A DNA stretch of 43,984 nucleotides, from assembly GCA_903925005.1 (NCBI GenBank), contig CAIYDX010000036.1, positions 1 to 43,984 of the forward strand, given 5' to 3'. Below the pieces are notes generated by a model, which saw only the letters and a list, made by a program, of their open reading frames with translations, did not search any database and was not told the DNA's origin. Positions 1-43,984 of the stretch are shown here, piece after piece; position 1 is the stretch's first letter; each line of letters begins with the position of its first letter. This DNA comes from an uncultured Geobacteraceae bacterium (lineage in GTDB: Bacteria > Desulfobacterota > Desulfuromonadia > Geobacterales > Pseudopelobacteraceae). The translations under genes were made by a program, and so were the position numbers.

Positions 1-347
1 CAGATAATTGGTTATCTGATATGCCGGTTGACGAATTGATACTATCAGATGAATTTGGTAAAGATGTGATTCTTATTAAAATGACTGGATCCAGTATGGA
101 GCCAATAATCCGTGAGGGTGCTATTTATGCTGTAGATAACAGTGTAGCCAGTTTTTCAAGTGGGCAGATTTTTGTCGTATGGATACCGCTTGATGGTCCA
201 GTTGTTAGGCGTGTATTCATTGATTTCGAAAAACTGATTTTAAAGGCAGATAATCAAGCTTATCCAGATATGATCATTCCGATCACTGAAATTCCGAAAG
301 ATAACTTTATTCTTGGAAAAGTTTTGTGGGTGCTACAATCTATTTAA
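1..347 (+). CDS. S24-family (LexA/phage repressor-like) peptidase domain, 5'-truncated by window edge
   Basis: The reading frame is open to the left edge (the frame starts at base 3), so this is the C-terminal part of a longer repressor. The first ATG at 21 is probably internal. The region around GSSMEP carries the nucleophilic Ser of the S24/LexA autoprotease fold. It is followed by the usual acidic turn (EGAIYAVD) and a late KADNQAYP segment. In LexA-type proteins the general-base Lys sits in a VKR-like strand; here the matching strand reads PVVRRVF, so the Lys may be replaced by Arg. Such proteins are usually HTH repressors of prophages or mobile islands, which fits the defence genes downstream. 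The HTH part is not visible. The family call is good; whether it self-cleaves is uncertain. Confidence 0.75.
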   Translation, partial: DNWLSDMPVDELILSDEFGKDVILIKMTGSSMEPIIREGAIYAVDNSVASFSSGQIFVVWIPLDGPVVRRVFIDFEKLILKADNQAYPDMIIPITEIPKDNFILGKVLWVLQSI

Positions 348-377
348 ATTTGCAAGTTGTTGCCACAGCTGATTTTA

Positions 378-543
378 ATGACCACCCCACCCTCTACCAA
401 GGAACAACTGAACAAATGATCTAACACATAAGAAACCCCTCTGGGCAACCACCGACAAACAGCGCGCCAATATGGATGCTGCCGAATATGAGCATGTAGT
501 ACTCGGTTTCATCTTTGTTAAATACATCTCCGACACCTTCTAA
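378..543 (+). pseudogene. relic of a second hsdM (type I methyltransferase N-terminus)
   Basis: An ATG at 378 opens a 13-codon start ([13 protein letters not shown]) that hits TGA at 417. In another frame, 439-540 encodes [19 protein letters not shown] followed by a VVLGFIF-KYISDTF stretch, then TAA. This is the classic N-terminal signature of HsdM proteins of the other common subfamily (L-W-A-t-A-D-k-L-R-x-N-M-D-a-A-E-Y-K). The intact HsdM further on starts quite differently, so this is not a duplicate of it. About 30 residues survive, with a frameshift and no methylase motifs. It is a dead remnant of an earlier restriction system at the same spot. Confidence 0.75.
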
Positions 544-622
544 ATCACTGTATAAATATAATAAGCTAAAATAACAACAGTAAACGTTGCTTTATATGCT
601 CGTTTGGTGTACTTAAAAGTTC

Positions 623-1405
623 ATGATAATTTCTCACTACATCAACGACCTGCTGACTCAGGGGAAGTACTGCTTCAGCGGTGTAGAGGCCGCTCAGGCG
701 CTTGGTTCAGGCGTTATTGCCACTCGTGCGGCACTGCGCCGGTTGCGGCATAAGGGCGATATTGCCATGCCGTTTCGTGGCTTCTATGTAATTGTGCCAC
801 CAGAGCTTAGAAACCTGGGGTGTTTGCCTGGCAACCAGTTCATTCCGTCATTAATGGCTCACCTGGAAGAACCATATTACGCGGGACTGCTCACCGCAGC
901 TGAACATCATGGTGCTGCGCACCATCGCCCTCAAGCGTTTCAGGTTGTGGTACAGCGCTCCCGTCCTGGAATCACGTGTGGCGGAGTGCGGGTTGATTTT
1001 ATCTCCAGAAAAAATGTTGCTGCAATTCCCACCCAGGACTTCAAGACACCACGTGGTTACCTAAAGGTTTCCACTCCTGAGGTTACTGCTTTTGATTTAG
1101 CCGGCTACCCGCACCATGCCGGTGGACTAGACAATACCGCAACCGTATTAAGCGAGTTGGCTGAGTTCATTGATGCCGCGAAGCTGGCAAGTATTACGGA
1201 TCTATCCCCGATAGCATGGTCCCAGCGACTCGGGTATATGTTGGACTTAATAGGCGAAACTGAGTTGGCTGAAGGATTAGCCGAATATGTGAGCAGCAAG
1301 GATGCGGTGCCCATCCCCCTCTCCCCGACACAACCTCACAAAGGTGTGCGTCAGGACAAACGCTGGCGACTGTTTCCAAATGAGAAGGTAGAACCAGAAT
1401 TATGA
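623..1405 (+). CDS. abiEi: AbiEi-type antitoxin / transcriptional regulator
   Basis: A 260-aa protein. Its N-terminal winged-helix segment (about residues 1-60) includes AAQALGSGVIATRAALRRL and then the GxxIAMPFRGFYVIVPPE stretch typical of AbiEi antitoxins. The C-terminal domain contains TPEVTAFDLAGYP and a tail rich in basic residues. In AbiE systems this protein represses its own operon and counteracts the partner toxin encoded next. The stop overlaps the downstream start by four bases (ATGA), so the pair is translationally coupled. The ribosome-binding site before the ATG is weak. The AT-rich 544-622 leader is the likely promoter and operator region. Confidence 0.85.
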   Translation: MIISHYINDLLTQGKYCFSGVEAAQALGSGVIATRAALRRLRHKGDIAMPFRGFYVIVPPELRNLGCLPGNQFIPSLMAHLEEPYYAGLLTAAEHHGAAHHRPQAFQVVVQRSRPGITCGGVRVDFISRKNVAAIPTQDFKTPRGYLKVSTPEVTAFDLAGYPHHAGGLDNTATVLSELAEFIDAAKLASITDLSPIAWSQRLGYMLDLIGETELAEGLAEYVSSKDAVPIPLSPTQPHKGVRQDKRWRLFPNEKVEPEL

Positions 1406-2235
1406 TCCCACTCGACTACATCACCGCCTGGCGAACCCATGCGCCCTGGCCGCAATTGTCACAGGTAGAACAGGATCTGATTATCTGCCGGGCTTTAGTG
1501 GATATATACAGCCACCCACTCCTGGCGGAAAGTCTTGCTTTTCGCGGAGGAACAGCACTGTTCAAACTGCATCTCTCGCCAGCACGTTATTCTGAAGATA
1601 TTGACCTGGTGCAGATGAAACCGGGGCCAATCGGTCCGGTCATGGACGCAGTACAGGAAAAGCTGAATCCCTGGCTTGGTGTTCCCAAGCGGAAGCAGTC
1701 TGAGGGAAGGGTAACGCTAATGTGGCGGGTGGAATCAGAAGAAGGATTACCGCTTCGGTTGAAAGTAGAGATCAACTCCCGCGAGCACTTTACTGTACTG
1801 GGGTATCAGCCGTTCAAATTCGAGATGGTCTCCCGCTGGAACACCGGTACTGCGACCATCTCAACGTATGGCATTGATGAATTACTCGGCACCAAACTGC
1901 GTGCCCTTTATCAACGTAAAAAAGGTCGCGATTTGTTCGATCTATGGTATGCCGCAGAAACTCTGGATGTCAGCCCAGAGGCCATAGTGTCCTGTTTCTT
2001 GCGCTATCTGGAACATGAAGAACATCAGGTATCCCGCGCTGAGTTTGAGCTTAATCTGTTTGGGAAACTAAATGACCGACGGTTTCTTGATGATATTGCC
2101 CCACTGCTTACTACCGGGTCGTCGTGGGACTACAGGGCGGCGGCACGCTATGTGTTGAAGGTACTGGCTCCATTAATGCCGGGTGATTCTTGGGTGAAGA
2201 CGGAAGAACAGATGCAAACCTTGAAGGATAAGTAG
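1402..2235 (+). CDS. abiEii: AbiEii-type nucleotidyltransferase toxin
   Basis: A 277-aa member of the AbiEii/AbiGii nucleotidyltransferase-fold toxins. Near residue 49, FRGGTALFKLHL followed by YSEDIDLV gives the GG-x(n)-D-x-D catalytic signature of the DNA polymerase-beta-like superfamily. Further family blocks are ELLGTKLRALYQRKKGRDLFDLW near residue 160-185. AbiEii toxins transfer nucleotides to RNA targets and cause abortive infection of phage-infected cells. The four-base overlap with the antitoxin gene and the position directly before a type I restriction operon are typical of defence islands. No truncation or frameshift is seen, so the pair looks functional. Confidence 0.87.
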   Translation: MIPLDYITAWRTHAPWPQLSQVEQDLIICRALVDIYSHPLLAESLAFRGGTALFKLHLSPARYSEDIDLVQMKPGPIGPVMDAVQEKLNPWLGVPKRKQSEGRVTLMWRVESEEGLPLRLKVEINSREHFTVLGYQPFKFEMVSRWNTGTATISTYGIDELLGTKLRALYQRKKGRDLFDLWYAAETLDVSPEAIVSCFLRYLEHEEHQVSRAEFELNLFGKLNDRRFLDDIAPLLTTGSSWDYRAAARYVLKVLAPLMPGDSWVKTEEQMQTLKDK

Positions 2236-2396
2236 CTGGTGCCGGATTTGTAGATTAATTCGTAGACAATAAATACGGGAAGTGCCCTTATTTACCTTTG
2301 AAAGTCTACCTGGTTTGAAAACCATCCTTGTGGCTATTTATCGCAAATCCTGCTACGAAGAATCATATTATCAAAACAGGTAACTTGTGAAAAATA

Positions 2397-4772
2397 ATGA
2401 CTAAAAAACAACTAACCGAACGTGATATCTGCACGAAATACATCACTCCTGCTCTGGAGCGGGCGGGGTGGGATATTGAAACCCAGATCCGTGAAGAGTT
2501 TCCTCTCACTAAGGGGCGGATAATCGTTCGGGGTAAGCTGCACACCCGCGCCAAGCACAAGCGGGCCGACTATATTCTTTTCTACAAACCCAATATTCCC
2601 ATTGCTGTTATCGAAGCAAAGGACAACAACCACTCTGTCGGTGATGGCATGCAACAAGGGCTTGGATATGCCGATTTGATTCAGGTGCCATTTATCTTCA
2701 GCTCCAACGGTGATGGATTTCTGTTTCACAATAAGATTGCAGTTGACGCTATCATCGAACGTGAGCTGGCTCCGGAAGATTTTCCGTCACCTGAAACGCT
2801 ATGGCAAATATGGTCCACACACAGAGGATTGACCGAGAAGCAGGAAAACCTTGTCACACAGGATTATTACAGCGACGGCAGCAACAAGACCCCTCGCTAC
2901 TATCAGCTATTGGCCATCAACAAAACCATTGAAGCTATTGCGCAGGGTCAAAATCGTATCCTTTTGGTGATGGCCACCGGGACGGGTAAAACTTTAACGG
3001 CATTCCAAATAATCTGGCGACTTTGGAAGTCTAAAACAAAAAAACGGATTCTTTACCTGGCTGACCGAAACATTCTGGTTGACCAGACTATGACCAACGA
3101 CTTCAAACCCTTCGGTTCAGCGATGACTAAAATCAAGAATCGCCTGGCAAACAAGTCTTATGAGATATACCTCTCGCTCTATCAGGCGGTTACAGGAACT
3201 GAAGAGGAGCAGAACATCTATAAGCAGTTCAGTCCCAATTTTTTTGATTTAATTGTGGTGGATGAGTGCCACCGGGGAAGTGCAGCTGAGGATTCGGCGT
3301 GGCGTCAGATTCTCGAATACTTTTCATCAGCCACCCAAATTGGCCTGACGGCGACTCCAAAGGAAACCAAGGAAGTATCTAATATCGACTACTTCGGGGA
3401 GCCGATTTACACCTATTCGCTTCGGCAGGGTATCGAAGACGGATTTCTGGCACCATACAAAGTGGTACGCATCGACATTGACAAAGACCTGACCGGCTGG
3501 CGACCCGACAAGGGCATGCTGGATAAGTTCGGCAACGAAATTGAGGACCGCATCTACAACCAGAAGGATTTCGACAAGACGCTGATTCTGGAAAAACGGA
3601 CCCAGCTGGTGGCAAAAAAGATCACCGAATTTCTCAAACAGACCAATCGATTCGACAAAACCATCGTCTTTTGCGACAACATCGACCACGCCGAGCGGAT
3701 GCGCCAGGCATTGGTCAACGAAAATGGCGATCTGGTCGCTCAAAGCTCCAAGTACATTATGCGGATTACCGGCGACAATGAAGAAGGCAAGGCAGAACTC
3801 GACAACTTCATATTCCCAGAGTCCAGGTATCCGGTAATCGCGGTCACCTCCAAGTTGATGACCACAGGTGTCGATGCCCAAACCTGCAAACTGATAGTGC
3901 TCGATCAGCGCATCCAGTCGATGACCGAGTTCAAACAGATCATAGGTCGCGGCACTCGTATCAACGAGGATTACAACAAATACTATTTCACCATCATCGA
4001 TTTCAAGAAGGCCACCGAGCTCTTTGCAGATCCCGATTTCGACGGCGACCCCGTACAAATCTACACCCCGAAGAATCCCGATGATTCACCGGTCCCGCCG
4101 GAAACTGAAGACGATGGAGGGGTAGCTGATGGTCCTGATTATCCATTTCAGGACGAAGAGGGTGGTCGGGGCGGCGTAATCGAAGGCGCGGATTCTGACT
4201 ATGAGCCAGGCGTCAGGCGCTATGTAGTTAGCAATGTGGAAGTAAAGGTCGTTGCCGAGCGAGTGCAGTATTTCGATGCCAACGGCAAGCTGATTACCAC
4301 TTCGCTCAAGGACTATACTCGCACGACCCTGGCGAAGGAGTTCGCTTCGCTGGATGATTTTCTCAGACGCTGGAGCAGTTCCGAAAAGAAACAGGCGATC
4401 ATTGATGAGCTTGCAAATGAAGGTGTTTTTTTTGATGCGCTGGCGGAGGAAATCGGCAGGGATTGTGATCCCTTTGACCTGGTCTGTCACGTGGCTTGGG
4501 ACATGCCGCCGCTGACCCGCAAAGAACGTGCAGAACAGGTGCGTAAGCACAACTATTTCACACAATACGGTGATCAGGCAAAGCGGGTTCTTGAGGCGTT
4601 GCTCGATAAGTACGCCGATGAAGGGGTGGTTCATATCGAAGCCCCGCAGATTCTGTCGGTCGCACCCTTTACCAATTTTGGTACACCCATCGAGATCATA
4701 CGCGCTTTTGGTGGACTGGACGGTTATCAGGAAGCAGTTCGCGGGCTGGAACAGGCGCTCTACAGCGCGTAA
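2397..4772 (+). CDS. hsdR: type I restriction endonuclease R subunit HsdR (EcoEI-like)
   Basis: A 791-aa ATP-dependent DNA translocase and nuclease subunit. The N-terminal nuclease core shows RADYILFY followed by AVIEAKD (PD-(D/E)xK residues, about 57-77), then a QQGLGYA block. Superfamily 2 helicase motifs follow: Walker A MATGTGKT (about 192-199), DECHRGS (about 289), TGLTATP-type motif III, and QIIGRGTRI motif VI. The length and C-terminal part match EcoEI-type R subunits rather than the longer EcoKI or EcoR124 forms. The start lacks a strong ribosome-binding site. The 161-bp gap before it shows no gene and may hold the operon promoter. hsdM follows 25 bp on. Confidence 0.95.
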
Positions 4773-4797
4773 TACGTAAATAATTGGAGACAGATTC

Positions 4798-6246
4798 ATG
4801 TCGATTGGTACGCTAATAAAAACGATTCAGGATATTATGCGCAAGGATGTGGGGGTCGATGGCGATGCCCAGAGGATCAGCCAGATTGTCTGGCTTCTTT
4901 TCCTCAAGATCTTTGACGACAAGGAGCAGGAGTGGCAACTCACCATTCCGAATTACAAATCCCCCCTCCAGAGCCGTTTTCGCTGGTCAAGCTGGGCCAA
5001 AAATCCGGAAGGGATCACCGGTGACGAACTGATTGATTTTGTCAATAATGACTTTTTCCCGGCACTCAAAAAGCTGGCCACCGCCGCTGGCGTGACGCCT
5101 CGTGGCAAGGTAGTCGGCTCTGTGTTTGAAGATGCCTACAACTACATGAAGTCCGGCACCCTGCTGAGGCAGGTAATCAACACCATAGAAGCGGATGTGG
5201 ATTTCAACTCATCCACAGACCGCCACTTGTTCAACGATATCTACGAGAAAATCCTGGCCGATCTTCAGTCAGCTGGTAATGCAGGCGAATACTATACACC
5301 ACGAGCGGTCACCCAGTTCATGGTCGATATCCTTAACCCGCAACTGGGCGAGACAGTTCTTGACCCCGCCTGCGGTACCGGCGGGTTTCTGACCTGCACC
5401 ATTGAACATCTCAAGAAGCAGGTCAAGACCGGGGACGATCTCAAAACAGTGCAAGAGTGCATCCACGGGGTCGAAAAGAAACCGATGCCGCACATGCTGG
5501 CCATGACCAACATGATGCTGCACGGCATCGATGTGCCCACCAATATCCGGCACGACAATACCCTTAGTCGTCCGCTTAAGGATTACGGTCCGAAAGACCG
5601 TGTCGATATTATTATCACCAATCCACCTTTCGGCGGTATGGAAGAAGACGGAATCGAACACAACTTCCCCAAGAAGTACCAGACCCGAGAGACCGCCGAC
5701 CTTTTCATGGCTCTGATTATGCACCTGCTCAAGCACGATACCGGTCGTGCCGCCGTGGTGCTGCCGGACGGCTTCCTGTTTGGCGAGGGCACCAAAACAA
5801 ACCTCAAGCGCGAGCTGCTGGAAGAGTTCAACCTGCACACCATTGTCCGTCTGCCCAAGGGGGTCTTCAGCCCCTACACCGGCATCAATACCAACATCCT
5901 CTTCATTGAAAAAGGCGGCCCCACAAAGGACGTCTGGTTTTTCGAGCACCCCTACCCGGATGGGTACAAGTCCTATTCGCGCCGAAGCCCCCTAACCATT
6001 CAGGAATTCGACCGGGAAAAATCGTGGTGGAGCAAGCGCAAAACGACCGAACACGCCTGGAAGGTCTCGGTCAAAGAGATCGCTGCGCGCAACTATAACA
6101 TCGACTGCAAAAATCCCCATGAAATTGAAGTAAACCACCGTGATCCGGATGAATTGATGCAGGAATATCTGGAAATTGCCCGGCAGCTGGAATCGGCCCA
6201 ATCTGCATTGAAGCACGAACTTATGCAGGCACTTGGAGGCAATTGA
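4798..6246 (+). CDS. hsdM: type I DNA adenine-N6 methyltransferase HsdM
   Basis: A 482-aa modification subunit. Motif I (S-adenosylmethionine binding) is DPACGTGGF near residue 188 and motif IV (catalytic) is NPPF near 275. The N-terminal helical region reads QRISQIVWLLFLKIFDDKEQEW, as in EcoEI-group HsdM. The protein should work as an M2S trimer that methylates the recognition site, and as the R2M2S complex for restriction. GGAG lies eight bases before the ATG. The stop codon shares a base with the hsdS start, implying coupled synthesis of M and S. Confidence 0.95.
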   Translation: MSIGTLIKTIQDIMRKDVGVDGDAQRISQIVWLLFLKIFDDKEQEWQLTIPNYKSPLQSRFRWSSWAKNPEGITGDELIDFVNNDFFPALKKLATAAGVTPRGKVVGSVFEDAYNYMKSGTLLRQVINTIEADVDFNSSTDRHLFNDIYEKILADLQSAGNAGEYYTPRAVTQFMVDILNPQLGETVLDPACGTGGFLTCTIEHLKKQVKTGDDLKTVQECIHGVEKKPMPHMLAMTNMMLHGIDVPTNIRHDNTLSRPLKDYGPKDRVDIIITNPPFGGMEEDGIEHNFPKKYQTRETADLFMALIMHLLKHDTGRAAVVLPDGFLFGEGTKTNLKRELLEEFNLHTIVRLPKGVFSPYTGINTNILFIEKGGPTKDVWFFEHPYPDGYKSYSRRSPLTIQEFDREKSWWSKRKTTEHAWKVSVKEIAARNYNIDCKNPHEIEVNHRDPDELMQEYLEIARQLESAQSALKHELMQALGGN

Positions 6247-7964
6247 TGGAACTGCTGGAAAAGCATTTCGACACCGCCTTTGCCGCGCCCGACGGTATCA
6301 AGAAGCTGCGCGAGCTGATCCTGACGCTGGCCATGCAGGGGAAGCTGGTTCCGCAAGATCCACAGGATCAGTCTGCAAGGGAGCTTTTGAATGAGATTGA
6401 GGCGGAGAAGAAGCGGCTGGTGAAGGAAGGGAAGATAAAGACGGGCTCACGCGAAGACGCGAATAACGCGAAGGAAATCAAACTTGAAGAAGTGCCTTAT
6501 GAGTTGCCGGAGGGATGGGAGTGGGTAAAGTTTGGAAAAATTGCGTTTCAAATAACAGATGGTGCCCATCATACACCAACATATGTGGACAGAGGTATTC
6601 CATTTCTTTCTGTTAAAGATATGAGCTCAGGACAATTGAGCTTTTCAGGTACAAGATTTATTTCAAAGGATCAGCACGATAATTTGAGTAAGCGTTGCCA
6701 CCCTGAAAAGGGTGATTTGCTCCTCACAAAAATTGGAACTACAGGCGTACCTGTCCTAGTGGAAACTGACGAAGAGTTCAGTATTTTTGTCAGTGTTGCA
6801 TTGATAAAGTTCAGCCAAAAAAATATTTCAGGTCGTTATCTGTCTCTGCTAGTCAAATCTCCATTGGTTAAGAAGCAATCTGAAGATGGCACAGAGGGTG
6901 TTGGAAATAAAAATCTTGTACTCCGAAAAATCAATAATTTTATTTTCCCACTCCCTCCACTCGCCGAACAACGCCGCATTGTTGCTAAAATCGACCAGCT
7001 CATGGCCCGTTGCGATGAGTTGGAAAAGCTGCGTGCCGAATGGGAGCAGAAGCGCCTCACCGTCCACACCGCCGCCCTCAATCGCTTGATCATAGCCACA
7101 GAGAACAGCGACTTCGGCACCGCTTGGCACTTCATCACCCAACACTTCGGCGAACTCTACTCAGTCAAAGAAAACGTGACGGAGTTACGCAAGGCCATTC
7201 TCCATCTTGCTGTTATGGGTAAACTCGTGCAGCAAGACTCGAAGGATCAACCTGCAAGTGAACTGCTGAAAGAGATTGAGGCAGAGAAGAAACGGTTGGT
7301 GAAAGAAGGAAAAATCAAGGCAAGTGAACCATTTCCTGAAATCAAAAAAGAGGATCAAGCGCATCCACTGCCGAGTGGTTGGGAGTGGGTAAGATTAGGC
7401 GAAATCGTTACAAAAATTGGTTCAGGCAGTACCCCTCGTGGCGGGAAAAGCGCCTATGTAACTGCTGGCATACCATTCTTACGCTCTCAAAATATTTGGA
7501 ATGATGGCCTTCGATTAAATGATGTAGCTTTCATATCACCTAAAACCCACGAACTAATGTCCGGTACAAAAGTTGCTCCTTTGGATATTCTCCTAAACAT
7601 CACGGGCGCATCCCTTGGACGATGTGCTCTTATGCCTGACGATATTAAAGATGCCAATGTCAGCCAGCATGTAACAATAATTCGAACAGCCATTCAGAAT
7701 CTTCGAAGATACATCCACCTCCTGTTGTTATCTCCTTATTGCCAAACGATGATTTGGGCAAGACAAGTTGGCATGGCTAGGGAAGGGTTGAGTAAAAAAG
7801 TTTTTGAGCAATTTGAAATCCCTCTCCCACCCCTTGCCGAACAACATCGCATTGTCGCCAAAACAGACCAGCTCATGGCCCTGTGTGACGAATTGGAGCA
7901 GAGAACTGACAAAGCCACCGGCAAGCGGACCGCATTACTTAACGCCGTGATGGCAAAGGTGTAA
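6246..7964 (+). CDS. hsdS: type I specificity subunit HsdS with two target-recognition domains
   Basis: The ATG at 6246 (TGATG overlap with hsdM, GGAGG six bases upstream) is preferred over the TTG at 6243. The protein has the usual two-fold layout. A conserved helical repeat (KLRELILTLAMQGKLVPQD) is followed by target-recognition domain 1 (about 80-240). Then come a conserved PPLAEQRRIVAKIDQLMARC helix, the second copy of the helical repeat, recognition domain 2 (about 370-540), and the second PPLAEQ helix. Each recognition domain reads one half of a bipartite site. The recognition domains are visibly more AT-rich than the conserved segments, which fits domain swapping. The target sequence cannot be deduced from here. 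Confidence 0.95.
   Translation: MELLEKHFDTAFAAPDGIKKLRELILTLAMQGKLVPQDPQDQSARELLNEIEAEKKRLVKEGKIKTGSREDANNAKEIKLEEVPYELPEGWEWVKFGKIAFQITDGAHHTPTYVDRGIPFLSVKDMSSGQLSFSGTRFISKDQHDNLSKRCHPEKGDLLLTKIGTTGVPVLVETDEEFSIFVSVALIKFSQKNISGRYLSLLVKSPLVKKQSEDGTEGVGNKNLVLRKINNFIFPLPPLAEQRRIVAKIDQLMARCDELEKLRAEWEQKRLTVHTAALNRLIIATENSDFGTAWHFITQHFGELYSVKENVTELRKAILHLAVMGKLVQQDSKDQPASELLKEIEAEKKRLVKEGKIKASEPFPEIKKEDQAHPLPSGWEWVRLGEIVTKIGSGSTPRGGKSAYVTAGIPFLRSQNIWNDGLRLNDVAFISPKTHELMSGTKVAPLDILLNITGASLGRCALMPDDIKDANVSQHVTIIRTAIQNLRRYIHLLLLSPYCQTMIWARQVGMAREGLSKKVFEQFEIPLPPLAEQHRIVAKTDQLMALCDELEQRTDKATGKRTALLNAVMAKV
6393..6440 (+). repeat. hsdS conserved-region repeat, copy 1 (pairs with 7272-7319)
   Basis: This 48-nt stretch and 7272-7319 encode the same EIEAEKKRLVKEGKIK segment and differ at about seven positions, mostly third codon bases. 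A second pair lies at 6962-7008 and 7836-7881 (the PPLAEQ-RIVAK helix). These in-frame direct repeats flank recognition domain 1 and are natural sites for domain exchange by recombination. They reflect the normal HsdS duplication rather than a separate element. Confidence 0.8.
7272..7319 (+). repeat. hsdS conserved-region repeat, copy 2
   Basis: This is the second copy of the segment at 6393-6440, about 880 bp downstream. It lies in the second half of the specificity gene, just before recognition domain 2. Confidence 0.8.
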
Positions 7965-7974
7965 GGGAGAAACC

Positions 7975-9846
7975 ATGCGCCTGAAATCGGTTTACATTGG
8001 CGAGTACAAAAACCTCAAGAAATTTGATCTGTCCTTCGACGGCAACAGCTTTATCGATGTCTTTGTTGGCAAGAACGGCACGGGCAAATCCAACCTATTT
8101 GAGGCGCTGATCGAAATTTTCCGCCACCTCTATGAGTATGACAAAGATAAAGTGTGGCTCGACTTCGAATACTGCATTTGTTTCGAGATAGATGGCAAGG
8201 AGACTGAGATAGCTTGGACAGCTGGTGAATTCATGATAAATGGGAAAAATCGCAAAACTATCGGCGAGACACCATTGCCCGACAATGTACTGATCTACTA
8301 CTCCGGCCACAATGACACTGTTGCAATGCTGGTGAAACATTACGAAGAGGCTTTTCGCAAACGCATCAAGGGCGCTAATTTTGATGAAAGCCGCCGTTTT
8401 ATCGGCATTGGCCCTGAATATAAACAACTACTGCTATCTATTTTGCTGATCCAGAATGACGATAACAAGGCTCGGCAGTTTGTTTGCCACAAACTCGGGA
8501 TATCCTCGATTGCACCAGAAATACAGTTGGTACTGAAGCGTCCATTATTTGCAGACGGCAGGCTAAAATTCCTAAAAGCCGAAGGGATAGAGGATTTTGA
8601 TCCTCGCACTCATTTCTGGGGTGCTGATGGCATAACACGGGACTTTCTCGTTAAATTGATAGGCTGTGTTAAGGGCGAGTTCAATCACCGCAATGTGTAT
8701 AACCAAGTTGATGATCTCTACAAAATCCCCATTAATATCTCACTGTTTCAGAATCTATTCGCATATGAGCAAATTACCGACCATTTCCGTCAGTTTGACA
8801 ACCTGAAAACGCTGGGCATGCTTGCGGAAATTTCTATTCCGTTACAACTGACTAGCGGCATCGATGCCACTATTGCCCATTTCAGTGATGGTCAATTCCA
8901 GTCGGTCTATATTTATTCCATCATCGAACTTTTTAAAGACCGCAACTGTATTACCCTCCTTGACGAGCCGGATGCTTTTCTCCACCCGGAATGGCAGTTT
9001 AGTTTCCTGAAGCAGGTATTTGAAATAACCGACACCACAGCCAAGAATAATCATGTGCTGATGAGCAGCCATAGCGCTGTCACTCTGATTCCCCATGATA
9101 AGAAGAAAATAAAGTTTTTCGATATCAAAGACAACCGTACATCTTGCTATGATTTGCCAAAATCTATCGCGATAAACAAGCTAAGTTCGGCTCTTATCAG
9201 ATACTCTGAACAGGATCAGCTACTAAGTATCATTAATACGATTCAAATTGAGAAGAAACCGGTGTTATTTACCGAAGGGAGCACCGACCCCATCATCCTC
9301 AAGGAAGCTTGGTACAAGCTGTTTGACGAAGACATGCCATTTATTCCCTTTTACGCCTTCAGTTGTTCTTACATAGCACAACTTTTGACCGACAATCGAA
9401 TCCATTCGGATATGTGTGGTCTGCCGGTTTTCGCGCTCTTTGACTTCGACAAGGCATTCTTCCAGTGGGACAGTCTTAAAGGAGATATCATTGAAACTGA
9501 TCCGTTCAAGGGCATGATCAAAAAATGGGCCTCCGGGGAGTCATATGCAATTATGATCCCAGTTCCAACGCATCCGAGAGTTCAGAATCAAGTCATAAAA
9601 AATGCTGCCACATTAGAAACCTACGGTGGGGATTCCTGCTGTGAAATCGAGCATCTGTTTTATGGTCAGAAGTCAACCGGTACATATTACCAAGAAGAGC
9701 CATGTGTGGGCGGCAAACGAATCGTATTCAAAACCGATTCAGATAAAACACCCTTTGCAAAAGAAGTGGTTCACATGCTGAATACCGACTGCTTTGAGGT
9801 GTTCCGTCCGATGTTTGAATTCATTAAGTCGAAATGCCCTGCATAA
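7975..9846 (+). CDS. OLD-like AAA/ABC ATPase with C-terminal TOPRIM domain
   Basis: A 623-aa protein that starts 10 bp after hsdS with a good GGGAG site. The N-terminal SMC/ABC-type ATPase has Walker A GKNGTGKSN (about 33-41). A helical insert separates it from Walker B ITLLDEPDAFLHPEW (about 325-340) and the switch His in MSSHSAV. A C-terminal TOPRIM-like domain follows, with FTEGSTD (about 430) and an acidic FALFDFDKAF strand (about 488). This layout is shared by OLD nucleases and GajA. No UvrD-like partner (GajB) follows, so it is not a standard Gabija pair. Its close spacing to hsdS suggests it travels with the restriction system as an accessory defence nuclease. The exact class is uncertain. 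Confidence 0.8.
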   Translation: MRLKSVYIGEYKNLKKFDLSFDGNSFIDVFVGKNGTGKSNLFEALIEIFRHLYEYDKDKVWLDFEYCICFEIDGKETEIAWTAGEFMINGKNRKTIGETPLPDNVLIYYSGHNDTVAMLVKHYEEAFRKRIKGANFDESRRFIGIGPEYKQLLLSILLIQNDDNKARQFVCHKLGISSIAPEIQLVLKRPLFADGRLKFLKAEGIEDFDPRTHFWGADGITRDFLVKLIGCVKGEFNHRNVYNQVDDLYKIPINISLFQNLFAYEQITDHFRQFDNLKTLGMLAEISIPLQLTSGIDATIAHFSDGQFQSVYIYSIIELFKDRNCITLLDEPDAFLHPEWQFSFLKQVFEITDTTAKNNHVLMSSHSAVTLIPHDKKKIKFFDIKDNRTSCYDLPKSIAINKLSSALIRYSEQDQLLSIINTIQIEKKPVLFTEGSTDPIILKEAWYKLFDEDMPFIPFYAFSCSYIAQLLTDNRIHSDMCGLPVFALFDFDKAFFQWDSLKGDIIETDPFKGMIKKWASGESYAIMIPVPTHPRVQNQVIKNAATLETYGGDSCCEIEHLFYGQKSTGTYYQEEPCVGGKRIVFKTDSDKTPFAKEVVHMLNTDCFEVFRPMFEFIKSKCPA

Positions 9847-9873
9847 CTGCAATTATTAGACAAAGGTGAGCTG

Positions 9874-11043
9874 ATGAAAATGGAGCCAGTTTCAGGCATT
9901 CAACCGGCAGTACTTAAATGGGCAAGACTGTCGCTCGGTTATGCTGTGTGTGAAGTTGCCGCAAAACTGAAACGCAAGGAAACTGAGATAGAGGAATGGG
10001 AATCAGGAATCAGTACCCCAACCTATCCACAGCTTGAGAAACTGGCATACGAAATTTACAAAACGCCACTTGCAGTATTCTTTCTTCCATCCCCACCTCA
10101 AGAAACAACTCCAGTCAAAGAATTTAGAACCCTGCCGGACGCTGACCTGCAACATTTATTACCTGATACCCGTTTACATATACGTCGGGCACATGCTTTC
10201 CAACTGGCTCTGGCCGAGCTATTTGGAGGACAAAATCCAGCCGCACAACCAATCAGGAAGCACGTTAGGCTCCTGACCGACACTGCCTTCATTACCCAGG
10301 CAGAAAAAATCAGGCAAGCTCTCGGCATTTCACTCCGTGACCAAGTCAAATGGAGAGATGAGGACGTTGCGCTAAAGCAATGGCGCATAGCGATAGAAAA
10401 CGCAGGCATTTTTGTATTCAAGGATTCATTTAAGCAGAAGGCAATCTCTGGTTTTTGCTTGTCTGATGATTCGTTCCCGATCATCTACTTGAATAACAGC
10501 ACCACAAAGACCAGGCAAGTTTTCAGCTTGATGCATGAACTGTCTCACCTCTTGTTGAGCATCAACGGAATCAGCAAGTTTGACAAATCCTATATCAATG
10601 ATCTATCGCAGGGTGAAAAGGCAATTGAACAGTTTTGTAATGCGATATCGGCAGAGATATTGATCCCCATTTCAGACTTTAATGAACAGACGAAAAACCT
10701 TGATCATGTCGAATATCTTGATGAAAGCATATTTGCTGATTTGGCTCGTAGATACGGTGTCAGCAGGGAAGCTATCTTGCGTCGGTTCTACGACCAAGGG
10801 CGGGTAGGTCAGAAATGTTACGAAGAAAAGTCTGAACACTGGAAAGGTCAGCAGAAACGTGGTGGTAGCGGGAATTATTACGCGACACAAAACACGTATC
10901 TGAGCGAGCGGTTTGCCAAGGAAGTTGTTACCCGTTATTACCGTCGCCAGTTCTCAGTGGAGCAGGCATCCGATTTGCTGGGGATCAAGCCCAAAAACTT
11001 TCCTGGCCTTGAACAGAGAATCATGCAAGGAGGTGCAGCATGA
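9874..11043 (+). CDS. XRE-type HTH + ImmA/IrrE metallopeptidase (COG2856)
   Basis: A 389-aa protein. Residues about 10-70 form a Cro/C1-type helix-turn-helix (LKWARLSLGYAVCEVAAKL, then WESGISTPTYPQLEKLA). The central HELSHLL segment (about residue 223) is the HExxH zinc site of the ImmA/IrrE protease family. A C-terminal extension contains VSREAILRRF and KRGGSGNYY. Relatives cleave phage or mobile-element repressors. Comparative work on toxin-antitoxin systems has also proposed XRE-COG2856 proteins as antitoxins of PIN-type partners. The next gene overlaps by four bases and encodes a PIN-like protein, so this pair fits that proposal. The start is supported by AAAGGTGA upstream. Confidence 0.87.
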   Translation: MKMEPVSGIQPAVLKWARLSLGYAVCEVAAKLKRKETEIEEWESGISTPTYPQLEKLAYEIYKTPLAVFFLPSPPQETTPVKEFRTLPDADLQHLLPDTRLHIRRAHAFQLALAELFGGQNPAAQPIRKHVRLLTDTAFITQAEKIRQALGISLRDQVKWRDEDVALKQWRIAIENAGIFVFKDSFKQKAISGFCLSDDSFPIIYLNNSTTKTRQVFSLMHELSHLLLSINGISKFDKSYINDLSQGEKAIEQFCNAISAEILIPISDFNEQTKNLDHVEYLDESIFADLARRYGVSREAILRRFYDQGRVGQKCYEEKSEHWKGQQKRGGSGNYYATQNTYLSERFAKEVVTRYYRRQFSVEQASDLLGIKPKNFPGLEQRIMQGGAA

Positions 11044-11510
11044 TTTATGTTTTCGACACCAGCTCCTTCAGCCCACTCAAACATTTCTACCCGGATGTTT
11101 TCGTTTCCATGTGGTCTGGACTTGACGATCTCTATCAAGCAAAGCAACTAATTTCAACGCGTGAAGCTTGGAAAGAACTGGAGCGTGGCAACCCGGACCA
11201 ACATGTGAATAAATGGCTAATGCCACGTAAAGACCTTTTTCTCACGCCTACAACTGCCGAGATGCAATTCGTGGCCGAAATATTCTCGGTACCTCACTTT
11301 CACAAACTCATCGGTGAGAAACAGCGATTAAACGGCTGGCCGGTTGCTGATCCTTTTTTAATTGCGTGTGCCAAGATTTATGGGGGAACACTGGTGACAG
11401 AAGAGCAAGCAAAGCCAAATTCTCCGAAAATTCCTAACGTGTGTAATCACTTTGGAATCCCCTGTATCAACCTGAATTCATTCATGCAGCAGCAGGGGTG
11501 GAGCTTCTGA
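11040..11510 (+). CDS. DUF4411-type PIN-like toxin candidate
   Basis: A 156-aa protein, translationally coupled to the metallopeptidase gene (ATGA overlap; AGGAGG six bases before the ATG). It opens with MIYVFDTSSF, the first PIN Asp. Near residue 100 is WPVADPFLIACAK and then GTLVTEE, which supply the later acidic residues of the PIN nuclease site. This matches the DUF4411 family. PIN proteins are usually RNases acting as toxins. I infer a toxin-antitoxin or defence pair with the upstream XRE-ImmA protein; no activity can be shown from sequence. Confidence 0.8.
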   Translation: MIYVFDTSSFSPLKHFYPDVFVSMWSGLDDLYQAKQLISTREAWKELERGNPDQHVNKWLMPRKDLFLTPTTAEMQFVAEIFSVPHFHKLIGEKQRLNGWPVADPFLIACAKIYGGTLVTEEQAKPNSPKIPNVCNHFGIPCINLNSFMQQQGWSF

Positions 11511-11586
11511 TGGAAGGCTGGAGGTTCTAGGAGCATACTTAATTCACGATGGATATTTCCCTATATCTGAAGACTACAATTAAACA

Positions 11587-11618
11587 GAGAAGGCTACACC
11601 ACTTGGCACAGCCCTCTC
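11587..11618 (-). terminator. possible terminator between the PIN gene and HU
   Basis: Nine-base arms (GAGAAGGCT / AGCCCTCTC, one G-T wobble on the - strand) enclose a 14-nt loop. It lies between two convergent genes, so it could serve either. On the - strand it is followed by TGTTTA, a weak U-tract. Confidence 0.4.
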
Positions 11619-11665
11619 AATTTACAAAAAATCAGATAATTCCGCGAGCTTCAGCAAGTCCTACC

Positions 11666-11932
11666 TTACAACCCTTTCAAATCCTTGCCAGCCGTAAATT
11701 TACCACTTTTAGATGCGGCAATCTGGATCTCCGCACCAGTCTGCGGATTGCGGCCTTTACGGGCGGCACGCTCTGAAGCACCAAAAGTGCCAAATCCGGG
11801 GAAAGTGATCTTGTCACCGGCCCTCAGCAGTTTGGTGGTAACTGTAATAAAAGCCTCTACAGTCTCTGCTGCCACGGTTTTTGGTACGTCAAGCTCTGTT
11901 GCTACTGCTGCTACAAATTCTGCTTTTGTCAT
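11666..11932 (-). CDS. HU-family DNA-binding protein
   Basis: An 88-aa histone-like protein close to the usual 90 residues. It opens MTKAEFVAAVATEL. The DNA-binding arm region has GDKITFPGFGTFGASERAARKGRNP, with the family block GFGTF, the R-x-GRNPQTG arm tip, and a basic KSGKFTAGKDL end. It bends and compacts DNA without strong sequence preference. An AGGAG site lies a few bases before the ATG. A short upstream ORF overlaps the start by three bases, so the two may be co-translated. It lies at the edge between the defence island and the decayed zone; HU genes are common on mobile elements too. Confidence 0.93.
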   Translation of the reverse strand: MTKAEFVAAVATELDVPKTVAAETVEAFITVTTKLLRAGDKITFPGFGTFGASERAARKGRNPQTGAEIQIAASKSGKFTAGKDLKGL

Positions 11933-12105
11933 GTTGTTTCTCCTTTTAAGTTTGTGCCGTTCTCAGCGCTAACAATCACTCGTTTAGCCCATTCAACAGC
12001 TTTTTGATAGCGAACCATATCTTCAGTTGTGAAACGGCTTCCGCCTGTTATTGCCTGTGATGATTCAAGAAGTGCTTTTATCGCGGCCAGCAGATCACTT
12101 TCCAA
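11929..12105 (-). CDS. small unknown ORF coupled to HU
   Basis: I do not recognise this protein. With a TTG start at 12105 it has 58 residues, beginning ESDLLAAIKALLESSQ after the initiator and containing RFTTEDMVRYQKAVEWAKR. Its TGA overlaps the HU ATG (ATGA), and the HU ribosome site lies inside it. The frame stays open for another 15 codons upstream to a TAA, with no ATG until codon 30 of the TTG version. The amphipathic helix pattern and the coupling argue that it is coding. It could be a small regulator or a truncated gene. The start is unsure. Confidence 0.45.
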   Translation of the reverse strand: MESDLLAAIKALLESSQAITGGSRFTTEDMVRYQKAVEWAKRVIVSAENGTNLKGETT

Positions 12106-12304
12106 TAACGTTATTGTCGTAGTTGACCCACTAAAAATAGAGGCGAATTGTTACCATGAATATACGCTGCGGTCAACGCTGTTGCCGGGAAAAGAGACAT
12201 CTGGTTCGCACGTTATCCCACCAAGTTGAAAATTGGATGGCATCAGGAATGTTGTGGTACAGTAGATTTCTGTTGGCTGATTATTTCTTCAGAAGGATCT
12301 TGGA

Positions 12305-12733
12305 TTGAAAAAAAAACTGAAAATTAATAAGCACTTCACTCCATGCCGCATTGATGACGAAGATGAGATGTACCCGAATGGTATCTTCGTTTTCAACATC
12401 ACAAAGATGGCTGAATATATTCGGAATAACAGCATCACCTGTGAAGATGTTCTGGTCAAAGACTTCAGCAGAGGCTCTTCAAAGTTCAAGGAAAGCCATC
12501 TGGCTATAGTTGATGTAACGAAGCCTGTCATTTTGGCTGAGATTTCACCCGGTCGCTACAATGTGATTGACGGCAATCACAGAATGGAACAGGCCCGAAG
12601 ATTGGGAATCGAAAAGCTTCCGGCATACAAAATAATCCCTGAGCAGCACCTGCAGTTCCTGACGACTGAACAGGGCTATCTGGCATACATCGAATACTGG
12701 AACAGTAAACTGAAGGAGATAAACCATCATTGA
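12305..12733 (+). CDS. ParB/sulfiredoxin-fold domain protein
   Basis: A 142-aa protein with a probable TTG start at 12305, nine bases after AGAAGG. The C-terminal half carries GRYNVIDGNHRMEQARRLG, which matches the ParB/Srx-type core (x-V-I-D-G-x-H-R-x-x-A). A preceding strand (HLAIVDVTKPVILAEI) fits the same fold. There is no HTH or ParA partner, so it is not a plasmid partition system. Stand-alone proteins of this kind occur in mobile and defence regions and may bind or cut DNA, or hydrolyse nucleotides. Its role here is unknown. Confidence 0.65.
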   Translation: MKKKLKINKHFTPCRIDDEDEMYPNGIFVFNITKMAEYIRNNSITCEDVLVKDFSRGSSKFKESHLAIVDVTKPVILAEISPGRYNVIDGNHRMEQARRLGIEKLPAYKIIPEQHLQFLTTEQGYLAYIEYWNSKLKEINHH

Positions 12734-13006
12734 ACTGTAACAACAACATCAGATTCTCATATATCTTCAGGGGAAGTATGAGACCTCAAAATGGTAAAAT
12801 ATCGGAAGGGCCTAAGCTGGACACCGAAAGGTGCGTCTATTTCAAGCGTGTTTTCTGTGTGCACAAATGTCCATTAATGAGGACTTAATGTATATAAATA
12901 GTATCGTATCAATCCGATATCATTACATTTAATGTCAGTTAATAAACAAACAAAACAGTTTCAACACATGGGCAAAGAACAGTTTTCAGCAGACTCTAAG
13001 CTATCA
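12734..13006. other. gene-free stretch, nothing recognised
   Basis: No credible coding region, RNA gene or strong hairpin was seen on either strand. It is AT-rich with scattered stops. It borders the degraded sequence that follows. Confidence 0.5.
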
Positions 13007-13111
13007 TTACGCTTTCTGCTTGAACGGTAAAACCTTAGTTCCTGTTTTTAATCCGTCCAGATAATCTGCCCAGGTTCTCCTTGTCGTAAGTATCGATACA
13101 ATGTCTCTCTG
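13007..13111 (-). pseudogene. probable C-terminal tail of a tyrosine recombinase (integrase)
   Basis: A stop-to-stop fragment of 34 residues includes TRRTWADYLDGLKTG and then TKVLPFKQKA before TAA. The R-x-W-ADYLD-x-L-x-x-G pattern followed by a V-x-P-F-basic end is familiar from the extreme C-terminus of phage-type integrases. The catalytic residues are missing. The fragment is cut off upstream by a TAA next to the repeats at 13125-13201. Only the tail is visible, so the identification is tentative. Confidence 0.4.
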
Positions 13112-13124
13112 TTATATTTATAAA

Positions 13125-13147
13125 AATGTTAATAAAGTTTGTCACTG
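13125..13147 (+). repeat. 23-bp direct repeat, copy 1
   Basis: AATGTTAATAAAGTTTGTCACTG, which recurs at 13179-13201 with one change (AAT becomes ATT in the middle). The two copies are spaced 54 bp apart. This resembles the repeated transposase-binding sites at some insertion sequence ends. Confidence 0.7.
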
Positions 13148-13172
13148 ACGACCCAAATTCGAAAAATATCCT

Positions 13173-13201
13173 AGTGACAATGTTAATTAAGTTTGTCACT
13201 G
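13173..13201 (+). repeat. direct repeat copy 2 with perfect 8-bp inverted arms
   Basis: AGTGACAA (13173-13180) and TTGTCACT (13193-13200) are perfect inverted arms around a 12-nt centre. The same segment contains the second copy of the 23-bp repeat. Only copy 2 has the full palindrome. No transposase is present nearby. Confidence 0.65.
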
Positions 13202-13270
13202 GAAGAATTGCTGGGCAATAATTAACCTGTAACGTTGATTTATGATTAGATACTTTAAAGAATAAAACGC

Positions 13271-13303
13271 AAGAGCCGCTTCCGTATCGGGAACGGCTCT
13301 TTT
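13271..13303 (+). terminator. rho-independent terminator
   Basis: An eight-base stem AAGAGCCG / CGGCTCTT continues, after one mismatch, into an inner stem closed by a TAT loop and ends in TTTT. It is a strong hairpin on the + strand with a short T-run. No intact + strand gene ends directly before it; the ParB-like gene lies about 540 bp upstream. It may belong to a lost gene. Confidence 0.7.
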
Positions 13304-13341
13304 GCAATCAGAATGTATAAAGTAAGATGTGAAAATAATCG

Positions 13342-13864
13342 TTAAGCACAACCTGCGACCCTTCCGGATCTCCAGGGCGGCCGTCTAACCCCTTGTGCCC
13401 GATCAGGGAAGTATCGTTCCAAAGAGATGGTGGACGGCTTACAATGCCCGATACTTTTGGAATTATAATTGTCGTCAGTCGGCGTGAGTTCTAATTGTCG
13501 CTCATCATCATGCTGTCGGGTTCGTATTTGAGCCCAGCAACTGCCGAGCCCCAATGACAGTGCCGTAAACTGGATTATTATCGCTGCTATGGAACAGTCC
13601 TCAACCCAGACGTCTGATTTGGCACTATCGGCGCAGACGACAATGGCTAGAGGCGCGTCTTTCACAAGATCCGAACCATGCTGTTTCGATTTGGAGAGCT
13701 TAGCAAGTATTTCCGAATCATCAACAGGAATGAATTCCCACGGATTTATGCCCCGAGATGATGGTGCCCTGAGTGCTGCTTCAATAATGGTTTCAATATT
13801 TCAGGTGTTATTTTTCAGTTGTGAATTTCCGTATGCTGCGGCGTTTGCTTAATAGTTCGATCAT
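13342..13864 (-). pseudogene. frameshifted nitroreductase-family gene
   Basis: A good ribosome site (AGGAG) precedes ATG at 13864 and the start MIELLSKRRSIRKFTTEK, the FMN-binding RRSIR-F motif of nitroreductases, which then runs into TAA. The family sequence resumes in another frame: NIETIIEAALRAPSS, WEFIPVDD, then KDAPLAIVVCAD, VWVEDCSIAAIII and LSLGLGSCWAQIR. Beyond about 13501 the similarity fades and the expected C-terminal IGYP block is missing. It is an inactivated gene with at least one frameshift and a degraded 3' end. Confidence 0.7.
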
Positions 13865-13892
13865 TAATTCGATCTCCTAAATAAAATATCAA

Positions 13893-14054
13893 CTACATCA
13901 AAATGTACAGAAAAGGAAGAGTGCCAAAAGAAAAGATGATGCCAACCCCCACTAATGCTACGGCCAATTCAGCTTCCATACCGGCAATTGCAGCCATTGC
14001 TGCAGCAGTAACCATTGGAGGCATACGGCTCTCTTCTGAACGGGATAGCAATGC
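13893..14054 (-). pseudogene. C-terminal scrap of a membrane transporter (AEC-like?)
   Basis: A stop-to-stop fragment of about 53 residues. It includes EESRMPPMVTAAAAMAAIAG and then ELAVALVGVGIIFSFGTLPF before TAG, that is, the last amphipathic stretch and final membrane helix of a carrier. The small-residue helix and the ending resemble auxin-efflux-carrier-type permeases, but the match is loose. The upstream part is lost, and 14055-14190 shows nothing recognisable. It is not functional. Confidence 0.4.
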
Positions 14055-14190
14055 TTAACCAGTGAAAAAACGCCAGCTCCCGGACCACGCTAATCAACGG
14101 GCACAAAGCACCAATGGCGATACGGCCTCCTCATCCCGGCTACCGATAGTATGGTAGCCAAACATGAGGTGAATCTCAAGTTACTCTATG

Positions 14191-14212
14191 AAAAATCGCT
14201 CCTGAAGGGGCG
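14191..14212 (-). terminator. weak terminator after the TauE/SafE gene
   Basis: On the - strand CGCCCC-TTCA-GGAGCG (one mismatch) is followed by ATTTTTC, starting 24 bases after the permease stop. It would close the long - strand locus. Confidence 0.45.
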
Positions 14213-14235
14213 TAGGTCCCTAATAACTAAGAAAG

Positions 14236-14994
14236 TTAACGAACAAACAACCAGACCGTCAGCACTGAGCCGACTATGATAATGAAACCTCGCAGCAGTT
14301 TTTCTGGTACACGATGCATTAACCAAGACCCAGTAAAACCTCCAGCAATCCCGCCTAATCCAAGAGCAAATACTGCAGGCCAATAAACCTGTTTGGAAAG
14401 AGCAAAGATAGCTACCGCTGAGGCGTTCATTGCCATTGCTAGAAAGTTTTTATTAGCCGAGGCTGCGCGGATTGGTAGACCAGCGACAGTAAGTGCTGCT
14501 AACATTAAGAAGCCGATGCCACCTCCAAAGTATCCGCCATAGATTGCAATACATATTTGAATAGCAATCAACACAAATGGTGGTACAACCTGAGCCACTT
14601 GCAACGGGTTACGACGAAAGGTTCCCCATGCGAATACGCTGGTAGCAAATAACACCAACCAAGGTACAAGCTTAGAAAAAAAAGTAACCGGTGTGTTGAG
14701 AAGCAATAACGCGCCACATACCCCACCTGCGCAACTGACAAAAAATAGGCGGCGGAAACGGATCGGGCCAACATCGCTAAGTAGGTTACGCCCTGCAATT
14801 GCAGAAGTAATCTGATTCGGAAACAACGCAATGGTTGATGTCATGTTGGCAGCAAGCGGATTTAGTCCAAATAATAATAATGCAGGGAAAGTTATGAATG
14901 ACCCACCACCAGCTAAAACATTCTGCGTACCCGCATAAAAGCCAACAGCAGCTATTAGTAAAATTGAATAAAGATCATTGTGTATTACCAACAT
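14236..14994 (-). CDS. TauE/SafE-family (TSUP) membrane permease
   Basis: About 252 residues with the alternating hydrophobic helices of the TSUP family. The N-terminal half contains GTQNVLAGGGSFITFPALL and LAANMTSTIALFP; the C-terminal half repeats the fold with GGYFGGGIGFLMLAAL and ASANKNFLAM. These paired G-rich segments are the family hallmark. The ATG at 14994 (five bases after GGAG) is preferred over the GTG at 15000. Members export or import sulfite, sulfonates, sulfoacetate or small organic acids. It is the last gene of the - strand block, separated from sucD by about 100 bp. The substrate is unknown; a hydroxy or keto acid would fit the context. Confidence 0.88.
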   Translation of the reverse strand: MLVIHNDLYSILLIAAVGFYAGTQNVLAGGGSFITFPALLLFGLNPLAANMTSTIALFPNQITSAIAGRNLLSDVGPIRFRRLFFVSCAGGVCGALLLLNTPVTFFSKLVPWLVLFATSVFAWGTFRRNPLQVAQVVPPFVLIAIQICIAIYGGYFGGGIGFLMLAALTVAGLPIRAASANKNFLAMAMNASAVAIFALSKQVYWPAVFALGLGGIAGGFTGSWLMHRVPEKLLRGFIIIVGSVLTVWLFVR

Positions 14995-15100
14995 ATACAC
15001 TCCAAAAATATTTTCAATGGGTTGGCAATATGCTGTTCCCAGTTAGTGCCCAACACTTCTAATAGCGTGCTGCCTCTTTAATCCATTACGACTGATAAAA

Positions 15101-15973
15101 TTACGGTTTGTATATTTTCAAGAGTGCCTGCGCCATCTCTGCTGGGCTGTCAGCCACGCTGATTCCGCACTCTCTCAACACACTTACTTTTTCGGTTGCC
15201 GTTCCCTTACCTCCGGAGATGATGGCGCCAGCATGCCCCATTCGCTTACCAGGAGGAGCAGTTACGCCAGCGATATAGGCCGCCACCGGCTTGGTCATAT
15301 GGTTTTTGACGAAGTAAGCCCCATCTTCCTCTGAGGTCCCGCCGATCTCACCGATCATAATGACAGCTTCGGTGTTGGGGTCAGCCTCGAACAGTCGAAG
15401 CACATCAAGATGGTTGGTGCCGTTGACTGGGTCACCGCCAATTCCTACGCAGGTGGATTGGCCGAGGCCGAGACAAGTCAACTGCCAGACGGCTTCATAG
15501 GTCAGAGTGCCGGAGCGGGAGACGACACCGACCTTGCCCGGTTTGTGGATGTACCCGGGCATAATGCCGATCTTGCATTCTCCCGGGGTGATCACACCGG
15601 GACAGTTGGGACCGATTAAGCGTGTCTTTTTGCCTTTCATGTACTGTTTGACCTTGACCATGTCCAAAACCGGGATACCTTCGGTGATACAGCAAACCAG
15701 TTCAATACTGGCATCTACCGCTTCCATGATTGAGTCGGCGGCAAAAGGAGGGGGGACAAAGATGACTGATGCGGTAGCGCCGGTCTGGTAAACGGCCTCT
15801 ATAACCGTGTCAAATACTGGAAAGCAGTCAATAATTGAGCCGCCCTTGCCGGGTGTTACACCACCTACCATATGTGTACCGTAGTCTCGAGCCCCCTGAG
15901 CATGGAACAGTCCGGTTGCGCCGGTGATCCCCTGTGTGATGACTTTGGTGTCTTTATTGATCATAATACTCAT
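15101..15973 (-). CDS. sucD: succinyl-CoA ligase (ADP-forming) alpha subunit
   Basis: A 290-aa CoA-binding subunit. The N-terminal Rossmann region has [20 protein letters not shown] and [29 protein letters not shown] lies in the middle, and the active-site His that is phosphorylated sits in [16 protein letters not shown] (about residue 240-255). It converts succinyl-CoA plus ADP to succinate plus ATP, or the reverse. The start overlaps the sucC stop (ATGA) with AGGAG upstream, so the subunits are coupled. Close relatives act on malate (MtkB), but nothing here favours that over succinate. Confidence 0.95.
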
Positions 15974-17142
15974 TGGTCGACTCCTTTCACGGCCCGAACT
16001 ATTTTCTGGGCCGCATCGGCCATGCCGTCGGCGGCTACGATATTCAAACCGCTCTCTGCCAGCATTTTTTTGCCCAAATCAACATTTGTCCCCTCAAGGC
16101 GGACAACTAGTGGAACCTGAAGTGAAACCTGCTTAGCGGCTTCGATAACCCCAATTGCGATGATATCGCATTTCATTATTCCACCAAAAATGTTGACTAG
16201 GATTCCCTTTACATTTTTGTCGGAGAGAATAAGTTTAAAGGCTTCAGTGACTCGCTCGACAGAGGCCCCACCTCCGACATCCAGAAAGTTTGCAGGGTCT
16301 CCGCCGTAGTGCTTGACAATATCCATAGTGGCCATGGCAAGCCCCGCTCCATTGACCAAGCAGCCGATGTTGCCGGTAAGCGATATGTAGGAAAGATCAT
16401 GCTGTGAGGCTTCGACTTCGTTGGGGTCTTCTTCGTCGTAGTCGCGCATGTCACTGAGTTTTGGATGACGGAAGACGGCGTTGTCGTCAAAGCCGAATTT
16501 TGCGTCCAGAGCGATCAGGGTTTCCTCTGCGGTGACCACCAAGGGGTTAATCTCAAGCATGGAGCAGTCACAGGCGATAAAGGTCTTGTAGAGCCCTTGC
16601 AGCACCTCGACAGCCTTATTAACAAGTTTTCCTGCAAGACCAAGGCTGAAAGCAATTTTGCGACATTGGAAGGCCGTCAGGCCGACTAGAGGATCTATCG
16701 TTTCCGTGAAAATTTTATCGGGTGTGCTGGCAGCGACCTCTTCAATGTCCATACCACCCTCGGTTGAAGCCATGACGGTGACCTTTGAGCTACCTCTATC
16801 GACCACCAAACTGACGTAAATTTCGTTAGTGATATTGCAGCCGTTTTCCACAAGGACACGCGTTACCAGTTTGCCTTCAGGGCCAGTCTGGTGAGTACGT
16901 AGGATCATACCGAGCATGTCACGGGCAATCATGCGAACCTCGTCTGACGTACGCGCCAGCTTTACACCACCTCCCTTACCACGTCCGCCTGCGTGAATTT
17001 GCGCCTTGACGACCCAAGGGCCGTCTCCCAGACGCTTGGCCCATTCTCGGGCACTGGCTCCGTTGTAGCAAACGTGACCGTCAGGAACCGGTACGCCGAA
17101 TTGTCGTAATATTGCTTTTGCTTGATACTCGTGAATATTCAT
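15970..17142 (-). CDS. sucC: succinyl-CoA ligase (ADP-forming) beta subunit
   Basis: A 390-aa ATP-grasp subunit. [20 protein letters not shown] opens the protein. Nucleotide-binding segments are [20 protein letters not shown] and [31 protein letters not shown] and [16 protein letters not shown] lie near the C-terminus. The [11 protein letters not shown] ending is typical of SucC. GGAG lies five bases before the ATG. A 125-bp gap separates it from the gntR gene, so sucCD may have its own promoter; a GGAACC half-site there resembles the operators described elsewhere in this locus, but only weakly. Confidence 0.95.
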
Positions 17143-17267
17143 ATTTTCTCCAATAAATTGACGTAATAATCCAACCTAGAGATTAAGGCGTGCTTATACT
17201 CACTTTGTACATTGGTTCCTGATTCATATATTACAAAACGAGATATTCCGATTTGCTTCCACAAGTT

Positions 17268-17969
17268 CTAATAATTGATTGAAGGTGTTGCACCATCCAT
17301 CATGACTTGACCACTATATTCGGCGTTTTTGCGAACAAGCGTTGCGGCAAGATCAGAATCCTTTTTCCTGAAAGCATCGATTATTTTATTATGTTCCTGT
17401 ACTGAAGTAGCCATCCGTCCCGGTAGGCTAAGTGAGGTAAAACGCATAAGTTGAAATTTAGTAACCAAACCGGATACTAATTCATGTAACTTTCCATTTT
17501 CTGAGGCTCTTATGAATACCTCGTGGAAATCACCGTGAATTTTAAAGAATTTCTTGATATCTCCGCTTTGTGCAAGTCCAGCAAGTCTATCGTTAATAGA
17601 TTGAAGGCGATCAAGATCTTTAGAACTTAATTTCTCACAGGCACGGGATGCCGCGTACCCTTCCAGAATACCCTTGATTGAATAAAACTCATCAACATCT
17701 TTGGCACTGAATTCACTAACAATAGCGCCACGTCGTGGGATAACCTTCAGATACCCTTCTGACTCAAGCTGCCGAAAAGCCTCACGTATCGGAGTACGAC
17801 TTATAGCATAGCGCTCAGCCAGCTCAGGTTCAGAGATCCGGCTTCCTGCCTTGAAATCTCCTGTTATTATAGAATCGCGGACATTTTCCAGTATTTTTTC
17901 CCGAAGAGTGAGATGCTTAATCTGCGTCTTTTTCATCTTCGATACTTTCCCAAGATTTGATTGATTCAT
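17268..17969 (-). CDS. GntR-family transcriptional regulator, FCD (FadR) subfamily
   Basis: A 233-aa protein with an N-terminal winged HTH (LREKILENVRDSIITGDF, then ELAERYAISRTPIREAFRQL, about 20-75). An all-helical FCD ligand domain follows (DVDEFYSIKGILEGYAA, HGDFHEVFIRASEN, EHNKIIDAFRKKD), with the Asp/His residues that bind metal and carboxylate ligands. Regulators of this type commonly sense hydroxy acids such as glycolate, lactate or gluconate (for example GlcC and LldR). Its position among the glycolytic genes, in a locus with glycolate-oxidase-like subunits, fits such a ligand. The first ATG has no clear ribosome site; the second Met (residue 12) is an alternative. Confidence 0.9.
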   Translation of the reverse strand: MNQSNLGKVSKMKKTQIKHLTLREKILENVRDSIITGDFKAGSRISEPELAERYAISRTPIREAFRQLESEGYLKVIPRRGAIVSEFSAKDVDEFYSIKGILEGYAASRACEKLSSKDLDRLQSINDRLAGLAQSGDIKKFFKIHGDFHEVFIRASENGKLHELVSGLVTKFQLMRFTSLSLPGRMATSVQEHNKIIDAFRKKDSDLAATLVRKNAEYSGQVMMDGATPSINY

Positions 17970-18017
17970 TTACAGTGCACCCTAGGAAGACCATATATTG
18001 ACATGATCCATCTGTAT

Positions 18018-19367
<1,350 letters not shown>

Positions 19368-19448
19368 TTATAATAATGCTAACGAATATTTTAATTTATG
19401 AAAAGCAGGATATTATTGCTTATTGTTGAATAGGACACCACGTCCCGT

Positions 19449-20207
19449 TTATATTCTTTGGAAATTGACGATTCTACAAAAATCCGCCGAGTTTAGACTT
19501 GCTCCACCTACCAGTGTTCCATCAATATTCGGTTGATCCATGAGTTCGTCAATATTGTCAGGTTTAACACTTCCCCCATAGATAATCCGTGTTTCATTAG
19601 CTATTTCGTCATTAAACTTATCTGTGAGAGTCCTGCGAATGAACGCATGGACCTCTTCCGCCTGTTTTTTGGAAGCAGTTTTTCCGGTACCAATAGCCCA
19701 TACTGGTTCATAAGCGACTACAACGTTTCTCATATCCGAGGGACTAACCCCATGCAGTCCAAACGTGACTTGCCGTTCAATAACATTGTACATTTCGTTC
19801 ATTTCACGCTCAGCAAGTGTCTCCCCAACACATAAAATTGTAATCAGCTCTTTAGCAAGAAGTGACCTTACTTTTTTGTTGATGAAAATATCTGATTCTC
19901 TAAATAGCTGGCGGCGTTCAGAGTGACCGACTATCGAATAGCGACAGCCAACATCCTTGATAATGTCCGGAGAGACTTCTCCTGTAAAAGCGCCCTTGTT
20001 TTCCGGATAACAGTTCTGTGCAGAAACTGCGATATTGCTTCCTTTCAAAAATTCGGCAACACAATTCAGAGATGTAAATACTGGAGCTACCACAATATCA
20101 ACATTATTGATTTCACTGAGTTGACTTTTGAGTGTGTTAACAAGTTCAAGTGACTGCGCAATAGTCATGTTTAGTTTCCAATTGCCAGCAATTAACGGTT
20201 TGCGCAT
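19449..20207 (-). CDS. tpiA: triosephosphate isomerase
   Basis: A 252-aa TIM barrel of standard length. GNWKLNM (catalytic Lys), VGHSERR (catalytic His) and VAYEPVWAIGTGK (catalytic Glu) are present, plus the phosphate-binding YGGSVKPDN near the C-terminus. It interconverts DHAP and glyceraldehyde-3-phosphate. GGAGG lies seven bases before the ATG. In this locus it would feed aldolase-derived DHAP into gap and pgk. Confidence 0.97.
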   Translation of the reverse strand: MRKPLIAGNWKLNMTIAQSLELVNTLKSQLSEINNVDIVVAPVFTSLNCVAEFLKGSNIAVSAQNCYPENKGAFTGEVSPDIIKDVGCRYSIVGHSERRQLFRESDIFINKKVRSLLAKELITILCVGETLAEREMNEMYNVIERQVTFGLHGVSPSDMRNVVVAYEPVWAIGTGKTASKKQAEEVHAFIRRTLTDKFNDEIANETRIIYGGSVKPDNIDELMDQPNIDGTLVGGASLNSADFCRIVNFQRI

Positions 20208-20307
20208 AACTCGGCCTCCGAAGGCAGTATTTTAAAATTTAAAATGAGTCTATCTGATTAAATATTTATAAAATTATCAAATGCGGCTATATACCATTTG
20301 TGCAGAA

Positions 20308-21537
20308 TTATGCGTATTTCATCATCTGGTTGTACGTCCCAAAAGTGGGACGGTCTGACAATGCCGCTACTCCAGGCAGCACCTTCCCCTCCATAAACTC
20401 AAGAGTTGCCCCACCACCAGTTGAAATGTGCGTAATGCTATCAGCAAATCCTGACATTTTTATCGCTGCTGCGGAATCACCGCCTCCAATTATCGTAATG
20501 GCATCAGAAGCAGCTAGAGCCTGGGCAATTGCAAATGTTCCTCGAGAAAACTGTTCGAATTCGAACACTCCCATTGGTCCATTCCATAGGACAGTTCCTG
20601 CTTTACTAATAACGTCTGCAAAACGTTCACAAGTTAGCGGACCGATATCGAGACCCATCATTTCTTCTGGGAAATCGGCTGTTAAGCAAACTGAATGATC
20701 CGCGTCAGGACTAAAGTTCGTTGCTATGACATGATCACTAGGCAATAGAAGTTCAACACCTTTATCCTTAGCCTTCGCCAACAGATTGCGAGCTAATTCG
20801 ATAAGGCCCTCCTCTACTAGCGATTTGCCGACGTTGAATCCCTGCGCCCTGAGAAATGTGTATGCCATTCCTCCGCCAATAATTAGAGTGTTAACTTTGA
20901 ATAGAAGGCTTTCAATAATCTGAATCTTGTCGCTGACCTTTGAACCTCCTACAACGGCAACAAAGGGAGGAGTAGGCTGCAATAGAGCGTTCCCAAGATA
21001 TCTAAGTTCTTTTTCCACTAATAAACCAACTACCGACGGATTTATTAGTCTGGCGATTCCCTCTGTCGATGCGTGAGCTCGATGAGCCGAACCAAAGGCA
21101 TCATTCACATAGAGATCAGCAAGATCTGCCAGTTGTTGGCTAAATGATGATTCGTTATTTGTCTCACCCGAATGGAATCGAACATTTTCCAAAAGTATTA
21201 CATCGCCATCTTTCATACCGGCTACCATAGACTCAACTTCTGGGCCAATGCACGACTGTGCCATGGTGACAGGTTTACCAAGCAAATTACTTAAATGGAT
21301 TGCAATTGGGGCAAGACTATATCTGGGATCAGGAGTTCCTTTCGGGCGACCAAGGTGAGATGCCAGAATAAGACGACCTCCACGTAGCAGTATGAAGCGA
21401 ATGGTAGGTAATGCGGCCCGAATTCGTGTGTCATCGGTTATTCGACCATTTTCATCAATCGGGACATTAAAATCGACCCGACAAAAAACCCGTTTCCCAA
21501 TCAGATCTATGTCCTTTAGCGACATTTTAGGCAGCAC
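20308..21537 (-). CDS. pgk: phosphoglycerate kinase
   Basis: The enzyme makes ATP from 1,3-bisphosphoglycerate. It contains GKRVFCRVDFNVP, ILASHLGRPKG, VLLENVRFHSGE, NDAFGSAHRAHAS, VVGGSKVSDKI, and GGGDSAAA in the C-terminal nucleotide domain. A GTG at 21537, five bases after GGAGG, is chosen as start. An ATG at 21561 is in frame but would place the ribosome site inside the gene. That gives 409 residues, slightly long because of a short C-terminal tail (RPTFGTYNQMMKYA). Thirty to fifty bases separate it from gap. Confidence 0.95.
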   Translation of the reverse strand: MLPKMSLKDIDLIGKRVFCRVDFNVPIDENGRITDDTRIRAALPTIRFILLRGGRLILASHLGRPKGTPDPRYSLAPIAIHLSNLLGKPVTMAQSCIGPEVESMVAGMKDGDVILLENVRFHSGETNNESSFSQQLADLADLYVNDAFGSAHRAHASTEGIARLINPSVVGLLVEKELRYLGNALLQPTPPFVAVVGGSKVSDKIQIIESLLFKVNTLIIGGGMAYTFLRAQGFNVGKSLVEEGLIELARNLLAKAKDKGVELLLPSDHVIATNFSPDADHSVCLTADFPEEMMGLDIGPLTCERFADVISKAGTVLWNGPMGVFEFEQFSRGTFAIAQALAASDAITIIGGGDSAAAIKMSGFADSITHISTGGGATLEFMEGKVLPGVAALSDRPTFGTYNQMMKYA

Positions 21538-21591
21538 TTTATCCTCCGTTTCTTTGAACATTAGTGTGTTTAGTTCAGAACATTTTTACAG

Positions 21592-22593
21592 TTAACGAGC
21601 GGAAATGTATTTCGCCAGATCCATTACCCGATTGGAGTAACCCCACTCGTTGTCATACCAGGCAAGAACCTTTACAAGGTTCCCACCAATTACACATGTA
21701 GATTTCGCATCAACGATCGAAGAAGCTGGGTTGCCGTTGAAGTCTATAGATACGAGTGGTAATTCACTGTATTCTAAAATTCCTTTAAGAGTTCCCTCAG
21801 CAAAAGATTTAAGAACCGCATTTACCTCCTGGGCTGTTGTTTCTTTCTCGGTCTCAACAACCAGATCGACTACTGAAACGTTTGGGGTCGGGACTCGAAT
21901 AGCCATTCCATCCAGTTTTCCTTTTAGCTCAGGGAGGACCAGTGATACTGCTTTTGCGGCACCGGTTGAAGTAGGAATTAGAGACATTCCTGCTGCACGT
22001 GCCCGCCGTAAGTCCTTGTGTGGTAGATCAAGTATCTGCTGATCATTTGTGTATGAATGAATTGTTGTCATCAGTCCCTTGATGATGCCGAACTTTTCAG
22101 CCAGAACTTTAGCAACTGGGGCTAGCGCATTTGTTGTACAAGATGCATTAGAGAGTATGTGATGAATCTCTGGGTCGTACATATCCTCGTTCACTCCCAT
22201 GCATACGGTAAGATCAACATTCTCACCTGGAGCACTTATGATTACCTTTTTTGCTCCAGCCTGAAGGTGTTTTTCAGCACCGTCCCGACTTGTAAAGAAT
22301 CCGGTCGATTCAACTACTAAATCTATGCTCATACTCTTCCAAGGAAGAGCTGCGGGATCCCTCTCTTTCAGTATTTGAATACTTTTACCGTTAACAATTA
22401 TTGTGTTTCCATCTACCTCAACTTTTCCGTCAAATTTTCCGTGAACCGAATCGAATTTAAGTAGATGTGCAAGTGTTGCTGCGTCGGTCAGATCGTTGAT
22501 TGCAATTATTTCAAATTCAGAGCAATTCTGTGCAGCGCGAAAAAAATTCCGTCCAATACGTCCAAAACCATTAATTGCTACTTTTGTTGCCAT
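21592..22593 (-). CDS. gap: glyceraldehyde-3-phosphate dehydrogenase, type I
   Basis: A 333-aa NAD-dependent enzyme. It has [16 protein letters not shown] (NAD fold), the active-site Cys in [17 protein letters not shown], and then [32 protein letters not shown] and [21 protein letters not shown] stands eight bases before the ATG. It is followed by pgk and tpiA on the same strand; the order gap-pgk-tpi is a common bacterial glycolytic operon. Confidence 0.97.
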
Positions 22594-22691
22594 GATTAGA
22601 ACTCCTCTTCTATTATTTTAGTTACTTACATTTTTCAGTTGTTTAAAGGTACAAACCTAATTTCAGCATACGGTATGAACTAGACCCTTTG

Positions 22692-22880
22692 TTAACGGCA
22701 CAAATGATTGTCAAAATCTTCCAGATAATATGGCGGTATTCCATATATACTTGGTCCCTTTCTGTTAACAGGCGTGATCTTGTAAAAACCACATATATTT
22801 TCCGCTTGTACTATTTCTCCGATATCATAAGTTATGGATAAGCTTCCAAGCTCCTTAACTATTCTCATTTTTTTCTTCAT
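22692..22880 (-). CDS. small protein of unknown function between pyk and gap
   Basis: I do not recognise this 62-aa protein. It has a clear GGAGG site eight bases before its ATG and starts 42 bp after the pyk stop, so it is very likely translated in the same message. The sequence begins MKKKMRIVKELGSLSITYDI and continues with GEIVQAENICGFYKITPV, ending in a Y-G-I-P-P-Y-Y-L-E motif. The aromatic and proline-rich end and a single Cys stand out. No membrane segment or HTH is seen. It could be a small regulator or partner of the glycolytic enzymes. Confidence 0.65.
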   Translation of the reverse strand: MKKKMRIVKELGSLSITYDIGEIVQAENICGFYKITPVNRKGPSIYGIPPYYLEDFDNHLCR

Positions 22881-22922
22881 AGTTTAATCCTCCGGCTTAT
22901 GCCTATTAACAATCTAAAAGAC

Positions 22923-24371
22923 TCACTGAAGTTCATAATAACTATTTGATCCCAGGCGTTGAACTTTTAATAAGTTGGTAGTTCCAGTGTCTGACAATGG
23001 GCTTCCCATTGTTATTACAACGACATCTCCCTTAGACAGAACACCAGCAGAAAGAACAGCTTCTTCCACAGAACGAATCTGCGATTCAGTATCACCTTTA
23101 ATCTCAACCTGGATAGAACGTACACCAGCGTAAAGAGCAAGCCGTCTTCGGACAGCTTGTGAAGGCGTAACCGCAAATATAGGGAGGGCCGGACGATATT
23201 TTGATACTAAGGCAGGCGTGCTCCCAGTCTGGGTGAATGCCAGAATTGCTGAAGCATTGATACCTTCGGCAACTCGGCAGGCAGCTTGCCCTATTGCTTC
23301 GGTAAGTCTCGGCAAGCCATTGTGTTCCGAAATCGGCTGAAAAACTCGATCATTGAGTTGAGGGTCATTCTCGATGTCGCGAGCCACGCTCACCATAACT
23401 AAAACAGCTTCTTTTGGGTATTTTCCAGAAGCAGTTTCTGCTGACAGCATTATTGCATCTGTGCCATCAAGAATGGCGTTAGCCACATCAGACGTTTCAG
23501 CGCGGGTTGGCCTGGGATTCCCCACCATGCTTTCCAACATTTGGGTTGCGGTTATAACCGGTTTGCCTGCTGCATTGCATTTTCGAATTATCTGTTTTTG
23601 AATAAGCGGTACTTTCTCAGGCCTGATTTCAACCCCCAGATCTCCCCTCGCCACCATGATTCCATCTGATGCATCAAGGATGGAATCGAAATTGACTACA
23701 GCCTCAGGCTTTTCGATCTTGGAGATGATGCGGATATCACTACCCATTGCCGAAAGAATCTGTTTTAACTCAAGGACATCTGAAGCCTGACGTACGAAAG
23801 AAAGTGCTAAATAGTCCAGATCTTCCTTCACGCAGAATTCGAGATCCTCTCGATCTTTTTCCGTTAGCGCAGGAGCTGACACCTCTACCCCAGGAAGGTT
23901 GATTCCTTTACGATCCTTGAGAGTACCGCCTATTATTACCCGGCACCTGACATCCGGGCCATGAACGCCAAGAACCTCCAATTCCAAGAGTCCATCGTCC
24001 AAAAGAATCCTATCACCGCTCCTTACATCGTTTGGCAATTCACGATAGATCGTCGGAATAATGTCACCCTCACCTAGAGCATCGCTTGTAGTGATGGTTA
24101 CTTCGCGGCCAGTAACTAGTTCCATGGCGCCCCCTTTCATAAGGCCGGCACGGATCTTTGGCCCTTGTAGATCGCCAAGGATAGCTACAGATTGTTGTCT
24201 ACGATTCGAAAGCTCTCTGATTCGCTTGATTATGACAGCCTTACCGTCAAGGCCTCCGTGAGAAAAGTTAAGACGAAAAACGTCAACACCAGCTTCCATA
24301 AGTTCATTAAGCATTTCTTCCGACTCGCTTGCCGGACCAACAGTAGCTACAATTTTAGTTCTACGGAACAT
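22923..24371 (-). CDS. pyk: pyruvate kinase
   Basis: A 482-aa enzyme making pyruvate and ATP from phosphoenolpyruvate. KIVATVGPASES and VFRLNFSHG sit at the N-terminus. SKIEKPEAV holds the catalytic Lys, and MVARGDLGVEI the metal-binding acidic residue. ATQMLESM and DGTDAIMLSAETASGKYP follow. The C-terminal domain (about 360-482) is the effector-binding one. AGGAG lies six bases before the ATG. It heads the lower-glycolysis block and is preceded by the compound operator at 24455-24492. Confidence 0.97.
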   Translation of the reverse strand: MFRRTKIVATVGPASESEEMLNELMEAGVDVFRLNFSHGGLDGKAVIIKRIRELSNRRQQSVAILGDLQGPKIRAGLMKGGAMELVTGREVTITTSDALGEGDIIPTIYRELPNDVRSGDRILLDDGLLELEVLGVHGPDVRCRVIIGGTLKDRKGINLPGVEVSAPALTEKDREDLEFCVKEDLDYLALSFVRQASDVLELKQILSAMGSDIRIISKIEKPEAVVNFDSILDASDGIMVARGDLGVEIRPEKVPLIQKQIIRKCNAAGKPVITATQMLESMVGNPRPTRAETSDVANAILDGTDAIMLSAETASGKYPKEAVLVMVSVARDIENDPQLNDRVFQPISEHNGLPRLTEAIGQAACRVAEGINASAILAFTQTGSTPALVSKYRPALPIFAVTPSQAVRRRLALYAGVRSIQVEIKGDTESQIRSVEEAVLSAGVLSKGDVVVITMGSPLSDTGTTNLLKVQRLGSNSYYELQ

Positions 24372-24454
24372 ATCGCTTCTCCTTTTTCAATATACGGGTT
24401 CTCTCTGCATGTTAGTCCGTTATTGACTTTCATCTAAAAAATCTTGCCAACATA

Positions 24455-24492
24455 GTTTCACTATACGGAACAATGTTCCACCCACAATGAAC
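24455..24492 (-). promoter_or_regulatory. compound operator upstream of pyk
   Basis: Read on the + strand: GTTTC-N7-GGAAC, then three bases, then GTTCC-N9-GAAC. This is the same 38-bp architecture as upstream of the carboligase-like gene (38431-38468), with 27 of 38 bases identical. It lies 83 bases before the pyk start there, and 89 in the other case. A TATAGT (24460-24465 on the - strand) inside it could be a -10 box. IclR-family regulators often bind such repeated palindromes. Confidence 0.65.
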
Positions 24493-24500
24493 AAAAATCC

Positions 24501-25202
24501 TTAGATGCCGAGGCGGATCAAGAAGTATGGTATAAAGAAGGGAGCAAACTGCGAGGTAATTATTGCTGCAAGCACCATCGCGACTCCCGACATAGCTCCC
24601 TGTGTTTCTCCTTCCATCAAGGCAACAGTCGTACCCATTGCATGAGCCGCCGTGCCTAAAGCCACTCCTCGAGCCATAGGATCCTTAATTTTAAACAGAG
24701 AAAGAGCTCCCGGTCCTATTGTTGAACCTATTATTGCAGTAGCAACTACGAAAGCAACAGCAAGTGAAGGATCTCCACCAGTTATTTTAGCAATTTCGAT
24801 AGCAATAGGTGCGGTTACAGATTTAGGAGCCAAGGATATCAATATGTTTTGTGGCAGTGCCGCCAATCGGCCGAGCAAGAGAACCGCCACAATAGTACTT
24901 AGAGACCCCATCGTAATACCTAGTAGAAGCATAAGACTATTTTTTTTCACTAACTCTCTTTGATTATAAAGAGGCAGAGCAAGTGCCACCGTGGCAGGGC
25001 CGATCAGCGATGTCATTATATCCTTGGCAGGCTGGTAATCTGCAAAAGTATAATTGCAAGATAGTAGTACCCCTATGACTATAACCGCACTGACAAATAC
25101 AGGATTCAAAAAAGAATATTTGTATCGCTCATAGAGGCGACGACTAAGCAAGTAAGAGCAGACAGTTATTACCACTGAAAATATCATAGTTAGATTCATC
25201 AT
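24501..25202 (-). CDS. lrgB: LrgB/CidB-family membrane protein
   Basis: About 233 residues from the ATG at 25202, which overlaps the lrgA stop (ATGA). A longer in-frame start upstream would lie inside lrgA and is rejected. Many hydrophobic helices are seen. Family blocks are IGPATVALALPLYNQRE, ISLAPKSVTAPIAIEIAKI, FVVATAIIGSTIGPG and GVALGTAAHAMGT. LrgAB was first described as a murein-hydrolase modulator. Later work identified bacterial LrgAB-type pairs as pyruvate carriers and the plant LrgAB fusion PLGG1 as the plastid glycolate/glycerate transporter. Its place after glycolate-oxidase-like genes favours a transport role here. Confidence 0.9.
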   Translation of the reverse strand: MMNLTMIFSVVITVCSYLLSRRLYERYKYSFLNPVFVSAVIVIGVLLSCNYTFADYQPAKDIMTSLIGPATVALALPLYNQRELVKKNSLMLLLGITMGSLSTIVAVLLLGRLAALPQNILISLAPKSVTAPIAIEIAKITGGDPSLAVAFVVATAIIGSTIGPGALSLFKIKDPMARGVALGTAAHAMGTTVALMEGETQGAMSGVAMVLAAIITSQFAPFFIPYFLIRLGI

Positions 25203-25564
25203 GGATTTTTCTTTGACTTTCTCATCAGCAGCTGAATAGTTCCTCCCGTAACGATGAGCGCAACAAGAGCACTGAGGGTAAGAATCGTGACGATGGCCAC
25301 TCCGTTTTGGTAAAAAAGGCCACTCCAACTCATCAATCCGACTGAAATTGGAATAAAGAAAAAAGCGAAATGCTTTAGCAAAAGATTTACTGCCTCCTGA
25401 ATGTGGACCGGCTTTATAATTTCGGCCATTAACAGAATGAAAAGCAGAATCATGCCGACGACGTTGCCAGGAAGGTGAAGATGAAGTCTAGCAACAAGCT
25501 GGGTGCCAGCCTGAAAAACGAGCCAAAGGATCGTTGTCTGCCAAACTAACCTGACCCAAATCAT
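25199..25564 (-). CDS. lrgA: LrgA/CidA-family membrane protein
   Basis: About 121 residues if started at MIWVRLVWQ (25564), close to the family norm. An upstream ATG at 25642 would add 26 residues without hydrophobic character. Neither has a strong ribosome site. Four membrane helices include the family signature GTQLVARLHLHLPGNVVGMILLF, and FFFIPISVGLMSW follows. It forms a complex with LrgB. The gene lies directly after the cupin gene in the same run, so it is probably part of the oxidase/acid-sugar operon. Confidence 0.87.
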   Translation of the reverse strand: MIWVRLVWQTTILWLVFQAGTQLVARLHLHLPGNVVGMILLFILLMAEIIKPVHIQEAVNLLLKHFAFFFIPISVGLMSWSGLFYQNGVAIVTILTLSALVALIVTGGTIQLLMRKSKKNP

Positions 25565-25654
25565 CAAAAAGAACGCTCTATGTAGCAATTTTCGGCAACT
25601 ATATGAAACTTTACATCTTGTCTCTGGTTCCACGAAATGCATATCACTTTGATC

Positions 25655-26008
25655 TTAGCTGTCATGCTGCATACGATGAATTTCAATCGGTACGGGTGCC
25701 GCAACACCTACAAAAACAAAACGCCCGCAGCCAATATTCCGCATACCATGAACTTGACCAGCTTTTGCAAGGACAGCCATGGATTTATTGATTTCCGCAG
25801 TTTCGCCATTACCCTGAGAATAGAGACCTTCACCTTCCAGTATAATCCAAACGTCATCAGCGTTTGGGTGAGTGTGGAGAAACACTTCTTGTTCTGGTTC
25901 AAGACACCACATTACCGCAAGCGTTTTATCGGTTTCATAAATAGCTACTTTTTGTGGAGAATCTGAAAAATGCTCCATTTCCCGTAGGTCATAAATACGC
26001 TGTTCCAC
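25655..26008 (-). CDS. single-domain cupin protein
   Basis: The GTG at 26008 is chosen because AGGAGG lies four bases before it; an ATG at 26035 in frame has no such site. The 117-aa product carries a cupin metal site: FLHTHPNADDVWIILEGEG (two His and one Glu), then the later His in KAGQVHGMRN. Small cupins in sugar-acid operons are often isomerases or epimerases, or bind the substrate. The gene is 23 bp after the glcD-like gene. The reaction cannot be assigned. Confidence 0.8.
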   Translation of the reverse strand: MEQRIYDLREMEHFSDSPQKVAIYETDKTLAVMWCLEPEQEVFLHTHPNADDVWIILEGEGLYSQGNGETAEINKSMAVLAKAGQVHGMRNIGCGRFVFVGVAAPVPIEIHRMQHDS

Positions 26009-26031
26009 AGTTCCTCCTATGCCAAAGCAGT

Positions 26032-27432
26032 TCAATGTGCATGAGTTGCAGAGACAAGATCGAAGATTTTACCTTGATTCAATTTGTTCTGGGGATCAAA
26101 ACCTCTTTTAATCATCCTAAAAGAATCAATAGCCGCCGGACAGAATTCAAGATTAAGGTATTCTTTCTTCAATATGCCGATACCATGTTCGCCGCTCATA
26201 GTACCACCGAGATCGAGCGCAGCACGTACCATATCAATTTCCGCAGCATGAACACGATGAACCTCTTCTTCGTTTCTCTCATCAAAGAGCACCAGGGGAT
26301 GGAAATTGCCATCTCCTGCATGGGCAAGTATTCCGATGAGAAGATCGTACTTTTTAGCGCAATCTAGGATAGCCTTAACCATGGCAGAGAATGCACTTCT
26401 AGGAACGGTGATATCCTGTAGAGAGTAAGACGGACGCCTTCTTCCTACTGAACCGATAACGATCCTTCTGGCCAACCACAATTTCTCAACCTCTGCTTCA
26501 TTAGAGGCGACCTTGAAATCTCTTGATTTAGAATTGATGCAAATATCACGTATCAAGTCTACCTGTTCATCAAGATCGATGTCGTAACCATCTACTTCGA
26601 TTATGAGCAAAGCTCCTGCATCCCTAGGCAGTCCAATTCCAACATGTTCATCTGCAGTATTTATAAGCAAATTGTCTATCATTTCAAGGGTCGTAGGAAT
26701 GATCCCAGCGGCCACTATTCGAGAAACCGTCTGAGAAGCTTCTTCTACTTCATTGAAAATTGCTAGCATTGTCCTTTTAGCGAAAGGCTTAGGGATGATA
26801 CGCAGATTTACCTTGGTTACCAAACCAAGTGTGCCCTCAGAACCAACCAAAATCCTGGTTAGATCGTAGCCATATTCGCTATTAAAGTTATTCCCGCCGG
26901 TCTCGATGACCTTTCCATTGGGGAGGACAACTTCCAAACCGAACACATAATCTCGTGTGACACCGTATTTAAAGCAACGAGGCCCGCCTGAGCATTCGGC
27001 AACGTTACCGCCAATTGTAGAAGCTTTATAACTGGCAGGATCAGGAGGATAGTAAAAACCAACCTTTTCCAGTTCGACCTGTAAGTCGTAGTTAACAACC
27101 CCTGGTTCAACCGTGGCAATTAAGTTGTCCGTATCAATTTTTAGAATTTTAGTCATCCGACTGAAGCAAATGACAATACTCTGCTGGTTTGCAAGACTTC
27201 CGCCACTCAAATTCGTTCCAGCTCCCCTTGGAACAAAAGGAATATTAATTCCATTTAGATACTTAACTATATTTACAACATCTTCCGTGCTATTAGGAAA
27301 AACTATTGCCAATGGCAAAAGGGAAATCAGAGTGGCATCATAACCATACGCAACAAGATCTGCCTGCTGTGTGACCACATTCTTTTTGCCAAGCATCTTG
27401 GCAAGTTTAGTGTTAATCTCTTTACTCAACAT
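26032..27432 (-). CDS. glcD: FAD-linked 2-hydroxyacid oxidase/dehydrogenase, GlcD-like
   Basis: Starting at 27432 (AGGAGG seven bases upstream) gives 466 residues. The N-terminal FAD-binding fold shows PFVPRGAGTNLSGG, VEPGVVNYDL, ASTIGGNVAECSGGPRCFKYG and GSEGTLGLVTKV. The C-terminal half has AHAGDGNFHPL (metal-binding His) and SGEHGIGILKKEYL, both hallmarks of catalytically competent GlcD and D-lactate dehydrogenases. It oxidises glycolate, D-lactate or a related 2-hydroxy acid and passes electrons through the Fe-S partner. That partner is encoded upstream in the same run (34246-35538). Confidence 0.9.
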   Translation of the reverse strand: MLSKEINTKLAKMLGKKNVVTQQADLVAYGYDATLISLLPLAIVFPNSTEDVVNIVKYLNGINIPFVPRGAGTNLSGGSLANQQSIVICFSRMTKILKIDTDNLIATVEPGVVNYDLQVELEKVGFYYPPDPASYKASTIGGNVAECSGGPRCFKYGVTRDYVFGLEVVLPNGKVIETGGNNFNSEYGYDLTRILVGSEGTLGLVTKVNLRIIPKPFAKRTMLAIFNEVEEASQTVSRIVAAGIIPTTLEMIDNLLINTADEHVGIGLPRDAGALLIIEVDGYDIDLDEQVDLIRDICINSKSRDFKVASNEAEVEKLWLARRIVIGSVGRRRPSYSLQDITVPRSAFSAMVKAILDCAKKYDLLIGILAHAGDGNFHPLVLFDERNEEEVHRVHAAEIDMVRAALDLGGTMSGEHGIGILKKEYLNLEFCPAAIDSFRMIKRGFDPQNKLNQGKIFDLVSATHAH

Positions 27433-27446
27433 GTCTAAACCTCCTT

Positions 27447-28772
27447 TCATCTCCCGATCAATGATTCACCTGGTATCAATGTACCTTTTGGGTCAAACTG
27501 GTTCCTGATACTTGTTATTATTCCGGCCATATCTTCCCACATTTCATTTTCATTGCTGGATTGACAACGTAGTCGCTGCCCCAGTGATCCAGAGATACTA
27601 CCGCCAAGACTGGTTGACAATTTGCTAATTCCAAGAAGTGTTTCGTCTATATCTGACAAAGAACTTTCAGAAAGAACAAGTAAGATGTTGCCATTCAGTG
27701 CATGGACAATAAGGCTGGGACTAAGATCAAGATTCCCAACAATCGCTTCGAGTCCTTTCAGGGCTTCATGAAGCTTTGACTGACCGACCATGATATCAAT
27801 TGTAGAGAAGGAAGAATCGCTATTGAGCTTTTCCTTCAAAGCAAGCCAATTGTTCCAGATAGCGTCATTTTGATCCGGATCCTCTGCAACCATGATGTCA
27901 ATGGCACCACCAAGCTTAAAAATAGATGCAATTTCCTGGCTAAGATGTTTTGTAGAAGGCTTAAAACCTTCAATGTCAGCCATGACAAGGTATTTGGGTG
28001 TTTCAGTAAAAATCCCACTCGTAATATCGTGAGCCATCGCTGAGTTCAGAAGATTAAGCCTAGCTGTGTATATTCTACGAGAGAACAAGGTGCTAATGCA
28101 TTTGCAAGCATCCGTATAATTCAAGAAACTGCCTAAGACTGTTTTTTGGGCTGCCGGTAGAGGCAGAAGCTTTATCAATACTTTGGTGATAATCCCTAAA
28201 GTACCTCGGCTTCCGACAACAAAATGAATCATGTCATAGCCAGCCACATTCTTGATCGTCTTGCTACCGACATTTAGTACTTCGCCATTAGGCAAAACCA
28301 TTTCAAAGCCTAGGATATATGTCCTCGTCGGACCGTAGTTAAACGACCGGGAATCCAAAATTCCATTGGCAAAACAACCTCCTATGGAACTAGTCAATCC
28401 CTTGAATGGTTCTGGAGGAAAATATAATCCCTCGGCAGCAAGCTTCTCCTGAAATTCTTTGTGATTCACTCCGGGCTCAACTGTAGCCACAAGATTTTCA
28501 TGATCAATCTCGATAATCCGACTCATGCGAGCCATGCTTATTGCAATGCCGTCTTTCAAACCTTTGGTGACTACAGTATTTCCACCGACTGCAACCTTTA
28601 CTGCACATTTATCCGCAATTTTGATTAGCTTAACTACGTCTGAGGTATTTTCTGGGAATACAAGAGCCAGAGGCGCCTCGTTTCCCTTTAAATATCCAGC
28701 CATCGATTCAGGAATGACAATGGACTGATTTCCCATCAAAGCCTGAATTTCCTTAACTACCTGTTTTTTCAT
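27447..28772 (-). CDS. glcE: second FAD-binding subunit, GlcE/GlcD-like, with altered motifs
   Basis: A 441-aa protein of the same FAD_binding_4 fold as the next gene. It has VEPGVNHKEF, SSIGGCFANGILDSRSFNYGP, KNVAGYDMIHF and GSRGTLGIITKVLIKLLPLP. It lacks the PRGAGTNLSGG pyrophosphate loop (here VAVGGNTVVTKG), the HAGDGNxHP metal site (here VHALNGNILL) and the GEHGIG motif (here GSISGSLGQR). It is therefore probably a structural or electron-transfer partner, like GlcE, although longer than E. coli GlcE. GAGGAG precedes the ATG. It ends 14 bp before the glcD-like start. Confidence 0.82.
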   Translation of the reverse strand: MKKQVVKEIQALMGNQSIVIPESMAGYLKGNEAPLALVFPENTSDVVKLIKIADKCAVKVAVGGNTVVTKGLKDGIAISMARMSRIIEIDHENLVATVEPGVNHKEFQEKLAAEGLYFPPEPFKGLTSSIGGCFANGILDSRSFNYGPTRTYILGFEMVLPNGEVLNVGSKTIKNVAGYDMIHFVVGSRGTLGIITKVLIKLLPLPAAQKTVLGSFLNYTDACKCISTLFSRRIYTARLNLLNSAMAHDITSGIFTETPKYLVMADIEGFKPSTKHLSQEIASIFKLGGAIDIMVAEDPDQNDAIWNNWLALKEKLNSDSSFSTIDIMVGQSKLHEALKGLEAIVGNLDLSPSLIVHALNGNILLVLSESSLSDIDETLLGISKLSTSLGGSISGSLGQRLRCQSSNENEMWEDMAGIITSIRNQFDPKGTLIPGESLIGR

Positions 28773-28804
28773 ATTAGACTCCTCTCTTTGGAAATCTTAA
28801 CAAG

Positions 28805-30035
<1,231 letters not shown>

Positions 30036-30045
30036 TTATTCTGAC

Positions 30046-30945
30046 TTATTGGCCGCCCATGACTTCAATACCGGCAAGCTTTTCCATCACCCGTATCACC
30101 GCAGACATATCCTGATCCCCATAACCAGCTAAACTACCCTCAAGGCAAACCTGCTGAGCAAGAGTTCCTATGAGCATGCGTACATTGTAATTATGTGCCA
30201 ATTGACTGAGGAGCTTCATATCCTTATTTAAAAGGTTCAAAGTGAACGCGGCAGTAAAATCACGCTTAAACACGAAATTCGGAATGCTCCGGCGTAGGAT
30301 TGCACTATCTCCAACAGAATTTGAAAGAACGTTATAAGTCTGAGTCGGTTCAAGCCCAATTTTGGCCGCAAGAACCATTGCTTCAGCCACAGCACACTGT
30401 GTAATGCCTACCAACATCTGGTTGATAAGCTTCATCTTATTTCCGCTACCAGATGGGCCGACATGGGCGATATTCTTCCCCAGATGTTTTAATATGGGTA
30501 AAGCCCTCTCGAATGCCCCAGGGTCCCCACCAACCATGATAGACAAAGTACCGTTTTCGGCTCCGGTCACACCGCCACTTACAGGAGCGTCCAAAAAGAA
30601 AACACCTTTTGCACCACACTGTTCGTTGATGATTATCGAAGCATCTGGAGCTATCGTACTGTGGTCAATGATGAGCATTCCGGGCTTAGCACTTTCTAAA
30701 ACTCCAGCCAAGCCTGACACGACCGTCGAAACATCTTTTCCCTCGGGAAGGCATAAATGCAGAATGTCAACATTGGCAGCCATTTCTGCAGGAGTTTTGC
30801 AGGGAATAGCCTTTTTCAATGCCAGTTCTTCGACTTGTTTAAGGCTTCTGTTATGTACTAGTACAGAATAACCTGCTTTTAGCAGATTAGCCGCCATGGG
30901 CTTCCCCATTTTTCCCAAACCGATAAAACCAACCCTTGATGACAT
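30046..30945 (-). CDS. NAD(P)-dependent beta-hydroxyacid dehydrogenase (LtnD/GarR-like)
   Basis: The ATG at 30945 (seven bases after AGGAG) is preferred to the one at 30951. About 299 residues: a Rossmann start VGFIGLGKMGKPMAANLLKAG, the substrate-binding DAPVSGGVTGAENGTL, and the catalytic Lys in GSGNKMKLINQ. This is the 3-hydroxyisobutyrate dehydrogenase superfamily, which includes tartronate-semialdehyde reductase and the L-threonate (LtnD) dehydrogenases that work with DUF1537 kinases. A kinase of that family precedes it by 29 bp. Both roles suit the cluster: reducing tartronate semialdehyde to glycerate, or oxidising a tetronate. Confidence 0.88.
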   Translation of the reverse strand: MSSRVGFIGLGKMGKPMAANLLKAGYSVLVHNRSLKQVEELALKKAIPCKTPAEMAANVDILHLCLPEGKDVSTVVSGLAGVLESAKPGMLIIDHSTIAPDASIIINEQCGAKGVFFLDAPVSGGVTGAENGTLSIMVGGDPGAFERALPILKHLGKNIAHVGPSGSGNKMKLINQMLVGITQCAVAEAMVLAAKIGLEPTQTYNVLSNSVGDSAILRRSIPNFVFKRDFTAAFTLNLLNKDMKLLSQLAHNYNVRMLIGTLAQQVCLEGSLAGYGDQDMSAVIRVMEKLAGIEVMGGQ

Positions 30946-30974
30946 CCACATGCTCCTTTGGAAATAGTTCCGCT

Positions 30975-32438
30975 TTACTTGATGCGGCTGATAGATCGAT
31001 TAAACAGCAAAATAATTTGAGCAAGTGTATCTGATTGCCCCACATTACCGGGAAAGACAACATAAGACATCCCTGGAAACTTTGTTTCTGGTCCCAATTT
31101 CCACACTGGTATTCCAGGGTAAACCTGTCCGAGAACAAGTGATGCTTTCACGCCAAGCGCATCTGTTGCCAAGTCGTTAGATGTAATACCCCCCTTAGCA
31201 ATCAAAAACCGGGGTTGAATGTTAAGTAGTCTTACAATTTCGACCAATGCTGCAGACACTGATCTCCCAATCGATAGATTTCCAGTTGCACTCTCCTTAG
31301 TAACCAGTGTACGGCTGGTGTAAATCATTACATCAATGCCATCTTTTATGCTTTTATTTACGGTGTCTATTATTTGGGCCAATATAAAAGGTCTTCTATT
31401 TTCATCAAGGAGCAAATCGACATTGATCTCTAATGGCAAGATAGAGGACTCATTTAAAACTGCCTTGATCTGAGCGCTGGTTTTCCCCACATAAGAACCG
31501 ACAACAACCAAACCACCGGTGCGAGAATTGTCAGGCATTTCCATCTCATCACATGTGAGATATTGACGATCTTCAACAGCACCGCGCACTTTTACAAACG
31601 AGGCACTAGAGCGGACGAGAAAACGCTTTCCGGCCTCTTCGGATTTAAGAAGTCCGAGAACAAAGATTTCCAAATCTCTGTAAGAGGCAGCATTAACGAC
31701 CGCCCTTTTCCCGTTATTCATTTGCATCAGAATTCTAACAACATGCTCTGAACCACCATTTCGCAAATCGGAAAGTCCGATGCTCACGACATCTTTAGCT
31801 AAAACCTTGCCGCAGGTTTTTTCCTCGATATACAGACCGAGGTGCGAATTCTGATAGCCAAAAACGGCATCGCGAGCAAATTCTGTCTCTCCAGCGGGGA
31901 CCAGTTCTTCACTCTCTTGGACGTAGTGAACGTCATTAATGGTATAACGACCTCCCTCGAAGAATGCCGGTATAAGGAGCTGACCATCAAACTGGTGGCC
32001 AGTTTCTTTCCCCAACACATCTTCCAGAACATCGAGCTCGTCTGGGTAGTGTCCTCGCAGAGTAGAATCACCACGACTGATCACAGAAAACTCAATTCCT
32101 AATTCCCTAGCAGCTTGGCAGAGGTTTAGCCCTATTTCCTCGTTGATCGCCCTGGCCTTCTCTTTCAGGAAGCTGCGAGTATTGGTAAGGATGAAAAAAA
32201 GTGGTTCCGGACGAAGAAAGGCTGTTTTCAATTCATCTACTTGCCAACTGGTGAGAACATAAATCCCATGAACTGTCTGGCAACCGGTCGGATCATCATC
32301 TAAGACGACAGTCTTCCTACAAGAGCGACTAACAGCCGTTTTTATCTCTGAGAATATGTTGTCCTCAGTCCTTTCTTTAGGCTGAAGGGCAAAGAGATTT
32401 TGTTTAAGTATCCGACCGGTTTGATTTGCCCCGCACAT
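30975..32438 (-). CDS. four-carbon acid sugar kinase family protein (DUF1537, OtnK-like)
   Basis: The start at 32438 follows GGAGG by five bases; an ATG at 32450 overlaps that site. About 487 residues with the two-domain layout of the family. The N-terminal substrate domain has VVLDDDPTGCQTVHG, TNTRSF and SRGDSTLRGHYPDEL; the C-terminal nucleotide domain has VVGSYVGKTSAQ, FLIAKGGITSND and FPGNVG. Known members phosphorylate 3-oxo-tetronate, D-threonate or erythronate. Together with the dehydrogenase and aldolase downstream this forms an acid-sugar module. The exact sugar acid cannot be read from sequence. Confidence 0.88.
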   Translation of the reverse strand: MCGANQTGRILKQNLFALQPKERTEDNIFSEIKTAVSRSCRKTVVLDDDPTGCQTVHGIYVLTSWQVDELKTAFLRPEPLFFILTNTRSFLKEKARAINEEIGLNLCQAARELGIEFSVISRGDSTLRGHYPDELDVLEDVLGKETGHQFDGQLLIPAFFEGGRYTINDVHYVQESEELVPAGETEFARDAVFGYQNSHLGLYIEEKTCGKVLAKDVVSIGLSDLRNGGSEHVVRILMQMNNGKRAVVNAASYRDLEIFVLGLLKSEEAGKRFLVRSSASFVKVRGAVEDRQYLTCDEMEMPDNSRTGGLVVVGSYVGKTSAQIKAVLNESSILPLEINVDLLLDENRRPFILAQIIDTVNKSIKDGIDVMIYTSRTLVTKESATGNLSIGRSVSAALVEIVRLLNIQPRFLIAKGGITSNDLATDALGVKASLVLGQVYPGIPVWKLGPETKFPGMSYVVFPGNVGQSDTLAQIILLFNRSISRIK

Positions 32439-32465
32439 GCTAGCCTCCATTAACTAATCAGTCTG

Positions 32466-33413
32466 CTATTTCATACCTTTTTTCGCTGCGATTGCCTCTT
32501 TTACTGCCTCGACAATTTTGTCGGAGGTGAGTCCGAGAGCTTCAAGTAGTTCAGGCATTTTACCTGAAAGTCCAAATCTGTCCTGAACACCCACCATTCT
32601 CATTGGAACTGGGTGATTTTTTACAAGAAGTTCGGCAACTGCACTACCCAAGCCGCCAATAACAGAATGTTCTTCAGCGGTAACAACTGCACCAGTTCTT
32701 GCCGCTGCCTCAAGAATGCATTCATCATCAAGTGGTTTGATAGTATGGACATTGATCACGTCAACCGTAATTCCAAGCTTTGCGAGTTCATCGGCAGCTT
32801 CGAATGCCTTGGAAAGCATAATGCCATTGGCAATAATAGTTGCATCATTACCTTTGCGATAAACATTCGCCTTACCAATAACAAAGGGATCGTTTTCACC
32901 AGTTACAATCGGGGTGGGCATACGGCCAATTCGTATGTATGCAGGACCAACATGTTCGGCCAGTGCACGAACTGCCTTTGCTACTTCGTTCCCATCAGCA
33001 GGATCGATGACTGTCATTCCTGGTAACGCTCTCATCAGGGCAACATCCTCGAGAGGAAGATGTGTAGGGCCTTCTTGCCCCGGTGATGTTCCGATATTAT
33101 GTCCGATTATTTTGACGTTCTGTTTTGCATATGCGACTGAGATCCTGATTTGATCCCAAGCATTTCCAGTTAGAAAGTTTGCATAGGCGTTAACAAAAGG
33201 AATTTTACCTGCAAGGGCAACACCCGCACCGGTCCCAACTAGATCAGATTCGGCAATACCAATATTAAAGAATCGATTTGGGAATTCCTTTGCAAAAAGG
33301 TTAGTCATAGTCGCCTTGGAACAATCTGCATCCAGCACAACGATCTCTTTATTTTCGACTCCCAACTGCAGCAAAGCTTTTCCATATGCCTCACGAGGCG
33401 CTATTGTATTCAT
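32466..33413 (-). CDS. transketolase, C-terminal subunit
   Basis: A 315-aa protein equal to the pyrimidine-binding and C-terminal domains of transketolase. It has FNIGIAESDLVGTGAGVALAG (with the conserved Glu), FVNAYANFLTGNAWDQIR, TSPGQEGPTHLPLEDVALMR, and the C-terminal TAEEHSVIGGLGSAVAE. It pairs with the separately encoded N-terminal half just upstream; split transketolases are common in anaerobes. The complex moves a C2 ketol unit between sugar phosphates. AGGAG lies ten bases before the ATG. Confidence 0.93.
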   Translation of the reverse strand: MNTIAPREAYGKALLQLGVENKEIVVLDADCSKATMTNLFAKEFPNRFFNIGIAESDLVGTGAGVALAGKIPFVNAYANFLTGNAWDQIRISVAYAKQNVKIIGHNIGTSPGQEGPTHLPLEDVALMRALPGMTVIDPADGNEVAKAVRALAEHVGPAYIRIGRMPTPIVTGENDPFVIGKANVYRKGNDATIIANGIMLSKAFEAADELAKLGITVDVINVHTIKPLDDECILEAAARTGAVVTAEEHSVIGGLGSAVAELLVKNHPVPMRMVGVQDRFGLSGKMPELLEALGLTSDKIVEAVKEAIAAKKGMK

Positions 33414-33414
33414 A

Positions 33415-34242
33415 TTATATGAGCTCCTTTAATGCGATTTCCAATTGCTCGTTGTTAGGAGTTATGCCATGCCAGCCAACTTGGTTCTCCATATAGGAGA
33501 CACCTTTCCCTTTGATAGTTGAAGCAAGAAGAACTGAAGGCTTCCCTTTGGTATTCATTGCCGATTTAAAGGCTGCATATACTTTTTCCAGATTGTGTCC
33601 ATCTACTTCGACGGTATTCCAGCCAAAGGAATCGAATTTGGCCTTGAGGTTCCCGAGCGACTTGACTTCGTCTACTGGACCATCCAGACATAGGCGGTTC
33701 ATATCTACAATGGCACATACATTGTCCAATTTGTAATGGGCTGCTGTCATTGCGGCTTCCCATAGTTGCCCTTCATGAAGCTCTCCATCTCCGATGAGAA
33801 CGTAGGCTCTGCTATCGGTCCCATCAAGCTTAGCAACCAACGCAACTCCATTCGCGACTGACAGCCCTTGTCCCAGCGCACCAGAGGACATATCGACGCC
33901 TGGTGTGCATTGGCTACTTGGATGGCCCTGCAGTCGGCTCCCGAGTTTCCGAAGAGTTATAAGTTCCTCTTCTGGAAAGAAACCCCGTTCAGCAAGTGCC
34001 GTATAGAAAACCGGTGCTGCATGTCCCTTGGACAGGAAGAAGTAATCTCGTTCTTTCCAATTGATGTGGTCGGGATCAACACGCATAATTTTAGTGTAAA
34101 GAACCGCCATGATTTCCACTGCAGACAAGGACCCACCAGGATGGCCGCTACCTGCTTGATTGAGCATCATGAGAATCTGTCTGCGCATCTTTTTACATAT
34201 TTCAGCCAACTTATTAAAATCAGGTTCAGTATAATGTCCCAC
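33415..34242 (-). CDS. transketolase, N-terminal (ThDP-binding) subunit
   Basis: A 275-aa protein from a GTG start eight bases after GGAGG. It carries GSGHPGGSLSAVEIM, FFLSKGHAAPVFYT, LGSRLQGHPS and the ThDP motif that starts GDGELHEGQLWEAA and ends in VDMN. This is the pyrophosphate domain of a split transketolase; the partner begins two bases after its stop. Inside this oxidation/aldolase run it could handle glycolaldehyde- or pentose-type intermediates. Housekeeping pentose interconversion is also possible. Confidence 0.93.
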   Translation of the reverse strand: MGHYTEPDFNKLAEICKKMRRQILMMLNQAGSGHPGGSLSAVEIMAVLYTKIMRVDPDHINWKERDYFFLSKGHAAPVFYTALAERGFFPEEELITLRKLGSRLQGHPSSQCTPGVDMSSGALGQGLSVANGVALVAKLDGTDSRAYVLIGDGELHEGQLWEAAMTAAHYKLDNVCAIVDMNRLCLDGPVDEVKSLGNLKAKFDSFGWNTVEVDGHNLEKVYAAFKSAMNTKGKPSVLLASTIKGKGVSYMENQVGWHGITPNNEQLEIALKELI

Positions 34243-34245
34243 GAT

Positions 34246-35538
34246 TTATTCCTCCCTTTTCTTGATTACGGAATCACTATCTTCAAATGCTTGGGCAAGC
34301 AGATCGGCAATATGAACGACCTTCTGTTTTTTACCTGCCAGTCTTAAAGACCCCTGAATTCGGTGGAGGCAAGCAGGGCATCCTGTAATGACAGTCTCTG
34401 CAGCGGTATCGTCTATATTGTTAACTTTTTGTCTGGAAATGTTTTCAGCAAATTCGTGGAAATATCCCTGAAACAATCCAGCGGCGCCGCAACAACGATC
34501 TGCCTCTTTCATCTCTACATACTGAAGACGAGGTATACTTTTCAGGATCTTTCGCGGTTGTTCCCTGACACCCTGTCCACGGGACATATGGCATCCGTCA
34601 TGATATGTCACCTTCTTATGAATGGCTTTAAGCCCAGCATATTCCAGATCCATGTTAGCTACGACAAACTCAGAGAAATCGAATACCTTTGAACTGAATT
34701 TTTGTACTTCATCCAGGAAATCCGGTTCATCAGAAAAAAGGTGTACATATTCCTTCTTCAACATCGCACCACATGAAGCGCAACCGGTGATAACCGCGTC
34801 AAATTCTGCAAATTGTTTAATTGTTTTCCGCGCATTTTTCTTAGCAGTTTCGTAGTCTCCGTAAGCATGTTGCGGAGTACCACAACAAACCTGATCCTTG
34901 GGGATGATGACATTGAATTTCCCTTTATTGAGGACCTTTACGATCGAATGTCCAGTGCCTGGAAGTGTATGATTGATAAAACATCCGACATAGAAACCAA
35001 GACGTTTTTTCGCGTCAGGAACAGTGTTAACCTCTGTTGCCTGGTCTAAAAAGCTCACCCCACTAATCGGCATACCTTTTACATCAATTCCGCGAAATCC
35101 ATCAAAACCTTCAATCTTGCTTATTATACTTCCGCATACAGCCCTAGCGGCCTTGAAGGCCATCTTGCGTTTATTCGGATTTGCCAAGACATTCAAAGCA
35201 ATCCGTTTACTGATTGGCAGACCTTTCTCTATCGCCAGATATCGTCGGGCTGCCAACACAAGCTCGTGAGGCTTAACGCCGCTCGGGCAGGTGACTGAGC
35301 ACTCCTGACACAATAGGCAGCTGTTTATAGCGTCGAGGAATTCCGGATCTTCATCGGACAGTGTTCCGTTTTGGACTGATTTAATAAGTCGATTCCTACC
35401 CCTAGGTGCATACGCTTCATTCAAGTGAGTTTTGTAAACCTTGCAGGACGTCTGACAAAATCCACATTTATTGCACTTATAGAGGGCTTCTTCAAAGTCG
35501 GTAAGAAACGTTTTTTTCGGTTTATCGTCATTTGACAT
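34246..35538 (-). CDS. glcF: Fe-S electron-transfer subunit, GlcF-like (CCG-domain heterodisulfide-reductase type)
   Basis: The ATG at 35538, eight bases after GGAGG, gives 430 residues. Two 4Fe-4S sites lie near the N-terminus (CNKCGFCQTSCK and CLLCQECSVTCPSG). Two CCG domains follow: CCGTPQHAYGD with GCASCGAM, then YHDGCHMSRGQG with RCCGAAG and GCPAC. This is the partner of GlcD-type flavoproteins, taking electrons on to quinone or another carrier. The gene lies some seven genes before the glcE and glcD genes in the same run. It ends three bases before the transketolase start. Confidence 0.92.
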   Translation of the reverse strand: MSNDDKPKKTFLTDFEEALYKCNKCGFCQTSCKVYKTHLNEAYAPRGRNRLIKSVQNGTLSDEDPEFLDAINSCLLCQECSVTCPSGVKPHELVLAARRYLAIEKGLPISKRIALNVLANPNKRKMAFKAARAVCGSIISKIEGFDGFRGIDVKGMPISGVSFLDQATEVNTVPDAKKRLGFYVGCFINHTLPGTGHSIVKVLNKGKFNVIIPKDQVCCGTPQHAYGDYETAKKNARKTIKQFAEFDAVITGCASCGAMLKKEYVHLFSDEPDFLDEVQKFSSKVFDFSEFVVANMDLEYAGLKAIHKKVTYHDGCHMSRGQGVREQPRKILKSIPRLQYVEMKEADRCCGAAGLFQGYFHEFAENISRQKVNNIDDTAAETVITGCPACLHRIQGSLRLAGKKQKVVHIADLLAQAFEDSDSVIKKREE

Positions 35539-35552
35539 GGTGTTGTCCTCCA

Positions 35553-36470
35553 TTAAACTTTGGCCCAAGCCTCGCGAAGCGTCCTTTTTGCATTAGCAAC
35601 TATTAGATCAGAATCCTCACCCGGAGTCGGCTTGACTTCGAATGCAACGACTTTTAAATCGCCATCATCGTTCAGGTAGCCGATATTTCTAAGTACACGT
35701 AAGAACTCTGTTAGCTCCTGGACATCCACTTCTCCTCCAGGAAATCCGAAACGGGGATGTTGATCCCCAAACGCAGGGTTACTATTATCGTTTAAAACGC
35801 AATTGCCAATATGGACATGGACAAGATGGTCCTTAGCCAAAGTTAGGCTCTGGATCGCAGTTTCACCTTTAAGAGGCAAGTGACTTAAATCAATCATCAA
35901 TCCGAAATTCGGACAAGTGCGTCTTACAGCTTCAGAAACTTTAACAGCATCTGCAGTCGATCCAATTAGACATTTCTTGTCAATATCACGATCAAAAACC
36001 TCCATAACTACATCGATCCCGTATTTTTCTGATGCTACTTTGCAAATATCTATTAGAGATTCAACCAGCAGATCAATTGCTGAAGCTCTTTTCTCTACTC
36101 CGGGGTCCGGGCCACTAAGAACTGCGAGTTTTTTCGCGCCTAATTCATGTGCCTGTGGAAGCAGATCTTTAATAACTGTAATTGCATGTCCTCTTTCCTG
36201 TGAGTCAAAAGAGTTCAGGTTAAGTTTGCCCATCAATTGTACTGGCTGGCACCCAAACCCTACTGTCATGCGAGATTGCTCTAGGACCGATGCAACTTGT
36301 TTTCTGATTTCAGCGTCATTGATGCGAGTTACTTCGATTGCACCGAAAAAATCGTCTTTAGCAATTTTCGAAATTGTCTCTAGAATAGGACCTTCGCCTG
36401 CTATAGTCGATGGGTATGCCATGAACTGAACAATCCCTACTTTTATTGTTGAATGCAAATCTTTGCTCAT
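35553..36470 (-). CDS. xylose-isomerase-like TIM barrel protein (sugar isomerase/epimerase)
   Basis: 305 residues of the AP-endonuclease-2/xylose-isomerase-like family. Metal ligands are apparent as Glu in VVMEVFDRD, Asp and His in MIDLSHLPL, His in VHVHIGN and Glu in VAFEVKP. The family includes hydroxypyruvate isomerase (Hyi) and 2-oxo-tetronate isomerase (OtnI). Both fit the neighbours: Hyi goes with glyoxylate carboligase and tartronate-semialdehyde reductase, OtnI with DUF1537 kinases. GGGGG lies seven bases before the ATG. It heads the close-packed run after a hairpin that separates it from the carboligase-like gene. Confidence 0.85.
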   Translation of the reverse strand: MSKDLHSTIKVGIVQFMAYPSTIAGEGPILETISKIAKDDFFGAIEVTRINDAEIRKQVASVLEQSRMTVGFGCQPVQLMGKLNLNSFDSQERGHAITVIKDLLPQAHELGAKKLAVLSGPDPGVEKRASAIDLLVESLIDICKVASEKYGIDVVMEVFDRDIDKKCLIGSTADAVKVSEAVRRTCPNFGLMIDLSHLPLKGETAIQSLTLAKDHLVHVHIGNCVLNDNSNPAFGDQHPRFGFPGGEVDVQELTEFLRVLRNIGYLNDDGDLKVVAFEVKPTPGEDSDLIVANAKRTLREAWAKV

Positions 36471-36513
36471 AACTTATCCCCCTTTATTTATTTTGTTATC
36501 TTGTTGGTATTAA

Positions 36514-36561
36514 AGCGACCAATCCGGTAGATTTTTTTCAATCCTATTCGGATTGGTCGCT
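36514..36561 (-). terminator. long perfect stem-loop, terminator or attenuator
   Basis: Thirteen-base perfect arms AGCGACCAATCCG / CGGATTGGTCGCT enclose a 22-nt loop between the carboligase-like gene and the isomerase gene. On the - strand the stem is followed only by TTTAATA. The first arm can instead pair locally (CAATCC-GAATA-GGATTG), followed by seven A residues, so two exclusive folds exist. This suits partial termination or mRNA processing rather than a simple strong terminator. Confidence 0.7.
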
Positions 36562-36571
36562 ATCCAGCCTT

Positions 36572-38341
36572 TTAAACAGTTTCTAAAACACCGGCTATAC
36601 TTCCGTCTCTTGACACTGAGCAAACTGCAGTTGGATCTACTAGCACTTCAATTAGATAAGGGCGTTTTGATGCAAAAGCCCGGCTGAGAGCCTCTTTGAT
36701 CTGTTCAGGCCGTTCAACCAATTCTGCTGCAACTCCCATTCCTTTAGCTGTCATTACAAAGTCGATCCCACGGTTATGGCCAACTTCGAGGTTTTCGTAA
36801 TCCAATTCAGTCGATAGCCACCTGCGATCAAAGAACAAATTCTGCTGTTGGCGTATCAGACCAAGCAGAGAGTTATTAAGGAGAAATACAACTATAGGAA
36901 TATTGAACTTTGCGGCAGTCGCCAGGTCTTGCAACGACATTCCTAAACTGCCATCACCAAGTAGGTTAACAGCTTGGCACTCCGGCTTGGCAAGCTTGGC
37001 CGCCATAGCTGCACCGAGTCCCCATCCCATTGTTCCTGCGCGGCCTGTAATCATGTATGTTCTTGGCTCATACATTTCCAACAATTGGGACGACCAAATC
37101 TGGCTGATCCCACAGTCGTGCGATACGATAGCGTCACGATCAAGGAATTTACGCAGTTCGTGAATTGCATGCTGTGGCTTCATTGGAATATCATCAAACT
37201 CTAACTGCCGAGCAAAATTTGGTTTATCCTCAACCAATTCATTAATCCTCGCATTAGTCTCGGTAGCTGGAGTATAATTTGACTCTTTTAGATGAGCATT
37301 AAGCTCTTTCAAAAAGCCTTTAAGATCGGCTGCAATTGCCAGATCAGTCTTTACATGTCGATTGAGCTCATTTGAATCCATATTGACATGGATGAACTTG
37401 CGGCCTTTAGTGTAGATATCGATAGCGCCAGTGCCACGGTCTCCAAAACGTCCTCCAAGGTTCACCACGAGATCAGAATCAAGGAATGCCTTGTTCCCAA
37501 GCGGGCTATTGCATATCGTACCGACCATTCCTGCAAAGAGTTCATGATCATTTGGAAATGCATCTTTTCCCATTAGTGTGCAAACAACAGGGATACGCAG
37601 GGCCTCTGCCAGCTCCCTGAACTCAGCGGCTGCATCGGCAAGAACAATACCACCGCCTACATAAAGCACAGGGCGTTGACTTGACTTAAATATTTCGAGG
37701 AATTTTCCTATTTCCTCTTTGCTAGCACTAGGTTTAATTTCTTGTTCTTCGGCAAGCAGCTCGTCAAAGTCTACCTCAACCATCCCCTTCTGAGCATCCA
37801 GACAGAGGTCAAGAAGAACCGGTCCTTTGCGACCGGTAGTCGCCAACCGCCAAGCCTCTTTTATGATGCCAGGAAGATCTTCCGCTTTTTTTACCAGGAA
37901 TGCTCCCTTGGACACATGGGCCGCCATTTCGGTTACCGGAGCTTCCTGAAATGCATCCTTACCAACAAAAGCTGATGGTGCTTGCCCTGTGAGGGCAATG
38001 AGCGGGATTGCATCACCGTATGCGCCGTAGAGACCTGTTATAAAGTTGGTAGCTGCTGGCCCTGAAGTACAGGCACATACACCAACCTTACCGGATACTC
38101 GGGAATAACCATCTGCCATAAATATAGCCATCTGTTCATGACGAACTACATACGACTCGATTTTGCCACTTTCAAGAACAGAATCATAAAAAGGAAGAAT
38201 CGCAGCACCGGGAATCCCGTACAACTGTGTAACACCTTTTGCCTCAAGGAATCGAACCAGGAGCTTGGCCCCCGTCATTTTTTCTTTGCCTTGACCTGCT
38301 TTAGTTTTTTCATCTTCCGTCTCAGTTCCCCACAGTGCCAT
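36572..38341 (-). CDS. ThDP-dependent carboligase (glyoxylate carboligase / acetolactate synthase-like)
   Basis: 589 residues with three ThDP-enzyme domains. The N-terminal part reads QLYGIPGAAILPFYD and VVRHEQMAIFMADGYSR; SGPAATNFITGL follows. The C-terminal ThDP motif starts LGDGSLGMSLQDLA and ends with LLNNSLLGLIRQQQ. The GIPGAA loop, the NN-xLGLIRQ-Q segment and the C-terminal end (SVSRDGSIAG) resemble glyoxylate carboligase. However, Gcl lacks the canonical Glu, and here the RHEQ Glu is kept, as in acetolactate synthase. Gcl would join two glyoxylates to tartronate semialdehyde. AGGAG lies seven bases before the ATG, and complex operators sit upstream. Confidence 0.85.
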   Translation of the reverse strand: MALWGTETEDEKTKAGQGKEKMTGAKLLVRFLEAKGVTQLYGIPGAAILPFYDSVLESGKIESYVVRHEQMAIFMADGYSRVSGKVGVCACTSGPAATNFITGLYGAYGDAIPLIALTGQAPSAFVGKDAFQEAPVTEMAAHVSKGAFLVKKAEDLPGIIKEAWRLATTGRKGPVLLDLCLDAQKGMVEVDFDELLAEEQEIKPSASKEEIGKFLEIFKSSQRPVLYVGGGIVLADAAAEFRELAEALRIPVVCTLMGKDAFPNDHELFAGMVGTICNSPLGNKAFLDSDLVVNLGGRFGDRGTGAIDIYTKGRKFIHVNMDSNELNRHVKTDLAIAADLKGFLKELNAHLKESNYTPATETNARINELVEDKPNFARQLEFDDIPMKPQHAIHELRKFLDRDAIVSHDCGISQIWSSQLLEMYEPRTYMITGRAGTMGWGLGAAMAAKLAKPECQAVNLLGDGSLGMSLQDLATAAKFNIPIVVFLLNNSLLGLIRQQQNLFFDRRWLSTELDYENLEVGHNRGIDFVMTAKGMGVAAELVERPEQIKEALSRAFASKRPYLIEVLVDPTAVCSVSRDGSIAGVLETV

Positions 38342-38382
38342 TTTCGTTCTCCTTTCCTCTTTTTAGTTTTTCATCTTCATTT

Positions 38383-38485
38383 GTTCCGGCATGCGGAACG
38401 CGGTTTCATTACTACCGGAAAAAAATTTCTGTTCCACTATTTGGAACATGGTTCCATAATAATTGAACCATAAAGTTAATGTCAA
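38383..38485 (-). promoter_or_regulatory. promoter with three palindromic operators upstream of the carboligase-like gene
   Basis: On the - strand TTGACA (38480-38485) and TATTAT (38456-38461), 18 bp apart, form a sigma70-type promoter. Palindromes in and after it are GTTCCGGCATGCGGAAC (38383-38399), GTTCCACTATTTGGAAC (38431-38447) and TGGTTC-N10-GAACCA (38449-38470). The last covers the -10 box, which suggests repression. The block 38431-38468 has the same layout as the pyk operator. The adjacent IclR-family protein is the natural candidate regulator. Confidence 0.75.
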
Positions 38486-38512
38486 GAGTTTTTTTCAATT
38501 TTAAGTAGACCA

Positions 38513-41500
38513 CTATTTTTCATATGAAAATGATGCCATCTGTTTGTAGAGGGCGAAGCGCCTCGCAGTCCAAGAGCTTGCTTGATCCATAAGCTCTGCA
38601 GCTTTCTGCGGGTCGTTTTTTTTCAAAACCCGGTATCGGTTTTCACCGTAGGCGTATTCCTCGAACGTCATTGATGGTGCCTTGCTGTCAAGTTGTAGCG
38701 GGTTCATGCCCTGAGAGCTTAGAGACGGGTTGTAGCGCATAAGTGGCCAGTGCCCGCAAGCCACTGCCTTCTTCTGTTCGTCAATACCGGTACTCATGTT
38801 GATTCCGTGGGCGATACAGTGTGCATAGGCGATAATCAACGAAGGACCGTCGTAGGCCTCGGCCTCGATAAAGGCCTTGACCACATGGCTCGGGTTGGAC
38901 AATGACACCTTCGCGACATAAACATTTCCATATGCCATGGCAATCATAGCCAGATCTTTTTTGGGCATCGCCTTGCCACCAGCTGCAAACTGGGCAACGG
39001 CACCCATCGGGGTTGACTTTGAGGCCTGCCCACCGGTGTTAGAATAAACCTCAGTGTCCAGTACCAACAGATTGACATTGCGACCCGAAGCAATTACGTG
39101 GTCCAGCCCTCCGTAGCCAATATCGTAGGCCCAACCATCGCCACCCACGATCCATACAGACTTTTTGACCAGATAATCTGCCATGCTCAGAAGACGGCGT
39201 GCTGCCGGATCAGGACAATCAGCCAGTTTTTTCTTCAGTTCAGCAACCCGCCCGCGCTGGGCCTCGATACCGGCCTGGTTAGTCTGATCGGCATTCTTTA
39301 TTTGAGCCATCACGTTTTTGAAGGATTCGCAGGACTTACAACCACAGCTAAGCAATTGATCCAGCAACTCTCCCGCCGCCTCACCCAGTTTATCCACTGT
39401 CAGCCGCATGCCGAAGCCAAATTCTGCATTATCTTCAAAAAGCGAGTTAGACCAAGCTGGCCCACGGCCGTCGCTTCTGCGTGCCCAAGGGGTGGTAGGT
39501 AGGTTGCCACCGTAGATAGAGGTACAACCAGTGGCGTTAGCAATCAAGGCACGGTCACCGAAAAGCTGCGATAAAAGTTTGAGGTAGGGTGTTTCGCCAC
39601 AGCCGGCGCAAGCGCCGGAGAACTCAAACAGCGGCCGCACCAACTGGCTACCCTTGATAGAGTCCAACTTGATCAGATCAAGGTCGGTCTCAGGTAGCGA
39701 AAGGAAGAAGTCCCAGTTTCGAGCTTCCTGTTCGCGCAGTGGTGGCTGGGGTTGCATATTGATGGCCATATGGCACGGGTCTTCTTTGCTCTTGGCAGGG
39801 CAATTGTGAACACATGCGGCGCATCCAGTACAGTCTTCTGGTGCAACCTGCAACGAGAACTTCATCCCTTTAAAATCCTTGCCAGCGGAATCAGCAGCCT
39901 TGAAGCCGATCGGCGCATTGGACAATGCATCCTGCGGATAGATCTTCATTCGGATGGTGGCATGCGGGCAAACAAAGGAGCAGATACCGCACTGGACACA
40001 GAGCATCTCGTCCCACACCGGAATTTCTGTGGCTATGTTACGTTTTTCGTACTGGGAAGTGGCCGTTGGGAAGGTGCCGTCAATCGGCATTTTGGAGACC
40101 GGCAAATCATCTCCGTTGCCAGCAATCATGGTTGCGGTAACGTCCCTCACGAAGGCCGGAGCCCCTTTAGAAACGACCGGAGGCTTACATATAACACTAG
40201 ACGCCATGGCAGGCACCTGAACCTCCTGGATGTTCTCCAGCGCGGCGTCCACAGCTTTGTAGTTCATTTCAACTACCATCTCGCCAGCTTTGCCGTAAGA
40301 TTTCTTAATTGCATCCTTGATAGAGTCGAGAGCCGTCCCAAGCTGGATAATGGAAGATATCTTGAAGAATGCGGTCTGCATGATGACGTTAATTCTTGCG
40401 CCAAGCCCGAGTTCTTCACCCAATTTTGTTGCGTTTATCACAAAGAACTTGAGTTTTTTGTTGACAATCTGCTGCTGCACCTCAACGGGCATACGATCCC
40501 AGACCTCGTCATGATCGAACGGCGAACACAGCAGGAATATTGCCCCCTGCTTGGCCTTTGCAAGCATGTCGTATTTTTCAAGAAAGGAAAAATTATGACA
40601 TGCAACAAAATCTGCCTGGTCAATCAAGTATGGCGAGTGGATGGGGTTTTTACCAAATCTCAGGTGAGATATAGTAATGGTACCGGCTTTCTTAGAATCA
40701 TAAACAAAGTAGGCCTGGGCATAATTGTTCGTGCGCTCGCCAATGATCTTTATCGAGTTTTTATTGGCACCCACGGTGCCGTCAGAGCCGAGACCATAGA
40801 ACACGGCTGAATAGATCCCGTCGGCCTTATTCTTGAAATCCGGGTCCAACTGTAGGCTTGAATTGGTAACATCTTCTACTATGCCAACCACGAAATGATT
40901 CTTTGGGCAGTCATCCTTGAGGTTGTCATAGACGGCCTTGACCATACTTGGGGTAAATTCTTTTGATCCCAACCCGTAGCGGCCACCTACAATAACCGGG
41001 TATTTTACAAAGGCTGACTTGCCGTAGGACATAGCCTCTCCGATTGCGGTTCGCACATCCAAATAGAGCGGTTCGCCAATTGAACCCGGCTCCTTAGTTC
41101 GATCAAGGACAGCAATCTTTTTCACTGTGGCCGGAAGAGCAGCAGCAAAAGCTTCCACAGGGAACGGCCGATACAACCGAACCTTGACCACTCCAACCTT
41201 CTCATTCTTGGTAGCCAAGTTTTCGATAGTCTCCTCTACAGTTTCAGCTCCTGAACCCATGATAACGATGACTCGATCGGCATCTGGAGCACCACTATAA
41301 TCGACAAGCTTGTAGCTGCGATTAGCAACCTTGGCGAACCTGTCCATTTCCTCCTGAACAATCCTTTCGCATGCTGGATAGAATGGATTGACGGTCTCGC
41401 GGCCCTGAAAGTAAACATCCGGGTTCTGGGCTGTACCCCGCATAACCGGGTTGTCTGGTGATAACGCTCTCGCACGGTGGGCCTCTACCTGTTCATAATC

Positions 41501-42085
41501 AATCATGGCACGCATGTCATCAAAGGTTAGCTCCTCGACCTTCTGTATTTCGTGCGAGGTTCGGAACCCGTCGAAGAAGTGTAGGAACGGTACGCGGCTG
41601 CGCAAGGTGGAGGCTTGCGAGATTAGCGCGAAGTCCATCACCTCCTGAACATTGTTAGAACACAACATTGCCCATCCGGTGGAACGGCAAGCCATCACAT
41701 CGGAGTGATCGCCAAAAATAGAAAGTGCATGAGTTGCAATTGCCCGGGCCGAGACATGGAACACAGTCGAGGTCAGCTCGCCGGCGATTTTAAACATGTT
41801 AGGTATCATCAGTAACAACCCCTGACTGGCGGTGAAGGTTGTGGTCAAAGCACCGGTCTGAAGAGCACCATGGACTGCGCCTGCGGCGCCACCTTCGGAC
41901 TGCATCTCAACTACTGACGGGGTGGTGTTCCAGATATTCTTTTCATTGGCAGCACTTTTGGCATCAGAGATTTCACCCATATCCGAAGAAGGAGTAATTG
42001 GATAAATAGCTATAACTTCATTAGTGGCGTGGGCCACATGGGCAGCGGCGGTGTTTCCGTCAATGGTTACCATTTTTCTGGTCAT
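38513..42085 (-). CDS. nifJ: pyruvate:ferredoxin (flavodoxin) oxidoreductase, single chain
   Basis: A 1190-aa homodimer-type PFOR that converts pyruvate and CoA to acetyl-CoA, CO2 and reduced ferredoxin. Domain order is as expected. The N-terminal domain has AIYPITPSSDMGEISD, followed by the gamma-like region (GSDGTVGANKNSIKIIGE). Two 4Fe-4S sites follow (CVQCGICSFVCPH and CTGCAACVHNCP). The C-terminal ThDP domain has CAGCGETPYLKLL, ATGCTSIYGG, and GGDGWAYDIGYGGLDH to YSNTGGQ. GGAG lies six bases before the ATG. It is oxygen-sensitive and marks an anaerobe. It stands immediately before the carboligase-like gene on the same strand. Confidence 0.97.
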   Translation of the reverse strand: MTRKMVTIDGNTAAAHVAHATNEVIAIYPITPSSDMGEISDAKSAANEKNIWNTTPSVVEMQSEGGAAGAVHGALQTGALTTTFTASQGLLLMIPNMFKIAGELTSTVFHVSARAIATHALSIFGDHSDVMACRSTGWAMLCSNNVQEVMDFALISQASTLRSRVPFLHFFDGFRTSHEIQKVEELTFDDMRAMIDYEQVEAHRARALSPDNPVMRGTAQNPDVYFQGRETVNPFYPACERIVQEEMDRFAKVANRSYKLVDYSGAPDADRVIVIMGSGAETVEETIENLATKNEKVGVVKVRLYRPFPVEAFAAALPATVKKIAVLDRTKEPGSIGEPLYLDVRTAIGEAMSYGKSAFVKYPVIVGGRYGLGSKEFTPSMVKAVYDNLKDDCPKNHFVVGIVEDVTNSSLQLDPDFKNKADGIYSAVFYGLGSDGTVGANKNSIKIIGERTNNYAQAYFVYDSKKAGTITISHLRFGKNPIHSPYLIDQADFVACHNFSFLEKYDMLAKAKQGAIFLLCSPFDHDEVWDRMPVEVQQQIVNKKLKFFVINATKLGEELGLGARINVIMQTAFFKISSIIQLGTALDSIKDAIKKSYGKAGEMVVEMNYKAVDAALENIQEVQVPAMASSVICKPPVVSKGAPAFVRDVTATMIAGNGDDLPVSKMPIDGTFPTATSQYEKRNIATEIPVWDEMLCVQCGICSFVCPHATIRMKIYPQDALSNAPIGFKAADSAGKDFKGMKFSLQVAPEDCTGCAACVHNCPAKSKEDPCHMAINMQPQPPLREQEARNWDFFLSLPETDLDLIKLDSIKGSQLVRPLFEFSGACAGCGETPYLKLLSQLFGDRALIANATGCTSIYGGNLPTTPWARRSDGRGPAWSNSLFEDNAEFGFGMRLTVDKLGEAAGELLDQLLSCGCKSCESFKNVMAQIKNADQTNQAGIEAQRGRVAELKKKLADCPDPAARRLLSMADYLVKKSVWIVGGDGWAYDIGYGGLDHVIASGRNVNLLVLDTEVYSNTGGQASKSTPMGAVAQFAAGGKAMPKKDLAMIAMAYGNVYVAKVSLSNPSHVVKAFIEAEAYDGPSLIIAYAHCIAHGINMSTGIDEQKKAVACGHWPLMRYNPSLSSQGMNPLQLDSKAPSMTFEEYAYGENRYRVLKKNDPQKAAELMDQASSWTARRFALYKQMASFSYEK

Positions 42086-42168
42086 ACATTTCTCCAGTAT
42101 TTACTAGCTACGATTACGTAGTCATAAGTATTTTTTTGGCCGAGGATGTACGCACCCGGTCGTGAAAG

Positions 42169-42192
42169 GAGCACAAATGGCAGTATGTGCTC
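42169..42192 (-). promoter_or_regulatory. hairpin in the leader between the RHH gene and PFOR
   Basis: Perfect seven-base arms GAGCACA / TGTGCTC with a ten-base loop lie 23 bp after the small RHH gene and 84 bp before PFOR. No T-run follows on the - strand. A second small palindrome, CTACG-ATTA-CGTAG, lies at 42108-42121. Either could be an operator or an mRNA-processing element. Confidence 0.45.
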
Positions 42193-42214
42193 GTCAGTAA
42201 CTCTCAAACTAATT

Positions 42215-42394
42215 TTATTGCCCTAAATTGGAACCATTTTCACGATTGGGGTGGTATAGATTCATGGCCTCGCGCATTATCAACGAAATACTTTTTTGAG
42301 TATGCTCCGCCATTTTCATTAATGTTATTTTTTCTTCATCGCTAATACGCATGGATACAACATTGTCTTTAGTGTTTCCCTTGTATTTTGCCAT
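42215..42394 (-). CDS. small ribbon-helix-helix (CopG/Arc-like) protein
   Basis: A 59-aa protein with AGGAG eight bases before its ATG. After a basic start (MAKYKGNTKD) comes NVVSMRISDEEKITLMKMAE, then HTQKSISLIMREAMNLY: one beta strand followed by two amphipathic helices, the ribbon-helix-helix pattern of small dimeric DNA-binding proteins. There is no toxin gene next to it, so a regulatory role is more likely than an antitoxin role. It lies between iclR and PFOR on the same strand and could regulate PFOR. Its size makes it easy to miss. Confidence 0.75.
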   Translation of the reverse strand: MAKYKGNTKDNVVSMRISDEEKITLMKMAEHTQKSISLIMREAMNLYHPNRENGSNLGQ

Positions 42395-42519
42395 TGTACT
42401 AACTCCTAACTAATTTCTTGAATGTTCGATTATGTTCTACATAGTTCACTTTTAATGCTGGGTACTTCCACAGCAGTTTATAAAATAGTCGAGTGAATAC
42501 TTATTGTCTCTCAAACTTA

Positions 42520-43353
42520 CTAGCATTCTCTTTGTTTTTTGTAGGAGGACTGATTCCGGTCATTTTTATTTTCTGTCCGGCTAAATCCAAGTATGTTGGA
42601 TAAGCGTGAAGCACTCTGGCAGAGAAGCGGAATTAACTCATCTTTCATGCGAGTTCCAACCAGACGCATCTCCGGCCCCAATATACTCAGAGCACCAATA
42701 ATTGTTCCATGTGAGTCGAAGACAGGCGCTGCAATCTCCATTACTCCAGAGTCATATTCCTGATTATCAATTGCGTAACCAAGCTGTGCTACATTTTTCA
42801 GTTCGCTTTGCAACACACTAAGATCCGTGATTGTTCGGGATGTGAAACCGATTTTTTCTGACCTCAAAAGTAGATCCAACTGTTTTTGCGGATACATGAA
42901 AGCCAATTGCGCTCTACCTGCAGCAGTACAATACAACGGTCGACTGCTACCTACCTGTTTCTTAACACGTACGGTTAAGTCTGATTCCACACCGTCGAGA
43001 AAATAGGTATAGCCGTCCTTAATGATCGAGAAATAGCAAGTTTCATGGGACTGCTGTTTGAGATCGATCAGAAAAGGACGCGCATAGTCAACATAATCTA
43101 TTAGTCTAGTAGCTACTTGTCCAAGTTCCATTGGTTTTATTCCTAGCGTGTATTTACCGGTTGAATTATTCTTTTTGATGTATTTTTTTTCCTCCAATGT
43201 AGCAACTATACGAAATACAGCATTTTTTGTAAGATTCATGCGTTGACTCAGATCGGTAATACCAAGCTCGGCATTGCCTACCTGGAACTGATCGATCAGA
43301 TCCAACGCATGTGACACCGTCTGAATAAAGTATTTTCCTGCAACTGCTTTCAT
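42520..43353 (-). CDS. IclR-family transcriptional regulator
   Basis: A 277-aa protein. The N-terminal winged HTH (about 10-70) reads ALDLIDQFQVGNAELGITDL, then SQRMNLTKNAVFRIVATLEE. The C-terminal IclR effector domain has GKYTLGIKPMELG, RPLYCTAAGRAQLAF, YAIDNQEYDSGVMEIAAPVF and GALSILGPEMRL. Family members often sense glyoxylate, pyruvate or related acids and bind several palindromes near their targets. It lies upstream of all genes of the - strand catabolic locus and is my candidate for the GTTCC-N7-GGAAC operators. AAAGGA lies five bases before the ATG. A basic C-terminal tail (ENKNDRNQSSYKKQREC) extends past the domain. Confidence 0.93.
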   Translation of the reverse strand: MKAVAGKYFIQTVSHALDLIDQFQVGNAELGITDLSQRMNLTKNAVFRIVATLEEKKYIKKNNSTGKYTLGIKPMELGQVATRLIDYVDYARPFLIDLKQQSHETCYFSIIKDGYTYFLDGVESDLTVRVKKQVGSSRPLYCTAAGRAQLAFMYPQKQLDLLLRSEKIGFTSRTITDLSVLQSELKNVAQLGYAIDNQEYDSGVMEIAAPVFDSHGTIIGALSILGPEMRLVGTRMKDELIPLLCQSASRLSNILGFSRTENKNDRNQSSYKKQREC

Positions 43354-43571
43354 GTTTTTCCTTTGCCTTCTTCAGAAATATTGAGTACTTCAATCTCCGT
43401 TAAAAAATGATACAATTGTCTTTTGTCCACCAGTTCAAGCCAAGGACGGAACCTATCGATTTGCATGTTCCGGGACTGCTCGCAGTTTGCTGGTCGCCGA
43501 AAGGTCGATCTTGTTTACTAACTTTCATTTGGCTACGAGCGCTCTAACATAATCCAGAACCATCGATATAT

Positions 43572-43850
43572 TTACCCGCTTATCATTTCCGGCTTAATAC
43601 CGAGTATGAAGGCACCCCAGTGTTTACCGTTGATGTGTATGGGGTGCGAAAGGTCGTTGAGGATCTCACCTGTATCTCTAATGTAGGTCTGCAGCAGAAA
43701 TGGCGTCGTGTTCTTTGCTCGACGGATTTCGAGCGGGTTTGATGCAAAAAATCTTTTTTCTCGACTGTTCAACAAGTCTATTTCATAGTTACCGCATAAC
43801 TGTTTTTGGTTTTTACTGTGATGCGTTGAGATATAACCATTAATTGTCAC
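43572..43850 (-). pseudogene. fragment of a chemoreceptor-type sensor domain
   Basis: Residues such as GYISTHHSKNQK, GNYEIDLLNSREKRFF, TTPFLLQTYIRDTGE and DLSHPIHINGKHWGAFILG match the sensory segment that ends the periplasmic/PAS part of many methyl-accepting chemotaxis proteins. The 92 residues begin at a GTG just after a TAG. There is no membrane helix, HAMP or signalling domain. I read it as a truncated gene, although a small free-standing sensor cannot be excluded. The 43354-43571 gap between it and iclR shows no gene. Confidence 0.65.
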
Positions 43851-43955
43851 AGTCTATAATTCTTCATCAGAAACCGATGGAGCAATCCTGACATGAAGAC
43901 CACATAAGTGCCCAGTCCCTTTCGTCACCTGTAGTGCGAAGAGAGGAGACTGAAG

Positions 43956-43984
43956 ATGACAGAATCAAATGAAAACGTTGGAAG
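43956..43984 (+). CDS. start of a + strand gene cut by the window end
   Basis: AGAGGAG seven bases before an ATG, then MTESNENVG to the edge. The ribosome site is convincing but nine residues are too few to name a product. It diverges from the - strand locus. Confidence 0.5.

Follow-up and report, generated by a model that had tools for sequence, protein, structure and literature searches.

The window analyzed in this study, a stretch of 43,984 nucleotides from contig C36 of the assembly of an uncultured Geobacteraceae bacterium, contains on its minus strand a run of acid-catabolic genes. Among these, a ThDP-dependent carboligase (36572-38341) displays TPP_enzyme N, M and C domains and scores below the cut-offs of the glyoxylate carboligase models TIGR01504 (434/711 bits) and NF008431 (508/791 bits, here and below as score over cut-off); it is on account of its neighbouring genes that we term it gcl-like. 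Its sequence contains the residues RHEQ; classical Gcl proteins are not known to carry this Glu. The same run encodes a hydroxypyruvate-isomerase-like (hyi) TIM barrel (35553-36470; AP_endonuc_2, with a weak match to TIGR03234 of 28/353 bits), a glcF-like Fe-S subunit (34246-35568; CCG and Fer4 domains, GlcF model 160/333 bits), a transketolase-like protein split into two genes (32466-34242, comprising 33415-34242 and 32466-33413), whose NCBIfam transketolase matches are below cut-off, and two glcD-like FAD oxidases (26032-28772, comprising 27447-28772 and 26032-27450) with FAD_binding_4 and FAD-oxidase_C domains and GlcD scores of 490 and 215/568 bits. Further along the same strand we find an open reading frame that we read as pyruvate kinase (pyk, 22923-24371), with matches in all 35 genomes searched, and on the other side of the run an IclR-family protein (42520-43353, minus strand; IclR_C, 130 bits), which is probably not the regulator of the sites described below.

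Upstream of pyk and of the carboligase gene, two related elements are found on the plus strand, each matching the pattern GTTYC-N7-GGAAC-N3-GTTYC exactly. Site A (24455-24479), of the form GTTTC-N7-GGAAC-N3-GTTCC, precedes pyk, and site B (38431-38455) precedes the carboligase gene. Both had been described as parts of an identical 38-bp operator extending to 24492 and 38468, respectively, which is overstated, since the 38-mers starting at 24455 and 38431 agree at only 27 of 38 bases. Their distances to the start codons are as previously given, with 83 bases to that of pyk at 24371 and 89 bases to that of the carboligase at 38341. We also recovered the proposed promoter of the carboligase gene (38485-38456, minus strand), a TTGACA-18-TATTAT element matching at 11 of 12 positions, whose -10 box ends right at the edge of site B. 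The additional palindrome noticed near this gene is present at 38383-38399 and turns out to be part of a third complete three-box element (site C, 38383-38407, plus strand), which ends with GTTTC and is located 48 bp from site B. Of the four-element layout suggested in the earlier note, the three boxes hold, whereas the fourth, N9-GAAC, falls out of register in the window; a fourth box follows at N7 in two related loci (L025 and L026), where it generates a 37-bp four-box site with palindrome centres 20 bp apart.

The described pattern is rare. Within the window, a scan permitting up to two mismatches detected four matches compared to a mean of 0.29 in shuffled sequences, with one of 100 shuffles reaching four, and the match at 937-961 is probably due to chance. 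In the entire genome, five exact copies compare to 0.035-0.042 expected from base composition. Three of these are the sites of the window and two are located on contig C198 before a lactate/glycolate-type permease, along with a third copy that has one mismatch; the 17-bp palindrome of site B is identical to that of the first permease site. All five exact copies adjoin the carboligase, permease or pyk genes. The form ending with GTTCC shows four matches and none for the reversed pattern used as control, and at one mismatch eight matches compare to two controls, while no excess is left in the whole genome with a slightly looser pattern and two mismatches (77 compared to 65 controls). One-mismatch sites on contigs C120, C142 and C205, next to genes whose names are our own reading, were judged to be chance matches.

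The arrangement of the boxes corresponds to a known class of operators. For regulators of the IclR family, three-box operators composed of alternating GTTYC-(N7)-GRAAC and GRAAC-(N3)-GTTYC elements have been described (Suvorova and Gelfand, 2021; PMC8222616), as well as tandem palindromes with centres 18-22 nt apart, and such sites were predicted for 32 orthologous groups. The sites investigated here contain three boxes of alternating direction that match both consensus types of that study and, compared by eye with its group 1 consensus GTTYCRYW3RYGRAAC, sites A, B and C agree at 17, 16 and 15 of 17 positions. On the same contig as the permease, the genome encodes an IclR-family protein (C198, 1066-1869; termed IclR-198), which carries the IclR_C effector domain (PF01614, 158 bits at a cut-off of 24) and aligns over its whole length with IclR proteins of known structure, including the helix-turn-helix. 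Its aligned helix contains the residues K-S-x-x-H-R, a feature that it shares with none of the other six IclR proteins of the genome. The same residues are found in 29 of 30 aligned orthologues (from 31 orthologue loci) and in four of five other IclR proteins adjoining GTTCC-type sites, in an alignment containing nine paralogue rows minus L049 and L053, which were in wrong reading frames.

A comparison of orthologous promoters, as proposed in the earlier note, revealed distinct outcomes for the two genes, with the carboligase site recurring in relatives and the pyk site being seen in this genome only. Among seven close loci of related genomes, six contain a site with at most one mismatch before the carboligase orthologue. 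The same six genomes encode orthologues of IclR-198 (53-73% identity) and together contain 14 exact sites, whereas in the seventh the best match of the protein is 29% identical and no exact site is found; the control pattern has no matches. In L020 and L022, the IclR gene found close to the carboligase is an orthologue of IclR-198 (72% and 55%). This recurrence, together with the excess of exact copies, leads us to reject a chance origin of the carboligase and permease sites. Within the order of the window itself, the two exact sites of other genomes (G022 and G056) look accidental, one residing inside a long open reading frame and the other without a recognized glycolate gene nearby.

The relationship extends to the order of G101, where 24 of 73 genomes contain both site and protein, 15 the protein only, 5 the site only and 29 neither, with p = 4.6e-5 compared to p = 0.76 for the reversed-pattern control, although both values overstate the independence of genomes that share ancestry. 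The exact site is thus absent in 15 of 39 genomes encoding the protein and present in 5 of 34 genomes without it, and control matches are not infrequent in this order (13 compared to 49 for the site). Of these 49 matches, 16 in 12 genomes are located within 6 kb of an IclR-198 orthologue, including three at 8-25 bases from the matched start of that gene, and 30 adjoin genes that we read as part of the glycolate module or as the regulator itself. Since GTTCC-type sites also adjoin other IclR genes, the letters alone cannot name the protein that binds them.

The palindromes might instead act as RNA hairpins, in an attenuator or terminator, and near gcl two of three terminator-like matches do coincide with the sites. 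We consider this very unlikely, since the N3 boxes outside the hairpin are conserved as well and, among 12 sites, a T-run directly follows the hairpin only at site B, with a later one at the first permease site; moreover, no Rfam match at gathering scores was obtained in the window or in the loci L009, L010 and L171.

Our results support the proposal of a single dedicated regulator of the IclR family whose regulon includes the acid-catabolic run, with IclR-198 co-occurring with the site and often adjoining it. They shift its identity away from the prime candidate put forward initially. For the second candidate, the GntR protein, family searches yielded no support. The IclR protein of the window, previously the prime candidate, is encoded on the same contig at a distance of 4 kb from site B, and the three-box layout is general for its family, with GTTCC sites adjoining several different IclR genes. 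Still, we regard its binding to the sites as improbable: the six genomes carrying the site lack a close orthologue of it, with identities of 45% in G098 and 30-35% in the remaining five. Of the 97 other genomes in its order, 92 encode relatives of at least 43% identity, and 90 of these lack the exact site. Its helix reads TKNAVFR instead of KSxxHR, no box pair with at most one mismatch is found upstream of its gene, and its nearest relatives adjoin genes that we read as unrelated to glycolate. Similarly low is the probability that the GTTCC-type sites are recognized by another IclR, either one of the remaining five or a protein absent from the assembly, whose 419 contigs and completeness of 94.88% leave room for a missed gene. 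The association of such sites with other IclR proteins would be in line with this assignment, whereas the absence of the KSxxHR helix in the other five, and the location of GGAAC-type sites and the IclR-198 orthologue on the same contig in G098, argue against it.

The role of the site preceding pyk is inferred, as it was seen in this genome only. It could be a chance match or without effect on the gene, which we deem possible but not favoured: no promoter-like match was found before the window pyk, and none of 29 other fetched pyk copies displays an upstream site at up to one mismatch, yet the site is exact (with 0.04 expected per genome), located in the intergenic gap 24372-24500 and faces its gene in the same direction as the sites of gcl and the permease. 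The suggested connection between the acid run and lower glycolysis is thus upheld in part. The glycerate kinase gene on C198 fits a single route, of which enolase and pyruvate kinase would form the lower half instead of being a second pathway, whereas the pyk site has no counterpart before the 29 other copies and no accompanying promoter match. A glyoxylate route via Gcl, Hyi, glycerate kinase, Eno, Pyk and POR has been proposed for 'Ca. Dichloromethanomonas elyunquensis', where both Gcl and Pyk are more abundant on dichloroacetate (PMC8092247); the text of that study does not contain the term IclR, and no operator was seen in it.

Related systems provide a frame for the signal that may be sensed. 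IclR-family control of glyoxylate use is known from AllR of E. coli, which binds the gcl promoter, and from BhcR of Paracoccus denitrificans, with DNA binding being lowered by glyoxylate (PMC11323563). The AllR motif, as given in PMC8222616, differs from the sites described here and BhcR is an activator, unlike the repressor that we propose. By eye, three of the five oxygen-binding residues tabulated in PMC11323563 are kept in IclR-198 (Asp212, Ser239 and Ser241), while Gly160 and Ala161 are changed. The best NCBIfam match of IclR-198 is KdgR (NF011671, 204/275 bits), followed by BhcR (194/350), IclR (151/380) and AllR (138/406), and since all are below the equivalog cut-offs, its ligand is a guess. 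The KdgR motif in PMC8222616, of the kind GAAAC-N3/4-GTTTC, is similar to our sites, but KdgR serves the use of pectin and galacturonate instead of glycolate. We found no report of a regulon of the described type in the literature; the main text of PMC8222616 names no glycolate or carboligase regulon, with the word 'glyoxylate' occurring twice, and its supplementary lists, which are outside this scope, may hold it.

Collectively, the computed sites, their rarity, their placement at the carboligase and permease promoters, their recurrence at orthologous genes and the co-occurrence and linkage with IclR-198 make it likely that these sites are three-box operators of this protein, which would control a glycolate/glyoxylate regulon. 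The operator class itself has been published, and the regulon is probably one for glycolate and glyoxylate that is repressed until an acid of the pathway appears. It would comprise the permease (with three sites), the carboligase run (two) and probably pyk (one). Dimers or a tetramer of the protein would occupy the DNA immediately following the -10 box, causing repression, and release of the regulator by a pathway acid, perhaps glyoxylate, would then induce uptake and use jointly. The protein may also control its own gene in some relatives.

A broader interpretation, which we regard as tentative and rather doubtful, is that an IclR-type regulator and a glycolate module are common to the Peptococcaceae-type order of G101 and the lineage studied here (Desulfuromonadales-like, judging by G098), that box letters and a helix residue would have changed together, from GTTTC to GTTCC and, at the residue numbered 27, from His to Ser, and that the regulon would have been extended here to pyk and perhaps to thiamine synthesis. 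The published correlation between helix and bases at position 27 (PMC8222616) runs opposite to this case, which also weighs against assigning the sites to IclR-198. On C409, a thiC-like gene is preceded by a one-mismatch site that directly follows a -10-like box and shares 22 of 25 letters with the pyk site. This site is oriented opposite to the gene, and a few matches of this kind are expected (two controls at up to one mismatch); a TPP riboswitch before thiC was not detected by Rfam. Thiamine diphosphate is a cofactor of carboligase, transketolase and PFOR.

The contig may owe its properties to transfer, misbinning or divergence. The window pyk shows 74% identity to a copy from another family of the same order (G079) and 71% to that of G098, but most copies of the same genus reach 56-59% (G022, 52%) and a second pyk on C173 reaches 58%. 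The window IclR is closest to proteins of the same genus (G007, 66%) and family (G056, 65%). The contig has a GC content of 0.457, against which most stretches sampled range between 0.48 and 0.54 and four others between 0.41 and 0.45. Counting against the proposed regulon, C36 and C198 are separate contigs in an assembly whose contamination is given as 6.16%.

Glycolate is a common two-carbon acid. Through it, carbon flows in large amounts from photosynthetic cells (PMC11323563). With a candidate regulator and a clear operator, a glycolate/glyoxylate regulon of anaerobe-type bacteria becomes directly testable, and the choice of the first protein to purify is corrected from the neighbouring IclR of the window to IclR-198. 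The variation between GTTTC and GTTCC boxes and between His and Ser in the helix also offers a natural series in which to examine box recognition by IclR proteins.

The pattern GTTYC-N7-GGAAC-N3-GTTYC, hereafter the three-box site, occurs at three places in the window, at 24455-24479 upstream of pyk and at 38383-38407 and 38431-38455 upstream of the ThDP carboligase gene. The earlier note had described 38-bp operators before both genes as identical and assigned them to one regulator; both 38-mers are present on the plus strand but share only 27 of 38 positions, whereas the spacing of 83 and 89 bases from the start codons was reproduced, as was the TTGACA/TATTAT promoter at the carboligase gene. 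In gene-sense order, the -35 and -10 boxes of the latter are followed by GGAAC-N3-GTTCC-N7-GGAAC, an arrangement that by eye appears to recur at a permease gene of C198, a second contig of this genome, and the pyk site shares the gene-sense orientation of both. It is located in the gap between lrgB and pyk (24372-24500) within a run of genes on a single strand, and no promoter-like match was found before pyk. The LrgA/LrgB-like pair directly before pyk (24501-25642; LrgB model, 196 of 250 bits) is perhaps a transporter of a small acid.

The rarity of the site is evident from its distribution in the genome (5.416 Mb, 419 contigs), where the exact pattern is found five times, three times in the window and twice on C198, compared to about 0.04 copies expected from base composition. 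A further copy with one mismatch lies on C198, 48 bp from the nearest exact one. The form ending in GTTCC has four matches versus none for the reversed pattern used as control, and with one mismatch allowed there are eight versus two. A looser pattern with two mismatches yields 77 matches versus 65, and weak matches elsewhere in the genome are therefore mostly noise. At a thiC-like gene of contig C409 (L010, 151-1560, minus strand), a one-mismatch site at 1509-1533 before the gene shares 22 of 25 letters with the pyk site and lies directly behind TTGACG-17-TAATGT; it is weak and reversed in its orientation to the gene, for which no TPP riboswitch was matched in Rfam.

The gene behind the three sites on C198 (L009) encodes an LctP-family permease (Lactate_perm, 563 bits; TIGR00795, 553 bits at a cut-off of 341), which does not reach the GlcA equivalog model (502 of 1121). 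The same contig encodes a glycerate kinase (TIGR00045, 530 bits, cut-off 168), an acetolactate-synthase-type protein and an IclR-family protein, IclR-198; further genes are read as thiG, thiH and ilvN. A transposase remnant (9039-9578; Mu-transpos_C_2, 30 bits, cut-off 27) is found just upstream of the permease operators. In the window, the carboligase gene is followed by hyi-like, glcF-like, split transketolase-like, DUF1537 kinase, garR-like, aldolase and two glcD-like genes, most of them below NCBIfam cut-offs. Elsewhere, the genes at 2397-11510 are read as encoding a type I restriction-modification system together with an ATPase, a PIN-type protein and a peptidase-type HTH protein.

A scan for carboligase relatives returned 23 loci, of which 7 are close (60-81%) and 16 more distant (28-35%), the latter from 15 Lokiarchaea (L027-L040, L042; 30-35%) and one Dehalococcoidia. 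With up to one mismatch, the pattern directly precedes the carboligase orthologue in six of the seven close loci, in L025 and L026 as a 37-bp four-box version, and is absent before that of L021. The same six of the seven whole genomes contain IclR-198-type proteins (53-73%; best match in the seventh, 29%) and 14 exact sites (none in the seventh), with no control matches. In L020 and L022, the nearby IclR gene is an orthologue of IclR-198 (72% and 55%) and not of the window IclR protein (42520-43353), whose best match reaches 45% in G098 and 30-35% in the remaining genomes. A TRAP transporter (DctP, DctQ, DctM) of G098 has two sites ahead of it and is followed by an altronate/galactarate dehydratase-type gene, with the IclR-198 orthologue adjoining (L020, 4468-4569 and 8595-9758).

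The window IclR protein, which the earlier note had favored as regulator, was thus probably the wrong choice. It has matches of at least 43% in 93 of the 98 genomes of its order, this one included, whereas the exact GTTCC-ending site occurs in three; among the 97 others, a relative is present in 92, of which 90 are without the site. Its closest counterparts (58-66%) are encoded next to transporter and other genes read as unrelated to glycolate, and no box pair with up to one mismatch is found upstream of its own gene. Its recognition helix reads TKNAVFR compared to SKSTVHR in IclR-198, and the other five IclR proteins of the genome lack KSxxHR. Of 30 aligned IclR-198-type orthologues, 28 carry HKSTVHR, that of L043 SKSTVHR and that of L046 HKSTVYR, and IclR proteins beside other GTTCC sites have AKSVIHR, PKSVIHR, PKSVVHR or AKSIIHR, with YKSTIFR as exception.

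The association of site and protein extends to the Peptococcaceae-type order of G101. Among its 73 genomes, 39 contain an IclR-198-type protein (E up to 1e-65) and 29 the exact site, with 24 containing both, 15 only the protein, 5 only the site and 29 neither (p = 4.6e-5, a value that is too good because the genomes share ancestry), compared to 7, 32, 5 and 29 for the reversed pattern (p = 0.76). Of 49 site matches, versus 13 for the control, 16 in 12 genomes lie within 6 kb of an IclR-198-type gene, and for three of these the distance to the matched start is 8-25 bases. Assigned by hand, 30 matches belong to glycolate module genes or the regulator: gcl and a sucC-like CoA-ligase gene account for 10 each (those at gcl representing 8 operators, of which two were read on both strands), glcF for 4, and the vicinity of transketolase and the regulator's own gene for 3 each. 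Another 10 lie by other IclR genes or genes read as solute-binding protein, and 9 elsewhere, including one some 700 bp upstream of a nifJ-like gene and another ahead of a gene read as hydroxyacid dehydrogenase. By the same assignment, a module site is present in 17 of the 39 genomes that contain the protein versus 1 of the 34 that do not (p = 6.4e-5). Against IclR-198 as regulator count the missing exact site in 15 of the 39 protein-bearing genomes and the fact that GTTCC-type sites accompany more than one IclR protein.

At the variable box position, C (or G when read on the opposite strand) is found in 13 of this genome's 15 boxes and in 6 of 9 of G098, both with Ser in the helix, in 7 of the 81 boxes that make up 27 module sites in the order of G101, where the helix mostly has His, and in 29 of 30 boxes of ten other sites, with Ala, Pro or Tyr where known. 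A published study couples helix position 27 to this base, with His paired to G/C (PMC8222616), the reverse of what we see; since our numbering was moreover transferred by eye, the coupling is a lead rather than a finding.

The location of sites directly behind the -10 box suggests that the regulator would repress by hindering the polymerase, although an activator role is possible, as BhcR shows. The palindrome centres of the four-box form are 20 bp apart, which agrees with the tandem spacing and the tetramers reported for IclR-family proteins (PMC8222616), and sites are paired at several promoters at 48, 59, 75, 77, 100 or 106 bp. Because AllR, IclR and BhcR are described as responding to glyoxylate (PMC11323563), this compound is a natural guess for the signal, although by eye only three of five oxygen-binding residues are kept in IclR-198.

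Of 30 pyk copies, the one in the window alone has the site upstream at up to one mismatch, and the pyk sequence and GC content of the window contig are atypical of its genus, with assembly contamination stated as 6.16%. If this contig and C198 came from different organisms, their tie would fall, whereas that in other genomes would stand.

Collectively, the earlier observation of a repeated site is correct, and its regulon idea holds, sharpened to glycolate and glyoxylate. The kind of operator is already published; a glycolate/glyoxylate regulon with this operator was not found in the literature searched. A run of carboligase, hyi-like, glcF, split transketolase, DUF1537 kinase and two glcD genes is kept in the window (26032-38341), L020 (10001-20640) and L021 (10001-20122); in the latter two, neither garR nor glycerate kinase of the reference set had a match within the run, so the kinase and the transketolase may function in a variant glyoxylate route. 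From gene content, we read the function as glycolate uptake and oxidation to glyoxylate, followed by carboligation, with glycerate proceeding via 2-phosphoglycerate to enolase, pyruvate kinase and PFOR, a route that resembles one proposed from proteomics in a Syntrophobotulus relative (PMC8092247).
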